The notes under the pieces were generated by a model. That model was not told the DNA's origin, ran no database searches, and saw nothing but the letters and a program-made list of their open reading frames with translations. 59,579 nucleotides of DNA, taken from the IMG/VR virus record IMGVR_UViG_3300010885_073914, positions 1 to 59,579 of that record; one strand, given 5' to 3'. Positions 1-59,579 of the stretch are shown in pieces; positions within the stretch are counted from its first letter, which is position 1; each line of letters starts with the position of its first letter. Position numbers and translations under genes: made by a program. The stretch comes from a virus.

Positions 1-780
1 ATGTGTGTTGGGAAAGTCAGCGGATCAACTGATATGTGTGTTGGGAAAGTCAGCGGATCAACTGATATGTGTGTTGGGAAAGTTAGTGGGTCAACAGTAA
101 TGTGTGTTGGGAAAGTCAGCGGATCAACTGATATGTGTGTTGGGAAAGTTAGCGGATCAACTGATATGTGTATTGGGAAAGTTAGTGGATCAACTTTTAT
201 GTTGGGGAAAGTTAGTGGATCAACTTTTATGTTGGGGAAAGTTAGTGGATCAACTTTTATGTTGGGGAAAGTTAGTGGATCAACTTTTATGTTGGGGAAA
301 GTTAGTGGGTCAACTTTTATGTTGGGGAAAGTTAGTGGATCAACTTTTATGTTGGGGAAAGTTAGTGGATCAACAGTAATGTGTGTTGGGAAAGTTAGTG
401 GGTCAACAGTAATGTTTGTTGGGAAAGTTAGTGGGTCAACAGTAATGTTTGTTGGGAAAGTTAGTGGATCAACAGTAATGTTTGTTGGGAAAGTTAGTGG
501 GTCAACAGTAATGTTTGTTGGGAAAGTTAGTGGGTCAACAGTAATGTTTGTTGGGAAAGTTAGTGGGTCGATTGATATATGTGTTGGGAATGTTAGTGGA
601 TCGATTGTTATATGTGTTGGAAACGTCAACGGATCAATTGTAATATGTGTTGGAAAAGTTAGTGGGTCAATTGTTATATGTGTTGGGAAAGTTAGTGGAT
701 CGATTGTTATGTTTAGTGGATCGATTGTTATATTGGTTGGAAAAGTCAACGGATCAACTGTGATGTGAGTTGGGAAAGTT
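1..780 (-). repeat. Coding tandem repeat, 30 and 33 bp units (VDPLTFP)
   Basis: Direct tandem units encode, on the minus strand, NITVDPLTFPT-like 11-residue repeats (33 bp) at about 1-180 and 371-780. A central block of 10-residue IKVDPLTFPN repeats (30 bp) lies at about 181-370. Units in the central block are almost identical at DNA level, while those toward 780 are more diverged. Every unit is a multiple of three, so the frame stays open on both strands. There are no spacers, so this is not a CRISPR array. Confidence 0.93.
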
Positions 781-2183
781 AACGAATCTACATGTATGTT
801 TGGTATTGGACCGAAAGTTATGCTTGGAATATTAGGTATTGGCCCAAACTCTACCATTGTTGGAAAACAAATTTGAACGTCAACATAAACGTTTGGCACT
901 GGGCCAAACTCAATTAACGGATTAATTAAAGGTATAGGCCCGAATTCAACGTATGAGTTTATTGTAGGGACCGGCCCGAATTCGACCAAAGTTCCAAAAG
1001 ACGGCACTGGGCCGAATTCTATTATTGTGGGTATAGGAGGATCTACAACTATTATTGATGGTATCTCTATAGGTCCTATAGGTCCTATGTCTAAACAGGG
1101 GAAAACTATAGGAGGTATTACAGGCGGTTCCACCGTTGGTATAGTAGGAATGGCTAATGCTGGTATTTTAGGTATCTGAGGTATGCTTAATTCAAATGTA
1201 GTATTTGTACTTGAAGGAGCTGGGTCTTTAGGTGAGTCCCTAGAAACTGGAGTTAGTACCAACTGGCACTTATCATTACTCAGTGTTAGAACAGGGTCTA
1301 TCGTAGAGTTTGTTGCGTAAACGTGAGTCCCAGCTGTAGAATTAGCGGTGGACTGTCCATCTCCAAAATCTAGTCTGTAGCTTGTAAAACTGCCTTGTAT
1401 TGATATGCTATACTGGGCTGTTGTGCCCAAAGCGTCAGAGCTAACTATATAAAAGTCAAAAACCACGTCAGGACAGGTATAATCATCAAACAGGACAGGT
1501 ATGCTTTCAAGATGCCTAATTCTCCAGTCTAGTGTTTCCTTGTCTTCATCAAAATTAACTCCTATAAATTTTTCTGCATTTATTATGGCATCAGCGATTT
1601 GATTGTGATGCTCGGCAATAACAAACCCTCTGATCTCCGTACCAACAGGATTGTCTTTGGTTTTTTTTCCCCCTAAGTTCCTGCAACAACGCTTAAATTT
1701 TCTTACTTTTCCTTCAAACACAAGCTGTATGTCATCTAAAGAATATCCTGATCCTCCATGCACTACATCTAAGCTGGCAATAGAATTATTTTGTACGATT
1801 GCTGTTATTTTTGCTCCGCTGCCTTTTGAGCTGACAATTTTAACGGAAGGGTAGAAATACCCAGACCCACCATCAATTATTGGTATGCTGATTATTGTGC
1901 CATCCTGGTTTATTTCTACTCTTCCTATAGAAAGACCAGACCCTAAAGGATCTGTTTTCTCTACATCGTCATAATAAAAAAGTTCTCCATTTATACTTGC
2001 AAACCCATTATCAGCCCATATCTCTGGTCTTTCATCATTTACGGGTTCTATTGATATTTCATTTGCCCAAGCTAGATTGTCTTCCGTTGTGACAGTCTCA
2101 GATGTGTTGTAGACTAGGAACAGAGTTTCATCGCTGTCATACTTTTTTGGATACGCAGGTTTTGGGGGAAAAAAATTTACCAC
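1..2183 (-). CDS. Fibre-like structural protein with DPLTFP repeats (partial, runs off left edge)
   Basis: An open frame runs without a stop from about 2183 to the window edge, so the C-terminus is missing. The start is GTG at 2183 (an ATT lies just before it, then an in-frame stop); no strong ribosome-binding site is visible. The N-terminal ~190 residues are globular. A segment AEHHNQIADAIINAEKFIG follows and is shared with the next two upstream genes. A PKD-like stretch comes next (LDFGDG ... THVYA). The rest is low complexity: a proline-rich region, several EFGP[IV]P units (about 840-1080), then tandem VDPLTFP units to the edge. By position at the end of the tail operon and by its repeats it is probably a tail fibre, stalk or decoration protein; no enzymatic domain is seen. 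The function is inferred from context only. Confidence 0.8.
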   Translation of the reverse strand, partial: MVNFFPPKPAYPKKYDSDETLFLVYNTSETVTTEDNLAWANEISIEPVNDERPEIWADNGFASINGELFYYDDVEKTDPLGSGLSIGRVEINQDGTIISIPIIDGGSGYFYPSVKIVSSKGSGAKITAIVQNNSIASLDVVHGGSGYSLDDIQLVFEGKVRKFKRCCRNLGGKKTKDNPVGTEIRGFVIAEHHNQIADAIINAEKFIGVNFDEDKETLDWRIRHLESIPVLFDDYTCPDVVFDFYIVSSDALGTTAQYSISIQGSFTSYRLDFGDGQSTANSTAGTHVYATNSTIDPVLTLSNDKCQLVLTPVSRDSPKDPAPSSTNTTFELSIPQIPKIPALAIPTIPTVEPPVIPPIVFPCLDIGPIGPIEIPSIIVVDPPIPTIIEFGPVPSFGTLVEFGPVPTINSYVEFGPIPLINPLIEFGPVPNVYVDVQICFPTMVEFGPIPNIPSITFGPIPNIHVDSLTFPTHITVDPLTFPTNITIDPLNITIDPLTFPTHITIDPLTFPTHITIDPLTFPTHITIDPLTFPTHISIDPLTFPTNITVDPLTFPTNITVDPLTFPTNITVDPLTFPTNITVDPLTFPTNITVDPLTFPTHITVDPLTFPNIKVDPLTFPNIKVDPLTFPNIKVDPLTFPNIKVDPLTFPNIKVDPLTFPNIKVDPLTFPIHISVDPLTFPTHISVDPLTFPTHITVDPLTFPTHISVDPLTFPTHISVDPLTFPTH
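836..1080 (-). repeat. Diverged FGP[IV]P repeat segment
   Basis: On the minus strand the peptide EFGP[IV]P recurs about every 11-16 residues (around 1016, 976, 940, 905, 855 and 820 in DNA). It lies just N-terminal to the VDPLTFP array of the same protein. The units differ in spacing and codons, so this is an older repeat than the left-edge array. Confidence 0.7.
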
Positions 2184-2196
2184 AATCTAGTCTTTC

Positions 2197-4515
2197 TTAA
2201 AAAATGTACATTTGCCATTGTGTGGCGTTTGCTCTATCTGGACCATTAACTATAGACTTGAACGTCATGTCCGCCTCATTGAACTTTATAAAACATTTAT
2301 TGCTGTAGTCATAACTTAAAAACACCAACTTATCTCCATCGGAAGCTGATATCAAAGTATTTGCTGGGTCGTCAAACCCTATTTTACTTGTATCTTGAAG
2401 ACTCCTAAACAGAGATGAGGTTGTCCCTGGACCTCCTGAGACCCATGATCCTGTGTTTGGGCTATAAGCTACCACCGATCCACTGTTATTAAAGAAATAA
2501 ACTCCTTGACTTAATGAAACCAAAGATCCCTCAACCTTAGACCCAGGCATGTCTGAAACTTTTCTTATGTCTACAAATGGCTCTGATGTATTTCCACTCG
2601 TCTTGTAGAATGAACTTATCCTATAAAATAAGCCACCCTCATTTCTTAAAAGGTATCCTGAATCTTCATACCAAGTTGATCTATAAACACTAAAATAACC
2701 CTTACTTAGATTGCTATAATCGAAATCTAGTGTGTTTGTAGTAAGTTCGTTGGCACCATTTTTATAGTTTGAGCTTTGCATTGTTGAATCACTTGAACTA
2801 AAATCTAATATGTCATATTTAGTCTTTTGTTGTGATGTTGCTGCGTTGCCATCTGAAACTGCGCCGAACAGGAAATAAATACTTTGGTTGTAACCGAAAC
2901 TAGCCCAGTTCCAAGGCCTATTTATGTGTCCTTTTGATGTGTAGGTGTCTTCAAACCCATTGAACTCTGAGAACATAATTTTTTCGTTGCTAATCGGATC
3001 CGACAGATCTCTACCGCTAGCCCAATAAACCAGAGCTGTGCCGCCACCACCTGATGGTGTCGTTGTTCTTTTAATTGCTCCGTTATTCTTTAAAAATTCA
3101 TTCTTTGACTTGGATTCCATCGATGAAGAATCTAGAAAGCTTGAGTTTGCATCAGATGTTAAATTGCTTCCTTTGACTTTAAAAGTTTCACTTATTATTC
3201 CAAATTCATAAGAATAAGATGTTGGCCCATTTGTGTACCAAAGCCAAAGATTGTAGTTTTCAATAATGTCAAAAGCATTTTTATAATTCGTTATTCTGTA
3301 AGCATTGAACTCTGTGTCTGTTCTTAGTATTAAGTCAAAATATCCACCGCTCCCAAACAAAGCCTTCGTGCTTTTAGAGTTGTTATGAATCAAGTCATCA
3401 GAAAAAGACCAAGTATAAGTGTCTACGGCGTCTATGCGTTTATTTGATCCGTCAACTACTTCTCCTGAGTAGGTTCTGTAAGACCCATCTTCGCTGGTAT
3501 AAGAGCCAGGCACGACTCTTATATTTTCATCGTGTATTCTTACATCTATCAAGGTGTTTATTGGTGCTCTTATTTTGGGGGTGGCATTTGTATATGGTTT
3601 ATCATCCCCTCCTGGGAGTGGATCGCCTGGGGTTAAAGATTGTCCACTTCTTTCTACTATCTCCACAGTTGCTTCATCCGGAGCAGGAAACCGGACATTT
3701 ATAAGCTTAGGAAATACAACTACGTCGCTAAGCTGGTAAGAACCAAAATCATTTAGCACTGTTAGAGAAACATCGTATATTCCTGGGGAGCTATATGTCT
3801 TCTGTACTTTGCAAAGCCCCGATGAAGGGCATACAACTTCTGCCAATATGTTGGATATATTGGAAGGAACTACCGAATCGTTTACTGTTATCAAACTTAT
3901 GTTGGTTATCTCTGTGTTGTCTCCAAAGTTCCAAATGTGTTTAACGGAACTAGCAACACCGTCTGTACCTAAGAAAAAGCTTTGATCGGTGAACTCCACA
4001 GTGAGAGGAGCTAACCCTACAACCTTATCCACTTTAAACCAGGCCTTTGGAGCCAAGACTAACCTTCTTAGATAGTTTATCCTTTCTTCCATTGTTCCTC
4101 TTAGAGGATATTTTCCCACTTCGCCTTTTCTCCCAGCAAATCTTTCTACTTCTATTAAGGCATCTTTTAAATTGTTGTGGTGCAATGAAACAACGTTTTG
4201 CGTTACGTTCGTTGCTCTTTTAGGTTTAGGATTGTCTATGAAACCTGGAAGAAGTTCGAGTCCATCAAATGATGTTAATGTTCTAGAAGAATAGTAAAAT
4301 GACAAAGCTCTTAACTCTGGCTCGCTGCATTGCTCTGTTAATGTTATTATTCCTGTTGAATCAAATGTTCTAATAACATTTTCATCTCCCACAATTGATA
4401 TATAAGTGTCACCGGGGTTATAATCTTCCGCTAGAGATACACGCAAGCTATCTGATACATGAAACAGATTCTGATCTGTGTCTATTGACTGTGGGTAGTT
4501 TACTTTTGGTATCAT
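2197..4515 (-). CDS. PKD-domain tail-associated protein with kelch/propeller-like C-terminus
   Basis: 772 residues. The N-terminal ~130 residues contain LHHNNLKDALIEVERFAG, matching the two flanking genes. Around residues 165-270 is a PKD-type domain (VEFTDQSFF ... HIWNFGDN ... YDVSLTVLNDFG), and a second, weaker one follows (TYTWSFSDD ... GYFDLILRTD). The C-terminal ~300 residues have repeated short strand motifs such as NWASFGYNQSIYFLFG, GLFYRISSFY and GVYFFNNSGSVVAYSPNTG, resembling a kelch or other beta-propeller binding domain. The ATG overlaps the stop of the preceding gene by 4 bases (ATGA), so translation is coupled. PKD and propeller folds bind proteins or glycans, so a role as a receptor-binding or decorating tail protein is likely but inferred. 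Confidence 0.75.
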   Translation of the reverse strand: MIPKVNYPQSIDTDQNLFHVSDSLRVSLAEDYNPGDTYISIVGDENVIRTFDSTGIITLTEQCSEPELRALSFYYSSRTLTSFDGLELLPGFIDNPKPKRATNVTQNVVSLHHNNLKDALIEVERFAGRKGEVGKYPLRGTMEERINYLRRLVLAPKAWFKVDKVVGLAPLTVEFTDQSFFLGTDGVASSVKHIWNFGDNTEITNISLITVNDSVVPSNISNILAEVVCPSSGLCKVQKTYSSPGIYDVSLTVLNDFGSYQLSDVVVFPKLINVRFPAPDEATVEIVERSGQSLTPGDPLPGGDDKPYTNATPKIRAPINTLIDVRIHDENIRVVPGSYTSEDGSYRTYSGEVVDGSNKRIDAVDTYTWSFSDDLIHNNSKSTKALFGSGGYFDLILRTDTEFNAYRITNYKNAFDIIENYNLWLWYTNGPTSYSYEFGIISETFKVKGSNLTSDANSSFLDSSSMESKSKNEFLKNNGAIKRTTTPSGGGGTALVYWASGRDLSDPISNEKIMFSEFNGFEDTYTSKGHINRPWNWASFGYNQSIYFLFGAVSDGNAATSQQKTKYDILDFSSSDSTMQSSNYKNGANELTTNTLDFDYSNLSKGYFSVYRSTWYEDSGYLLRNEGGLFYRISSFYKTSGNTSEPFVDIRKVSDMPGSKVEGSLVSLSQGVYFFNNSGSVVAYSPNTGSWVSGGPGTTSSLFRSLQDTSKIGFDDPANTLISASDGDKLVFLSYDYSNKCFIKFNEADMTFKSIVNGPDRANATQWQMYIF

Positions 4516-5594
4516 GAAATTTTAATTCCTAGTCCTTTAACATTATTTGGATTTATAAATGCTTTTTTTAGAGTCTGATTACTCAGAAGCACCAGCAGAG
4601 AAGGATTGTATTCTCCCTTGTTTTTGTAAACTATTCTTATCGTGTGTTCGTTTGGATCTTCTTTAAATATTGTTTGTGTGGTTTCTGTTGTTCCATATTC
4701 TCTTGCGTCCCCATCTAATATCCACCATCTTTTGATTATGTCCCCGTCTGTTTGATCAACAAACTCAAAAACTGTTCCTTGGCTTACTTCCGGGTTTGAC
4801 TCCACCCAACCAGCCGCCTCATCAGAAGTTCCATATAAGGGAGAAACGTAAAAGAACGCCTGCTTTTCTTCTTTATCCACTGTTATGTAGTTGGACTTTG
4901 TGCAATACCCTTGTGCTCCTAAAGATGTTATAACGTTTAGCTGAACCGTGAATATGCCTTCGGTCGTATAAACGTGCGTAGGAGACCTTTCTATAGATGT
5001 TGATCCATCTCCAAAGTCCCAAAGAGATCTAACAATAGGTCCCGTGCTAAAATTTTGAAATCTTACTGTTAATGGAGGAGAACCTCTGACTATTGATGCT
5101 CTAAAAAGAGCTTTAGGTGAAAGAAACCTTGCTTCCTGCCTTTTTAGTATTTCATTTAAGGATCCACTCGATGGCGTCAAAACGGTCCCCAGATTTTTTT
5201 CTATATTTATAAGAGCATCCTTTACGGCGTTGTGATGTTCTGCAAACACAGCATTGCTGACGCTACTCCCCATCGGCCATACATTTTGTCTAGACCCTGC
5301 AAACCCTCTTATTAAATCTTTGAAAACTCCTGAAGATTTATTCCCATAATAGACCATTTCTGCACTACCTGGTTTCCCTGGTGGCGGCCCTACCCTAAGT
5401 ATGCCTGTATCTGGGAAGCCACTATTGTCTTCAACTATCACATACTTTCCGTTGTAACTTAGACTCTGTTTAAGAGTAGTCACAGAATTGTTAGATGCTA
5501 CATAGAGCTGTTCTTTATCATCGAGCACCACAGGATAAAGAGACAGTTGTCCTGACTCATATCCTAGATCTTGTGACGATACTTTACTTGCCAT
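4512..5594 (-). CDS. PKD-domain tail-associated protein
   Basis: 360 residues. It shares the AEHHNAVKDALINIEKNLG segment with the two genes downstream. A canonical PKD domain follows at about residues 165-220 (VRFQNFSTG ... SLWDFGDG ... HVYTTEGIFTVQLNV). A second Ig-like unit covers residues ~240-345 (FEFVDQTDGDIIKRWWILDGDA ... NPSLLVLLS). The start ATG lies inside the end of the upstream gene (11-base overlap) behind an AAAGGA ribosome-binding site. It looks like a shorter paralogue of the 772-residue neighbour without the C-terminal domain. Virion surface protein is the likely role, by context. Confidence 0.75.
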   Translation of the reverse strand: MASKVSSQDLGYESGQLSLYPVVLDDKEQLYVASNNSVTTLKQSLSYNGKYVIVEDNSGFPDTGILRVGPPPGKPGSAEMVYYGNKSSGVFKDLIRGFAGSRQNVWPMGSSVSNAVFAEHHNAVKDALINIEKNLGTVLTPSSGSLNEILKRQEARFLSPKALFRASIVRGSPPLTVRFQNFSTGPIVRSLWDFGDGSTSIERSPTHVYTTEGIFTVQLNVITSLGAQGYCTKSNYITVDKEEKQAFFYVSPLYGTSDEAAGWVESNPEVSQGTVFEFVDQTDGDIIKRWWILDGDAREYGTTETTQTIFKEDPNEHTIRIVYKNKGEYNPSLLVLLSNQTLKKAFINPNNVKGLGIKIS

Positions 5595-6312
5595 TTATTT
5601 TTCCTTTATTTTCTTCAATTTTCTTCACTAATTGCTCATGCCTCAGAGTTAATGTATTTAATACTTGCTTTTTTATGTTCATATCATCGGGCAGTGCAAC
5701 AATAGTCTCTACAAGTTCACTCTCTAGCTGTCCGCCTAACAGCATCTTAAGATTTAATTTTTGGGTAAGTTTCTCGGACCAGTATTCTTTCTGTGCGTTA
5801 GTATCGTCTAAGCTTTTTAAGGGTTCGACCTTTTCTAAGCTTTTAAGCATTTCCAAAAAGAACTCTAATTCCTCTTCTATATACTTTTTTCTGCTTAAAA
5901 GTTGGGCAATATTGGATATTGTTGAGTTTTTCTTCCTTTTTATTTTTTTGATTTTTATTCTGTTTTCTTTATCTTTTAGCTCCTTCATTTCTTCATTATT
6001 GCCTTCAAAACTGGCTAATTTTAGCATTTCTTCTTCTAGTCCTAATAATTCAAGGGTATCGTTTTGCTCTTCAACTTCTAAGCTCAATGATTCTAGGGAT
6101 TCTTTCCTAGCCTTGATTTCCCTCAAACACTGCCACATTTTTGCCTGTGTTGTCGGTTCTTTGCCTATTACAAAATATCTTAGTTGGAAAAAGCTGTGCC
6201 TTTCCGGGACCGCACTCTCTATAGCTTTAGAAATTTCGTCTTTTTTAGAGTTTCCTATCATCACCTCTTCCTCACTCTCTATCCCCGACAACCCGATTTG
6301 ATGGTTTGACAT
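5584..6312 (-). CDS. Coiled-coil protein of unknown function
   Basis: 242 residues, rich in Glu, Lys and Leu. Heptad-like patterns run through about residues 65-150 and again near the C-terminus (EQLVKKIEENKGK), so long helices or coiled coils are expected. No signal peptide, membrane segment or catalytic motif is visible. An AAGGAG ribosome-binding site precedes the ATG (minus strand). It is the first gene of the PKD-protein group after a plus-strand gene interrupts the operon. A tail assembly chaperone or structural role is possible from its position; I do not recognise the family. Confidence 0.6.
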   Translation of the reverse strand: MSNHQIGLSGIESEEEVMIGNSKKDEISKAIESAVPERHSFFQLRYFVIGKEPTTQAKMWQCLREIKARKESLESLSLEVEEQNDTLELLGLEEEMLKLASFEGNNEEMKELKDKENRIKIKKIKRKKNSTISNIAQLLSRKKYIEEELEFFLEMLKSLEKVEPLKSLDDTNAQKEYWSEKLTQKLNLKMLLGGQLESELVETIVALPDDMNIKKQVLNTLTLRHEQLVKKIEENKGKINGK

Positions 6313-6339
6313 TTATTCTCCTTTGTATTAAAGTACTCA

Positions 6340-6347
6340 ATTAAATA
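6340..6347 (+). promoter_or_regulatory. Late-promoter-like box ATTAAATA
   Basis: ATTAAATA lies 35 bases before the ATG at 6383, with a strong GGAGGAG ribosome-binding site in between. It fits the TAAATA core found before other genes in this window but is the most diverged of the set (T at the second position). Confidence 0.4.
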
Positions 6348-6382
6348 GAGTTTCCTGCGGTTTATTATGGAGGAGAAATTAA

Positions 6383-6898
6383 ATGAACTATTTGAATGGT
6401 AAAAGAGCATACTTATCTGGTGCGATAGAATTTGGGGAGAAAAGTCATAATTGGCGCATAGATCCAATAAACGTTATGACAGCCAGATTTGGTATAAACG
6501 TTTTTGACCCATTTAGCGACCCAAAGCAGCAGTGGGTTGACCAGCTAGATATTGCAAGAAGCAATAAAGACTATTTAAAGATAAGAAAAATAGCAAGAAA
6601 CTTTGTTAGGAAAGACCTTTGTATGGTTGATAGGAGCGACTTTTTGGTTGCTTACATGCCATATAAAGTTCCAACAACGGGAACCATACACGAAATAGTA
6701 GTTAGCAATGAAGCAAAAAAGCCGACTCTTATAGTTTGTCCACAAGGTAAAGAGAACGCTCCAATATGGCTTTGGGGCATTTTACCCGAGAATTATTTTT
6801 TTGGTTGTTGGGATGACCTCTTCAACTACTTAGAAGAGGTCACACAAGGTAGGCATTCCCAAGATGATAGATGGGACTTTTGCTGCGGGCTGATTTAG
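6383..6898 (+). CDS. Nucleoside 2-deoxyribosyltransferase-like protein
   Basis: 171 residues. The N-terminus AYLSGAIEFG followed by W-R at residues 24-25, then INVFDP, VDRSDFLVAYMP and the GTIHEI motif, match the nucleoside 2-deoxyribosyltransferase-like fold widely found in phages. That fold moves or hydrolyses the base of deoxynucleosides; the Glu of GTIHEI is the likely catalytic residue. A role in nucleotide salvage or modified-nucleotide supply is inferred. It is preceded by GGAGGAG and sits alone on the plus strand inside the minus-strand tail operon, converging with the 178-residue gene (4-base overlap of the 3' ends). Confidence 0.72.
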   Translation: MNYLNGKRAYLSGAIEFGEKSHNWRIDPINVMTARFGINVFDPFSDPKQQWVDQLDIARSNKDYLKIRKIARNFVRKDLCMVDRSDFLVAYMPYKVPTTGTIHEIVVSNEAKKPTLIVCPQGKENAPIWLWGILPENYFFGCWDDLFNYLEEVTQGRHSQDDRWDFCCGLI

Positions 6899-7431
6899 CA
6901 TATTTTTACATTTGCTATAGCCTTAAATTTACAACCTTTGCTTATAGCTCTACAAGCCCATATTGTTTTTACGAAATCTAGTCCTCCGTCGTTATCTATG
7001 TTACCGATATCTTTAAAGGTACTAGTATTGACAAGTATTCCATTAAGCGTGCCGCCTACAAAATCTGTCTTTCCTTCGACTATTGGAAAAAGTATATCTT
7101 TCTCGCTTTCTATAAAACCAAAATAACGTAGGTCTAATTTTGGAGGAACTGTGCTTCCTGCAAACACTATAAAGTTCCATTCCGCTTTAGCATTTTTCAT
7201 TCCTATATTTATAAGGGAAGAAAAAGTGTTCTTTCCTTTAAAAGTTGGACATATGTCTTTCATCTCTTTTATATCCCTAGCTTTTGCACTATCGTCTGTT
7301 GCACAGATATAATCCGCCTCAGGATATTTTCTTTTAATAGAGTTGGCTGTCCCCTGTAAAAGCTTTACTGCTCTCTCGGAGCAAAGTATTACAAAGCCAA
7401 AGTTTAGCTTCTTGTATTGATACATTTTCAT
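6895..7431 (-). CDS. Small glycosyltransferase-A-fold-like protein
   Basis: 178 residues. The N-terminal strand FGFVILCSERAV, a helix, YICATDDS, then EWNFIVFAGSTVPP and FPIVEGKTDFVGG resemble the nucleotide-sugar half of a GT-A fold. The acidic DxD is replaced by AGST, so activity is uncertain. The ATG overlaps the upstream stop by 4 bases (ATGA), placing it in the tail operon. It may glycosylate a fibre protein or be a non-catalytic relative; the assignment is weak. Confidence 0.4.
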   Translation of the reverse strand: MKMYQYKKLNFGFVILCSERAVKLLQGTANSIKRKYPEADYICATDDSAKARDIKEMKDICPTFKGKNTFSSLINIGMKNAKAEWNFIVFAGSTVPPKLDLRYFGFIESEKDILFPIVEGKTDFVGGTLNGILVNTSTFKDIGNIDNDGGLDFVKTIWACRAISKGCKFKAIANVKIC

Positions 7432-8312
7432 GATTGGGCAACGTCAAAATCGACTCTAATCACATCATATTCTGTTATAGAGTTGAGCAGTGTAAATGTT
7501 CCGTTCATGTGATTAGGTGTAAACATGTTTTTTTCTTGCTTAATCATGTTAGAGCTTGATGACCATGAAGAGTCTAATGGGTTTTTGGGGTAGAATATCT
7601 CATATTCACTACTTAGCCTTATTCCGTTTAAGTAGACCCTTAAGCTGCCCTCTATGTATGCTGTGCTGCTTCCGCTAGCATCATACTCATTTGTTGCCTC
7701 ATCTGTTAATTCTGGCTCTATATCGTAATAATGTCTATGTGCATACTGTAAGGAGGTATTTAAGATGGGCTTGATAGTATTTGGTCCTACACCTACTTCC
7801 CAGCTTATAAAAGAAGATGGCTGAAATTGTATCTTGCCTTGCTCAAACAGTATCACGTTCGAAGGGGTGCAAGCTTCATCAGTGCAAACCTCGATTGATA
7901 CACTGGTTGCATTTGACGGAATGCCTGCAAGCTTATCTCTTTCTGATTCTAGCATTCTCACAAAAGGAACTGGGTTTACAACTTCTGTGTAGCCCAATGT
8001 TGAGTTGTAGTACTCTAGCTCAGATGACTCAACGTTTTTTGTTCCGTCCGAGTGTTCCGCTATGTTGTGAAGAGACTCGTCTATTGCTGTGCTTTTTAAG
8101 TTGCCATCTTCATCTATAGATTGGTTTATTCTATTTGCTATGTTGCCCTGGGTCCCAGCAGCGTCATTGAGTATTTGCGAATGTTTGTCTACTGCATTGT
8201 TTATTACATTGTCTCGATCCGCCAGTGTTTTTAAAGGCAGATTGTCATAAGTCCAATGGTATGGCTGGTTGGCCTCATGCTGAGGTACCGGTAATTTTGT
8301 TAAATCTGGCAT
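7428..8312 (-). CDS. Tail fibre or baseplate-associated structural protein
   Basis: 294 residues. The N-terminal half is helical with NAVDKHSQILNDAAGTQGNIANRINQS, a pattern common at the base of phage fibres. The C-terminal half is beta-rich with SLRVYLNGIRLSSEYEIFYP and TLLNSITEYDVIRVDF, typical of short repeated beta domains in fibre proteins that attach to the baseplate. It is followed by a GT-like gene (4-base overlap) and preceded by a 42-residue gene. Structural role by motif style and operon position; exact identity unknown. Confidence 0.6.
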   Translation of the reverse strand: MPDLTKLPVPQHEANQPYHWTYDNLPLKTLADRDNVINNAVDKHSQILNDAAGTQGNIANRINQSIDEDGNLKSTAIDESLHNIAEHSDGTKNVESSELEYYNSTLGYTEVVNPVPFVRMLESERDKLAGIPSNATSVSIEVCTDEACTPSNVILFEQGKIQFQPSSFISWEVGVGPNTIKPILNTSLQYAHRHYYDIEPELTDEATNEYDASGSSTAYIEGSLRVYLNGIRLSSEYEIFYPKNPLDSSWSSSSNMIKQEKNMFTPNHMNGTFTLLNSITEYDVIRVDFDVAQS

Positions 8313-8313
8313 T

Positions 8314-8442
8314 TTATAAGTCTGGCTCCCATGGTTGGTCTTGGTCTCTCTCTTTATCTTTCTCTCTTGCTTCCGCTAGCATTCTGTTTATTCTTTCTAT
8401 AGCTTCTCTATTATTAATTTTTTCTAACCAATAATTTATCAT
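8314..8442 (-). CDS. Small charged protein, 42 residues
   Basis: ATG at 8442 is preceded by a strong AAGGAGGGTG ribosome-binding site that overlaps the end of the upstream gene. The stop at 8314 lies 1 base before the next ATG (8312). The product begins MINYWLEKINNREAIERINR, is one charged helix and ends DQPWEPDL. Tight packing between two tail genes and the strong ribosome-binding site argue that it is real. Function unknown; a small tail assembly factor is possible. Confidence 0.7.
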   Translation of the reverse strand: MINYWLEKINNREAIERINRMLAEAREKDKERDQDQPWEPDL

Positions 8443-8450
8443 CACCCTCC

Positions 8451-8921
8451 TTACACAAAACTTAAGCGCCAATTAAAGGTTATTTGCATTTCACTTGTCT
8501 TATTTAAATCAGGGAATGTTACCATGCTGTATAAATCTCCTGAAGACATTTGTAGGGCCATTTCGTTTAAGGCACTGCCATTAGCCTCATTGAATCTTAA
8601 AACGGATGTAAACGTCACCTGGTTAGGCAGGTTAGAATCTACGTTTGAAAGTACAGGTTTTGAAACAACCTCAGTACCAAACAGTCCATTTCTACTTACA
8701 TTAACGTTCTTTTTTGTTCCACTAGCTGTGCCGCCGTCCCCAAATATCATCCTAGATATGTAAAGGTTATATTCTCCTTCAAAAGACCTTGCCAAAGACT
8801 TTGCTAATGCTTGTCTTCCTTTCATAAGTACAGTGTTTTTAAAAGAAAAGTCTTCTTTTCTTCCGTCTATGTACTCTATGGTTCCATTAACATGACCTAA
8901 AGCTTTTATATCTTCATTCAT
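8451..8921 (-). CDS. Conserved-type small virion protein
   Basis: 156 residues. The core NTVLMKGRQALAKSLARSFEG, YISRMIFGDGGT and SRNGLFGT, followed by a beta-rich C-terminus (VTFTSVLRFNEANGSALNEMAL ... ITFNWRLSF), resembles small structural proteins near the baseplate or fibre genes of large marine myoviruses. It overlaps the stop of the upstream P2 I-like gene by 8 bases, so it is translationally coupled. It may connect baseplate and fibre; this is inferred. Confidence 0.6.
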   Translation of the reverse strand: MNEDIKALGHVNGTIEYIDGRKEDFSFKNTVLMKGRQALAKSLARSFEGEYNLYISRMIFGDGGTASGTKKNVNVSRNGLFGTEVVSKPVLSNVDSNLPNQVTFTSVLRFNEANGSALNEMALQMSSGDLYSMVTFPDLNKTSEMQITFNWRLSFV

Positions 8922-11900
8922 TGTTTTCCCTCTTTTTGTATTCTACCGTAAAAGAAACTTCTTCTTCTTGGTTCACTAGATCTTCTACCCCACCCTTTGA
9001 CAGCCCAGAAACTGTGTTTGATCCATTTTCAAGGATATCGCTTGTTATTATTGCCCTTCCATCTCTATCCAAGGTTGGAAATGTGTGTGTAGGTAAGTAT
9101 GTTTTCTGTCCTATAATTGTAGCCTCTTTTTTGTTATATTTTAGTACTTCAAAGTTTACGGAAGACCCACTTAGTCCAAAATACTGCGGTGATCCTGCTA
9201 AAGTCACTACGTCGTCGTTTATTTCATATATCCAATAAGCTATACCATTAATTATAACGATAAAGTTCTCTTTAAAAGAGTTATTTTCAAGTAAATCCCC
9301 ACCGCTATAAGAAGATCCATTTTGGATCCCCAACACCGACTCCGTTGCTCCGCTTTGAAGCTTTAACCCTTTAAAGCTTAAATAACCTATTTTATCTTTT
9401 ACCACCTTTTCTCTCATATCAATCGTAACGCCGTTCATATCACCCTGATCGTAATTTACTAAATAATATTTATCATTTGTGTTCTCCACAACACCAGAAA
9501 CATGGTACTCAACTTCATCGATCTTTTGATAATAATTGTCTCTAAACAAAATGTTCTTTATTGGATGAAACGATGTATCTAAGGAGGTTACGACTCCTCT
9601 TTTTTGTACAATAATTCTTCCTTTGTTTGAGCCTCCAACAGAAACTCCATTGTCTTTTAGCGTCCAAGTTTCTCCTGTTGTGTTAGAAGAAGGTAATAAA
9701 GAGTCGTAGTCTAATACTATTTGTCCGTTAACTATATCTTTTATTGGAAAAGTTCCATAGGAAAGCTCTACATCCCAAGCATACAAAGCCGTCGAATTTT
9801 CTACATCCTTTAAAGTTTTTATTTGTCCTTCATCTACTCCTAAAGTAAAGTCATAGTCTTCATCTGTTATGTAGAACAAACCATCCTGTAGGATATTGCA
9901 AAGGCTGCCGTTTATTGGATCAACTTTATTACTTACATCGAATGTGAATGCACTAGAACTTAAAACGCCTCCATCAAATGGAGAGTCAATAACATTGATA
10001 GGCTCTAGACTTGAAGGGTCTGTTATCTTCAAGGTGTTGCCATCAGAAGACAATACAACAGTATACTCACCCGAAATAGCAGAAGGTTCCTTTACTTCAA
10101 TAAAAGATTTTTCATTGGGAGCTATGCCACAACTGGAGAGAACAACATCCGGACAGAAAACCACCACTTCTTCATTCGAACAAGTTCCTGAGCCTTCATA
10201 AACAGATTCCTCATCAGCCAAATCTGATCGGGTCAGCCCCTCTGTAGGGTAGTTCAACATAATTCTAAAAAAATAATTCTGTGCATGACCAGCAACCATA
10301 AAGTCAGAACCTAAATAATTAACTAGCATCTCCAAGCTTTCTTGGGAGGGTTCTACAAACTCATTTATGCCTCCTATAAAGTTGCATGTGTGCATCATCG
10401 CGTGGAATGGGGTGTTCTCTAAAATTGTACCTTTTACTTCCTCTATTTTTTCATCACTTATTTGCTCAACTTCTACATCGATGTCATAGCTGCTGCTTAT
10501 GCAAGCATAGCACGGGTCTGTAAACGACTTGTCTATATCGCAAGGGTCCAACGAATCTCTGATTGATCCGTTGTACTCTTCCATGTGGTAGATGTTTTCG
10601 CTATAAGGAAATTCTGTTCTTATCTTTCCAAACACTAGCGGATCAAAGAATGGATTCCTTTCTGGAATCAGCACATTGAACATGGGATCATCTTCTCTTA
10701 AAGCACGAACATTCCAGTTTTTAGGTGGATTCTCAAAACTCCTGAACGCTACAAAAGTGTTATTGTTTGTGCTAGTAGCAGCGGCAGAGACCTTTACCGT
10801 TGAGAAGTTTATTATTTCTAATATTTGCACAACATTCGCAAATTCAGGACAAGATATTTTTTGTCCCACTCTAAATTCTGACGATAAAGGAAGACCACTA
10901 ATAACATTAGATCCAGACTTGACTTTTGCCTTTACTATTGATTTGGGATCACGCATGTCTATTAAAGGTAAAAGTCTAATATAGTTTTCTATGTCTTGTT
11001 CACTTGGATCATTTACTTCTCTATACTTGTAAACAATCCTAACCTCATCTCCTTCAACCAGTGGCATGGTTCCTACCCAAGAAAACTTTGTAACACCGTC
11101 TTCTGTATAAAAATCAAAATCAGTTTCATTTATTTCTTCCCATTCTATGTTCTGAGCCGACCTAAACCAGAATTCAAAGTTCGACGACTCTGCCGGAAAT
11201 ATGGGGTTTTTCTCTAAAGTAAACTCTCCATTTTCACCATCGAATACAAAAGACTCCTGCCAGGTTTTTGAAGAAATTACCTGCCATAGATGTGTGAATC
11301 CCTCTAATTTTGCTCCTATGTGTCCAAGGGCTTCTGACAAGCCTCCTTTGGTGCCTTTCTTTTTGTACAAAGGTACCGCTCTTTTAATTTGACCTCTCCA
11401 TCTAGTTGGATCATCAGTTTTCAGTTTTAGGCCAAAATAATTAGATAGATAAGGAAGTAAAAACTCATGAAGCGAGTTAGCGTCCTGCAGATCGACTAGT
11501 TGATTCGCTAAGTCTTCTAAAGACTTAAACCCAGAAGCAATAGACTTATTAGTACGTGAAATAACGTCAGGCGATACATCGCCAGAAGATATTTGCGTTT
11601 TAAACATTTCGGGAAGATATCTGTCTAGCAAAGTTTCATATTTGTTTTCTTTTGTATAATGACTAGGCAAAGAAGTTGTTGTTTGCGTGTCGCTCTCAAG
11701 ATAAAACCTTGTCTGGTTCGATAAAGAGTCCCCAGCAGGCAAAGGCTTCCAAGTCCAACAAATGAAGTAGTCGCCTTCTCTTGCTTTTTTCGGTTCCCAT
11801 ATATATTTGAACTTACATGTGTCTGTGTTTTCTATAATTGCATTGTCTGTGTCCGTTGATAACCAAGCTGGATAGTCATTTGTTCCTATCACTGCTATGG

Positions 11901-12126
11901 GCTCGGCTTCCCTAAAGTAAAACTCAGTTTGATATTTGTCATCTCCTACTTTTTCTTCGTATTTCCTTAAGTTGCCGCTCGAATAGTCTCTAGAAACAAA
12001 ATAAATTGTTAGCCTGCTTACCTCGTAGGGATTAGACAACAGAGAACCTCCTGCATTTGGCGTTTCTAGCTCAAATACAATTTTGTCTGTTATAGTTGGG
12101 TTCTCGCTTGTTTTTTTTTCATTCAT
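8914..12126 (-). CDS. Baseplate wedge protein with P2 gpI-like domain
   Basis: I choose ATG 12126, which overlaps the upstream stop (TGA at 12121-12119); a TTG four codons earlier is possible. About 1070 residues. After an N-terminal beta domain, residues ~165-290 match P2 tail protein I: RYLPEMFK, SLEDLANQLVDLQDANSLHE, LLPYLSNYFGLKL, RWRGQIKRAVPLYKKKGT and GGLSEALGHIGA. The remaining ~780 residues are beta-rich and hold many Asp/Gly/Ser loops, much longer than P2 gpI (about 180 residues). The gp25-gp6-I order seen here is that of P2-type tails. It probably forms the outer wedge that carries fibres, the role of T4 gp7. Confidence 0.8.
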   Translation of the reverse strand: MNEKKTSENPTITDKIVFELETPNAGGSLLSNPYEVSRLTIYFVSRDYSSGNLRKYEEKVGDDKYQTEFYFREAEPIAVIGTNDYPAWLSTDTDNAIIENTDTCKFKYIWEPKKAREGDYFICWTWKPLPAGDSLSNQTRFYLESDTQTTTSLPSHYTKENKYETLLDRYLPEMFKTQISSGDVSPDVISRTNKSIASGFKSLEDLANQLVDLQDANSLHEFLLPYLSNYFGLKLKTDDPTRWRGQIKRAVPLYKKKGTKGGLSEALGHIGAKLEGFTHLWQVISSKTWQESFVFDGENGEFTLEKNPIFPAESSNFEFWFRSAQNIEWEEINETDFDFYTEDGVTKFSWVGTMPLVEGDEVRIVYKYREVNDPSEQDIENYIRLLPLIDMRDPKSIVKAKVKSGSNVISGLPLSSEFRVGQKISCPEFANVVQILEIINFSTVKVSAAATSTNNNTFVAFRSFENPPKNWNVRALREDDPMFNVLIPERNPFFDPLVFGKIRTEFPYSENIYHMEEYNGSIRDSLDPCDIDKSFTDPCYACISSSYDIDVEVEQISDEKIEEVKGTILENTPFHAMMHTCNFIGGINEFVEPSQESLEMLVNYLGSDFMVAGHAQNYFFRIMLNYPTEGLTRSDLADEESVYEGSGTCSNEEVVVFCPDVVLSSCGIAPNEKSFIEVKEPSAISGEYTVVLSSDGNTLKITDPSSLEPINVIDSPFDGGVLSSSAFTFDVSNKVDPINGSLCNILQDGLFYITDEDYDFTLGVDEGQIKTLKDVENSTALYAWDVELSYGTFPIKDIVNGQIVLDYDSLLPSSNTTGETWTLKDNGVSVGGSNKGRIIVQKRGVVTSLDTSFHPIKNILFRDNYYQKIDEVEYHVSGVVENTNDKYYLVNYDQGDMNGVTIDMREKVVKDKIGYLSFKGLKLQSGATESVLGIQNGSSYSGGDLLENNSFKENFIVIINGIAYWIYEINDDVVTLAGSPQYFGLSGSSVNFEVLKYNKKEATIIGQKTYLPTHTFPTLDRDGRAIITSDILENGSNTVSGLSKGGVEDLVNQEEEVSFTVEYKKRENNE

Positions 12127-13672
12127 AGTTGAACTCAATGCTTATTATATCTGGTCTTATTATTTGTCTGTAATTAGTTACAACATAAGTACCACTGTTG
12201 TTGGGATCATCGGTAGAGAGCATAACCTCTATCCTTATTATTTCTTTTATATCATTAATAGCCTTGATTATATCAACGTCTTTTACGTTTTGATCATATT
12301 CCCAATTGTTTAATGAAAAGAATTTATTCACTCTATTTTCTACTTTTATCCTTATTTCGCTTTCAAACTTTCTATAAAATCTATCCATTATTACATCTAT
12401 CGATACGTCAAGATTAATGATCTCTCCATTTTTTATACATACATGATCTGTGACCATTTTTAGCTCATCCATCCTCTGGTTTAGATCGTTCTTTAGCTCG
12501 TCAGAAGCTACTTTAAGTTTATCTGTTCCGTCTAAAGCCAAAACATAAAGGTCTATTATGTTCCCAGAGCAACCGTAGTTTCTTAGCACGGCATTAGATT
12601 TACCTATTTGTCCATGATAAGGAGTGGCAAATTGATCAGCTACAGTTTTGTAGTCTAAACCTGTGACTGCTCTATTCTGAACTCTTATCCATTTGGGAAG
12701 CTTATATCTGATGTCTTCTATTGTGTCTCCATCATATCCGTTGCTTCCTCGCGTGTAATTTGAAAAAGTTACTGGGACAGGGTACTCAACTCCAGCGGTG
12801 TTTATAATTGTTTGTTTTGTTACAGTATTACTTACAAGGTTTCCAACTGAACCGCCTCCTTGTCGATATACAACCCTAATTAAACTGCCTTGAGAAGGTA
12901 TCAGTCCAGCTCGATTATTGCCGAATATAACAAAGGCCTGATAAGCCGAGTCAAATTCAACTCTATATTCTCTTCTTGGTTGAGAGTCTGTAAAGTATTC
13001 TACCCTTTCCCATTCTACGCCATCAACAAAAACCCTAATAGAATCGTATATTACAGGGCTATCAATTAATGTTAAAGTTTGTGATATTGTTCCACTGCTT
13101 ACTGTCTCTCTTGTTCTAGTTCTGCCTTCTAATCCTATAACGCTAGCATTTGCAATGGCACCAGCAGGTATGATTATGTCCCTATCAAATATAGGAACAT
13201 TTTTTGAATCAGCTGGATATAATTCTATGTATATTCTGGTGTCGCCCGCATTAACAGAAAGATCGAATGGAGCTGGTATCACTAGATCTGTTAATATTGG
13301 ATTGTTTAAACTTGCTGTCCAAAGAGAAGAAGCAGCTATTGGTGGTTGTGGCTGAAAACCTACAAGTTTTGCTAGTCTAAATGCATTGTCTATTTCTGTT
13401 ACTGTGTCTATGAAAACCTCATTGGCTATTTGATCTATTTTAAAGCTTAAAGTATCAGCTATAAAAGCCCAGTTTTCTATTAGCATTAAACCTAAAGACG
13501 ACTCTACAAAATCTGTAAAATCAGCCGGAAATTTTTGTCTAATATAATCTATCAACCTGGTCTTCATGGACCAGAAGTCTTGGTTGGTATAGTTTAAATT
13601 AAATATATTTGGGGTTTTAATTGCGTTAGACTGTGCGTAAGGACTAACGTCAAAAGGGCAATTTTCAGTCAT
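12119..13672 (-). CDS. Baseplate wedge protein, gp6 / baseplate J family
   Basis: 517 residues. Typical of T4 gp6 and P2 gpJ proteins: DFWSMKTRLIDYIRQKFP near residue 32, the helix LMLIENWAFIADTLSFKIDQIANEVFI, and then beta domains with LTLIDSPVIYDSIRVFVDGVEW and VIFGNNRAGLIPSQGSLIRVVYR. These proteins form the ring of wedges around the hub that dilates on contraction. The start lies 8 bases inside the gp25-like gene, and the stop overlaps the next ATG. The family call is firm. Confidence 0.9.
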   Translation of the reverse strand: MTENCPFDVSPYAQSNAIKTPNIFNLNYTNQDFWSMKTRLIDYIRQKFPADFTDFVESSLGLMLIENWAFIADTLSFKIDQIANEVFIDTVTEIDNAFRLAKLVGFQPQPPIAASSLWTASLNNPILTDLVIPAPFDLSVNAGDTRIYIELYPADSKNVPIFDRDIIIPAGAIANASVIGLEGRTRTRETVSSGTISQTLTLIDSPVIYDSIRVFVDGVEWERVEYFTDSQPRREYRVEFDSAYQAFVIFGNNRAGLIPSQGSLIRVVYRQGGGSVGNLVSNTVTKQTIINTAGVEYPVPVTFSNYTRGSNGYDGDTIEDIRYKLPKWIRVQNRAVTGLDYKTVADQFATPYHGQIGKSNAVLRNYGCSGNIIDLYVLALDGTDKLKVASDELKNDLNQRMDELKMVTDHVCIKNGEIINLDVSIDVIMDRFYRKFESEIRIKVENRVNKFFSLNNWEYDQNVKDVDIIKAINDIKEIIRIEVMLSTDDPNNSGTYVVTNYRQIIRPDIISIEFNYE

Positions 13673-14099
13673 TTATACCTCCTGGTAAAGGCACTTCCAG
13701 TGTTAGCTCTTGAACGCTTTGTATCTCATTTGGATCAACAAAAATTATTCTTATGGCTAATAAGTGGTCGATTTGGCTTTTGTCATCTAATGGATTTAAA
13801 GCACCTTCATCGACTTTAGTTAGTACTTCTACCTGTTTTAATGCTATTCTTGGTTCCCACTGTTTAATTGAGTTAATTATTACATTTCTTGCCTCTGATA
13901 TTAGCCTTGGATCGTTGGGCTCAAAAATAAGCTTTTTAAGGGGTGTTCCAAACCTCGGATTCATAACTCTTTCACCCGGATTGGTCAATAAAAGTATTAA
14001 TAAATCTGATTTTATTTGATCGACGTCCTGTGACTGAGAAGAAAAGTATCCTCTTACTGTTTTTTGTACTGGATAAGGGAAACCTAAAAATTTAGCCAT
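13665..14099 (-). CDS. Baseplate wedge protein, gp25 / P2 W family
   Basis: 144 residues from ATG 14099 (MAKFLGFPYPV). A TAGGAG ribosome-binding site 5 bases before this ATG decides the start; the upstream GTG at 14114 would place that site inside the gene. The hallmark of the family is clear: LLTNPGERVMNPRFGTPL followed by FEPNDPRL and a helix ending in INSIKQWEPRI. gp25-like proteins join wedge to sheath and set up sheath polymerisation. The fold is lysozyme-like by name only, with no catalytic function expected. Confidence 0.92.
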   Translation of the reverse strand: MAKFLGFPYPVQKTVRGYFSSQSQDVDQIKSDLLILLLTNPGERVMNPRFGTPLKKLIFEPNDPRLISEARNVIINSIKQWEPRIALKQVEVLTKVDEGALNPLDDKSQIDHLLAIRIIFVDPNEIQSVQELTLEVPLPGGIND

Positions 14100-14107
14100 A
14101 CTATCTC

Positions 14108-16201
14108 CTAACACTTAGCAAAAGGTTTAAACATAAATATTGATACCGGACTTCCATTGCATGAGCTAGCAATAACTCTATTGCTTAAGCACACACATCC
14201 TTTGCATATGTCATAGACCAAAATAGGTGCCGGGCACGGGCCAAATCCGCTATCATCCCCCGGAGCGGGACACTCGTTTCCAGCCAATAAAAAGATGTAC
14301 TCTTTAGCAAGGAATAGATGGCTTTTTTCTGTCACATTAAGATATACATCTTTTGTATACACTAGTTTAAGTTTAGATATTATTTCAATCATATTAGAAG
14401 GCCTGCTGCAGCCACCTATGTCTCCCACCACAGTTATATGATCGTCTGTTGTAAGCACGACATAATTACCAGCTACTCTTAAAAAGACTAGACCAGGTCC
14501 ACTGGGTGCTTCTTGATATCTGTGTATATGAGGACCTCTGCAGTTGTCTTTGTGTGGACAGAATATTTGGATGTATTGCTGCTGAGTAGACTTTTGATCG
14601 AAGTCATCACCAAAATGCATTTCTAATCCATAACCTGTTCTTATTCTTACAAAAGCTTTGTTTGCATTTGGTATTGGTATGCCACCATCTTTTTTACAAG
14701 GGCTGCATTGCTTGTTGGTATTGTCTACCATGTCTATGGTGTGATTGCTGGTAGACTGTAGATGAATACCTCTTTTTTCACCCGCTTCGCATTCCGGCAC
14801 TGTGTGATCATTCAATTCTATCTTATTACCAGTGGCAGTTAGTATTCTTATGAAGTTAGTATCTTCTCTTACGCAAGGTTTACAGTCTAACTCTACGTCG
14901 CTCATTTCTATTCTATGGCCTGTCGCAGACTGCCAATAAGTTCTACCTTCATAAAGATTTGTACAACCAAAGTCGAACTCTCTTTCCCATATTGGATCTC
15001 CAAAAGGCTCTGCAACTGAGTCGTCCATTACAAACGTGTGTCCGGACATAGACATAAATTGGATGCCTGACTGAGGAAGGTCTACGGTGGGATTTTGTGG
15101 AGTATTTGGTCCTCTGTAGGGCCTGCATTCTTGTCTATGCTTGAAGTATGGATTAGATCCAACTTGAGATTTCTTGTACGTAGATCCTTCTGCACTAGTG
15201 GATGGATGCCCTCCTATTATTTTATCATTGCTTTTTGTGCCACATGGACCACCCTTGTCGCATGATGTATTTTCTTTTTTTGTTCCTTCTTTGGGAGTTA
15301 TATCCTTAGCGTTGGCAACCTGCTCCGCAGTTGGATTCGGCACGCCTGTGTCTGATCCTGCTGCAACACCTTCCACGCAGCTTGTGTCTCCATAACTTAC
15401 TGTTCCTCCGCACTGAGGATTTGCCCATTGACCGGCATAATGCAAATGATCATCTTTTAGCATTATCCAATTACCGCAACTCGACATTATTTCAAATCTT
15501 TTCCACTTTCTGTTACATTTGGGGTCTCCGTCTACCATTTTAATGGTGTGCTTTTCTGGTGTTCGGAAACCATATATGTTTGGATAGGTTATTAGCTTTT
15601 GAGCCTCAGGCTTTTCTGCAAAGTCAACAACTGTGTTTAAGTCATAACCGTTATAGTTTTCTGTGTTCCATGGCGGAAAGACCTGCGAACCATCATCAGG
15701 ACCCACCATGTAGCCTTTTCTATGCCCCTCAGAAACTTTATAGTATTCTTCTATGTTGATGCCCCAATTGTGGTTTCCGTCTGGGCCTCTGTTTCTGTGC
15801 CAAGCTGTTCCTATGTAATATGCTGATTGTCTGTTTCCATTTTCAAATACTATGCACAAAGTGCTCCCTGCTGGCGGCACCCATGTTAAGCCGCAATCAT
15901 CAAAACCTCCCATCGATGAAACAGGAAAGGCCCAAGGATATTCTTTTATTGGCCTCTTTGGGTCATGGAATATTGGACAATACCATCTAACTCTGTTTTG
16001 CTTCCATATGTCTATGGTTTCGAGACATAAAGCGGTATACATGCCAAATTGCATTTGTGGCTGTTCTACAACTGTAGAGTTTGCCACCAACTCGGCTTTT
16101 ACCACTCCTTTCATCTCATAGTTTATATTTCCTAATCTGTTTTCTAAAGATGCTATTCTTTTAGTTAACTTTTCTATGTCTCTTTCTGTGATTATACCCA
16201 T
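14108..16201 (-). CDS. Baseplate central spike protein, gp5-like OB domain
   Basis: 697 residues. A short N-terminal coiled coil (ITERDIEKLTKRIASLENRLG) precedes a gp5/gpV-type OB domain at about residues 75-165: RVRWYCPIF, FPVSSMGGFDDCGLTWVPP, STLCIVFENGN and YYIGTAWH. The rest has repeated H-x-I/F-x-M-x-D units (KHTIKMVDGD, GHTFVMDD, GHRIEMSD, NKIELND, NHTIDMVDN), as expected for a beta-helical spike; unusually many Cys lie between them. No lysozyme domain like that of T4 gp5 is visible. It caps the tail tube and punctures the envelope. It lies between the hub and gp25-like genes. Confidence 0.85.
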   Translation of the reverse strand: MGIITERDIEKLTKRIASLENRLGNINYEMKGVVKAELVANSTVVEQPQMQFGMYTALCLETIDIWKQNRVRWYCPIFHDPKRPIKEYPWAFPVSSMGGFDDCGLTWVPPAGSTLCIVFENGNRQSAYYIGTAWHRNRGPDGNHNWGINIEEYYKVSEGHRKGYMVGPDDGSQVFPPWNTENYNGYDLNTVVDFAEKPEAQKLITYPNIYGFRTPEKHTIKMVDGDPKCNRKWKRFEIMSSCGNWIMLKDDHLHYAGQWANPQCGGTVSYGDTSCVEGVAAGSDTGVPNPTAEQVANAKDITPKEGTKKENTSCDKGGPCGTKSNDKIIGGHPSTSAEGSTYKKSQVGSNPYFKHRQECRPYRGPNTPQNPTVDLPQSGIQFMSMSGHTFVMDDSVAEPFGDPIWEREFDFGCTNLYEGRTYWQSATGHRIEMSDVELDCKPCVREDTNFIRILTATGNKIELNDHTVPECEAGEKRGIHLQSTSNHTIDMVDNTNKQCSPCKKDGGIPIPNANKAFVRIRTGYGLEMHFGDDFDQKSTQQQYIQIFCPHKDNCRGPHIHRYQEAPSGPGLVFLRVAGNYVVLTTDDHITVVGDIGGCSRPSNMIEIISKLKLVYTKDVYLNVTEKSHLFLAKEYIFLLAGNECPAPGDDSGFGPCPAPILVYDICKGCVCLSNRVIASSCNGSPVSIFMFKPFAKC

Positions 16202-16210
16202 AATTTGACC

Positions 16211-17737
16211 TTATTTCTTTGGTTCTGCTGCACTTGCTTCCAGCGGATATTCGTTTCCGCATCCACCTATAGGTTCTCCTGCAGGTATGTTTACGTTTGG
16301 AGCATCCAATCTAACCTTAAATGTAGTAACATAGGACCCCATATTTATTTGATGATCTACTCCCAGTATCATCCACCTCTTGTTGCTTAATATTGGGTTG
16401 CAGTCTGGTTGTTGTATCCATGTGCAGCTACCACCGTCAATTCCGGCACCCTCGCCTGCTCCGCCTTCAAAATAATATGGATCTATTACTACTATTGACA
16501 TAAATCTTCCTGTATAAAATACTGGATTTACATATTTTGGATCTCCAAATATTTTTAGTTCTGCTTCTATTGGTTTTATCATCTGTTCCCAAGGCTTATT
16601 GGCTTCATTTTGTATGGAGAAGCTTTCCATGGTTTTTTCTCCCGATTCATTTGGATCACTCCACAACCATCGGTCATTAGGTTGATTTTGTGAGGTTTGT
16701 GTTCCTGTATTTTGTATTGGCTGCATTTCTTTTGATTTTACATCTTTACCTGAATTTCCACTTGCAGAACCAGCTGAGGTTCCGCCGCTTCCGGCATTGG
16801 CCCCTAAAGGCCATTCAACCTGAGGAGCAAACGATAAAACAGGAGACTTATTTCCGCCATTAACTATAAAAGTTCCTATGTTGAGCTCCGTGTCACAACA
16901 TTTTTTGTTAACAGGATCTTCTTGAAATACTATCCTTTTTTCGCATGGATCCCATACTATTAATACTCCAAGTTTCTCTTGGGTCTTTACATTGTTTAAC
17001 CATTTTCTAGCACAAGCCACATTGCTTTCTTGCTCTGGAGCCCAAACAGACTTTGGACCTTCTGGTCCGCCATCGGAGTTTGCAAAGTCGAACTCACCGG
17101 TTTTGTCTTTATTCAAAAATATTGGGGTTCTGGACTCTGGATCTTTTGTAGTGAATAGATCTCTTAGAGCTGTTTTTAAAGGAGCTTTGTTAGATTCGTC
17201 GCCAATAGCTTTTTCTAGTCTTGCATCAAAAGACCTTACAAAAATATCCTGTGCTTCAAATATAAACTTGATAATTCCATTATCAAAAGTAGTTTGAATG
17301 TTTTTAGGCAAAAACCACAGCTCACCACCACCGTCCCCGCAGCTACTTCTAGATTCATTTGTAATTACATCGGTGTTACCATCGCATGTTTTAACCACCC
17401 AACCAAATTTTGCTTTACAAGAATTAACACCCGTAACCGCCGATAGAGCCTTTGTTATATCAGCGTTTAATCCTTTGACTATATTTTTGTATAGAATTCC
17501 TCCTTCGTCTACTATTTCTACTTTTATTCCACACCCACCTTGTCCCATTGTAGTTCCATACTGAAAAGACTGTATTGCAGCATGGTTCTGGACCTCGGGT
17601 GAAGATCGATTACCCGTCAATAAAACAACGTTTCCCCCAACTGTTAGTTCTACATAAGGAGTGTAAACAGCACCGTCTATTGGATGCTGCTCTTCGTTAC
17701 ACATATATTCTGATATACAAGATATTTCTGGTTCCAT
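16211..17737 (-). CDS. Baseplate hub protein, gp27/gpD-like
   Basis: 508 residues. The N-terminal half starts with a beta domain (PYVELTVGGNVVLLTGN) and GCGIKVEIVDEGG. The C-terminal part has KPIEAELKIFGDPKY followed by FMSIVVIDPYYF and RWMILGVDHQINMGSYVTTF, the pattern of hub proteins whose last domain ends in a tube-like barrel. A Gly/Ser/Gln-rich linker is at residues ~315-350. Its place between the LysM/gp53-like gene and the spike gene is the canonical hub position. The hub joins the sixfold tube to the trimeric spike. Confidence 0.75.
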   Translation of the reverse strand: MEPEISCISEYMCNEEQHPIDGAVYTPYVELTVGGNVVLLTGNRSSPEVQNHAAIQSFQYGTTMGQGGCGIKVEIVDEGGILYKNIVKGLNADITKALSAVTGVNSCKAKFGWVVKTCDGNTDVITNESRSSCGDGGGELWFLPKNIQTTFDNGIIKFIFEAQDIFVRSFDARLEKAIGDESNKAPLKTALRDLFTTKDPESRTPIFLNKDKTGEFDFANSDGGPEGPKSVWAPEQESNVACARKWLNNVKTQEKLGVLIVWDPCEKRIVFQEDPVNKKCCDTELNIGTFIVNGGNKSPVLSFAPQVEWPLGANAGSGGTSAGSASGNSGKDVKSKEMQPIQNTGTQTSQNQPNDRWLWSDPNESGEKTMESFSIQNEANKPWEQMIKPIEAELKIFGDPKYVNPVFYTGRFMSIVVIDPYYFEGGAGEGAGIDGGSCTWIQQPDCNPILSNKRWMILGVDHQINMGSYVTTFKVRLDAPNVNIPAGEPIGGCGNEYPLEASAAEPKK

Positions 17738-17739
17738 TT

Positions 17740-18078
17740 TTAAGCCAATAAAGAGTTAGGAAGTTTAAGATTTAATCCGGCCTTAAAGTCAAATATGTCT
17801 TTTATGTTGTTGTACTCCATGACACGCCACCAAAAGTCAGGTGTTCCGTAAACTTTTGCTGATACTAGATCTGGTCTGTATTCGGTTCCTGGTGTGACTA
17901 CATAAAACTTTGTTTTAAGACCTGTGTTTTTTGGTTGATTATTTTGTTTCTTTTTATAAGTTGCGAAAGTTAGAAGTTTGTTTTCTGTGTAGTACACAAC
18001 GTTAGAACTAGCATATCTGCTAGATACGGGAACAAATCTTCTAGGGTCTATGTTTGTTTCTTCTATATGATTAGCCAT
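17740..18078 (-). CDS. Baseplate protein with LysM-like fold, gp53-like
   Basis: 112 residues. The C-terminal half reads FYVVTPGTEYRPDLVSAKVY, then GTPDFWWRVMEYNNIKDIFD and GLNLKLP, the signature of the LysM-like domain shared by T4 gp53 and small hub or wedge proteins of contractile tails. The two Trp in DFWWRVM are typical. It likely clamps neighbouring baseplate wedges or bridges the tube and the hub. It is separated by 2-3 bases from its neighbours on both sides. Confidence 0.82.
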   Translation of the reverse strand: MANHIEETNIDPRRFVPVSSRYASSNVVYYTENKLLTFATYKKKQNNQPKNTGLKTKFYVVTPGTEYRPDLVSAKVYGTPDFWWRVMEYNNIKDIFDFKAGLNLKLPNSLLA

Positions 18079-18080
18079 TT

Positions 18081-18599
18081 TTAGATATCTCCTATTATGT
18101 CTGAAGTTATTGGCAAACTAGTTTGGTCATATACCACATCAAACTGAAGGTCTATATCTAGCTTGTACGGTATCATCCAAGATTGTTCCCAAGGAACTGA
18201 TGTGTCAAATTTTATACTGTAGCTTTTAAGCACACAGCATAACTCTCCACCCGATAACAGACTTCCGCATTTAAGCCTACACAGTGGAGGAGGATGTCCC
18301 GACATATTTTCGGGATAGCAAGCACTCTGCAAGGTTCTTATGTAACCCAGATAAGTCTCAGGGTCCTCTGTCTTCTTTATAATCCAGTGACATGTCCAAG
18401 ATATTGTTCTTAGCTCTCCGTTCGCAAATATAACGAAAGGAGATGTTCTTCCTATTGCGTTTTCATTCGTGTAATTTGCACTTTTTGAGTCAGAAATGTC
18501 CGGCAATATTGTCATTGGTATTGTTGCGTAATTTACCACTTCAATATAGCATTCATCTATTTCTACTAAATCTCCGCCTGGTATTGTAGCTTTTGTCAT
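18081..18599 (-). CDS. Tail tube initiator / hub adaptor-like protein
   Basis: 172 residues preceded by an AGAGG ribosome-binding site. The central pattern IPMTILPDISDSKSANYTNE, GRTSPFVIFANGELRTISWT and IDLQFDVVYD resembles the small beta proteins that sit between tape measure and LysM genes in P2-, Mu- and injection-type tails and shape the last tube ring. Six Cys are present at ~92-122, unusual for a cytoplasmic tail protein. The role is inferred from order and beta pattern. Confidence 0.55.
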   Translation of the reverse strand: MTKATIPGGDLVEIDECYIEVVNYATIPMTILPDISDSKSANYTNENAIGRTSPFVIFANGELRTISWTCHWIIKKTEDPETYLGYIRTLQSACYPENMSGHPPPLCRLKCGSLLSGGELCCVLKSYSIKFDTSVPWEQSWMIPYKLDIDLQFDVVYDQTSLPITSDIIGDI

Positions 18600-18613
18600 T
18601 TAACCTCTAATTA

Positions 18614-21600
18614 TTATGAAACTGCTTTTGCTCCTAGATTTACTGTTGCTTTTCCAGGTCCTTGACCAACATTTCCTGATACTCTTCTATAATAGTTAGT
18701 TGGCTTGCCAACTACATTCTTGGGTACGGTGCTACCTGGTTCTCCACCCTCTCCGGTACTTGCCTGCGACTTTGGCTTAAGCATTTCTAGGAATTGTTCA
18801 AATAGTTCTTTCATTTGGTTTAGTACCACTGTTTGTTCTTCTGTTTCTGTGGTAAGAGCTCCTAGCTCTGGCGACACCACCTCTGATTTAGCTGGCGATA
18901 GCGAAGCTTTGTCTTTCATCAACTTCTGTTCTATGTTGGCTCTGTTTGCCGCAGTCGGAGAAGCTGTGCTTACAGCCACTGGAACTGTAGTTGATGGTTT
19001 GCCCCCAACAGATTCTACTTGGCTTGGAATGGCTGCTTCTAAGCTGGTTCCCGGCATCGCGTTGCCTATATGAGATTCTTTTATAGATCCATAGGACAAG
19101 TTTCTTCCTGAAACAACTTCGTCTATGTGCCTAATTGATTCTGGTGATGACAATTTACCTGATAAATTCTCAGTTGGTGCAGGATGATATTTTTCGCTCC
19201 ATTCATCCGTGAATTGACTCTTAAAGTTTGTTGGAGTCATTTTTCTTGTTTCTTGAACGGCCACATCAGACAAGGAGCTTTCTACTTTATTCGTTGGTGC
19301 TTCAACATTAGCTGCTAAAGAGCTTTCTGCTTTAGCTGTAGGTGTTTCAACGTTAGTTGTAGATTCTTTTGATGTTGCTGATTTCTTAGTTCCTCCTCCA
19401 AACAAGCCCTCTACTATCCATCCCGCATTTACGGCTGAGGCGGCTGCGTATAAAGCATTGTACATAGCACCAGGGATGGCGGATAAAAGAGAGGTTATGC
19501 CATCGAATATTGTTTTGCCTAACCAAACGGGTAGATCAAAGAATATGGCTTTCATTCCGCTGATTATTAAACCTCCCAATAAAGATGGAAGCGTAACAAA
19601 CACAGCTTTTATTCCGTTAAGCACTACTGATCCCAATGATCCCAAAGCAGACAAAAGCATTGTTGGAAGCTTGACAAACACCGCTTGCAACCCAGCTAAT
19701 GCTAAAGAGGCTAAAGAACCCAAACCAGACATTATCATTTGAGGCAAATCACTCAAAACAAACTTAAGTCCACCTAGTACAAATTTTCCTATCATTTTAG
19801 GAATGCCCATAAAAACCATCTTCAAACCAGATAATATTATAGAACCTAAGGAACCTAATCCGCTTAAAACTAGATTTGGCAAATCAACAAACACGGCTTT
19901 TAATCCGGATATTAATAAGCCGCCAATCATTACTGGTAGATCAACAAATACGGCTTTTAATCCGGATATTAACAAGCCGCCAATCATTACCGGTAGATCA
20001 ACAAATACAGCCTTTAGTCCGGAGTTGATTGTGTTTCCCATAGAACCGATGTCAAATACACCCTTTTCTTTTCCTTCTGCTTTGCCCGCAGATGCAAGAA
20101 CTGCCTTCTCAGTGTTCTGGACTGGCGATACAGACGTGGCGTCCGTTTGTTTGCTCTGCACTAAAGAGGACTCCACAGCAGCGGTTGGAGAGGTTACTGA
20201 TAATCCCGTTTCTTTTTTCTGTGCCAATGATGATTCTATTTCTGACGTGGCTGAAACGGTCCCTGGTCCTGGGGCTGGGTGGTACTTTTCACTCCACTCA
20301 TCTGTGAATTGACTCTTAAAGTTTGTTGGAGTCATTTGTCTTGTTTGAGTTTCTTGAATAGCAGCGGACTCAACAGTCGCTATTGGTGTAGCAACTTGTC
20401 CAATCGCTGGAATAGCAGCGGACTCAACAGTTGCTGTTGGTGTAGCAACTTGTCCAATCGCTGGAAGAGAGCTTAGTATTTCTAACATTGGAGCAACAGA
20501 ACCTAAGTTTATTGCTACTTCTATTAGTCTGTTAAGACCGGATTCTATTCCGTCTATGTTAGCTAGGCTTTCTTCAAAGGCAGATAAAGCTCCTGTTATA
20601 GTTGTAAGAGCCTGTGCAAAAGTATTTAAGTTGGGTCCTGCGTCTGCAAGTCTTACAATATTATCTAAGGTTGAACTGTTTCCCCCAAAGAAGCTTATCC
20701 AACCAGCAGCAGCAGTTGCTGCAGAGAAAGCTATTATGGCTCCGGACAGAACAACAAGTCCTCCTGCTATGCCAACAAGGCCCGCAGCTTTTTCTAGGCT
20801 CACCGCTCCTAAAAAGTTAACCATTCCATCTGCTACCGCAGTTATTATTCCGCTTATTCCGCCCAACACTGTCGATATAACACCTCCAAATGCTGCAACT
20901 AAAGGAGACAAAGTACTTAATGCATATCCAAGAGGTATAAGGGCAGCACCCAGCCCTGCTATCGCTAGTATGCCTAGCCACATCATGGGGTTAGCAGCAG
21001 CTGAGCCAAAGCTTGTCAAACCTGTTGACAATGCAGTCAAACCAGAAGTAACCAAACCAGACATTGCTCCTAGTATGGCTAATCCTGGTAAAGCTGGTAA
21101 CAGACCAAGTAAGCCTATTGAAGATAGTAATATGGCTCCTGCTCCTAGTAAAACCTTGCCGCTGGCCATGGACTTTAGACCCTCTGCTAGACCTCCAAGA
21201 GATGCTGCAATCTTTTTTCCGTCTGTTTTCTCTATTAGTTTGGCTCCAAGGAATCCAGGTATCATAGCCGTCAAACCAATTCCTGTTGGAATTAAGTTAA
21301 GAGCTCCTAAGAAAGATTCTTTATTTGCAAAGCTTTTAAGTCCTTCTGCTAAATTTTTGAGTGCTTCTTTGACTCCTTCAAAATTGCCCTTTACTGATTC
21401 ACCTGCTTCACCAATCTTCTTAACGTTCTCTACAGGGGCTACTGCTGCTGTGGGAGCTCCAACTGAGGCGACTGCACCCTCTGGACCGGCCTTCTTGGAG
21501 AACAAGGACTTAACAGCACCACCTGCTGAACTGATTCCACCTTGTGCTTTTTCTTTTAGTCCCTTTAGGGCTCCGCCCGCTAAGGTCATACCTTTCTTTC

Positions 21601-24600
21601 CATATTCTTTTATGCTACTGAAAGCATTGCCTGCTATTTCTGATATTGATTTTCCTTTGGTCAAAGACATAAATTGAGAAGTCATTCCTCTTGAAAGAGA
21701 CTTAAATACTCCTTCTCCTGCTTCCATGGATCTGGTAAATCCTTTGGTCAGAGGTGCAAAAGAACTGGAGAAGAATCCTGACATTCCGGAGAATGCTTTG
21801 CTTGCATATCCTCCAACAACATTAAACGCCTTAGCGGCATTGTCCTTCAATGATTGTGGCACATTATTACTTATGTAGCTGAACGCTTTAGATCCTCCGT
21901 CTTTTATCTGGTCAAAAGCTCCCTTTGCTATTTCTGATATTGGCTTGCCCTTAGTAATAGACATATATTGTGACGTTATGCCACGAGAAACAGATTGAAA
22001 CACGCCAGCACCAGATTCCATGGATCTTGTGAAGCCCTTTGTCAATGGTGCGAATGAACTAGACAGATAGCTCCCAGCACTAGATAAGGCTTTTCCACCT
22101 ACGTCCTTTATTGTTCCAAAAGCTTTTGCTGCGTTATCTTTTACAGATTGTGGTATCTTATTGCTTATGTAATTAAATGCTTTGATACCACCATCCTTAA
22201 CACTAGAGAAAGCCTTACCTGCATTATCCTTCCAAGATTGTGGTATCTTGCTTTTTATAGTTTCGAATGCTTTGATTCCGTTGTCTTTTATCTGGCTGAA
22301 AGAATTAGATATTACTTCTGATACTGGCTTGCCTTTGGTTATGGACATGTATTGTGATGTTATGCCTCTAGACAAAGACTTAAATATACCTTCACCCGCT
22401 TCCATAGACCTTGTAAACCCCTTTGTTAGAGGGGCAAAGCTACTTGATAGATATCCTCCCACACTTGATATGGCTTTACTACCTTTTTCTTTTATTACTT
22501 TAAAAGCTTCTGCTGAAGTATCTTTTACCGATTGTGGTATTTTATTGTTTATTGTAGAAAATGCTTTGCTTGCATTTTCTTTCCATGATTGAGGTATGTT
22601 ACTGTTTATATAATTAAATGCTTTTACTCCGCTGCTCTTAATCTGTTCGAAAGCTCCTTGAGCCATCTCCGACACAGACTTTCCTTTTGTGATTGACATG
22701 TACTGTGACTGAATTCCTCTGGAGAGAGATGTAAATATTCCTTCTCCTGCATTCATCGATCTTGTGAAACCCTTGGTTAGTGGAGCAAAAGAACTTGAGA
22801 AATAGCTTGACATTTCACTGAATGCTTTTCCTGAACGAGATTTAACGCCCTCAAAAGCAGATGTAGACTTATCAACAATAGACCTAGGCAGATTATTTTT
22901 TAAGCTTCCGAACAAACCGTCAGCAGATTCTGCGACAGCTCCACAACAATCTGCTGGATTAGATTCAAAAGAAGGAATCATTGAAAACAATCCTTCTCCA
23001 ATAGAATATAATGTTCCTAGTATGCCCGACCCTTCGCTTGCTGCTGCCCCCTTAGCGGGTGTATTGTTTTTTGAGCTACCGCTTACAACCTTAACAATAT
23101 CGGCCATGGATTTTTTAAATGATTCCAACATTTTTGATATAGCAGGGGCTAATGCAACACCTAAGCCAACAGATAGAGCACCTTTTCCTATATCAAGAAA
23201 AGTGTTTGTAACAGGAGCATCACCTTCGTCAAAGCTGCCTGCTTCTCCACGAGATATTGATGAAGTAAAAGCTTTTTTGCCGCTTTTAGTTATCTGGCTC
23301 AAAATTTTCTTTAGGGTTGAATTTATTTCATAAAGACCTGATATTATTCCACTTGAGTATTTTTCTATACCACTAAGAGGAACAACAGCCTCAGGTCCAG
23401 CTTCGCCTATAACACCTAATGTTGCTTTGCTAACAACACCACCTTCTGCAAATTTTGGAATATATTCTGCCTCAACTTTTGCTTCACCGTGGTCTTTCAT
23501 CCATTGAGCCTTAGACTTATACTTAACCCCAGATAGCACCTCAGGTCCTATACTGTAATTTTCACCTGAAACTCCTTTTATTGCTTTAAGTATCTCTGCC
23601 TTAGCTAACATTGTGGCACTCTCTATGGCATCGTTTCTTTCTTCTGCATCATTGAACTCATACCTTTCTACAGCCTCAACTCTTATTGGTTCTTTCTTTT
23701 TACTTGCACCTTTAAGAGCCTCACTCGCCTCTGCTGTCTTGGGTTGAGGTGTGATTTGTCCCTTTTTAGGAGTTGCAGCTGCTGGCAAGGCCGATCTTCC
23801 TGGTCCACCTGCACCAGCATTGATTCCTTCGTTTACGGCTCTCACCTCTAGTGCATCATCATGATTTTCTTTAGACCATCTTGCTACAGCTTTAACAACT
23901 TTCTTCTCCATGTCCACTTGAGTGTCAACCTCAACACCAGACAAGTCTGTTCTTCCCGTCTTCTTGGATAGTGCAACTATCGCAGCAGCTTCGGCCTGTT
24001 TCTCGGCCATGTTTATTGCCATCTCGGATCTGCCTCTTATGGCCTTTTGAACTTCTGCTTCAAACACCTTAGGATCAGATACTTTTTGGACCCCTTCTTT
24101 CATTGAAACTATGCCGTCTAGGTCCATAGGCTTTATTCCAAGAAAGGCTCGCCCAGCTAAGCCCATAGTGCTTGCTACTTTTTCTATTATCATGATGAAC
24201 TCAGTCAGTTGATCATTGACCTCAGATAGCTCATCAGAACTTGGTAAGAACTTTTGTATTGGTTTTACAATACCCTCATTTATAATGTTTGCCATTGAAA
24301 TGAAGTTTTTACTTAATTTGCTTATCTTGAATCCGTTTATTATTCTCCATAAGAATCCCTTTGAAAACAGGCTTATGGAGCCACCTAGTTCATCAAACAT
24401 TTCTGGAATGGCTGACATGGAGGCTGTTAATACTCTTAACTTTACTCTGACTCCGTCCATCTCTTTGGCATCTGGCACCAAAGCGTTCACAGGGTTTATT
24501 ATGCCTACTTTTAGGAAGCTTATAATGCTGTAAAACCAACCAGAAAACTTTTCTATTTGTGAGGCTATAAGTTCTGCTGGGGCTTCCCTAAGGCATTCTC

Positions 24601-27600
24601 TCTCATTTAACCCAACAAACATTTGTGCAAGATTTTTTATTATACTTGACATTGAGCCTACAACGTTGCTCATTGCACTCAATGTCGAACCAGCTTTTCT
24701 TATTTCTTTTGGATCCCCGATAACATTGTTTATTGGGTTTACTACTCCATCTTTAAGAAAATGGGCTATCTCAAAGAACCATTTTGCAAATTTTTCTTTG
24801 CTGTTTATTATTGCTTCCATCGGGACTTCTTTGCTTAGGTCTTGCCCCGATTCAACAAGAGGCACAAAACCCTTAGACATTCCTAAGATTACCCTAGGCA
24901 CTGAGCTTACTATATTGTTCATTGCTGATAGAGTAGAAGAAGCTTGTCTTATCCCCTTCGTATCAGGAAAAACCTCTTTAACTGGTATAACAATTCCGTC
25001 TCTTAAAAATACGGCTATCTTCTTGAAGTAGTCTGCAAATAAATTTTTATAAGATAATATTTTGTCTATTGGGAAGTCGGTGTCTAGCTTGTCTACAGTT
25101 TCACCACTCATCATTCCCATGACGCCTGTTAGGTTCTTTATAATGGGAACTACAGACGCTACTATGTTTGACATAGCTGACATGGTTTTTGAAGATCCTG
25201 CTAAGTCTATTCCATCAAGCTCTTTTTTAACTGGGAGTGCTATTCCGTCTCTCACAAATGCTGCTATTTCTTTAAAGTAAGCAGAAAAAGCTCCTTTAGA
25301 ATCTGCTATTTTTTTCATTGGTGTTTCACCAAAGAAGTCATCTTTATCAACCGCTAAAGACACAGCACCGACCAAACCCTTGATCACAACCGGAACGCCA
25401 GCCAGTAGATATGCCGTTTGCTTTAGGTTGTTTGCACCAACTGTTATCTCCTCAGAAGGAAGCTCCAACGACGGCTTCAGCAATCCTGAGAGTACAAAAT
25501 CTTTTGCCGTTTCTAGGTACTTTGAGAATTGATCCTTGTTAATTCTTATTTTTTCTAATGGTGCTTTTTCAAATATTGATTTGCTCTCCATCAAAGAGAA
25601 CACTCCGCTTAAGTTATCCAATATTAGTTTTATCCCATAAATAAAACACCCTATATCTTTAAGTTTGGCCCCAGCCTCAACCAAACCTTCCGCATTGGTT
25701 ATTTTCTTTATGGGCTCAAGAATTCCAGAGTTAATGAAACCCGATACTCCAGCAAAATATTGTGTAAACTTATCCTTGTTTGCACTTATTGTTTTCATTG
25801 GGGAAGAAGAGAAAAATCCATCTGTGGTTAAACCTATCATTGACTGCAAAGAGCTCATAGAAGACGATGTCTCTTTCAACAGTTGCGATACCCCAACTAA
25901 CTTCTTAGCTGATTCTTTTAACTTAGATCCATCATCTATGTTTGAAATTGGACCCACTATTCCATCTGTTATAAACTTAGAAATAGAAACAAAGAATCCA
26001 TTGAACTTTGGTATAGCCCCTTTTATTGCTTCTACGTCTGATCCACTAAACCAACCTGATTTTGTTATCGGTACAATTTTTTCTCTTATTACAGCTACTG
26101 TCTCACCAACTTTTTGGAATATTTGTGATATAGAACTCAAGTTTTTAACAGTGGCTTTTAGTTCGCCAACATTTTTAAATGAACTGCTGACATTCTGTAT
26201 CATTGAGTTTATGAATTGAGCCAATACTGGAAAGAACTTGTCCATTTCTTTTTTGGCCTTAACCATTTGTTCTATTGGAGAATCTACGAACCAACCGCTC
26301 TTTGTTAGTGGGTTTATTCTATCTTTCAAATGGTTTAGAACGCAACTAAACACCTCAACAACACCCGCTACTTGTTGTAAGCCTTTAACAGCAGCTTTAG
26401 CCTCTTGTGGTTTAACTTTGCTACCAACTTCTTTAGAGAAATCTGTTATAGAAGATACGTAGTTTATTATTGGGAGCTTAAGCTCTCCTAAGGCTTTCAC
26501 TCCTTTATTCATTGCGTCTGGTATGTTGGTAGCCCATAGCCAGAACCCTTCACTCGTTTTTACTTTTACTAACTTATCTTTTGTTGCTACAATCTTTTCT
26601 GTTACATCACCTGATGCTCCAAGAATTTCTGCAACTCCTCTTGCCATGGATGCTGCTTGTCTAACATCTAACTTTCTACCTACTTCTGAAGAGAAGCCTT
26701 TTATTGTATCTACATATTCTATTATTGGTCCCGACAGCTCTTTGAGTGCTTTTACTCCTTCTCTAGACTTTTTGACATAGTCTTTTCTAAACCAGCCCCA
26801 TCCTGTGGAGGTTTTTATCTTGCTTAGTTCTTCTCTTGTTTCAAGAACCTTTTTTGTAACTTCCCCCGTTCCAGATATTATTTCTGCAACACCATTAGCC
26901 ATAGAAGCTGCTAGTCTTGGGTTGAGTCTTCTTCCCAGTCTCTTAGAGAACCTCTTTATTACTGCTACGTAGCTTAGGACTGGTTCACTCATCTTTTCCA
27001 AAGCAACGGCACCAGAATTCATTTGCTTGACGTAGTTTGTTCCGAACCAACCCCACTCTTTGTATTTTATTCCGCTAAGATTTTCTTTATTTTTAAGGAT
27101 TATTCTTGAAACGCCCCCTACAGCACACAGTATATCTTCAACTCCAACTGCCATTTCAGCAGCCATCCTGGGGCTTAGAGTGCCTCCCACTTTAGATGAG
27201 AACGCTTTGATTGCTGCAACGTATCTTGTTATTGGCCCACTTAAATTCTTTAATGCGTCTACTCCACTATCAACCATGTCTCCTACTGTTTTTCCACGTA
27301 ACCAATTAAAAAATCCTTGGTACTTAGACATCTTCTTTAAAGGCTCAGCAGATTTGAATATAGAATCTGTTATAGAGGCACAAGACTGGAGTATTGAGCT
27401 AACTCCTTCTCCCATTGGCTTAGCTTCTCTTGGATCCACTATTCTTCCAACTACACCTGAAAACAACTTGACTGCTGAAACGTACGCTATTATTGGAGCC
27501 ATTAAATCCTTGAGGGCCCTGACTCCGTCCCACATGCGATCTGATATTTTTGAGCCTATAAGCCAATTCCAAAATCCTCCGTAAACTGGCATAGACGCCA

Positions 27601-30600
27601 ATGAAGTGGAGGCGGATGCTACATTTTTAGTTATATCACCGACAGACTGAAGGATTGTGGCAATACCCTTAGACATACTCTCTGCTTCCGCAGGATTTAT
27701 AGTTGTTCCTATCTTGTTAGATGCTTCTTTTACCGCTCCTATAAATCCGACTATTGGGTTTATTAGAGCATTAAATGCCCTAGTGCCTAACCACATAAGA
27801 GGTATAGCCAACATAGCAGATGCGAAGAATAGGCCTAAAATAGATAGCCCAGCAACGGAAGCCAAAATAGATAGTGCTATTTTAGCTGCTCCGCCAAGTA
27901 TGGAGGAAACTCCTTCTACCACTTTTTTTATTTCATCGGAAGACAGCAAAGAACCAGCGATTGAACCAGCCATTTCTATTATCGAAGAAGCTAAAGATAG
28001 AACAACTGGTGTTAACGCATAAAGAGCTATTGCTCCACCTATCATTGCTGGTATTGCAGCTGTAGTTGCAGCTGCAAGGTAACCTAGTCCAGCTAGTCCA
28101 GCCATTGCAGCCATCACCGATACAGCTATTGCACCTGCTGCAGCTATTATTCCTGCAACTTGATAAGCGGTTTTAGCTGCTGTTGAAGCATCCATTTCTC
28201 TTGTTGCTAATATTCCTTTCATCATATTAACTAAGGCACTAGCTAGAACTACTATTGCCGGAGTAAGTATAAAAAGAGCAGCGGCACCGGCAGCCATTGG
28301 CCCAACATATGCCCAAGCTGTGGGTAACAATAGACCCAAGCCAGTTAATCCTGCTAAGGCTCCAATTATAGCCACAGATATAAGTGCGGTAGACGCTATC
28401 AATGCAGCAACGTCGTAAGCAACCTTAGCTGCTTTTCCTGCATCTACTCCCATTATTCCCAATATACCACTAATTAGTTTGTTTAGGGCTGCTGCTAAGA
28501 AAACTATAACAGGAGCTAGAATCATTAAGGCCATACCGCCTTTTATTATTTCTGGCACAAACTTTGAAGCATAATCATCTAAAAGGCCTAAGCCATATAA
28601 ACCGGCCATAGCTCCAATTACCGCCCCAGCAATTGCCGCCGTTCCGGCTATCAGTGCCGCAACTTTTCCTGTAACCGCTCCTATCGTTGATGCATCAAGT
28701 CCCATTATGCCTAATATAATCTGAGAAATCTTAACTATAGTGGCACCCAAAAGCACTAATCCTGGCCCTAGAATTAGGAGTGCTTTTGCTCCTTTCCACA
28801 TCAAGTCTTTTATTTTGTTTGGGTCTTTTAGTAGATCGTTGTCTGATAGCTTTTTAAATCCTTCTAAAGCCTCACTAGCAGCTAGTGTTAACGCCCCCGC
28901 AGCCGCTACTATGGCCGCTACGGTTCCAGCTGTTTCTGCAACGGTCGATAAGTCTAAACCAAAAGCTCCAACAATCATTTGAGCTAGTTTAACTATAGTT
29001 GCACCCAATAGAACCAAAGCGGGTCCAAGTATAAGAAGGGCTGCTACTGTTGATGCTAGGTCTTCACTAAATATTTCACTTATCTTTGGAAATTTAACTA
29101 TTTCTTGTTCACTTGTTAAAAGCTTGTAAGCTCCATAGCCAGCGGCTGCTATGGCTGCACCAGCAGCAGCTAAAGCCCCTACTGTACCAGCAGTCTGTAT
29201 TATTTTTGTAGCGTCTAGATTAAATGCATCCATGATCTTTCCAGATAAGAATACTATGGCTGATGCCAAGGCTACTGCACCGGCTGCTAGTACTAATATC
29301 CCTGCAGCGGTTTTTGCCATTTCCTTGCCACTAGAAATTAAATCATTAAGATCTATTCCAGCTACCTTTGGAACTTCAACTTGACTTATTCTTTTTTCTC
29401 TGGAGTCTATGTAAGACTGCTCAAGTTTAATTATATTTTTTGTTCTTTTTCCATTAGAAACTTCACTTATAAGTTCTTTTTTCTCTATCTTATTCAGGCC
29501 TTGCTGCTGCTTTATGTTTTTTATTTCTTGCTTCTTTGCCTGTCTCCAAACAGCAGGACTTACTCCCATGGTTTCTGCTTTTTGTTTGGCAGCTTGTCCC
29601 GAAGCTTTCCGAGCAGCTATTTCTTCTGGGGAAAGCTTTGCTCTTTTTGCTGCTTTACCTGCGGTCTGTTCCACTACTTGGGCTGGGGCACTCGCCTCAG
29701 GAGGCACTATCTTTCCCTCTTGTACAGTTATTGGTGTAAGGCCTTCTTGTATAGAAGGCATTGCTTTTTCTTTAGTTTGCTCGACCGTTTGTTTAGCCCC
29801 AGAACAAACACAGTCTGCTATTCTTTTCAATGTATCAAGCATAGAATTGTTTACACTTAGCAATTGGTCTTGCCAAGAGCTAGCAACTTCTTTAACAGTG
29901 TCTGGTCTTTTAGATCCTACAACCTTCGCAGCAGTTTCTTCTGCTTTTGAAGTAACTGTAGTCGCTGCCTTGCTAGCTTCATCAACTTTTATTGTTCCTC
30001 CAAGATCCGCAGCTACTTTTGGTCCAAATATAAAATCACGTAAGTCTGCGAAGGCTTTTGTAATAAACCCTCTTGGGTCCTGCATCGTGTCTTGGCCGCT
30101 GGGATCTTTGTATCTAAAGAATGTGTTAAGGAACGCAGCTGTGTCTTTTACAAACTCTTTGCCTTGTGAGAAAGATGACGCTACTCCGCTTATCGTTCCA
30201 ACAAGATAAAGTAACTCTTTTCCTATAAAACTACTGAACAAACCGGATATCAAACTCTTGCTTATATCTCTTAAAGTATCATTCATTTGAAGCAGCGTTT
30301 GATTCATTGAGCTTAATGGGTCTAGCTGGGCTTTTTGTGCTGTTGAAAGTTCTTGTTCTGCTTTTGATAGCTCTGACGTTAATTCTCTAAATTTTGTTTC
30401 GTCTTTAAGGGCGTCTTCTATTTTCTTAGAATCTATAGAAAGCTCTTTCTTTCCAGCCTTCTTGAGCCCTTCATTTAAAGTATTAACAGCCGTTTTTAGA
30501 GATGATCTGGCTACGTCTCTCTCGCTTGTCCATGCTTGCCCTATTGCTGCTATGTCCTCTTCAAACTCTCCTCTTCTCTTTCCAAACTTGGCTAAAGCCT

Positions 30601-32839
30601 CATCCATGCTTTTCGTGCCTTTAGCAGCTTCAGAAATAGCAGTTAATGGGGCTAGGGCCGCTGTTAGTTTGAGTCTTCTTTCGTCCTCAGCTATTTTGGC
30701 TTTTTCTTCTAGCGTAAGGTTTTTTGCTTTTTCTTTATTTAACTCTGTTAGTCTTTCTGCTAGAGTTCTTGACTTATTTTCTAGTGCTTCAATAGCACCA
30801 ACTAGTTCTCCTGATTCCATTCCAAACGCAGCCTTAAACCTCATGTTCAATAGTCGTTTATCCAGTGCAGACATATTTTCTAAGCTTGCTCTCATTTCTT
30901 CTGCATTACTTCCTGCTAAACCTAGAGCTCTTGCTTGCTGCATTAATCCACTATTAAATTGCTTTATATTTTTATTGCTTTTTAGTATCTCACCATTCCA
31001 CATTTCTTGTGTTAATCCGGCTCTGGCTGCTGCATTAGCAACTAAGGCTAAGGTTTGTGTGTCTGCTTCTAGAAAACCTGATGTTGAGCTTAAGGCTCCT
31101 AATAATTTGCCTCCCTCCACTCCTACTTTTTGAAACTCAGCCTGAAGCCCTATGACATTAGAAACACTTCCTGCCGTTGCTGTGCTTGCCTTTCTCATTT
31201 GATCAACAAACTGCTTGCTTGAATCAACAGCTTGCTTTAATCGATCCCCCACCACCCCAGAATCTCTTCCTACGTTTCTAATTCCCCTTCCCACAGCAGC
31301 TATTTGATCTTCATTGAACTTAAAAGAATTGCCGAACTCTAAAAATTGTTCCCCAAGAGAACCAGCCTCTACTCCTATTTGCTTTTCTGTGTTTAACTGT
31401 GCACTAACTAGGGAATTAAGCTTTTTCTGGTCTCTCAATCCAGACTTAGTTCCTCTTAAAAATGCTTCTTGAAATTTTTCTCTTGCAACACCTGTTCTTA
31501 TGGAGCTTTTTCCTATGTCTTCATAACTTTTTTGTAGAGATCGCGTTTCTCCTGTAACCCCAGCTGTTTCATATGCTGCCGCTCTTATATCTTGTACAAA
31601 CTTTCTTTCTTTGTCTATTAATCCTTCTATGGCTGTATTGAGAACCTCAAACCCTAATGTAAATTTTTCTAAAGCTGATATGGTTCTTATCTGAAGGTCT
31701 CTATTTCTTTGCTCTATGTCTTCTCTTCTTCTTTCTTGTCTTCCCGAAGCTTTTAGCCTTCTCGCTTCTAGTTGTATTATGGATTCCATAACACCTTTTT
31801 TCTCTTGGTCTGTTTTAAGAGAATCATCATCAAACTTTCTGCCAGATCTGGCATATGCTGCTCTGAACTTTTCGTTGTTCTGGTATGCGTCTTCGAAGCT
31901 TAACCCGCCAATTTCTTTGCGAAAGTATTTGACTATGTCATCCACATTTGTCGAATAAGATCCAGCCCATGATTTAATTTGTTTATCCGTTAAATCTGCT
32001 GCTCCTACTAGTCCTTTGAACGCTTTGCCGGAACGCAAACTTAGAAAAAAGTCTTTTGCGTCTTCAAGACTGCTTATTTGAATCTCAAAAGGTTCTGCTC
32101 GATCTAATCTTTCCATGAATTCTTGATATTCACTCTCATCAAAGCTTCTTATACGAGGCTCTCTTGGAACTCCAAAATCCACACTAGAATTTCGCTCTGT
32201 AGCACTTGCGGAAGCTTTTTTTGCGTCATCAAAAAAGGAATCACCTTTTATTTCACTTACTATGTCGCTTGTTTTTACAACGTCCGCTACGGACATTTTT
32301 TCTGCTATTTTTGTTAGGGTATCATATACTTGGTGAAGCCATCTTTCACAGTAAACGTCATGTGTGTACCCAGATCCTTTTTTGCTAAATACTTTATAGA
32401 GTCCTTCTGTGGACTCAGAGACTATTTCTCCTTGCTTGAAATCCTTCTTAAAAAAGTTTTTAAGACTAGCCATGAACTTTTCTGGAAATGTTTCTTCTTT
32501 TTGTTCGCTTTTTTCTCCTTTATCCTTCTCTTGTCCTTTTGTTCCTTCTTTCTTTTGCCCAATATCAGACAGCAGCGATTTTATTTCTTCTACAAGGTTT
32601 GCTTGCTCGCTTATGTCTTGACTATGTCCTTTTACATATTTTTCAAACGCCTGCACCAGTGGCCCGTAGTCAAATTGTCTATCTCCTGATGCTCCTTCTG
32701 ACGGCTTCTCTGTATTGCTAATTGGTTTGGCAGGACCTACCTTGCTTTTCATGAGGGTCCCGATAAGACCCTTCAGCTCACCAATGCTCATATTGGTGCT
32801 ATTGATTTTTCTACCCAGGTTGTCTAAAGCTTCTGTCAT
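18614..32839 (-). CDS. Giant tail tape measure protein, 4741 residues
   Basis: It is identified by extreme length, helix- and Ala/Gly/Ser-rich composition, hydrophobic segments and its place directly before the baseplate hub genes. The N-terminal ~150 residues are charged. Residues ~370-880 are coiled-coil rich. Several blocks of internal repeats fill residues ~1160-4450 and are listed separately. Hydrophobic stretches at ~1170-1650 and ~3790-4000 could insert in or fuse with membranes during DNA entry. If the usual rule of about 0.15 nm per residue holds, the tail would be about 0.7 micrometre long, many times T4 (590-residue gp29). No lytic transglycosylase or peptidase motif was recognised. 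The start ATG at 32839 is accepted without a strong ribosome-binding site. Confidence 0.9.
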   Translation of the reverse strand: MTEALDNLGRKINSTNMSIGELKGLIGTLMKSKVGPAKPISNTEKPSEGASGDRQFDYGPLVQAFEKYVKGHSQDISEQANLVEEIKSLLSDIGQKKEGTKGQEKDKGEKSEQKEETFPEKFMASLKNFFKKDFKQGEIVSESTEGLYKVFSKKGSGYTHDVYCERWLHQVYDTLTKIAEKMSVADVVKTSDIVSEIKGDSFFDDAKKASASATERNSSVDFGVPREPRIRSFDESEYQEFMERLDRAEPFEIQISSLEDAKDFFLSLRSGKAFKGLVGAADLTDKQIKSWAGSYSTNVDDIVKYFRKEIGGLSFEDAYQNNEKFRAAYARSGRKFDDDSLKTDQEKKGVMESIIQLEARRLKASGRQERRREDIEQRNRDLQIRTISALEKFTLGFEVLNTAIEGLIDKERKFVQDIRAAAYETAGVTGETRSLQKSYEDIGKSSIRTGVAREKFQEAFLRGTKSGLRDQKKLNSLVSAQLNTEKQIGVEAGSLGEQFLEFGNSFKFNEDQIAAVGRGIRNVGRDSGVVGDRLKQAVDSSKQFVDQMRKASTATAGSVSNVIGLQAEFQKVGVEGGKLLGALSSTSGFLEADTQTLALVANAAARAGLTQEMWNGEILKSNKNIKQFNSGLMQQARALGLAGSNAEEMRASLENMSALDKRLLNMRFKAAFGMESGELVGAIEALENKSRTLAERLTELNKEKAKNLTLEEKAKIAEDERRLKLTAALAPLTAISEAAKGTKSMDEALAKFGKRRGEFEEDIAAIGQAWTSERDVARSSLKTAVNTLNEGLKKAGKKELSIDSKKIEDALKDETKFRELTSELSKAEQELSTAQKAQLDPLSSMNQTLLQMNDTLRDISKSLISGLFSSFIGKELLYLVGTISGVASSFSQGKEFVKDTAAFLNTFFRYKDPSGQDTMQDPRGFITKAFADLRDFIFGPKVAADLGGTIKVDEASKAATTVTSKAEETAAKVVGSKRPDTVKEVASSWQDQLLSVNNSMLDTLKRIADCVCSGAKQTVEQTKEKAMPSIQEGLTPITVQEGKIVPPEASAPAQVVEQTAGKAAKRAKLSPEEIAARKASGQAAKQKAETMGVSPAVWRQAKKQEIKNIKQQQGLNKIEKKELISEVSNGKRTKNIIKLEQSYIDSREKRISQVEVPKVAGIDLNDLISSGKEMAKTAAGILVLAAGAVALASAIVFLSGKIMDAFNLDATKIIQTAGTVGALAAAGAAIAAAGYGAYKLLTSEQEIVKFPKISEIFSEDLASTVAALLILGPALVLLGATIVKLAQMIVGAFGLDLSTVAETAGTVAAIVAAAGALTLAASEALEGFKKLSDNDLLKDPNKIKDLMWKGAKALLILGPGLVLLGATIVKISQIILGIMGLDASTIGAVTGKVAALIAGTAAIAGAVIGAMAGLYGLGLLDDYASKFVPEIIKGGMALMILAPVIVFLAAALNKLISGILGIMGVDAGKAAKVAYDVAALIASTALISVAIIGALAGLTGLGLLLPTAWAYVGPMAAGAAALFILTPAIVVLASALVNMMKGILATREMDASTAAKTAYQVAGIIAAAGAIAVSVMAAMAGLAGLGYLAAATTAAIPAMIGGAIALYALTPVVLSLASSIIEMAGSIAGSLLSSDEIKKVVEGVSSILGGAAKIALSILASVAGLSILGLFFASAMLAIPLMWLGTRAFNALINPIVGFIGAVKEASNKIGTTINPAEAESMSKGIATILQSVGDITKNVASASTSLASMPVYGGFWNWLIGSKISDRMWDGVRALKDLMAPIIAYVSAVKLFSGVVGRIVDPREAKPMGEGVSSILQSCASITDSIFKSAEPLKKMSKYQGFFNWLRGKTVGDMVDSGVDALKNLSGPITRYVAAIKAFSSKVGGTLSPRMAAEMAVGVEDILCAVGGVSRIILKNKENLSGIKYKEWGWFGTNYVKQMNSGAVALEKMSEPVLSYVAVIKRFSKRLGRRLNPRLAASMANGVAEIISGTGEVTKKVLETREELSKIKTSTGWGWFRKDYVKKSREGVKALKELSGPIIEYVDTIKGFSSEVGRKLDVRQAASMARGVAEILGASGDVTEKIVATKDKLVKVKTSEGFWLWATNIPDAMNKGVKALGELKLPIINYVSSITDFSKEVGSKVKPQEAKAAVKGLQQVAGVVEVFSCVLNHLKDRINPLTKSGWFVDSPIEQMVKAKKEMDKFFPVLAQFINSMIQNVSSSFKNVGELKATVKNLSSISQIFQKVGETVAVIREKIVPITKSGWFSGSDVEAIKGAIPKFNGFFVSISKFITDGIVGPISNIDDGSKLKESAKKLVGVSQLLKETSSSMSSLQSMIGLTTDGFFSSSPMKTISANKDKFTQYFAGVSGFINSGILEPIKKITNAEGLVEAGAKLKDIGCFIYGIKLILDNLSGVFSLMESKSIFEKAPLEKIRINKDQFSKYLETAKDFVLSGLLKPSLELPSEEITVGANNLKQTAYLLAGVPVVIKGLVGAVSLAVDKDDFFGETPMKKIADSKGAFSAYFKEIAAFVRDGIALPVKKELDGIDLAGSSKTMSAMSNIVASVVPIIKNLTGVMGMMSGETVDKLDTDFPIDKILSYKNLFADYFKKIAVFLRDGIVIPVKEVFPDTKGIRQASSTLSAMNNIVSSVPRVILGMSKGFVPLVESGQDLSKEVPMEAIINSKEKFAKWFFEIAHFLKDGVVNPINNVIGDPKEIRKAGSTLSAMSNVVGSMSSIIKNLAQMFVGLNERECLREAPAELIASQIEKFSGWFYSIISFLKVGIINPVNALVPDAKEMDGVRVKLRVLTASMSAIPEMFDELGGSISLFSKGFLWRIINGFKISKLSKNFISMANIINEGIVKPIQKFLPSSDELSEVNDQLTEFIMIIEKVASTMGLAGRAFLGIKPMDLDGIVSMKEGVQKVSDPKVFEAEVQKAIRGRSEMAINMAEKQAEAAAIVALSKKTGRTDLSGVEVDTQVDMEKKVVKAVARWSKENHDDALEVRAVNEGINAGAGGPGRSALPAAATPKKGQITPQPKTAEASEALKGASKKKEPIRVEAVERYEFNDAEERNDAIESATMLAKAEILKAIKGVSGENYSIGPEVLSGVKYKSKAQWMKDHGEAKVEAEYIPKFAEGGVVSKATLGVIGEAGPEAVVPLSGIEKYSSGIISGLYEINSTLKKILSQITKSGKKAFTSSISRGEAGSFDEGDAPVTNTFLDIGKGALSVGLGVALAPAISKMLESFKKSMADIVKVVSGSSKNNTPAKGAAASEGSGILGTLYSIGEGLFSMIPSFESNPADCCGAVAESADGLFGSLKNNLPRSIVDKSTSAFEGVKSRSGKAFSEMSSYFSSSFAPLTKGFTRSMNAGEGIFTSLSRGIQSQYMSITKGKSVSEMAQGAFEQIKSSGVKAFNYINSNIPQSWKENASKAFSTINNKIPQSVKDTSAEAFKVIKEKGSKAISSVGGYLSSSFAPLTKGFTRSMEAGEGIFKSLSRGITSQYMSITKGKPVSEVISNSFSQIKDNGIKAFETIKSKIPQSWKDNAGKAFSSVKDGGIKAFNYISNKIPQSVKDNAAKAFGTIKDVGGKALSSAGSYLSSSFAPLTKGFTRSMESGAGVFQSVSRGITSQYMSITKGKPISEIAKGAFDQIKDGGSKAFSYISNNVPQSLKDNAAKAFNVVGGYASKAFSGMSGFFSSSFAPLTKGFTRSMEAGEGVFKSLSRGMTSQFMSLTKGKSISEIAGNAFSSIKEYGKKGMTLAGGALKGLKEKAQGGISSAGGAVKSLFSKKAGPEGAVASVGAPTAAVAPVENVKKIGEAGESVKGNFEGVKEALKNLAEGLKSFANKESFLGALNLIPTGIGLTAMIPGFLGAKLIEKTDGKKIAASLGGLAEGLKSMASGKVLLGAGAILLSSIGLLGLLPALPGLAILGAMSGLVTSGLTALSTGLTSFGSAAANPMMWLGILAIAGLGAALIPLGYALSTLSPLVAAFGGVISTVLGGISGIITAVADGMVNFLGAVSLEKAAGLVGIAGGLVVLSGAIIAFSAATAAAGWISFFGGNSSTLDNIVRLADAGPNLNTFAQALTTITGALSAFEESLANIDGIESGLNRLIEVAINLGSVAPMLEILSSLPAIGQVATPTATVESAAIPAIGQVATPIATVESAAIQETQTRQMTPTNFKSQFTDEWSEKYHPAPGPGTVSATSEIESSLAQKKETGLSVTSPTAAVESSLVQSKQTDATSVSPVQNTEKAVLASAGKAEGKEKGVFDIGSMGNTINSGLKAVFVDLPVMIGGLLISGLKAVFVDLPVMIGGLLISGLKAVFVDLPNLVLSGLGSLGSIILSGLKMVFMGIPKMIGKFVLGGLKFVLSDLPQMIMSGLGSLASLALAGLQAVFVKLPTMLLSALGSLGSVVLNGIKAVFVTLPSLLGGLIISGMKAIFFDLPVWLGKTIFDGITSLLSAIPGAMYNALYAAASAVNAGWIVEGLFGGGTKKSATSKESTTNVETPTAKAESSLAANVEAPTNKVESSLSDVAVQETRKMTPTNFKSQFTDEWSEKYHPAPTENLSGKLSSPESIRHIDEVVSGRNLSYGSIKESHIGNAMPGTSLEAAIPSQVESVGGKPSTTVPVAVSTASPTAANRANIEQKLMKDKASLSPAKSEVVSPELGALTTETEEQTVVLNQMKELFEQFLEMLKPKSQASTGEGGEPGSTVPKNVVGKPTNYYRRVSGNVGQGPGKATVNLGAKAVS
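19480..20040 (-). repeat. Tape measure block E: 19-residue repeats (57 bp)
   Basis: Near-identical 57-bp units at about 19880-20010 encode SGLKAVFVDLPVMIGGLLI. Diverged relatives (GLKMVFMGIPKMIG, GLQAVFVKLPTMLL, GIKAVFVTLPSLLG, GMKAIFFDLPVWLG) continue to about 19500. They make an amphipathic hydrophobic array near the C-terminus. Confidence 0.85.
20350..20465 (-). repeat. 54-bp direct repeat in the tape measure gene
   Basis: Two nearly identical 54-bp units encode IPAIGQVATPxATVESAA. The nearby peptide TPTNFKSQFTDEWSEKY also occurs twice in the gene (about 20270-20345 and 19180-19250), each followed by a Pro-rich linker. Confidence 0.85.
21620..22841 (-). repeat. Tape measure block D: four copies of SSSFAPLTKGFTRSM units
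   Basis: SSSFAPLTKGFTRSM occurs four times (near 22790, 22420, 22035 and 21750), each followed by [SQ]LSRGITSQYMSITKGK-like sequence and then IPQSxKDNAxKAF. Spacing is about 290-390 bases. DNA identity between units is high, so the expansion is fairly recent. Confidence 0.85.
24200..26400 (-). repeat. Tape measure block C: ~90-residue repeats
   Basis: About nine units. Each has SAMSNIV or similar, then SGWF, KSIF or DDFF, then a Lys- and Phe-containing helix (KFxxYFxxIxxFIxxGIxxPI). They could represent stepwise growth of the tape measure by unit duplication. Confidence 0.78.
26400..27780 (-). repeat. Tape measure block B: ~70-75-residue repeats
   Basis: Six to seven units share [P/A]xxAxxMxxGVxxIL, a short linker with W (WNWLIG, WGWFG, WGWFR, FWLWA), then GVxALKxLxxPIxxYVxxIKxFS. 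They follow block A directly and lie in one frame of the tape measure gene. Confidence 0.8.
27900..29360 (-). repeat. Tape measure block A: hydrophobic ~85-residue repeats
   Basis: About five diverged units of about 80-95 residues. Each has a pattern like ALLILGPALVLLGATIVK, then GLD or GVD, then an Ala-rich helix ending GLGLL. They alternate long hydrophobic helices and may form membrane-active or tightly packed hairpins. Similarity is at protein level; the DNA is diverged. Confidence 0.75.
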
Positions 32840-32862
32840 CTTGTTGTTAAAAGAGTTTGAAT

Positions 32863-33378
32863 CTAATTAAATGGGGTTTCCTCGGTAGCGGTAGCTGGTG
32901 GATTAACTATGCGATTTATTTGATCCCGCACAGATTTTCTTATGGCTTCTATTTCGTTTGGATCTAGTGACCTAGACATAGCCATTGCGTTAACAATAAA
33001 TCGGCAGTCGAGCTTTTTAAGCGATCCTATGCCTCTTTTTTTGTATTGTCGGAAGGCTGAGCTTATATATCCATTGTTTTTGATAGATTGATACGTAAAA
33101 TTAGGATTTTGGCAGACAGATACGTTGTTATTTGGAAAAATTAACTTTTTTATGACTGGAAATGTCAGATAATGCAAATTAATGCCTCTTATGTATAGTC
33201 CTTTGTTTGGCTGTGCATTGACTGGATAGTCTGGATCTGTGACTAAAACTAGTGGAGAAGGATCATGCCCCGGCTTGTAAAAAGCATAGCTAAAAGAGAT
33301 TAAGTCCCCTCTTGCTAGTGCCCCACTAAGGTTTGATCGATTGGAATTTAGGAGTATGTCTACAAATGGGGCGGCCAT
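32863..33378 (-). CDS. Conserved-type virion protein, possibly leaderless
   Basis: 171 residues, first gene of the tail operon (25 bases before the tape measure start). Motifs DLISFSYAFYKPGHDPSPLVLV and GLYIRGINLHYLTFPVIKKLI are of a type I associate with small structural proteins of T4-like marine phages, but I cannot name the function. There is no ribosome-binding site. Instead GCTAAATA ends 6 bases before the ATG, so the mRNA may start at or near the start codon. The C-terminus is a charged helix and a Pro/Thr-rich tail. Confidence 0.65.
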   Translation of the reverse strand: MAAPFVDILLNSNRSNLSGALARGDLISFSYAFYKPGHDPSPLVLVTDPDYPVNAQPNKGLYIRGINLHYLTFPVIKKLIFPNNNVSVCQNPNFTYQSIKNNGYISSAFRQYKKRGIGSLKKLDCRFIVNAMAMSRSLDPNEIEAIRKSVRDQINRIVNPPATATEETPFN

Positions 33379-33384
33379 AATTTT

Positions 33385-33392
33385 TATTTAGC
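33385..33392 (-). promoter_or_regulatory. Late promoter GCTAAATA for the tail operon
   Basis: Minus-strand GCTAAATA, 6 bases before ATG 33378. It matches the TAAATA family in this window and the T4 late consensus TATAAATA. No -35 is expected for T4-type late promoters. It would drive the 171-residue gene and the ~26-kb tail operon. Confidence 0.6.
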
Positions 33393-33427
33393 TTTTGGTC
33401 GCCCTAAAATCAAAAATAGCCAAGAGC

Positions 33428-33455
33428 TTAAAATCGCCCGAATCAGTGGTATAAT
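33428..33455 (+). promoter_or_regulatory. Sigma-70-like extended -10 promoter
   Basis: TATAAT at 33450-33455 preceded by TGG (extended -10, TGn) and a poor -35 (TTAAAA at 33428-33433, 16-base spacer). It would start an mRNA with an ~80-base leader ahead of the zinc-finger gene at 33541. It is divergent from the late promoter of the tail operon. Confidence 0.5.
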
Positions 33456-33540
33456 GATATTGTGTCACTGCTCAAATTTCAAATTAGCCTCAATTTCATT
33501 GTACCCTATGTAGGTGTCTCTTAAACGATTGGAGCTAAAA

Positions 33541-34038
33541 ATGCACCTGTGTTGTCCTCGATGCGATACTGTCGTGAACGTTTATGACTACAACTTATTC
33601 GAAATTTGGACTTGCAAAAAGTGTGAGTGGAGATTTAGAGGAGTTCATGCAAGGTTTCCTGGACTCAGGAATCTGATCAATAGCATTATCGCTCCTATTT
33701 ACACTAATACTCAACTTATTCATCTTGCCAATTGCACCCATTGTGGATCTTTGGTAGACCTTAAATGCATAGGAGTCCACACTTATGCTCCTAGAGATTT
33801 TGGACAATATAGACACATAGGTTATAATGGACCTTATGTGTGCAAAAGATGCTGTAGACCTTTGCCATGGGACTACCCAGATCAATTTGAACACGTTGCA
33901 AGAGCTTTCAACGAAGAATTAGACAAACGAAACAGTTCTAGAAAAGAAACGCCCCAAGCATCTGGGGAGTCTTTAAACCCACTAGACTTGTCTAAGATGG
34001 CTCAAGAGCTATACAAAAATAAACACAAAGTATCTTAG
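33541..34038 (+). CDS. Multi-zinc-ribbon protein
   Basis: 165 residues from ATG 33541, chosen because GGAG lies 6 bases before it (33531-33534). A GTG at 33514 would put that site inside the gene. Two Cys4 clusters are visible: CCPRC (4-8) with CKKC (25-28), and CTHC with CKRCC near residues 65-105. It is soluble, with a charged C-terminal helix. A nucleic-acid binding or regulatory role is likely but not shown. It heads a short run of small plus-strand genes behind an extended -10 promoter. Confidence 0.65.
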   Translation: MHLCCPRCDTVVNVYDYNLFEIWTCKKCEWRFRGVHARFPGLRNLINSIIAPIYTNTQLIHLANCTHCGSLVDLKCIGVHTYAPRDFGQYRHIGYNGPYVCKRCCRPLPWDYPDQFEHVARAFNEELDKRNSSRKETPQASGESLNPLDLSKMAQELYKNKHKVS

Positions 34039-34046
34039 GAAGTATA

Positions 34047-34169
34047 ATGTACGTAACTAATATGCAATACTTTTGTGCTTGTTTAAGCACTATGTTTGTT
34101 GGAATAGCTTTAGGAATTTGTCTAACTTCTTTTTTTATGGAGAGCAAAAATGAAAGACCCTCTGATTAG
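34047..34169 (+). CDS. Small single-pass membrane protein, 40 residues
   Basis: ATG 34047 with a TAGGAAG ribosome-binding site overlapping the end of the upstream gene. The product has one hydrophobic helix (FVGIALGICLTSFFM) and a charged C-terminus. It overlaps the next small gene by 20 bases in another frame. It may be a holin-like or inhibitor peptide; function unknown. Confidence 0.55.
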   Translation: MYVTNMQYFCACLSTMFVGIALGICLTSFFMESKNERPSD

Positions 34170-34278
34170 TCTTATCGAGAACGATGCTATGTTTCGTATA
34201 ATGTTTTTGGAGTATGATGCCAAGACTTCTTTTTGGTCAAAGATAGTGTACAGACTCAGGCTGTTTTTTAATCTTTAG
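34150..34278 (+). CDS. Small protein, 42 residues
   Basis: ATG 34150 follows a GGAG site with 6-base spacing. The product begins MKDPLISLIENDAMFRIMF and ends in a basic amphipathic helix (SKIVYRLRLFFNL). It overlaps the 40-residue gene, so the two are probably co-translated. No family recognised. Confidence 0.5.
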   Translation: MKDPLISLIENDAMFRIMFLEYDAKTSFWSKIVYRLRLFFNL

Positions 34279-34301
34279 ATCTAACCATCAAGTAGTTAAT
34301 G

Positions 34302-34315
34302 GAACTTTAAAGTTC
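34302..34315. other. 14-bp perfect palindrome GAACTTTAAAGTTC
   Basis: A perfect dyad 20 bases before the start of the gene at 34335, with no T-run after it, so not a terminator. It could be an operator or an RNA hairpin near the start; nothing else supports a role. Confidence 0.3.
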
Positions 34316-34334
34316 ATAAGCATACATAAAGCTA

Positions 34335-35417
34335 ATGAACTTCACAGAGTGGTTAGAAAAAACCGGCAAAACAAAGCTCCTATCAGAAAAAGCGGTCCGC
34401 TCAGGAACCGCCCATTGGGCTTATCCCGATGGGTATATGAGAAGTCACTATTCTTCTCTGTACTTCACGCCTACAGCAGCAGATGCTGTTCAAAAGATGG
34501 GGCCAAAAACTGATGAGGAAGAAGTTGATCATGGGCAAAAAACTTATGCTCACCATGAGCGTATGATTAAGCACGAAAGAACTCCCTCGACCCTAAAGTC
34601 GGCAACGCAGGTCGAATGCCATGGATTAGACTTTAAGGAACATCTAAGCATACAGCAAGATTATGAAGTTTTAATGAGTCTCGATGAAGTGGACTTGGTA
34701 AAGCTGCTCGCCAGCCCATCTATGTTTGCTGCCGGGGCCGCAGGTAACATACTAGGACAGGCTGTTAGGGGATCGGGAAATATAGTTGGTGGAGGACTTG
34801 ATGCTTTAGGAGGACTAGGCTCAAGTGCCGTAGGTGCCCTTCAATACCTAGGTGGCAATAAAGCAGCAAGAGAAAAGGCCAAAAAAAGACTAAAATCTGG
34901 CCTCGGCGGTATCGCAGGAGGAGCAGGCAAGGTCTTAAGAGGTGCGGCTCAAATAGCTGCTACCCCTGTTACTGCACCTATTAGGGGAGCACAAGTTGTA
35001 GATGATCCGGGATCATTGAGCGGAGTCTTTGCTCCCAATGATCCTGATAGAAACTATTGGCAAGATTTATTTGGACTTGCTTCTGGTTCCGAAAGAAAAG
35101 AAGAACAGCCCAAGACCAAAGAGGTTTCCAAAGCTGAGAGCGAACAATTAGAAAAAGTTAAGTCTGTTAGGTCTGCTGTGATAAATGGATCAAAAGTTCT
35201 ACATGACGCTCCTGACGAATGGGCGAGGCTTGTAGAGTCTTTAAGAAACGCTCTTACCGCAAAAGAAGCGATACGCATTATGTCTTATATGAAGAAGAAG
35301 TTTCCCGAAGCTTATAGGGGAGCATTAGATAGAGCCAGACAGTTAAGCAGAAGCAGGCCTTCAACTAATCCATCGGGTCTTTTAAGATCCGGTTCTCGAA
35401 GACCTAAGCCATTCTAA
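34335..35417 (+). CDS. Putative head-packaged protein with targeting-like N-terminus and Gly/Ala-rich core
   Basis: 360 residues. The N-terminus MNFTEWLEKTGKTKLLSE has the shared M-x-F-x-x-W-L motif followed by an L-S-E site fitting the T4 prohead protease consensus [LI]-x-E. Residues ~120-230 are Gly/Ala-rich and hydrophobic (GLDALGGLGSSAVGALQYLGG, then a basic segment and GGIAGGAGKVLRGAAQIAA), resembling membrane-active ejection or internal proteins. The C-terminus is helical and basic. No ribosome-binding site is obvious; ACATAAAG lies just before the ATG. A terminator-like hairpin follows. Proposed role: internal protein injected with DNA (inference). Confidence 0.6.
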   Translation: MNFTEWLEKTGKTKLLSEKAVRSGTAHWAYPDGYMRSHYSSLYFTPTAADAVQKMGPKTDEEEVDHGQKTYAHHERMIKHERTPSTLKSATQVECHGLDFKEHLSIQQDYEVLMSLDEVDLVKLLASPSMFAAGAAGNILGQAVRGSGNIVGGGLDALGGLGSSAVGALQYLGGNKAAREKAKKRLKSGLGGIAGGAGKVLRGAAQIAATPVTAPIRGAQVVDDPGSLSGVFAPNDPDRNYWQDLFGLASGSERKEEQPKTKEVSKAESEQLEKVKSVRSAVINGSKVLHDAPDEWARLVESLRNALTAKEAIRIMSYMKKKFPEAYRGALDRARQLSRSRPSTNPSGLLRSGSRRPKPF

Positions 35418-35421
35418 AATA

Positions 35422-35448
35422 ATAGCCCTCCATTTTGTGAAGGGCTAT
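35422..35448. terminator. Hairpin terminator between convergent genes
   Basis: Perfect 8-bp stem ATAGCCCT / AGGGCTAT with an 11-base loop, 4 bases after the plus-strand stop. On the minus strand the stem is followed by a TTATTTT tract, so it best terminates the Pmp3-like transcript and may act in both directions. Confidence 0.65.
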
Positions 35449-35464
35449 CAAACCGACTCCGAAA

Positions 35465-35638
35465 TTAGTCTTTCAGTATAACGTATAATGCATGAATTAT
35501 TCCTGGTATGTAGCCCAGAAATGTAAGAACTACGTTTACAACTAACTGCAAACCAAGTCCTTTTTTGATTGCTACCCCTACTGGTGGTAGGAATATTGCT
35601 AACAATAATGCAACTAAGTCTAAATCTTCTTTTTCCAT
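35465..35638 (-). CDS. Pmp3/UPF0057-family small membrane protein
   Basis: 57 residues from ATG 35638. The start is decided by AAGGAGG 5 bases upstream; a longer frame exists but is unlikely. The sequence LLAIFLPPVGVAIKKGLGLQ followed by LGYIPGIIHALYVI is the Pmp3 (UPF0057) signature: two membrane helices with a conserved PP-G and GYIPGIIHA. Family members in bacteria, plants and fungi affect membrane potential and stress tolerance. In a phage it may stabilise the host membrane. It has its own GATAAATA box and ends at a hairpin, so it is a single-gene unit. Confidence 0.9.
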   Translation of the reverse strand: MEKEDLDLVALLLAIFLPPVGVAIKKGLGLQLVVNVVLTFLGYIPGIIHALYVILKD

Positions 35639-35657
35639 GTTTACCTCCTTGTAACTA

Positions 35658-35665
35658 TATTTATC
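35658..35665 (-). promoter_or_regulatory. Late promoter GATAAATA for the Pmp3-like gene
   Basis: Minus-strand GATAAATA 19 bases before ATG 35638, leaving room for the AAGGAGG site in a ~14-base leader. It is divergent from the ACTAAATA box at 35702. Confidence 0.65.
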
Positions 35666-35701
35666 ATTTTTGCAATTCATTTTCTAAAAAACACACCAAA
35701 A

Positions 35702-35709
35702 ACTAAATA
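35702..35709 (+). promoter_or_regulatory. Late promoter ACTAAATA for the kinase-like gene
   Basis: Plus-strand ACTAAATA 19 bases before ATG 35729 with GAGG in the leader. Same core as seven or more other sites in this window. Confidence 0.65.
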
Positions 35710-35728
35710 TTGTTGAGGAAAAATACCA

Positions 35729-36427
35729 ATGAATTTTAGAAAATGGCTTTATGAAGTTGTCGCCCAAGAAGAATTTGGTGATGAAAACCACAACAATAAA
35801 AAAGAGATAGTTGTTTTAGTTGGACCGCCTGCTGTAGGGAAGAGTACGTTCATAAAAAACAAGTTCCCCAAAGACATGGTGTACCTAGTGAGCAGAGACA
35901 ACATAGTCGATGAGGTTTCATCTTCTTATGGCATGACTTACGACAACATGTTTGAAACGCCTCCTAGCGACTCTGAAATAGGGTCTAAAGTTTCTGGCAA
36001 AGAAAACTTTGGTGTTGTGATACAGGCTCCTCCTTGGATGAAATGGGCCACTCGCGTTTATTCCAACATTCAAGAGGCAAACGATTTAATTAACAAAATG
36101 TTAGAACAAGAATTTAAAAAGGCCGTAGACTCGGGCAAACACGTTGTTGTAGACATGACCAACATGACAATAGGAGCAAGAAAAGGAGCTTTAAAGTACG
36201 TAGAAGGCAAAGACTTTTTTAAGAGGGCAATAGTATTCACGCTACACGAGTCAGATCTGCCTGAACTTTTAAGAAGAATGAAGACAAGAAGCGAACAGAT
36301 AAAAGCAAATGGAGGGTCTAAAACTATAGGGGCTGATGTTATAGATCGTATGATTAAAAGCTTTCAACAAATTGGTCCTGATGAAGGGTTTGATAAAGTC
36401 GATACCTTCAGTTCTTTTGCCCCTTAG
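35729..36427 (+). CDS. P-loop kinase-like protein with head-targeting-like N-terminus
   Basis: 232 residues. Residues 1-9 (MNFRKWLYE) carry the shared targeting-like motif and an L-Y-E cleavage-type site. The Walker A motif GPPAVGKST lies at 32-40, followed by VYLVSRDNIVDEV. The helical lid is around residues 110-150 with VVVDMTNMT as a Walker B-like strand, and R-R near 190 suits an Arg lid (ELLRRMKTRSE). This is the layout of polynucleotide/zeta-type small kinases. The substrate (nucleic acid end, nucleotide or other) is unknown. Its 3' end overlaps the convergent 157-residue gene by 4 bases. It may be packaged and injected (inference). Confidence 0.75.
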   Translation: MNFRKWLYEVVAQEEFGDENHNNKKEIVVLVGPPAVGKSTFIKNKFPKDMVYLVSRDNIVDEVSSSYGMTYDNMFETPPSDSEIGSKVSGKENFGVVIQAPPWMKWATRVYSNIQEANDLINKMLEQEFKKAVDSGKHVVVDMTNMTIGARKGALKYVEGKDFFKRAIVFTLHESDLPELLRRMKTRSEQIKANGGSKTIGADVIDRMIKSFQQIGPDEGFDKVDTFSSFAP

Positions 36428-36897
36428 ACTTTGCTTGTTACCATACCTGAGTAATCTGTTCCGCCTGTTTTGATTATTACAGGCTTAGAGTCGCCCAGTT
36501 CTTCTATTGCAGTCTGTGCCTTAGCACTTTTTGAAAAGAATTGTTTTATCTCGTTAATCACTCCCTTTATGACTGCTTTGCCTGCTTGTTCCTCTTTCAT
36601 ATTCTCTCCCATGAAATCATTAAACATTTCTTCAAGATCTAGAGAGTAAGCTTTTCCAAATGGCTCTGTGTCTTTTTCTTTTTGTACTCTATAGGCTAAA
36701 GATCTTCCTATTTCGTATATTCTTATCCCTTCAAAAGGGAGATCTTTATTGTCAGACTTTACATAGATGTATGAGTCTTCATGATCTATATGGTTATAAG
36801 TGTGCAACCCAGACTCTTTAAGAGCTTTTAAGACGATTTTTAAGTGCCTTCTTGATTCTCTTTCTTTTCTGTCAACGAATTCTAAGAATTGTTTCAC
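36424..36897 (-). CDS. Unknown protein with targeting-like N-terminus
   Basis: 157 residues, GTG start at 36897 with an AAAGGAG site 5 bases upstream. The N-terminus MKQFLEFVDRKERE resembles the M-x-x-F-x-E-F form of the targeting peptide. Residues ~35-75 are beta-rich (HEDSYIYVKSDNKDLPFEGIRIYEIGRS), then comes a helical region, and the C-terminus is Gly/Thr-rich (KTGGTDYSGMVTS). It is the last gene of a three-gene minus-strand operon. No known domain recognised. Confidence 0.55.
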   Translation of the reverse strand: MKQFLEFVDRKERESRRHLKIVLKALKESGLHTYNHIDHEDSYIYVKSDNKDLPFEGIRIYEIGRSLAYRVQKEKDTEPFGKAYSLDLEEMFNDFMGENMKEEQAGKAVIKGVINEIKQFFSKSAKAQTAIEELGDSKPVIIKTGGTDYSGMVTSKV

Positions 36898-36919
36898 CTT
36901 TTCTCCTTTGATTGACTTG

Positions 36920-38257
36920 TTAGCACTGTCTCATTAAAACTTCTGGAGCCGAGGGTACACACCTCATTATAACTTTTAGGTCACTAGGATTGCCTGAGTA
37001 TGGTATTTCTTTAAGCACCATGCCCGAGAACCCAGATGAAACTTCTTTTATCGTGTTAAACTGAGCGGTTAAAAAGAGCATACCATCTATTCTTTCTAAG
37101 AAGTCTATTTCCTCTTTCATTGGTTTGCCATCTTCATCAACCTCACCAGTCTCTTTGCTATATTGTATTTTTATGTCAATGTAAGGAGTGATCGAACCAT
37201 TGTCATCTATCATGGCCTCAGAGTTTGTACTCTGAATCATTTTAACAACAATTTTTCCATCTGTATAAGCATCCTTTATACTGCCAGATATATCCCAACC
37301 TAACGTGTATATTGTACCATCTTCGCCAACTATGTTGATCAAGAACCCTCTTTTCTTGAACATGTCGGCAATGCTTTCGATTATTACTCTTTTTCTTAGA
37401 ACATCCTTTTCTTCAGGAGAACCTTCTTCAAGCCTTCTTTGCTCAGGGTCTGTTAGATACTTTGAAGCATCCTCTTCTTTTAGGCACCATTTGCCGATAT
37501 CAACTCTTCCCCATTTGTCATTATATCTTGTAGATATTCTTATGGAGTAATCTCTCTCGTTGTATATAACGTCTTCATTGTTTCCACCCGTGCCTACTTG
37601 AACTCCTCCTATAATCGATGATATAAACTTACGGTGTAGGTCCCCTTTCATACCTAAAAGACCTTTTAGTTTAATAAACACATTATTAAGGTCTGGTGTC
37701 TTTTGAAAAGAGGCATCCATGTGATTCACTAAAGAAACCGTTGGATTATTTCTATCAAGATCCTCTTTAACGAGTCTTCTTACTTCTTTGCTTGCCTTGT
37801 CAATATTTGCATGTTGTCTTAAGAAACATATTTGTAGGTTGTCCTCAACAAACTTTCTGGGATAGGAATCTAGATCTTCATCTCTAACTTTTTGTATTAA
37901 TTCAATTAGCTTGTTTATATCGCCCTTTATAGATTCTTTGAAGTAGTTGTTTTTCCACTGTTCAAAGTCTGCACTTTCTTTTTCTTCCGGCATGTCAGGG
38001 GCCACAGGATCCTGACTCACGTCTGGCATTTCTTGGCTCTGATCCTGGCTCTGTGCTTGGTCCGTTTCGCCGTTTTCTTGGTTAGATACGTTCGGGTCTT
38101 CTTGAGGGGCATTGCCCATTTGATTCATTTGGGCGTTTGGGTCTTGGGTTTGTCCCGCCTGTGGATTGGCACCCATATCTGGCGAAGCCATGCCTTGTTG
38201 GCCTTGCATCCCCGTCTCATCTTCTTCTTTTAACCATTCTTCTATTGCGTATCTCAT
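36920..38257 (-). CDS. Unknown protein with targeting-like N-terminus and Gln/Asp/Met-rich linker
   Basis: 445 residues; AAGGAG 4 bases before ATG 38257. The N-terminus MRYAIEEWLKEEDE is a variant of the targeting motif with an L-K-E site. Residues 15-95 are low complexity (Gln, Asn, Asp, Pro, Met) like a flexible linker. A globular part of ~340 residues follows: helices at 100-220 (LIELIQKVRDEDLDSYPRKF), then a beta-rich region with YSIRISTRYNDKWGRVDIGKW. No enzyme motif is seen. It may be an abundant internal head protein (inference). Confidence 0.5.
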   Translation of the reverse strand: MRYAIEEWLKEEDETGMQGQQGMASPDMGANPQAGQTQDPNAQMNQMGNAPQEDPNVSNQENGETDQAQSQDQSQEMPDVSQDPVAPDMPEEKESADFEQWKNNYFKESIKGDINKLIELIQKVRDEDLDSYPRKFVEDNLQICFLRQHANIDKASKEVRRLVKEDLDRNNPTVSLVNHMDASFQKTPDLNNVFIKLKGLLGMKGDLHRKFISSIIGGVQVGTGGNNEDVIYNERDYSIRISTRYNDKWGRVDIGKWCLKEEDASKYLTDPEQRRLEEGSPEEKDVLRKRVIIESIADMFKKRGFLINIVGEDGTIYTLGWDISGSIKDAYTDGKIVVKMIQSTNSEAMIDDNGSITPYIDIKIQYSKETGEVDEDGKPMKEEIDFLERIDGMLFLTAQFNTIKEVSSGFSGMVLKEIPYSGNPSDLKVIMRCVPSAPEVLMRQC

Positions 38258-38258
38258 C

Positions 38259-38804
38259 CTACTCCTTCTTTTTCTTCTTGGCTTGATTTATGGCCTTGAT
38301 CAATTCTTTTCTGCTGAAGTCCGCCTCAGAACCTATATTAAAATTGTTTTGCTGCATGGCATTAAGGTGGGGTCCTGAATATGCATACGTGTTTTTTAGC
38401 TTTAACCTTGTCATAAGATCTGCGGCCTTAAGCATCTTGTCTTGTAAATCTGTTTTTATTTTGACAAGATTCACTAATGCTTCTTTTGACGAAGTCGTCG
38501 CATCGCCTTCATTTATTACCATTTCTGCAAAATTATCTATGTAATCACTCACCTGTTTTCTGTCTTCTTTAATGTCTGTTAGTATGCCGGTAATAACATC
38601 CATGTATTGTTCGTCGCTTATCAACATTTCTTTTTGTTCTAGACTAGGAGTCATAGCAACGTTCATCTTAGGAACCATGCTCTCTATGTCTTCCGGTCTT
38701 ATTTCGTTTGCATCAACGTCTAATACGTCATTTTTTTGCGTAATTAGGGGCTCACCCTCGATTATGACCTCTGCCTCTAATTTTTGTTCTTCTTGTTTTG
38801 TCAT
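38259..38804 (-). CDS. Unknown acidic helical protein
   Basis: 181 residues, first gene of the minus-strand trio, one base apart from the next start. The acidic N-terminal ~60 residues (DVDANEIRPEDIESMVPKM) are followed by helices with regular Ile/Leu/Asp spacing (DVITGILTDIKEDRKQVSDYIDNF), and the C-terminus is a Lys run. It could be a DNA-binding packaging or scaffold-type protein, but there is no specific evidence. There is no Shine-Dalgarno site; TCTATATATT lies just upstream. Confidence 0.5.
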   Translation of the reverse strand: MTKQEEQKLEAEVIIEGEPLITQKNDVLDVDANEIRPEDIESMVPKMNVAMTPSLEQKEMLISDEQYMDVITGILTDIKEDRKQVSDYIDNFAEMVINEGDATTSSKEALVNLVKIKTDLQDKMLKAADLMTRLKLKNTYAYSGPHLNAMQQNNFNIGSEADFSRKELIKAINQAKKKKKE

Positions 38805-38846
38805 GTTGTAATATATAGATTATAAGGTCTTAGAAATGGAAACAAT

Positions 38847-39143
38847 ATGTCAAGACACAACTTGAGTCTATCCCAACTATCAGATACCGTACTAAGAAAC
38901 GATGAAAGACTTAAAGTTGTTATAAATGAGCAAGAAAACATAAAAAAAAGCTTTTCTAGTTTAGAAGAAAAGACCCAAAAGCTTGAGATCAAAGTAGAAT
39001 CGGCCTCCATGAGGATTGGCTCTCATGATGCAAAATGGTCAACAATAATGGATATGGTCTGGAAATGTGCTTTGATGATAATAGCTGGCTACATTTTATA
39101 TGCACTAGGACTGCAAGCCGATTTAGCCTTTCCTCCTCCTTAA
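38847..39143 (+). CDS. Coiled-coil protein with one C-terminal membrane helix
   Basis: 98 residues. Residues ~5-60 are a coiled coil (LRNDERLKVVINEQENIKKSFSSLEEK), followed by one membrane helix at ~70-88 (MVWKCALMIIAGYILYALGL). This layout occurs in small phage lysis-associated proteins, such as haemolysin XhlA-like factors; the match is only by architecture. It is divergent from the minus-strand trio at 38804. Confidence 0.5.
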   Translation: MSRHNLSLSQLSDTVLRNDERLKVVINEQENIKKSFSSLEEKTQKLEIKVESASMRIGSHDAKWSTIMDMVWKCALMIIAGYILYALGLQADLAFPPP

Positions 39144-39157
39144 AAAAATGTTGACCT

Positions 39158-39165
39158 ACTAAATA
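39158..39165 (+). promoter_or_regulatory. Late promoter ACTAAATA
   Basis: ACTAAATA 20 bases before ATG 39186, with ACGAGG as ribosome-binding site in the short leader. Same octamer as at 35702 and 57358. Confidence 0.65.
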
Positions 39166-39185
39166 AATAGATAAACGAGGTACAA

Positions 39186-40661
39186 ATGAGATTTTCAAAC
39201 TATATTCAGCTAAGGGAAGCTTCTTCAAAAGAGCCAAGTTTTATTACATCAAAGATAAAGCTGCAAAAGGAAACAGGCTCAAAGGAATTTTCTCCTTTTA
39301 CTGTTAACAAAAGCTCTAGGGCAAATTTAAGGCCTATAATAAAAGCGTTCTTAAGTTCTAATCAAGTCGGTTTGGGTTACACCACTATAGACAAGTCAAA
39401 AGGCGAGGTTGAGCCACAACTTAAGAAGAAAGCTTTGTATCTCACTGGTGGTGCTGTTCGTGACCATCTAAAGGGCAAGACACCAAGAAACTATGACCTT
39501 GTAACAGACGCAACTATTAGTGAAATAAAGATGATTCTAGATCAATCAGAGGAAGACTTTACAGAAGTCAAGCCAAGATCACAGAAGCACAAAGATGACT
39601 CAAGATATAAAGATCTTCCAACAACCGCTAAGGGTAAGAAATTTTATGTTTCTAGATGGGATAAAAAAGGAAAAGAGTTAGAGGTCACAATAGAAATAAA
39701 TGGAGAAGAATTTAACATAGCTCCATTAAGTAAAAGTTCAAAGAGTAGAAGAGTAGAACCAGATGAAGGGCTAATTGCTCCTTCTATAGAAGATGACGCT
39801 TCAAATAGGGACTTAACAATAAATTCTTTGTACATACCACTTGGAACACCTGACGGCGATAACTCTGAACTGCTTGATCCGTACGGCGGAATTAACCATT
39901 TAAAAAACGGTCAAATAAAGTTTGTAGGCGACAAAATAGAAGACAGGCTTAAAGAAGACCCAATGACAGCGTTTAAGGTTTTGAATTTGAACTCACGTTA
40001 CGGTGGATCGAGCCTTTCTAAAGAGTACGAGAAAACTATTAAAGGACATATTAAGAATATAGCATCTCTGCCAAAAGAAGACTTAAAGAAAGAATTCATA
40101 TCAGGATTAGAGCACCCAGACTCAGATCCAAGAGGGTATATGAAGTCAGCTTACGGCTTGGATCTCCTGAGACTAGTCTTTCCAGACGTAGAATTTAATC
40201 CACAAGACCTACCAGAGAACTTTAGGGGCGACAGATGGCTATCTACAGCTTGGATGCTTAGAAACAACTCTCCCGACTCGGTTAAAGAGCTTCTTTCGTC
40301 CAATGGTTGGACGGATCAAGAAGCAAATGACGTTTCATTCTTGGTTAAGCTATACAGCTGGGCCTCAAAAGAAGGCTTTAGCCCTGATTCTTTTTACGAC
40401 ATTAAGTCTGCTCATACCGGACTAACGAAGTCTAAAATAAAGGAATGGATGAAAATGGTCGATTTAGATAAAGATGAATTCAATAAATTTATTGATTGTG
40501 ATTCAAGCGACCTAACTCCATATGTGGCGGATTCTTACGGAAAAAAGACTCTTAACCCCTTATTTCGTAAAGTCTTAGGAAGAACTCCAATAGGTAAGGA
40601 ATTCGATTACGTAAAGAAGAGTTTATTTAAAAACAGGTGGAAAGACACCCTAGGTCAATAA
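39186..40661 (+). CDS. CCA-adding / poly(A) polymerase-family nucleotidyltransferase with targeting-like N-terminus
   Basis: 491 residues. The head domain motifs are clear: LTGGAVRDHLKG (86-97), YDLVTDA (103-109; the two Asp are metal ligands) and DASNRDLTINSLYIPLG (~204-220), as in tRNA nucleotidyltransferases and bacterial poly(A) polymerases. A helical body follows, as in the family. Unlike host enzymes it starts with MRFSNYIQLREAS, the targeting-like peptide with an L-R-E site, and has an insertion at ~115-200 between the two motif groups. It may act on tRNA or mRNA 3' ends early in infection if injected; this is inference. Confidence 0.8.
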   Translation: MRFSNYIQLREASSKEPSFITSKIKLQKETGSKEFSPFTVNKSSRANLRPIIKAFLSSNQVGLGYTTIDKSKGEVEPQLKKKALYLTGGAVRDHLKGKTPRNYDLVTDATISEIKMILDQSEEDFTEVKPRSQKHKDDSRYKDLPTTAKGKKFYVSRWDKKGKELEVTIEINGEEFNIAPLSKSSKSRRVEPDEGLIAPSIEDDASNRDLTINSLYIPLGTPDGDNSELLDPYGGINHLKNGQIKFVGDKIEDRLKEDPMTAFKVLNLNSRYGGSSLSKEYEKTIKGHIKNIASLPKEDLKKEFISGLEHPDSDPRGYMKSAYGLDLLRLVFPDVEFNPQDLPENFRGDRWLSTAWMLRNNSPDSVKELLSSNGWTDQEANDVSFLVKLYSWASKEGFSPDSFYDIKSAHTGLTKSKIKEWMKMVDLDKDEFNKFIDCDSSDLTPYVADSYGKKTLNPLFRKVLGRTPIGKEFDYVKKSLFKNRWKDTLGQ

Positions 40662-40755
40662 TTTTACCAAATTGCATTATTTTTTATTTTGCTAATATCC
40701 GTTATCTCTGTGACCGTCCTGGATATATACTATAGACGTCAAAAGGAGATGCGAT

Positions 40756-41136
40756 ATGAGTTCAAAACCCTATAAATCTTACAGGAAGTTAGTTTCTTTA
40801 CTTAAGGAGAAGTGCCCTTTGGCATACCCAGTTAGTGTTAGAAGAAAAGAAATAAGCGATTTTGACGGTGACTGCTCACTACAGTCTAAGAAATTCTTTA
40901 TTAGAATAAACAAGTCTTTGAACGAATCGGCCGCAATAGATACTTTGATCCATGAATGGGCACACGCTAGAGCGTGGAACCATCTGCATGATAAGTTGTC
41001 TTGGGAGGAATTTGAAGAAAGATCCCACGATGCTTCTTGGGGGGTTGCATATAGTGAAGTATACAAAACATACGAACAAAACTTTTTTCCCTCTAACACT
41101 CCGATTTATAAATGTGGCAAGTTCAAAATTAAGTAG
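40756..41136 (+). CDS. HExxH zinc metallopeptidase-like (SprT/WLM-like)
   Basis: 126 residues; AAGGAG upstream. The zinc-binding motif LIHEWAHA gives His66, Glu67 and His70. The segment EERSHDASWGVAYSEVYKTYE after it can supply a third ligand (His91 or a Glu). The short length and absence of a signal peptide fit phage SprT-like proteins of unknown substrate. The start at 40756 keeps the full fold. Confidence 0.72.
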   Translation: MSSKPYKSYRKLVSLLKEKCPLAYPVSVRRKEISDFDGDCSLQSKKFFIRINKSLNESAAIDTLIHEWAHARAWNHLHDKLSWEEFEERSHDASWGVAYSEVYKTYEQNFFPSNTPIYKCGKFKIK

Positions 41137-41179
41137 TTTTTACTCTAATTCATTTAGTGGAAGACACAAATGAGGACAG

Positions 41180-42040
41180 ATGGACTATTTTTTAAGCGTT
41201 CCAAATTCGACATATTTTTATTGGCAACTAGAATTGCTAATACAAAGCTTTAAAGATCTAAACAAAGAAGAAAATCTCTCTATATTTATTTATTCTCGGC
41301 CTGAAGATAGCACACAGTACCTGAATAACATGTTCTCTAAGAATCTAATTGCTCACAAGAAAAAGATTTATACAAACAACCCTGGGTTGGTTAAAGGATG
41401 CCCTGAGCTTAACAAAATTTACAATCTTCTAACAGCCGTAAACTCTGGGTACATAAAGCAACCTTTTGTTCTGTTGGAGCCCTGCACCGTATTTCGAAAG
41501 GACTACTTCTTTCCTGAGCCGGATGCTTCGACATTTGCGTTTGCGGTTGATCCTTTCTTTACTGTAGAAGAAGTAGAAAAGAATGTTGGGCCTTTTTACG
41601 AGTGGTTTAACTTAGAAAAAAGTGTTTTTGAATCAAGCTGGATTCCTATAGGAGAAGTTTATGCATTTAATAATCTTACCTCCGATTTCTTTTCTTCTTG
41701 TGTGATTATAGCTGAGAAACTAGCTTTACATCAAATGCTTGATAATAAAAAAGTTTGGGAACGAACTGCTGACTTGGCCATAGCAATTTGTGTTTTAGTA
41801 AAGTCCTCCCAGGTGTCCTGCAGAGGTGATTGCTCAATAGTTGGCCCTATTAACTCTGACTTTGATTCCTTCTTAGTAGGTTATAAGGATGGTTATCCTC
41901 CTACATTTTTGAGATCTATGTATCCGTTTAACCCTCTCTCTTTTGGTGATCCAATAGAAGAACTCTCCAAAATAAATTATACAAATAACTCAAGCTATAT
42001 TTCAAACATAGCAAGGAGGATAATTGCAAGAAGATCGTAA
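41180..42040 (+). CDS. Glycosyltransferase-like protein
   Basis: 286 residues, GAGG site upstream. The N-terminal MDYFLSVPNSTYFYWQLELL, LSIFIYSRPED and later QPFVLLEPCTVFRKDYF have the look of a GT-A Rossmann-like fold where the usual DxD is altered (LEPCT). It is the first gene of a three-gene operon; the overlap with the patatin gene is 17 bases. A specific sugar or acceptor cannot be told. Confidence 0.5.
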   Translation: MDYFLSVPNSTYFYWQLELLIQSFKDLNKEENLSIFIYSRPEDSTQYLNNMFSKNLIAHKKKIYTNNPGLVKGCPELNKIYNLLTAVNSGYIKQPFVLLEPCTVFRKDYFFPEPDASTFAFAVDPFFTVEEVEKNVGPFYEWFNLEKSVFESSWIPIGEVYAFNNLTSDFFSSCVIIAEKLALHQMLDNKKVWERTADLAIAICVLVKSSQVSCRGDCSIVGPINSDFDSFLVGYKDGYPPTFLRSMYPFNPLSFGDPIEELSKINYTNNSSYISNIARRIIARRS

Positions 42041-42872
42041 AAAGATCGGATTCTGCTTTACAGGTGAAGGGGCAAGAGGATCCATTCAGGCTGGAATAGC
42101 TCTTGGATTGGCAAAGTCTGGCATACACGCTGATTATACCATTGGAATATCATCTGGTTCTATATGTGCGGCCTCTTACTGCTACCTTGGGCCTCAAGGT
42201 CTTGCTGACATGTGGTCCGATATATCTGGTGTTTTTGATGTTTTCGGCATAAATTTTGACTTTCCATTTAGGACTGGTTTGTTGAATCAGAAACCAATGC
42301 AGAGAATCGTTAATAAAGCCCTTAAGAATGATGCCATATGTGAAAGTGTGGTCTGCAGAATGAATATACAGACTGGAGATTTAGAGTATGTTTCTAATTC
42401 TAATGTAAGCAAAGATCAATTCGAAGATGCGGTTCTAGGAAGTGTTGCCATCACTGGATTAGTAGAAGATCATAAAGGATACGTAGACGCAGGTAGCAGA
42501 CAGTTGGCTCCCCTTGAGCAATGCATAAAAGCTGGTTGTAAAGAAATCTATGTTATAATGGGCAGGCCGTCATATTTAGAAAACTGGACAATACCTAAAG
42601 GACTGTTTAGACAACACAAGATGGCTTTTAGAGCTTTGGACATAACACTTTATGAAATAATGATAAGAGACATTTTTTCTTGCATCAGATCAGAAGGTCA
42701 CCCAGACTTTAAAGGCGTAGACATACATTTGGTCGAGCCGAGCAGTCTCTTCTTTGAAAGCGTCGAGTTTTCAAAATGCAAGTCAGGTGTGGCTTACGGC
42801 GAAAACAACTATTACATTAGCGACAAAAAGGGAATAATTAAATCATTAAGTTTCAATGAGAGTAAAATATAA
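42024..42872 (+). CDS. Patatin-like phospholipase
   Basis: 282 residues. The start is TTG 42024, chosen for the strong AAGGAGG site 5 bases before it; ATG alternatives fall inside the domain. All patatin features are present: the oxyanion loop GEGARGS (14-20), nucleophile elbow GISSG (Ser43) and the catalytic Asp in YVDAGSR (Asp155; usually DGG or DGA). The family hydrolyses acyl chains from membrane lipids. No signal peptide is seen. It is sandwiched between two glycosyltransferase-like genes with 17-base overlaps on both sides, so all three are probably co-translated. It may act on host membrane lipids or deacylate a glycan; inferred. Confidence 0.85.
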   Translation: MQEDRKKIGFCFTGEGARGSIQAGIALGLAKSGIHADYTIGISSGSICAASYCYLGPQGLADMWSDISGVFDVFGINFDFPFRTGLLNQKPMQRIVNKALKNDAICESVVCRMNIQTGDLEYVSNSNVSKDQFEDAVLGSVAITGLVEDHKGYVDAGSRQLAPLEQCIKAGCKEIYVIMGRPSYLENWTIPKGLFRQHKMAFRALDITLYEIMIRDIFSCIRSEGHPDFKGVDIHLVEPSSLFFESVEFSKCKSGVAYGENNYYISDKKGIIKSLSFNESKI

Positions 42873-45800
42873 AGGTTCTATTGAACCCAACAACAACTGG
42901 GAAGATCTAGCGAAAAAGGCTGTGGAATTATCCTTTCGCAATGATTTTGAGCTCGATCCATCAAAAAGTCATAACTACGCAGAATCTAGTTCTCTTCTTG
43001 AAAAGAGTATGGAGGTGTGTACTTCTTCCTGGCCCTTTCTTAGATATGCAGAACTCTGCCGGGACTATGAATCTAAAATAAGTACTTACGAACGTTCTGT
43101 TAAAGTAGAAGCGACCAGCCTAGCGATTGCTAGATTAGTTTATCTTAACTCCGTCTTAGATAATCTCGATAAAGCAAAGTACTGGCTGGATCAATTGATA
43201 TCTCTTTATCCTAATGATCCCTACATAAAGAACTTCATGTTTTTGAAGGACACCTTTGTAGGTAAAGATAAAGTCACGCGCTGTAGTCTTGTACCTTACG
43301 ACTTTGACCCAGTCTTTTACAGGGAAGCACACAAGGAACTCGGTCTTCAGTCAGACATAGAATCAATATTTCACTTTATTGAATATGGAAGAAATGAGTT
43401 AAGAGATTACAAGAGGCCCATAGACATACCTGTGGTAAAAGTAGTCTTGTTCACTCAATATTACGCTTGCGACGAGCAAACAAAAAATGATATAGTTTAC
43501 TGTTTGAACAAAAACATTGAGAATCCACTAATAAACGAGTTAGTTCTGTTCTATGATCAAGATGAATTAAAAAATGAACTTATAGAATTATCTCAAGCGT
43601 CAGATAAAATTCGTATTGTTAAAATAGAAGAAAGACTTACTTTTAAACAATGGTTTGAGTTCAGCTCGCAGAATTATTCAGAAAGTTGGATAAAAGTACT
43701 TGCTAATTCTGACATATACTTTGATAGCACATTAAGCTTCTTATACAATCTAGAATACAGAAAAGATATATTTTATTCTTGTTCAAGAGTAGACCTAGAC
43801 GACTCAGGCAACCTTATTCCTAGTCGTATAACTAACAGTAAAGATTCACCATTAATAAATAATTACACATCACAAGATTGTTGGGTTTATAAAGAAGATT
43901 TGCTGCCCTTTAAGTCTGATTTTAAGCTAGGGTATGAGAACTGTGACGTTTTTCTTAAAGATCATTGTTTAGCTTCTGGTTGTCATTTCTTGAACCTTTT
44001 TAACCATATAAACTGTGTCCATGTTGACAGAAGATCTATCAAGGTGAGAGGCAAATATGAGTTCTCACCAAAAGAATCTTCAAACAACAGTGATTACGAA
44101 GGTGATTGGGTTGGTTTCGCTTTAGCAGCTTTAGAAGAAAAAGACCAAACAAGTGCAATCAAATTGTTTCGTAGGTCCATAGAACTTAAACCAAGTGCAT
44201 CATGGCCCTACATAAAACTCGCAGCGATGTTAAATGACACCAAAGAGAAAATAGAATTACTCACAGAAGCAATAAAAATTGATAATAACTGTTGGGGTTA
44301 TATCATGCTAATACGTTCTTTTTTGAGTACCAATGATTATTATAAAGCTAATGATCTTTTGTCTACTCTAGAAGAATTAGTTGCGAACGAAGCAGGGGCG
44401 GAAGCAGATGTTCTAAAAGAAGTTAAAGAACTTAAAAGCTATATCGAAATAAAATTAAGAACAAAGATTTATCTTAGAGTTTATGGAAACTTGTTTAAAA
44501 GACTAAGGACTATAAATTCGTTTTATTCTTTTGCTAAGCAGCACAAAAAAGATTTATTTGTATATTGGGGCGAAGGTTTTCAATGGTCTTCACAAAAGTT
44601 TGATGATCTGTTTGAGAAAGTGGAATCTATTTCTTTTGTAGAAAAAGAGTTTATCGAAACCAATTCTAAAAACACTTTAGACCTAAGTTTGTTGATGAAC
44701 GCTAAAGGAAAAGATTTGAGTGACAAAGAGATCTTAGAACATCTTAAAAAAGAAAGCTTCACTTATTTTGGAGATGAATGTTTAGAAGATGTAATAGATG
44801 GATTTTCCGTAGATAACAACTTTTATCAACTGCTTGTTCCAAAGCTTTCATTAGATCAAAGCTACAAGGTAGACGCCATACTAAAGCAATTCGTGGATGG
44901 AAAGACTTTTGGTATTTTTATAGACAACCCAGATACCTCTTTGTTAAAGAAAGAAATAGATAAACAAATAGAAGAAGAACCCAAATCTGTTTTCTTTGTA
45001 TCCTGTAATCGTGCTGATTTATTGAGTTCTTTGATTGAAGATTATCCTGAGAGAATCGTTTTTCAAGAAAAAGAATTTGAGGATACAGAATCCTATGAAA
45101 TGCTCGGTGATCAAACCAACAAATTAGTTGACTTGTTTTTACTAGCTTCAACAAACAAAATAATTAGCTGTCCTTGCAACGAGATAACTAATGTGTCATC
45201 GAAAATGTCCGGCGTGCCGCTTATAGAATTACCTGGGTATGAATGTAAAGAAAAGACTTTGAAACCTAATTTAATCAGGGTGCACCATCAATTGGGATGG
45301 CAAACTCCTGCGTTTACAGAAAAGCAAGCGTTTATTAATCACGATAATAATTACCTATGTCCTTCTGACAAAATTTATATTGCTTGCCCCTGGGCTTCTA
45401 TAATAGATTTCATTGTTTCTAGGTTTCAAAATTCAATTAGATTATCTGACTTTTATGAATCTCAAGAAATACGAAACTACTTAGAAAACCACATGAGAAC
45501 GAACGGCTACGATTCAAAAAAACTTTTAGATTACGACACACACACAGTGTGCCAACACATTTTTTGGCATAAGCTAATAAGATTCTGGGTCTCGCATGGC
45601 ATAAAAAATGTTCATGCGTCTCATTTAACAAAAAACTTTGTTCATGTTGATGGAATAAAGTTCTATCCTTGGTTTCTTGTTGGGTCTAATATAGAGAACC
45701 CAAAAAGAAACTTTAACATGACATTTAAGAGAGATAGAAAATACCTCTGTTCTTTTATCGGAGCCACTACAAAAGCATATAGGTCAAATATTAGACAAAA

Positions 45801-46263
45801 GATTAATGACTCATTCATAAAGTTAAAAAAAGAAACTCTAAAAAAAGATGTCTATGTTTCTTTAAACAACACTTGGTTTTATGAAGGTCTAGTTTATGAA
45901 AACCAAATCAACCAAAGACAGATAAAGCAGGCCCATCTAGAGCAACAACAGTTTGATACAATTCGTTTCAACACGATTTTATCAAACTCTGTATTTAGCC
46001 TTTGTCCTGAAGGCACAGGCCCCAATACAATTAGACTCTGGGAAAGCATGGCCATAGGTTCAATTCCAGTATTGTTTGAAAATGACTGGGAGCGGCCTTC
46101 TATAGATAACTTAAGTTGGGATGAATTTTCTATAACAATTAGACCCAACCAGGTTGAAGACGTTTTTTACATCTTAAACGAAATTCCTAAAGAAAAAATA
46201 GAAGAAATGAGAACAAACTGCATAAATGCTTATAATTCTATAAGGACAAGGACTTGTTTTTAG
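42856..46263 (+). CDS. Large TPR and exostosin-like glycosyltransferase
   Basis: 1135 residues in several parts. 1-145 are TPR-like helices. At ~150-190 is a DFDPVFYREAHKEL ... HFIEYGRNELRDY unit, often found at the front of multi-domain glycosyltransferases. At ~190-420 is a GT-like domain (VVLFTQYYACDE ... WIKVLANSDIYFDSTLSF). At ~425-540 are TPRs (GFALAALEEKDQTSAIKLFR). The C-terminal third ends in an exostosin/GT47-like pattern with FSLCPEGTGPNTIRLWESMA, GSIPVLFEND and W near the end. It converges with the phosphoribosyltransferase gene (4-base overlap). It likely adds glycan to phage structural proteins or the host surface. Confidence 0.7.
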   Translation: MRVKYKGSIEPNNNWEDLAKKAVELSFRNDFELDPSKSHNYAESSSLLEKSMEVCTSSWPFLRYAELCRDYESKISTYERSVKVEATSLAIARLVYLNSVLDNLDKAKYWLDQLISLYPNDPYIKNFMFLKDTFVGKDKVTRCSLVPYDFDPVFYREAHKELGLQSDIESIFHFIEYGRNELRDYKRPIDIPVVKVVLFTQYYACDEQTKNDIVYCLNKNIENPLINELVLFYDQDELKNELIELSQASDKIRIVKIEERLTFKQWFEFSSQNYSESWIKVLANSDIYFDSTLSFLYNLEYRKDIFYSCSRVDLDDSGNLIPSRITNSKDSPLINNYTSQDCWVYKEDLLPFKSDFKLGYENCDVFLKDHCLASGCHFLNLFNHINCVHVDRRSIKVRGKYEFSPKESSNNSDYEGDWVGFALAALEEKDQTSAIKLFRRSIELKPSASWPYIKLAAMLNDTKEKIELLTEAIKIDNNCWGYIMLIRSFLSTNDYYKANDLLSTLEELVANEAGAEADVLKEVKELKSYIEIKLRTKIYLRVYGNLFKRLRTINSFYSFAKQHKKDLFVYWGEGFQWSSQKFDDLFEKVESISFVEKEFIETNSKNTLDLSLLMNAKGKDLSDKEILEHLKKESFTYFGDECLEDVIDGFSVDNNFYQLLVPKLSLDQSYKVDAILKQFVDGKTFGIFIDNPDTSLLKKEIDKQIEEEPKSVFFVSCNRADLLSSLIEDYPERIVFQEKEFEDTESYEMLGDQTNKLVDLFLLASTNKIISCPCNEITNVSSKMSGVPLIELPGYECKEKTLKPNLIRVHHQLGWQTPAFTEKQAFINHDNNYLCPSDKIYIACPWASIIDFIVSRFQNSIRLSDFYESQEIRNYLENHMRTNGYDSKKLLDYDTHTVCQHIFWHKLIRFWVSHGIKNVHASHLTKNFVHVDGIKFYPWFLVGSNIENPKRNFNMTFKRDRKYLCSFIGATTKAYRSNIRQKINDSFIKLKKETLKKDVYVSLNNTWFYEGLVYENQINQRQIKQAHLEQQQFDTIRFNTILSNSVFSLCPEGTGPNTIRLWESMAIGSIPVLFENDWERPSIDNLSWDEFSITIRPNQVEDVFYILNEIPKEKIEEMRTNCINAYNSIRTRTCF

Positions 46264-46703
46264 TTCTCCCAAGGAAACACTACCCATTGTCTCTCAGTGT
46301 TTCTATCAATTTTTCTTGCCTTAAAGTCTACATTAAACTTTTGTCGTATGTTGAAAAACAAAGAACATGTTTTATAGTTTTTAATCCCATTCTTTTCTAG
46401 TGTCTCGCACACTAAAGATAAGGTGGCACCTTCGTCACATATGTCGTCTACGATAAGTAGTCTCTTGTCTTTGACTTTTTCGTCAACCTCAATTAGTTCT
46501 ACAAAGTTTTTACCATCTCGCAGTTGACATGATGCCACCAGCATAGGCAGATACATGTAGTGGCTTATCATTGTTGCTGGAACCAGACCGCCTCTTTTTA
46601 TTCCAACTACACAATCGGGGTACCATTCCCCAAAATTAATTTGTGCTATTATAGACTTGACATCATCTTTTAGCTGGTCCCATGTGTAAAATATTTTTTC
46701 CAT
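46260..46703 (-). CDS. Phosphoribosyltransferase (hypoxanthine/xanthine type)
   Basis: 147 residues, GAGGGAA site upstream. The PRPP-binding motif RLLIVDDICDEGATL (81-95) and the GIKRGGLVPA loop (34-43) define a type I phosphoribosyltransferase close to bacterial Gpt or Hpt. It would convert a free purine base and PRPP to the nucleotide. It shares a purine-salvage theme with the deoxyribosyltransferase-like gene at 6383. A sigma-70-like promoter lies upstream. Confidence 0.85.
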   Translation of the reverse strand: MEKIFYTWDQLKDDVKSIIAQINFGEWYPDCVVGIKRGGLVPATMISHYMYLPMLVASCQLRDGKNFVELIEVDEKVKDKRLLIVDDICDEGATLSLVCETLEKNGIKNYKTCSLFFNIRQKFNVDFKARKIDRNTERQWVVFPWEN

Positions 46704-46721
46704 TTTGTTCCCTCAAAATGA

Positions 46722-46749
46722 ATTATAGTGTTTTAATTTTGTAAATCAA
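46722..46749 (-). promoter_or_regulatory. Sigma-70-like promoter for the phosphoribosyltransferase
   Basis: Minus strand: TTGATT (46749-46744), 16-base spacer, TATAAT (46727-46722). Four of six -35 positions and all of -10 match. It lies about 20 bases before the ATG, so expression may be early and host-polymerase driven. Confidence 0.55.
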
Positions 46750-46799
46750 CAACACTCATGAACTGTTCACCAAAATGACAAAAATTTTGAACTCATTTT

Positions 46800-47552
46800 T
46801 TATTTGCCTATTGTTTCCTCAATCCATTCTTTGTATCTACTAATTCTTGTATGGCAACTTTCATCTCCGTAATTCGAATCCGTGTTTCCATCCTTTGAAA
46901 GAACTGAGGAATTCACACCTGCGAGCATTCCGTCTATAAATAGGCCGCCTCCACTGTCGCCATGAGATATTAAAAATTCCAACTCAGTTGGATTCTTCCT
47001 GTTCATAACACAGAAAACCGCACCATCTGAAACTGCTTCTATCTTATTAGAGCCAGCTCTTTTTACGTCTCCTTCTTTTTTAGAGCCGGTTAGTCCTGTT
47101 CCTGTTCTGCCGAATCCTGCTATACCACATGTCTTTCCTATTTCATCTTTGTTTCCATAAAGTTTTGGATAATGCGAAATTTTAATTTTTCCTTTTACTT
47201 TGCACAAAGCCAAGTCTCCTGGCCCGAAGTCTCCTTTAAAATCAGGACACATGAAGGTTTCTTGTATTGGTATTTCTACTCCTTCAAAAAAGACGCATGT
47301 GCTTTTGGCGTCTTTTACAACATGGCCTGCTGTTATAACCCATACTTCTGATATGGCCGTGCAACTTCCAAAATATTTTATTTCTTTTCCTTTTTCTTCA
47401 AGAGTGCCACCTAATTTAAGAACGCACTCATGTTCTTTTCCGTATTTTAGGTATCTTTCATCCTGAACGTCGTGTCTTATTGTACCACCAAAACTAACTC
47501 CACTTAAAGCAAGCAATAAAGTTGCTACACTGATTATTGTCGTTTTTTTCAT
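46800..47552 (-). CDS. Secreted trypsin-like serine protease (S1)
   Basis: 250 residues. Signal peptide MKKTTIISVATLLLALSGVS then GG. Catalytic triad in the right order: VITAGHVV (His77), GDLALCKV (Asp113) and SHGDSGGG (Ser200). The WVITAGH, GIAGFG and DGAVFCV features match the S1 fold; several Cys allow disulphides. The product is expected in the periplasm or outside the cell. AAGGAG upstream, with a late-type ACTAAATA box ~57 bases before the ATG. In a phage it could cut host envelope proteins or mature virion proteins; role not known. Confidence 0.88.
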   Translation of the reverse strand: MKKTTIISVATLLLALSGVSFGGTIRHDVQDERYLKYGKEHECVLKLGGTLEEKGKEIKYFGSCTAISEVWVITAGHVVKDAKSTCVFFEGVEIPIQETFMCPDFKGDFGPGDLALCKVKGKIKISHYPKLYGNKDEIGKTCGIAGFGRTGTGLTGSKKEGDVKRAGSNKIEAVSDGAVFCVMNRKNPTELEFLISHGDSGGGLFIDGMLAGVNSSVLSKDGNTDSNYGDESCHTRISRYKEWIEETIGK

Positions 47553-47608
47553 TTTACTCCTTCATTCGTTTTAGTCCTTCGTCTGGATTCTATTGGTGTA
47601 AGCCTTTA

Positions 47609-47616
47609 TATTTAGT
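47609..47616 (-). promoter_or_regulatory. Late promoter ACTAAATA for the trypsin-like gene
   Basis: Minus-strand octamer 56 bases before ATG 47552, leaving a ~50-base leader with an AAGGAG site. It is divergent from a consensus sigma-70 promoter 4 bases away on the plus strand. Confidence 0.6.
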
Positions 47617-47619
47617 TGT

Positions 47620-47648
47620 TTGACAAGCAAAAGAGTGATGGTTATAAT
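47620..47648 (+). promoter_or_regulatory. Perfect consensus sigma-70 promoter
   Basis: TTGACA (47620-47625), exactly 17 bases, TATAAT (47643-47648). It is the only full-consensus promoter I saw in the window. The expected start (about 7 bases after the -10) falls at 47655, which is the ATG of a 44-codon frame. Confidence 0.85.
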
Positions 47649-47654
47649 AGAGGT

Positions 47655-47789
47655 ATGATTCAATATTTGCTGCATTTATTGGGTTTTTGCCCTTGTTCTC
47701 ATTTTCACTTTGACATCAAGGACCTTTTTTTACTGTTTCCCTCGGCCTATCTTTGCCTACAATATATTTTTACCAAACTTTGGAAATAA
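47655..47789 (+). CDS. Possible leaderless small hydrophobic protein, 44 residues
   Basis: ATG at the predicted +1 of the consensus promoter. The product MIQYLLHLLGFCPCSHFHF... is hydrophobic with two Cys and three His near residues 12-18 and ends KLWK. GAGG sits only 1 base before the ATG, too close for normal use. The stop is 9 bases before the next ATG (47799), where an AAAGG site overlaps it. It could equally be a leader without coding role. Confidence 0.4.
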   Translation: MIQYLLHLLGFCPCSHFHFDIKDLFLLFPSAYLCLQYIFTKLWK

Positions 47790-47798
47790 AGGAAAAAC

Positions 47799-48413
47799 AT
47801 GTATTTAATTACAGATAAAGAAAATAAAACATTTGGTGGTTTTTTGTGGACCAACGAAACCACAAATGAGACAGATAATCCAAATCATTACTTTCGCTTA
47901 TATGATTCTTTAGAATCGGCAATCTACTTGTGCCCTTTCTTTGGACACAAGGAGTTTAACGTCTGGGAAGCCGAAGGCTCTGGTGAATGCATAGAGGAAA
48001 GAACATCTAAAAAGTTCTCTATATGCAAAACTTTATCTATAAAAGAAGTCTCGTTGCCTAGTAATGAGAAAAGAATGTTAGCCGCTATCCTGTGCTCGCT
48101 TAACATAGTAAAGGACCAAGAGTTCATTAGCTGGTGCTCCTCGTATCTAAAAAATGAAGATAGAACCAAAGAAAAAGCCTTCATTGTAAAAGAGTCTTTT
48201 GCCAACCTAGAAGAAGACTGTGAGAGATTTAGTTGTGCGATACCACTTCTTTCGTCCCTATCAGCAGAAGATAGAACGGTAGAGTTAACAGCCTACTCGA
48301 TCTTCAGAGCAATTTCAGACTCCGTTGATCTTGAAGAAAAGATTGAGCTGAATAAGGTACTTAAAATAGCCTCTTTCATCCCAGCAAATGAGATAGCTTC
48401 TATAATTAATTAG
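47799..48413 (+). CDS. Unknown protein, helical C-terminus
   Basis: 204 residues; AAAGGA 6 bases before the ATG. The N-terminal ~75 residues (YFRLYDSLESAIYLCPFFGH ... FNVWEAEGSGE ... SICKTLSIKEV) resemble a small phage beta domain that I recall as similar to DUF7666; this is uncertain. The C-terminal ~130 residues are helical with repeats like ELNKVLKIASFIP. It is driven by the consensus promoter at 47620. No catalytic residues visible. Confidence 0.5.
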   Translation: MYLITDKENKTFGGFLWTNETTNETDNPNHYFRLYDSLESAIYLCPFFGHKEFNVWEAEGSGECIEERTSKKFSICKTLSIKEVSLPSNEKRMLAAILCSLNIVKDQEFISWCSSYLKNEDRTKEKAFIVKESFANLEEDCERFSCAIPLLSSLSAEDRTVELTAYSIFRAISDSVDLEEKIELNKVLKIASFIPANEIASIIN

Positions 48414-48418
48414 TTGTG

Positions 48419-48426
48419 CATAAATA
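48419..48426 (+). promoter_or_regulatory. Late promoter CATAAATA directly before a start codon
   Basis: CATAAATA ends 4 bases before ATG 48431 within the short palindrome TGCATAAATAATGCA. No ribosome-binding site is present between box and ATG. Confidence 0.55.
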
Positions 48427-48430
48427 ATGC

Positions 48431-48925
48431 ATGGCTAAGTATTACAACATCTCTATAGAAGAGATGAATGAGTTCTTGGTACGCCAAGGGTTCACTAGAA
48501 TTCCGCAAGAAATGCTCCCAAATACTAGAGAATTAGTATATGGTAAAAGAGTGGATGCAATAGGCATACCACTAACAATAAGGGTTTATACCGGAATCGA
48601 CTCTTCTGGCCAGTCTAGAGACGTTGGCGAAGATGCAATGAGGGTTGTTCTGTTTACTAAGATTCCGGATGTACAAAACCCTAGCAAAATGGTTACAAAG
48701 CAATTATTTGGCTCTAAAAGAGTACATAGAGTCGCTGGGTGGGCCAAAAACCTACAATCCAGAATAAATGAAGTAATAGAAAAAGCCAAGCAGCAAAAAA
48801 TATGCGACAAGTGTGGACTTCCAATGATTCTTAGGGAAGGCAAAAGCAAGACAACAGGGTCACCATATAGCTTTTATGGTTGCTCTGGTTATCCATCCTG
48901 CACAAACACCAAGCCAGTCAATTAG
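48431..48925 (+). CDS. Zinc-ribbon protein with topoisomerase-type C4 finger
   Basis: 164 residues. The C-terminal C-x2-C ... C-x5-C pattern (Cys125, 128, 151, 157) with LREGKSKTTGSPYSFYGCSG matches the C4 zinc ribbon of topoisomerase I C-termini, here fused to an N-terminal ~115-residue domain (FNRELVYGKR-like region, then VYTGID ... DAMRVVLFTKIP) I do not recognise. DNA or RNA binding is likely. There is no Shine-Dalgarno site; a late-type box abuts the ATG. The 3' end touches the convergent neighbour. Confidence 0.65.
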   Translation: MAKYYNISIEEMNEFLVRQGFTRIPQEMLPNTRELVYGKRVDAIGIPLTIRVYTGIDSSGQSRDVGEDAMRVVLFTKIPDVQNPSKMVTKQLFGSKRVHRVAGWAKNLQSRINEVIEKAKQQKICDKCGLPMILREGKSKTTGSPYSFYGCSGYPSCTNTKPVN

Positions 48926-49540
48926 TCACCAAGGTCTAGAAGACTTTAGCCCCACAGACTTGGCATATCTAGCTATGTTGCAAGACCAGTAACCAGGAGT
49001 GGTCCTGTCTTTCTTTTGCGAGCATTTGTGTCTTGCTCTAAAACTCTTTGCTCTAGCAGGGCTGCTGTTTTTTATTGAAAGGCCTGATGCCTTTGAGTCC
49101 CCAAATCTAACGGTCTTAACCTTACCGCCAGATGTTTTTACAAAAACCTTAAACTTTTTTGGTCCGCCTGGTGTTCTCATTGGTTTGTTTAAAGGTCCCT
49201 TTTTATTCCCTGATTTGTTCTTTTTTCCTTCTGATATCAATTCTTTATCAACAATCGGAGCATCTAAGTGAAAAACTCTTCCATTAACTTCCACAACAGA
49301 ACCTATGTCCGTATCTAAAAGATCTGCGTCTTCGTCGTTGACCTTTATTAGATCATTTTCGTATAAATCTCTAACCTCATTGATTAGATCAAAGTAAGAT
49401 TTGCTATAAACTCTAAAAGCATTCTCACATAGAGAAATTTTATTGTCTATGTGGTATTGAAGATTTTCACTTATTTTTACCTTCTTTACAAGCTCCATTG
49501 GAGTTGAAGGCTTATTGTTTACATAATCTTTAAAGCTCAT
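48926..49540 (-). CDS. Basic protein with targeting-like N-terminus (MSFKDYV)
   Basis: 204 residues from ATG 49540. I prefer this start because it gives the shared M-x-F-K-x-Y-V N-terminus and avoids overlap with the divergent gene at 49593; the open frame extends to 49723. The C-terminal ~75 residues are very basic: KFKVFVKTSGGKVKTVRFGD ... SFRARHKCSQKKDRTTPGYW, then C-N. This domain type occurs in large phage proteins that I believe are virion-associated. No ribosome-binding site; it may be a head-packaged DNA-binding protein (inference). Confidence 0.55.
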   Translation of the reverse strand: MSFKDYVNNKPSTPMELVKKVKISENLQYHIDNKISLCENAFRVYSKSYFDLINEVRDLYENDLIKVNDEDADLLDTDIGSVVEVNGRVFHLDAPIVDKELISEGKKNKSGNKKGPLNKPMRTPGGPKKFKVFVKTSGGKVKTVRFGDSKASGLSIKNSSPARAKSFRARHKCSQKKDRTTPGYWSCNIARYAKSVGLKSSRPW

Positions 49541-49579
49541 AAAATTATGTATGCTGCCAATGGTTTTTTTGGGTTTTTG

Positions 49580-49587
49580 TATAAATA
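49580..49587 (+). promoter_or_regulatory. Late promoter TATAAATA
   Basis: Exact T4 late consensus TATAAATA, 5 bases before ATG 49593. The expected +1 coincides with the start codon, and there is no Shine-Dalgarno site. Confidence 0.65.
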
Positions 49588-49592
49588 TTCTC

Positions 49593-49862
49593 ATGGAACT
49601 CCCATTCTCAGAAAAAAGCCTAGGGAACAACAACTTCATTAGAACCTTTTCTAGCGATGTTGATTCGCATGAGCTCAAATGGCACAGAGACAAAGAAGAT
49701 AGGACTGTTACGCCCTTAAACAAGAATGACTGGCTTTTTCAGCGAGACAATGAACTACCCCGTCCTCTGGACAAAGAAATCACTATAAAAGCAAATGAAT
49801 GGCATAGGGTAATAAAGGGAACAAGCGAATTAGTAGTGAGAGTCTTAAAACATGAAAAATAA
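49593..49862 (+). CDS. Conserved-type phage protein with WHRD motif
   Basis: 89 residues (start 49593, MELPFSEKSLG). The pattern NFIRTFSSDVDSHELKWHRD, EDRTV, NDWLFQRDNELPRPL and EWHRVIKG is one I associate with a small cupin-like protein of T4-like marine phages. Three His and several acidic residues could hold a metal. Leaderless start suggested by the TATAAATA box. It overlaps the caspase-like gene by 11 bases, so the two are coupled. Confidence 0.65.
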   Translation: MELPFSEKSLGNNNFIRTFSSDVDSHELKWHRDKEDRTVTPLNKNDWLFQRDNELPRPLDKEITIKANEWHRVIKGTSELVVRVLKHEK

Positions 49863-50805
49863 AATACTAATCATTGTGTGTTTGTTGTTGGCTTCAATTA
49901 TATTGTTTTCCAAGAATGGAAGCTTTTATGGAGCAAAAGAAGTTGGACTCCCTTTCGATGTTAACGACAAAGACAATAACCGGGCTCTACTCTTCACAAT
50001 GACAGACGAGTCAGGCAGAATGAGAAATATAGATTTGATGCGAAGCGTTTTTGAAAACGGCAAGTTAGGATTTAAGTGTGAATACTATCACAACAAAACT
50101 TCTTCTTACATTTATGGAAAAATCAAAGAAACGGTTAAGCAAATGGATCAAGACGGAACCCTTCTTCTTTACCTAAACAGTCATGGCGGTGGTTCTGGGA
50201 AGAATTTTGGTATGACCACTAATGGAGGATGGTTTAAGTTTGGTGAGGTTCTTAAATCAATATCATCTGTTAAAAAAATAAAAAGGCTAATAGTTCTTGT
50301 TGATACATGCCACGCGGAAGGAGCCATTAATGAGGGCTTTGAAGGCGGCGGCAAACTAATTAAGAACGTGAACACAATGATGGTGGAGCTCCCAGATAGT
50401 TATGGTCGTTGGCCAAACCCTTCTCTTAGGATTCCTTCTTTTATGAGGTTCTTCGAGAAAGACAACAATACATTTTATTATGGAGAGAATAGTGAAGCAT
50501 ATGAAGAAGCTTTAATAATCACATCATCAAGTGCCCAAGATCTATCTATGAGAGGAACTTTTGCTTCAAACTTTAAGAAAGCTTTTGACAAGGTAAGCTC
50601 CCAAGAAGACGTAAAAGTAATAGACTTCTTGAAGACATTTGCTTTATCACACTCACAAGGAGGCCAGCAGCCATACTACAAATGTATACCAAATTCTATA
50701 TTGAATGAGTCCCTTTTTAAAGGCTTCCCTGCTAGGTCAATTCCAATATCCGATAAAAATGATTCTAGTTCTTCATTCAAAAGAGATTATATTTTGGTGC
50801 CATAA
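49852..50805 (+). CDS. Caspase-like cysteine protease (peptidase C14 / metacaspase type) with N-terminal membrane anchor
   Basis: 317 residues. Residues 1-20 are a membrane anchor or signal peptide (KILIIVCLLLASIILF). The catalytic dyad is plain: GTLLLYLNSHGGG with His111, and LIVLVDTCHAEGA with Cys153, 42 residues apart as in caspases and metacaspases. An upstream strand RALLFTM and helices fit the p20-type core. The C-terminal ~100 residues continue helically with KKAFDKVSS. Expected in the periplasm or at the membrane. The ATG overlaps the WHRD gene. Substrate unknown; caspase folds in bacteria often act in cell-death or defence systems. Confidence 0.8.
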   Translation: MKNKILIIVCLLLASIILFSKNGSFYGAKEVGLPFDVNDKDNNRALLFTMTDESGRMRNIDLMRSVFENGKLGFKCEYYHNKTSSYIYGKIKETVKQMDQDGTLLLYLNSHGGGSGKNFGMTTNGGWFKFGEVLKSISSVKKIKRLIVLVDTCHAEGAINEGFEGGGKLIKNVNTMMVELPDSYGRWPNPSLRIPSFMRFFEKDNNTFYYGENSEAYEEALIITSSSAQDLSMRGTFASNFKKAFDKVSSQEDVKVIDFLKTFALSHSQGGQQPYYKCIPNSILNESLFKGFPARSIPISDKNDSSSSFKRDYILVP

Positions 50806-50807
50806 TA

Positions 50808-51677
50808 CTAAAGGTTAGATACAAAATTCTTAAAAGTACTGTTTGCTAAAGTGAAAAGCTTCTCTGTTTCATCCATTAAGTCGTTCACTTCACTGTAAGA
50901 AATACCATATCCAAAAACAACGCATCTGACACAATCATTTGGAACGTTTATTCCTGAATATACACACTGTCTAACTATTGGGTCCAATAACTTCGACGTG
51001 TCTTCCTTGGGATGTGTTTTGTTAAATTCAATTAGGCTATCAGGAAGAATAGGTAAAAGATTACTTTTTTCTTTATCAAACTCTCTGTAGTCTGATCCGC
51101 CGTTATTTCCATGACCAAAAAATCCTGCGTACTTTCCCTCCAAATGGTTCTTTAAAAGCTTAATGTTCTTTTCATTCTTTTCTATTGCTCTTGTCTTTTT
51201 GCTATTCTTTATGTCGTCTTCTCCCAACATATCTTTTGCTTCATCTGCTGTTATCGTGAGGCTTGCACAAACGAGTCTGTCAAAGAAACTCTTAACCACG
51301 CTGCTGCAAGCACTCCAGTTGATGGGTGTGATTACAAAAAAACCATCACATTCTTCTAGTTTCTTATAGACATCTTCTTCATGCATTAGATCCTTTGGAT
51401 CAGATTTCTTGCTATAGCAATCACAGGGCCAATGACAGTGAAAGCTGCTAGTGCTTGTACATCCTTTGCACGGCAGAACGTTTATACCGTCACATTTAAC
51501 AGATAAGTCTATGGTTTCAAAAGATACCGAATCTTTAAAATCTTCTTTTATCCTGTTAGCTAATTTGTGCGTCTTGCTTAACTCGTCAGGACAGCAATTA
51601 GAAGATCTGGCGGATCCTACTATTAGGACAACCTTTTTTTTATTCTTGGTTTTTACGAATTCTAGAAATGTTGACAT
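50808..51677 (-). CDS. NAD(P)H-dependent FMN reductase / flavodoxin-fold protein with targeting-like N-terminus
   Basis: 289 residues. After a targeting-like start MSTFLEFVKTK, a flavodoxin-like domain begins KVVLIVGSARSSN (FMN phosphate loop). A Cys-rich insertion follows, PCKGCTSTSSFHCHWPCDCY, as in oxidoreductases with a Cys-cluster; then ECDGFFVITPINWSACSSVV and KSFFDRLVCASL, as in NADPH-FMN reductases. The C-terminus from ~190 is longer than the family norm and has KYAGFFGHGNNGG. A redox role in the infected cell or injection as cargo is possible. Its start is close to the divergent hydrolase gene. Confidence 0.72.
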   Translation of the reverse strand: MSTFLEFVKTKNKKKVVLIVGSARSSNCCPDELSKTHKLANRIKEDFKDSVSFETIDLSVKCDGINVLPCKGCTSTSSFHCHWPCDCYSKKSDPKDLMHEEDVYKKLEECDGFFVITPINWSACSSVVKSFFDRLVCASLTITADEAKDMLGEDDIKNSKKTRAIEKNEKNIKLLKNHLEGKYAGFFGHGNNGGSDYREFDKEKSNLLPILPDSLIEFNKTHPKEDTSKLLDPIVRQCVYSGINVPNDCVRCVVFGYGISYSEVNDLMDETEKLFTLANSTFKNFVSNL

Positions 51678-51715
51678 AAATTAAAACTTGTATTTGAAGT
51701 ACTACATATATAGCG

Positions 51716-52507
51716 ATGAAGATACTAGTTTGCGACCCATCGTTTTATCAAATAGATTATGAAATTAATCCCTGGATGAGTGTGTCACATAAGGCGGACA
51801 CAAACTTAGCTATTCAACAATGGAATACACTCATAAATGAATTGCTGGGACTGGGAGTTGATGTAGTAAGAATACCACCTCAGTCCGGTCTGCCCGACAT
51901 GGTGTTCACCGCCAATGGTGGAGTAATGGCATATAATTATGTTATTTTGTCCAACTTTAAACACAAAGAAAGGCAAGATGAAAAAGAGTTCTTTAAGAAG
52001 TGGTTTAATGAAAACGGCATTAGAGTTATAGAAATCAGCAACGGCATTAGATTTGAAGGAGCGGGAGATTGCCTTGTAAAAGACCATACGGTCTTTATGG
52101 GATACGGATTTAGAACTGACCAAGAAGCTTATTACGATAACATTTGGGATGTTTTGGATATGAGGTCTTTTAGATTAAGACTTTTTGATCCGTACTTTTA
52201 CCACCTTGATACTTGCTTTTGCCCATTAAACAAAAATCAGATTCTTATTTACCCTGAGGCGTTTGACAAAAACGATCTAGTGAATCTGAGAAGAAATAAT
52301 TTTGAGCTACTCTGTGTTCCTAAAGAAGATGCTCATAAGTTTGCATGTAATGCCGTTCTAGTGGGTGACCATATTTTGATTCCAAAAGGCTGTGATGAGA
52401 CTAGGGATATACTTACTCAAAACTACTATATTGTTCACGAACTAGACATGAGCGAGTTTATCAAAGCCGGTGGGGCTTGTAAGTGCTTAACTATGGTCGT
52501 TGGCTGA
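51716..52507 (+). CDS. Dimethylargininase/arginine deiminase-superfamily hydrolase
   Basis: 263 residues, usual length for DDAH-type enzymes. Visible active-site motifs: GLPDMVFTANGG (Asp61, Asn67), FEGAGDCL (Glu114, Asp118), YHLDTCFCPL (His163, Asp165) and the C-terminal GGACKCLTM with the nucleophile Cys257. The fold cleaves or transfers guanidino groups of arginine derivatives. The substrate of a phage enzyme is unknown; arginine or methylarginine are candidates. It is followed by an MscL-like gene on the other strand, overlapping 3' ends by 17 bases. Confidence 0.8.
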   Translation: MKILVCDPSFYQIDYEINPWMSVSHKADTNLAIQQWNTLINELLGLGVDVVRIPPQSGLPDMVFTANGGVMAYNYVILSNFKHKERQDEKEFFKKWFNENGIRVIEISNGIRFEGAGDCLVKDHTVFMGYGFRTDQEAYYDNIWDVLDMRSFRLRLFDPYFYHLDTCFCPLNKNQILIYPEAFDKNDLVNLRRNNFELLCVPKEDAHKFACNAVLVGDHILIPKGCDETRDILTQNYYIVHELDMSEFIKAGGACKCLTMVVG

Positions 52508-52925
52508 GAATGTCTTTTATTTCTAAAAGAGTTTTTTCCTGCAGAGTTAGCTCACCTTCTTCTTTTTCCTGCTCGAATACACAATATAACAATTTTTGAA
52601 TAAGTAAAAACAAAAATAGAGATACAATCAAAAAAGTAATCATGTCAGCAAAAAACAACCCAAAAGGAATGTCTTTCCCACAAAAGGTCACTTTCCAGTT
52701 TTTATAGCTTGATTCAAAAGGCAATAATATACTCACTATAGGCATTAAAACATTATCTACTAAGCTAGATATTATCTTGTTGAAGGAACCACCTATTATT
52801 ACTCCAACCGATAAGTCTAAAAACCTTCCTCTGAAAACGAACTTTTTGAACTCTTTTAATAAGTCAAAAGCCTCTCTTCTAGAAATTAGTTCTTTATTCA
52901 ATTGATTGTTATGCCTATATCTCAT
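52491..52925 (-). CDS. mscL: Large-conductance mechanosensitive channel (MscL family)
   Basis: 144 residues from ATG 52925 (TTG 52904 gives 137 residues and would avoid overlap with the divergent gene; neither has a ribosome-binding site). The first helix EFKKFVFRGRFLDLSVGVII is the classical MscL motif, with GGSFNKIISSLVDNVLMPIV as pore helix. A second helix at ~90-110 (FADMITFLIVSLFLFLLIQK) and a charged C-terminal bundle (EGELTLQEKTLLEIKDIL) follow. MscL opens under membrane tension to release solutes. In a phage it might guard against or cause osmotic lysis. Confidence 0.85.
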   Translation of the reverse strand: MRYRHNNQLNKELISRREAFDLLKEFKKFVFRGRFLDLSVGVIIGGSFNKIISSLVDNVLMPIVSILLPFESSYKNWKVTFCGKDIPFGLFFADMITFLIVSLFLFLLIQKLLYCVFEQEKEEGELTLQEKTLLEIKDILSQRP

Positions 52926-53510
52926 AAAAACAAAATTATTTTTATACACATTCCTAAAAATGCTGGTACCTCTATTGTGGAGTCAAAAGAGTTAGAGTTC
53001 TCAACAGTAGGCCACCAATGCTTTTCACACTACAAAGATAGATATCCAGTTCAGTGGGAAAATTATACAAAAGCTTGTATAGTAAGAAACCCTTGGGACA
53101 GGTTTGTTTCATGCTATGAATATGCAAGGATGACAAAAAGTTATTGGCACTCTAACGAAGGATACCCCTCTAGTAAATTTGGGCCACACCCTGATTACAA
53201 GAAAGTCAAAAATCTTTGCTTTGAGGGTTTCACAAGAAAGTTCTTTAACAAAGAACTTAATCTGAGTCATCCATGCTGGGCTCCACAAAAGAATTGGGTG
53301 TTCTCAGAGGAAAAACTAATGGTAGACGAGGTGTTTAGACTAGAGAGCATAGAAGATAACAAAAAGTTTAAAGAAATTTTTGGTGTTATAGAAAAGCTTA
53401 ATCAAAGCAAGAGGTCCGAATATAGGTCCTACTATAAAACAAAAGAGTCTATAGACATAATAGCGGAAGCCTATAGAGATGATATAGAATTTCTTAACTA
53501 CTCTTTTTAG
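52911..53510 (+). CDS. Sulfotransferase-family protein
   Basis: 199 residues from ATG 52911 (a TTG at 52902 is possible). IIFIHIPKNAGTSI (residues 9-22) is the 5'-phosphosulfate loop for PAPS. CIVRNPWDRFVSCYEYAR (57-74) holds the 3'-phosphate-binding Arg and Ser. HYKDRYPVQW and LNYSF complete a Sulfotransfer_2-like fold. It would transfer sulfate from PAPS to a glycan or other hydroxyl. Its 3' end overlaps the convergent Gly-Ser gene by 17 bases, and its 5' end overlaps the MscL-like gene. Confidence 0.85.
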   Translation: MPISHKNKIIFIHIPKNAGTSIVESKELEFSTVGHQCFSHYKDRYPVQWENYTKACIVRNPWDRFVSCYEYARMTKSYWHSNEGYPSSKFGPHPDYKKVKNLCFEGFTRKFFNKELNLSHPCWAPQKNWVFSEEKLMVDEVFRLESIEDNKKFKEIFGVIEKLNQSKRSEYRSYYKTKESIDIIAEAYRDDIEFLNYSF

Positions 53511-53814
53511 CCTTATTCTTTCTTTTTCTTCTCCAAGGCCAATATCCATAAAGTCCACAACACCCATAGGGTTTATTTGCAACGTCGGTCGTTTTTGTTC
53601 CCCCAGAATTGTTGCCAACGACAGATCCGGTACTTCCACCGGTACTTCCACCGGTACTTCCACCGGTACTTCCACCGGTACTTCCACCGGTACTTCCACC
53701 GGTACTTCCACCGGTACTTCCACCGGCACTTCCACCGGCACTTCCACCGGCACTTCCACCGGCACTTCCACCGGCACCGTCTTCTGTTATTCTAAGCCAC
53801 TTCTTGAAATTCAT
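53494..53814 (-). CDS. Small targeting-tagged protein with GGSA/GGST repeats and basic tail
   Basis: 106 residues. The N-terminus MNFKKWLRITEDGAG has the shared tag and an I-T-E site. Then come four GGSA and eight GGST units, and a C-terminal tail with PYGCCGLYGYWPWRRKRKN rich in aromatic, Cys and Arg/Lys residues. Layout: tag, flexible linker, basic head. The 65-residue protein at 56471 has the same layout. It may be a DNA-binding internal head protein (inference). The frame is confirmed by the conserved N-terminus; an overlapping frame on the same strand gives only PVEV repeats. Confidence 0.65.
   Translation of the reverse strand: MNFKKWLRITEDGAGGSAGGSAGGSAGGSAGGSTGGSTGGSTGGSTGGSTGGSTGGSTGGSTGSVVGNNSGGTKTTDVANKPYGCCGLYGYWPWRRKRKNKAKKSS
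53629..53772 (-). repeat. 12-bp tandem repeat, 12 units (GGST/GGSA)
   Basis: Eight GGTACTTCCACC units followed by four GGCACTTCCACC units on the plus strand, encoding GGST and GGSA on the minus strand. Units within each group are identical, so copy number is probably variable between isolates. Confidence 0.95.
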
Positions 53815-53849
53815 AATTTATATACTATAATGTTCTGTAATTTAACTTT

Positions 53850-53885
53850 GCTCCCTAGTCTTATAAATAATGTAAACTAGGGAGC
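53850..53885 (+). promoter_or_regulatory. Hairpin hiding the ribosome-binding site
   Basis: Perfect 9-bp inverted repeat GCTCCCTAG (53850-53858) and CTAGGGAGC (53877-53885) with an 18-base AT-rich loop. The right arm contains the GGGAG ribosome-binding site of the TTG-started gene at 53891. In an RNA read from upstream the site is paired. In an RNA started from the loop promoter the left arm is missing and the site is free. Confidence 0.65.
53862..53869 (+). promoter_or_regulatory. Late promoter TATAAATA in the hairpin loop
   Basis: Exact T4 late consensus inside the loop of the 53850-53885 hairpin. The expected +1 is near 53875, just before the right arm, leaving GGGAG unpaired and TTG 53891 at a normal 6-base spacing. 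Confidence 0.7.
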
Positions 53886-53890
53886 AAAGA

Positions 53891-54493
53891 TTGTTAAGTT
53901 CAAGTAATAAAATATTTGTTATTGGTTTTCCAAAATGTGGAACAACTTCATTGCAAGAATCTTTTTTGCGTGTTGGGATGCCATCTATTCATTGGGGTAA
54001 TTCTATTGATAACACCCATGTTTTCCTCGCAGCACATAAAATAGAAACCGCTAAGAAGGAAGGATTGCCACTTCTGACTTATTTAAGTGACTACAAAGCT
54101 TTTACTCAAATGGAAGCTTGCATCTATGAATATTGTTATTGGCCTCAAATGCTGGACACTCCCGCATTAGATAGTCAACACCCAAATAGCAAGTTTATAT
54201 TTAACGACAGAAATACTGAAAAGTGGATAAAATCTGTTAGTAGATGGGTCGTTCATGGTCAAAACTTAAGGGAAAGATTCATTAAATTCGACATTCCTGG
54301 ACTACCTAAGGGCAAGGGAAAAGAAGATAAAGAACTTGAAGATTGGTATCTCTGGCATAAAAACAACATGATTGATTATTTTAAGAACAAGGATAACTTT
54401 ATCGTTTTTAATATTGAAAATGATGATCCTAAAAAATTAGGAGAATTCCTTCAAATTGAAAATTTCTCTTTGCCACACTTAAACAGGAGTTGA
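53891..54493 (+). CDS. Sulfotransferase-family protein (second copy type)
   Basis: 200 residues, TTG start with GGGAG 6 bases upstream. IFVIGFPKCGTTSLQESFL (8-26) is the PAPS 5'-phosphosulfate loop of a sulfotransferase of a different subgroup from the one at 52911. HPNSKFIFNDRNTEKWIKSV gives the 3'-phosphate region. Together the two suggest sulfation of phage or host surface glycans made by the glycosyltransferase cluster at 41-46 kb (inference). Followed 1 base later by the next ATG. Confidence 0.8.
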   Translation: MLSSSNKIFVIGFPKCGTTSLQESFLRVGMPSIHWGNSIDNTHVFLAAHKIETAKKEGLPLLTYLSDYKAFTQMEACIYEYCYWPQMLDTPALDSQHPNSKFIFNDRNTEKWIKSVSRWVVHGQNLRERFIKFDIPGLPKGKGKEDKELEDWYLWHKNNMIDYFKNKDNFIVFNIENDDPKKLGEFLQIENFSLPHLNRS

Positions 54494-54494
54494 A

Positions 54495-54731
54495 ATGCCG
54501 TCTAAAAGTAAAAGCCAACAAAGATTGTTTGGTATGGTTCACGCCTGCCAGAATAAGGGTAAGTGTGCTAGCAAAGAAATAAAGAAGATAGCAAAAAATA
54601 TATCAAAGGAAGATGCTAAAGACTTCGCTAAAACAAAGCACGAAGGATTGCCGAACAAAGTAAAAAAGAAAAAGAAAAATAAAAAGATGTCCTTTAAAGA
54701 ATACGTTGAGTTGAGAGAAGGCACAAAATGA
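54495..54731 (+). CDS. DUF3008-like small basic protein with C-terminal targeting-like motif
   Basis: 78 residues, AGGAG site upstream. The N-terminus PSKSKSQQRLFGMVHACQ is typical of phage proteins grouped as DUF3008. The middle is Lys-rich. The C-terminus KKMSFKEYVELREG looks like the tag found N-terminally in neighbours, including an L-R-E site. It could be a functional C-terminal tag or an internal start for a 14-residue peptide. Overlaps the next start (ATGA). Confidence 0.65.
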   Translation: MPSKSKSQQRLFGMVHACQNKGKCASKEIKKIAKNISKEDAKDFAKTKHEGLPNKVKKKKKNKKMSFKEYVELREGTK

Positions 54732-54880
54732 ACTCCTTTATTAAATGGTTAGAACAAAAACATCCGGAACTTTTCTCTGCTATAGAAATTATAAAAGAAC
54801 CAAAAAGAAAAAAGTCTAACATTAAGCACGATGGATGGAAGATAGTAAAAGACCACAAAGAGGCTGACAATGCAGTTTAA
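54728..54880 (+). CDS. Small protein with targeting-like N-terminus, 50 residues
   Basis: ATG 54728 overlaps the upstream stop by 4 bases and has GAAGG in front. The product begins MNSFIKWLEQKHPEL, a W-L variant of the tag, and is basic in the C-terminal half (EPKRKKSNIKHDGWKIVK). It ends 11 bases inside the next gene. Function unknown. Confidence 0.6.
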   Translation: MNSFIKWLEQKHPELFSAIEIIKEPKRKKSNIKHDGWKIVKDHKEADNAV

Positions 54881-56444
54881 AGATTGGATTCTAAATGAGG
54901 AAATATTTCCCAATAAAACTGCTACGGTGTTTCATAGAACTAAAGATATAAACTATGTTGAAAGAATTTTTCGTTCTGGTTTTAAACCAGGTGGTGGGGC
55001 AATGTATGGTCCGGGTTTGTATACAACATTTGACCTACGCAGTCAGTTTAAACCTCAAATGAGTCTATATGGTGAGTTTGTTATAAAATTTAAGGCAACT
55101 AATTTAGACAAGTACTTAATTACTTCTTTTAACGTTGCTAAATATGTGTTTGGAAGAAACTATAAAATAAGTGACCAGTTTAAATCTTTTGGTTGGAGTC
55201 AAACAATAAGACCTAAAAGCATGGACGTTGAAACCTATGGTACTGGGTTTGAAGAATATGACCTTTTACAAAAAAGTAGCACATACAGCAGCGATCTGGC
55301 TTTTAAAATATATGAAGAAAATAGATGGATAGCACATAGTTTAACAGGCTTGATATACAACGGAAGACAAGACGGCTATTGTTTAGTTAAGTATGAACCT
55401 ATTAATGACGGTTTAGTTATGGTGGGATACGCTCAAGCTCCTGTTAATGATCAAAATAAGCTACAAGAACTAGAAGCTAATGAGGGATGGATTACTTCCA
55501 ATAGATCCGGAAAGATAAAGCACATGTACAGCAAGGCTGACCTTTGGAACTCAGGAAGAAACACCATAGATTCTACAAAGGCATTTAGGCTGTCCAGAAA
55601 CAGCTTCCAAGAAAAGCTAGAGGACATTCTAGAAGACTCTAAAGGCTCTGTAAAACAAGATAAAGAAGGCGTTCACTTGAAGAGGCTACAGTGGCTTTTG
55701 ATTAAAGAAGAAGTCGATGAAGAAAAATTAATTTATATTATAAGAAGGTATCCTAATAAAGATATTGTTAAAACCACTGTCTTAACCCTTGCCAAAAATA
55801 AACCAAATTTGATAACTAAAAAGCTTGTAGAAAATTTAGATCACTCAGCTTATGATACTTATGGATTATATTCTATCATTATAGACCTTAATAGCCTTCT
55901 TAAGGAAGATGTTATTGAATCGATGATATCAGCGGCTAATAATTTCGGAAAAAATAAAAAGCCTTTTCTCAAATCCTTAGCAGAAAAACAACCAAGGCTA
56001 TCACATAAAAATGTACTCTTTTTAATAAAGTGTTATGGAGTCTTTGGCGGAGGGAACTACGATTCAGCGGTAGACATAATAAATTTTATGGGCGAATTAG
56101 GATATTTTTCCTCTTTAACGTTTAAGATAATTGATTATGTCTTTGATGATATTGTTAGCGATTTAACATCTTCTTTTAGCTTCAAAAAGACAACAGGCAG
56201 ACCCGATGACTTTGGTATTATTCAAATAGTTAAAGCTTTTGCATCTCATAAATCTATGAGTTTGACCGAGCTTTCCACCCTAATCAGATCGGCTTATAAC
56301 CTACTTTATTCACAAGATGAAAGAAGTGAACAGAGTCTTAGAAAATTTACTATAAAGGTTGCTAAAAACTTAGAAGGCAATGAGACCTATAGTAGTTTTA
56401 TTAGCAAGGTTTTGAGCCCAAGAGGTCTTGAGGCGGTTTCATAA
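54870..56444 (+). CDS. ADP-ribosyltransferase-like protein with targeting-like N-terminus
   Basis: 524 residues, GAGG upstream. MQFKDWILNEE carries the shared tag and an L-N-E site. Residues ~18-130 look like a PARP/ART-type fold: TVFHRTK (His22), a GFKPGGGAMYGPGLYTTFD block (the Tyr-containing G-x-Y-T motif) and later KFKATN. The third catalytic residue cannot be fixed by eye. The C-terminal ~280 residues are helical repeat-like (IRRYPNKDIVKTTVLTLA ... LNSLLKEDVI ... HKNVLFLIKCYG), possibly a HEAT-like binding scaffold. T4 Alt is a head-packaged ADP-ribosyltransferase, so an analogous injected enzyme is a fair guess. Confidence 0.6.
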   Translation: MQFKDWILNEEIFPNKTATVFHRTKDINYVERIFRSGFKPGGGAMYGPGLYTTFDLRSQFKPQMSLYGEFVIKFKATNLDKYLITSFNVAKYVFGRNYKISDQFKSFGWSQTIRPKSMDVETYGTGFEEYDLLQKSSTYSSDLAFKIYEENRWIAHSLTGLIYNGRQDGYCLVKYEPINDGLVMVGYAQAPVNDQNKLQELEANEGWITSNRSGKIKHMYSKADLWNSGRNTIDSTKAFRLSRNSFQEKLEDILEDSKGSVKQDKEGVHLKRLQWLLIKEEVDEEKLIYIIRRYPNKDIVKTTVLTLAKNKPNLITKKLVENLDHSAYDTYGLYSIIIDLNSLLKEDVIESMISAANNFGKNKKPFLKSLAEKQPRLSHKNVLFLIKCYGVFGGGNYDSAVDIINFMGELGYFSSLTFKIIDYVFDDIVSDLTSSFSFKKTTGRPDDFGIIQIVKAFASHKSMSLTELSTLIRSAYNLLYSQDERSEQSLRKFTIKVAKNLEGNETYSSFISKVLSPRGLEAVS

Positions 56445-56470
56445 ACTTTAAAAAAGATCAATAAAATACA

Positions 56471-56665
56471 ATGAACTTTAAAAAATGGCTGAATTTAACT
56501 GAAGTTGGCACTATGGCGTCCGGCCCAACAGGCGGCGGGGGCGATATAGCTCCATTTAAGGCGCCTATGGGATGGGGAGTTATAAGAAGAAACTGGCCTG
56601 CTATTGATCCCTTTTTCACTCAAAAAAGCAAGAAAAAAAGGTCTAGAGGGGTTGAAAAGAGTTAA
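56471..56665 (+). CDS. Small targeting-tagged basic protein, 64 residues
   Basis: MNFKKWLNLTEVG has the tag and an L-T-E site, nearly identical to the start of the 53814 gene. A Gly-rich linker (GPTGGGGDIAPF) is followed by an aromatic and basic tail (GWGVIRRNWPAIDPFFTQK, KSKKKRSRGVEKS). Short leader with ATAAAATA just before the ATG and no Shine-Dalgarno site. Likely a paralogue in layout of the Gly-Ser protein; possible DNA-binding internal protein. Confidence 0.6.
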   Translation: MNFKKWLNLTEVGTMASGPTGGGGDIAPFKAPMGWGVIRRNWPAIDPFFTQKSKKKRSRGVEKS

Positions 56666-56727
56666 TTATATTGACCCACAACTCATTTTAAGTATAATGA
56701 TTTTATGACTCTAACATAAAACATTAT

Positions 56728-57366
56728 ATGATTTTTAGACCACCAATTAAAGATTATTTTTTCAATCATAAGGCATTAGAAAATAACGGTTTAAGCTGGA
56801 AGATGCTTCATGATGGCATCAATTATACCTATAAAACGTTAGATAAAATAGAAAGTTCATTGCTTGAAGAAGGAGCTCCAAGGCTATCAAGGATGGGAGA
56901 GCTAGCTACTCTTTCATCAATAATAGGAAATTTTTTCGCAACAGGAATTATCAAAAGCTCTAAGGGAGCCTTTGATCGAGCAGGCTCGAATAAATACCAA
57001 GATTTACGATCAAAAAAGTATCGCAACGTAGAAATCAAAATGTCTATAGAGAAAAACAAACCCAAAGCTCATCTTCCAAAAGAGGGTTTTTATCTCACAT
57101 GTCGCTATGTGCTAGGCAATGAGGATGGGACTTACACCCTTAATAAAAGGGGAGATTTTATATGGATCTGGGAAATAAGATTTGGCTATCTGCGTAAAGA
57201 ACACTTTAATCTGAGTTCAACTGAGAATGACTCTGGCAAGACTGCTGTTGTAAACTCTGTGGGAATGAAGAGATTAGTCCCTGTTTTCTTTAATCAAAAT
57301 CATTGTCCTTATGGTGAAAAAAGTAAACTAAGAAAAAGCTTGTCTGTTATATGCAATACTAAATAA
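56728..57366 (+). CDS. Predicted PD-(D/E)XK-type nuclease
   Basis: 212 residues. RMGELATLSSIIGNFFATGI (55-74) resembles the first helix of restriction-like nucleases. The core KYQDLRSKKYRNVEIKMS gives D ... E-I-K, matching the PD-(D/E)XK metal site, followed by the strand EGFYLTCRYVLGN. The C-terminus KSKLRKSLSVICNTK is unassigned. A role in DNA degradation or processing is inferred. No Shine-Dalgarno; CATAAAAC is 5 bases before the ATG. Confidence 0.5.
   Translation: MIFRPPIKDYFFNHKALENNGLSWKMLHDGINYTYKTLDKIESSLLEEGAPRLSRMGELATLSSIIGNFFATGIIKSSKGAFDRAGSNKYQDLRSKKYRNVEIKMSIEKNKPKAHLPKEGFYLTCRYVLGNEDGTYTLNKRGDFIWIWEIRFGYLRKEHFNLSSTENDSGKTAVVNSVGMKRLVPVFFNQNHCPYGEKSKLRKSLSVICNTK
57358..57365 (+). 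promoter_or_regulatory. Late promoter ACTAAATA
   Basis: Octamer 5 bases before ATG 57371, overlapping the end of the nuclease-like gene. No ribosome-binding site before the ATG. Confidence 0.6.
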
Positions 57367-57370
57367 GTGC

Positions 57371-57466
57371 ATGGAAGTAAAAATATTAAGTGAGACACCG
57401 CTCAGGATGGCCGGAGCAGGTGGGCCTCCAAGAATAACCCTAATAAAAATAGCGTCTAGTGGCTAA
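57371..57466 (+). CDS. 31-residue peptide related to the N-terminus of the right-edge protein
   Basis: ATG 57371 sits at the predicted +1 of an ACTAAATA promoter. The product MEVKILSETPLRMAGAGGPP... aligns with the start of the gene at 57880 ([20 protein letters not shown]...). Identical positions are M1, L6, E8, R12, A14, G18, P20 and R21. L-S-E and L-A-E in these two fit the [LI]-x-E cleavage consensus. It may be a separate peptide or the remnant of a duplicated gene start. Confidence 0.5.
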   Translation: MEVKILSETPLRMAGAGGPPRITLIKIASSG

Positions 57467-57469
57467 ATA
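57462..57469 (+). promoter_or_regulatory. Late promoter GCTAAATA
   Basis: Octamer 5 bases before ATG 57475, overlapping the end of the 31-codon frame. Same octamer as the tail operon promoter at 33392. Confidence 0.6.
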
Positions 57470-57474
57470 GGGTT

Positions 57475-57858
57475 ATGAGGTCTTTTAACGAATATAAGGG
57501 AAACCAAGGCGTAGCTGCACTCTTTGGCAGCTTAATAAGCTATAGAGCTCAGGCTCATATTCTGCACCTATCAACAAAGAGCTTTTCTGAACACAAGGCA
57601 CTAGAAAAGTTCTATGATTCCCTTAGTGACCTAACAGATACCCTTATAGAGACCTACCAAGGACAATACGGTTTGGTAAATATAGACCAAGTACAAATTA
57701 AGTCCAATCAAGCATCGGACTTGTTAAAAAAGGTCGCCCAAGAAGCACAGGAAGCTCGTGATATCTTTGATAAAAAAGATACTCATTTACATAACATTCT
57801 GGATGAGTTAGTGTCTTTGACATACTCAACATTGTATAAAGTAAACAACCTAAAATAA
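57475..57858 (+). CDS. Ferritin/Dps-like helical protein (DUF5856-type)
   Basis: 127 residues. QAHILHLSTKSFSEHKALEKFYDSL is the hallmark of a phage ferritin-like family that I recall as DUF5856, with LTDTLIETYQGQYG after it; the His/Glu/Asp residues are spaced like a di-metal helical bundle. The N-terminus MRSFNEYKGNQG resembles the tag weakly. Leaderless start behind GCTAAATA. Possible roles: iron or DNA protection, or folded cargo; not proven. Confidence 0.7.
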   Translation: MRSFNEYKGNQGVAALFGSLISYRAQAHILHLSTKSFSEHKALEKFYDSLSDLTDTLIETYQGQYGLVNIDQVQIKSNQASDLLKKVAQEAQEARDIFDKKDTHLHNILDELVSLTYSTLYKVNNLK

Positions 57859-57879
57859 CTTCGGAAGGCTCGTATCTAA

Positions 57880-59579
57880 ATGAAAATAAGGTCTTTAGCT
57901 GAAAATCAAGTTCGGGTCGCCATGCAAAATGGCTCACCCAGGATGCAACAAGGAGGTAAGTCAAAGGACCCCGGTGGTAATGCACCTTGTGGTTCAAAAA
58001 ACGGAGAGCCTATACCAGTCGAAGACTTTACAACAACAAACGAATACGTAGACAAGTTCGATCCCGCTAGCGGATGGGCGGGGGAGGTCACAAATGGAAA
58101 CGGTACAAAAGTTCCAGTGACGCCGCTTCCAGTGACTCCAAAAGATATAAATGACTGGATCCAACAGCAAATAGCAAACTACTTCACAGTACAAGGTCAA
58201 ACACCTCCAACGCAAATACCAAACCCTAGGTTTCCTATAAGGTTTGTTAATGGAGCCTGGCAGGGCCAGAGCCCTCAGATGAGCCAGTTTTTAACTGCTC
58301 TTTTTAATGCCTTTGGTTTAAATCCTCAACAATATCCCAACGGAATGAACCAGACCCAGTGGGATAATTACACAAATGGCGTTAAGACAATTGTTGAGAA
58401 TAATTACAAGGAACAGTATTGCAAAGAGTGGCTTGCTGAAATGAATAAAATCGTAGCAAGGGACAAAAAGCATTGCGGCAAATTAGGGTACGCAGTCGTT
58501 AAATCCGACACAAAATACTACAGCAGCGTGTGTGGATGGTGTCGAGATAAACAAGATGTAATATGTAATAAATGTAACAGTCCATCTGACTGCGTAGAAG
58601 TTGGTTCGTCACTTTCTTCCGAATGCTATGATTGTAAAAAAACTGAAGATTATTACATAAGGAGATGTCTTGTTAAAGACCCCCTCCCAGAAAATTGTGT
58701 TACGCCAACTCCTACAGTAACAGTCACAGTGACTACGACACAAAGGCCCCGATTTTGCTCTGATATTGGAGCTTCCTGTCAAGACCTGGGATACGAAGCA
58801 AACTGTTCATGTAAAAATAGTCAAGGGCAACCGTGCGGTGAAGGAGACGCTGCTTGTGAGTGTAAGTGTGAATGCGACTGCTCAATTATAGACCAAACGG
58901 GCGGGGTAGGAACTGGTTTGGATGCAAGCTGCAGAACTGAGTGTTGTTGCGATAAACCCGGAGAAGTCAACCAATATAAGAACACCAGGTTCTGTACAGG
59001 TGGGGCTGGTTTTATGGGAATCCTCTCGCTCGATTACGAGTGTGGTGTTACACCAACTCCAACGGTTACCCCAACAGAAACGCCAACGGTCACGCCGACT
59101 GAGACTCTAACTCAGACCCCAACTCTCACACCAACAGAAACACCAACAGAAACACCAACAGAAACACCAACAGAAACACCAACAGAAACACCAACAGAAA
59201 CACCAACAGAAACACCAACAGAAACACCAACATACACTCCTACATACACTCCTACAGAAACACCAACAGTAACTCCTACAGAAACACCAACAGTAACTCC
59301 TACAGAAACACCAACAGTAACTCCTACAGAAACACCAACAGTAACTCCTACAGAAACACCGACTGAAACACCAACAGAAACACCAACAGAAACACCAACA
59401 GAAACACCAACAGAAACACCAACAACAACACCAACAACAACACCAACAACAACACCAACAGAAACACCAACAGAAACACCAACAACAACACCAACAACAA
59501 CACCAACAGAAACACCAACAGAAACACCAACAGAAACACCAACAGAAACACCAACAGAAACACCAACAGAAACACCAAC
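57880..59579 (+). CDS. Cysteine-rich protein with TPTE repeats (partial, runs off right edge)
   Basis: Open from ATG 57880 to the window end (566 codons). GGAAGG lies ~11 bases before the ATG, rather far. N-terminal ~190 residues are globular ([13 protein letters not shown] ... [15 protein letters not shown] ... [14 protein letters not shown]). Then come ~30 Cys in ~190 residues (for example [24 protein letters not shown]), typical of disulphide-rich or metal-binding domains. Then a Thr/Pro stalk of TPTE and TPTV units runs to the edge. It resembles a surface adhesin or fibre with a mucin-like stalk, but the tag-like N-terminus shared with the 57371 peptide may mean virion packaging. The C-terminus is outside the window. 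Confidence 0.75.
59043..59579 (+). repeat. 12-bp tandem repeat ACACCAACAGAA (TPTE) to right edge
   Basis: Long array of ACACCAACAGAA units encoding TPTE, with variant units ACTCCTACAGAA, ACACCAACAGTA and ACACCAACAACA. It continues off the edge, so its full length is unknown. Confidence 0.95.

Follow-up and report, generated by a model that had tools for sequence, protein, structure and literature searches.

Sequence analysis and structural modelling show that large phages encode an exported protease of the caspase fold. The gene lies in the stretch of DNA analysed here (the window), which at 59579 bases is an entire IMG/VR record. We tentatively propose, at a little under an even chance, that its product is a competent clan-CD protease which is exported via Sec, activates itself and trims host envelope proteins, likely for superinfection control and possibly for egress.

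The caspase-like gene and its predicted fold

The gene is an ORF of 317 aa with an ATG start. Its features, together with two genes nearby, are the following:

46800–47552 (−): trypsin-fold protease with a signal-peptide-like N-terminus (Pfam Trypsin, E=5e-15)
49551–49862 (+): upstream WHRD-type ORF, probable start at 49593, overlapping the start of the caspase gene by 11 bases
49852–50805 (+): exported caspase-fold (Peptidase_C14-like) cysteine protease, from Pfam, 20 related loci and the AlphaFold2 model
49861–49911 (+): N-terminal hydrophobic signal/anchor segment, residues 4–20, mean hydropathy 3.41, without an AxA-type cleavage site
49984–50418 (+): p20-like catalytic half, beta1-alpha1 to beta4 and the start of the linker, residues ~45–189 (model secondary structure; Pfam C14 match over 55–261)
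50182–50184 (+, CAT): catalytic His111 in the motif NSHGGG, invariant in 17/17 family members
50302–50304 (+): Asp151, at position −2 relative to the catalytic Cys, invariant in 17/17, at the place of the S1-pocket Asp of metacaspases and MALT1 (PMC4357240)
50308–50310 (+, TGC): catalytic Cys153 in the motif DTCHAEG, invariant in 17/17 and the sole Cys conserved in the family
50362–50364 (+): Lys171 in the p20/p10 linker, candidate self-processing site, Lys or Arg in 17/17
50500–50706 (+): p10-like half, beta5, alpha4, alpha5 and beta6, residues ~217–285 (model; structural matches reach 291–293)

The original prediction of a caspase-like protease, with His111 in SHGGG and Cys153 in DTCHAEG placed 42 residues apart, is borne out by the location of the ORF and of both codons, by Pfam, by conservation in the family and by the model. 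Pfam PF00656 (Peptidase_C14) matches the window protein with E=7.1e-9 and 36.1 bits against a cut-off of 21.4, and individually matches 14 of the 17 family members. PHROGs, PADLOC and NCBIfam give no above-threshold match for the window protein. Among the 17 members, the NCBIfam EACC1-type caspase profile finds 14 (best E=1e-5), with the window protein at 15.2 bits, far under the 140-bit cut-off, and the PADLOC 'caspase' profile finds weak matches in four (best E=0.01), the window protein not being one of them.

Across the alignment of 17 sequences the window protein is 43–53% identical to the other members. The residues Glu53, Asn109, His111, Gly112–114, Arg145, Asp151, Thr152, Cys153, His154, Ala155, Gly157 and Arg234 are invariant, so that the catalytic pair and its neighbours are fixed while flanking positions vary. 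Catalytic residues that vary among relatives, or a predicted structure lacking the caspase fold, would have refuted the original prediction; neither result was obtained. Our AlphaFold2 model, built from the 17 sequences, has a pLDDT of 72.7 and a pTM of 0.72, with a confident core and a linker (~166–194) and C-terminus that are not confident; it supersedes an earlier low-confidence prediction from three sequences. The model begins with a helix (2–21) formed by the hydrophobic segment. His111-Gly112 follows strand 103–109 and Cys153 follows strand 143–151, at the ends of beta3 and beta4. Past the catalytic Cys are beta5 (217–224), helices 236–248 and 256–265 and a strand (275–279), which place p10-like elements after the linker; p10 has no match at the sequence level. 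Orthocaspases, the prokaryotic p20-only type, are defined by the lack of a p10 domain. Best Foldseek matches to the model are caspases, metacaspases, MALT1 and the bacterial caspase-like GSU0716, with E down to 4e-7, and VIA-align gives Z ~17 over 183–211 residues with caspase-7, procaspase-6 and the Candida and yeast metacaspases. A complete caspase (caspase-haemoglobinase) fold is thus predicted for the window protein.

With the enzymes of family C14B in MEROPS clan CD (metacaspases, orthocaspases and MALT1) the phage family shares the caspase fold, the His-Gly and Asp-x-Cys motifs, an Asp at −2 and, in the model, p20- and p10-like halves. However, it is phage-encoded and exported, and identity in the structural alignments is 13–14%. 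The metacaspase motif is D-x-C-H-S-G, whereas the phage family carries DTCHAxG. Within C13 (legumain and GPI transamidase), GPI transamidase resembles it in topology and in the HGG...DTC region, with a profile match at E=0.009, and Pfam C13 (PF01650) matches 11 of the 17 members weakly. However, the window protein scores 14.5 bits with this profile, under its 22.8-bit cut-off, and C14 scores higher. In a library of viral structures, Foldseek returned giant-virus caspases and one uncharacterised phage protein. The former (Heterosigma akashiwo virus metacaspase, pithoviruses and mimivirids) are virus-encoded caspase folds and the best matches in that library, but they belong to eukaryotic viruses and show 9–14% identity; the phage family forms its own, exported group. 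The latter, A0A8S5MXG5 of Myoviridae sp. ctWaE18, is the one clear structural match from a tailed phage (E=2e-4, TM ~0.4), with 11% identity. A literature search for phage-encoded caspases found none. The fold and family are already known; of a branch that is specific to phages and exported, the searched libraries and papers contain no example.

Phage lineage, inheritance and gene neighbourhood

The phage origin of the record is supported by its other genes. A gpJ/gp6-like baseplate protein is encoded at 12119–13672 (TIGR02243, E=1e-34), and a gp25-like protein (weak TssE match) and a hub-like protein are also present. An uninterrupted ORF of 4741 aa (18614–32839, −) occupies the tape-measure position and would mean a very long tail. 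Together, the baseplate, gp25-like, hub-like and tape-measure genes indicate a contractile-tailed phage. In IMG/VR the window gpJ has 306 relatives, the longest of their records reaching 532 kb, and its identity to the gpJ of LR756511, a metagenomic phage record of 595 kb, is 44%; the phages of this lineage are large to huge.

Single-sequence scans of viral contigs, phages and plasmids returned no relatives of the window caspase, and Pfam C14 by itself missed family members in two large records. The family was reached by way of the baseplate protein, which led to kin phages and among them to two records with a C14 gene; alignment scans then gave 11 and finally 20 related loci in IMG/VR, with 17 distinct proteins including that of the window. 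Among the tailed phages of the phage collection none matched the family. gpJ is present on the same record in 14 of 19 caspase-bearing records, and caspase and gpJ distances are correlated (Mantel r=0.85, permutation p=0.0001, 12 records). The dN/dS of close caspase pairs (0.024–0.043) indicates that the gene is under strong purifying selection. Because caspase divergence tracks baseplate divergence and dN/dS is low, we regard this as an old, vertically inherited and functional phage gene and not a stray acquisition. A cellular origin was considered and rejected, since neither a GTDB genome scan nor 296 Bacteroidota genomes contained a close homologue; the single weak, partial match in cellular genomes is an exported-looking Bacteroidales caspase. 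The gene is absent from related-gpJ records of 340, 532, 254 and 595 kb, which may be incomplete.

No gene adjoins the caspase gene in all loci, and its neighbours vary without a conserved partner. In 9 of 16 loci a patatin-like phospholipase is encoded no more than 10 kb away, glycosyltransferase-like genes recur in the region, and the trypsin-fold protease is found near the caspase in the window, L085 and L099. A homologue of the mechanosensitive channel MscL lies at 52491–52949 (−) in the window (TIGR00220, above cut-off); MscL homologues occur in the caspase region of four loci; in L096 and L098 one stands right beside the caspase gene. Upstream of the caspase in L104 lies the gene for a secreted thioredoxin-like protein. 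At the loci examined no defence partner gene stands beside the caspase, and no endolysin, holin or spanin was identified next to it.

The gene had also been described as coupled to the leaderless WHRD gene and hence probably expressed late. The 11-base overlap is real, but among the loci it recurs in one relative only (L085). The sequence TATAAATA is present at 49580–49587, before the WHRD start. However, it occurs five times against 5.07 expected, so a T4-like late promoter before the coupled gene was rejected and late expression is statistically unsupported. Apart from Shine-Dalgarno-like sequences, no other motif was found upstream of window genes. In four related loci (L088, L089, L090 and L094), 7-mers of the TATATAT type are strongly enriched just upstream of start codons (8 against 0.23 expected), a pattern suggestive of a phage promoter that yields leaderless transcripts.

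Of the 403 ORFs at the caspase-bearing loci, 52 begin with the motif M-x(1-3)-F-x-x-[WFY]-[LIVM] (typically MNFKxWLxxxE), where its frequency inside ORFs predicts 1.4; a few of the 52 are incidental, such as signal peptides. In the window it is carried by the ORFs at 53494–53814 (−), 54870–56444 (+), 56471–56665 (+) and 50808–51677 (−), and there are many instances in L085–L104. In our judgement the motif resembles the capsid-targeting sequence of the internal head proteins of T4; if it does target the capsid, these phages would pack dozens of proteins into it. Judged by its start, VFHRTKDINYVERIFRSGFKPGGGAMYGPGLYTT, the 524-aa product of 54870–56444 seems to carry an ADP-ribosyltransferase domain like that of T4 Alt; Pfam gives no clear match for this ORF. 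At 53340–53814 a 12-base repeat (12 copies, 99% matches) is open in several frames, and encodes Gly-Gly-Ser-Thr repeats in a motif-bearing ORF and Val-Pro-Val-Glu in another. At both of its ends the record runs into long tandem repeats (1–801 and 59055–59579; a 33-base unit in 22 copies and a 24-base unit in 19), probably where the assembly stopped.

Export and predicted cleavage specificity

The original prediction placed the protease behind a membrane anchor. The hydrophobic N-terminus is real, and for the window protein and its relatives in L084 and L085, which lack a plausible cleavage site and form a single clade (support 100/97), an anchor is likely. However, 14 of the 17 members look cleavable and secreted: their N-termini open with a short basic stretch, followed by a hydrophobic core and a plausible site for signal peptidase I. 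The anchor is thus likely a trait of this clade inside a mostly secreted family. A strict script pattern flags fewer signal peptides; the rest were recognised by eye (e.g. LFA|EVK, IFA|QDK and VFS|QEK). Judged from these N-termini, the anchored and the secreted forms would both put the protease outside the cytoplasm. The restriction of conserved Cys to the catalytic one also suits an exported enzyme. Cleavage is predicted mostly before Gln-Glu/Asp-Lys-Thr-Gly. Bacteroidota typically have Gln directly behind the signal peptide cut, which is only a hint of a Bacteroidota host.

At the second position before the catalytic Cys, caspases have Gln; metacaspases and MALT1, whose cleavage follows Arg or Lys, have Asp there (PMC4357240). 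The phage family has Asp151 in 17/17 and therefore differs from metazoan-type C14A enzymes, which combine Gln at −2 with a basic S1 pocket for P1 Asp. Of the acidic S1 pocket of C14B, Asp151 is present, while the alpha1 position (Asp95 of metacaspases) appears from the alignment to be Asn59. In a profile alignment, which is loose around there, the invariant Glu53 faces an Arg of an ancestral caspase. In our reading this is the Arg of loop L1 that binds P1 Asp; Glu53 opposite to it would again be an acidic residue instead of a basic one. Expectations of P1 Arg/Lys are tempered by the apparent Asn59 at the place of the second S1 acid and by GPI transamidase, which also has Asp at −2 (DTC) and does not cut after basic residues. 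On balance, these residues argue weakly to moderately for cleavage after Arg or Lys. Position 171, 18 residues past Cys153 and within the linker, is a candidate site at which the enzyme may cleave itself.

Proposed role of the protease during infection

The course of events we propose is as follows. In the infected cell, this lineage of large myophages would make the caspase-fold protease and send it through Sec. In most relatives the signal peptide would be cut and the enzyme released into the periplasm, while in the clade of the window it would remain fixed in the inner membrane with its outward side carrying the protease. Once beyond the cytoplasm, the enzyme would probably be activated by a self-cut in the linker between the halves, near residue 171, and go on to cleave proteins of the host envelope or surface, with Arg or Lys as the probable P1 residue. 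The remodelled envelope would most likely keep competing phages from adsorbing or from delivering their DNA, and possibly ease egress. What the analysis shows is the gene, its catalytic dyad, its conservation and selection, the predicted fold and, from sequence, an export signal in relatives; activity, self-processing, P1 preference, substrates and purpose, including envelope trimming for superinfection control or egress, are what we infer. For huge phages, a published study reports proteins with a predicted place in the membrane or at the surface of the host, which may affect infection by other phages (PMC7162821).

It is possible, if unlikely, that the protease chiefly aids lysis, degrading envelope proteins late in infection so that very large virions can exit. 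Export, as read from the N-termini, is compatible with such a role, and the MscL homologue, the patatin-like phospholipase and the second exported-looking protease of the region are all able to weaken membranes. However, lysis is essential, yet several of the large relatives lack the gene; no lysis gene was identified adjacent to it, and late expression lacks statistical support. An accessory role in host interaction fits this patchy presence better, which favours a superinfection-type function over an essential lysis function.

We consider it distinctly improbable that the enzyme matures exported proteins of the phage itself, such as its secreted neighbours or the trypsin-like enzyme at 46800–47552. 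Exported-looking neighbours, including the thioredoxin-like protein of L104, would be available as substrates, but no exported partner is conserved across all loci, and head maturation is cytoplasmic.

Slightly less probable still is a part in counter-defence, either by cutting a defence protein of the host that is accessible in the inner membrane or the periplasm, or as an effector captured from a caspase defence of the host. Defence systems of bacteria employ caspase-fold proteases, and the PADLOC and EACC1-type matches within the family recall these. To our knowledge, however, known caspase-type defences act in the cytoplasm, and export argues against a cytosolic defence role; a defence partner gene and a close cellular relative were both absent from the loci and genomes searched. 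Among the roles originally listed, superinfection control and lysis or egress are therefore compatible with our results, whereas countering a cytosolic defence fits poorly.

That the protein is not a protease and uses the caspase fold for binding only is very improbable: inactive bacterial homologues exist, the pseudo-orthocaspases (PMC6426788), but in these exactly the catalytic His and Cys are replaced, the residues which with their neighbours are invariant in the phage family amid variable flanks.

The reading we prefer is that of envelope trimming by an exported, self-activating protease. Caspase-fold proteases of bacteria are discussed mainly as effectors of host death and defence, and the present family shows this fold in use by phages. 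We suggest, with some reserve and as somewhat less than an even prospect, that a phage-specific exported branch of the fold remodels the bacterial envelope from outside the cytoplasm, in the service of the phage and not of host defence. Such a role would point to envelope proteolysis as a step in infection.
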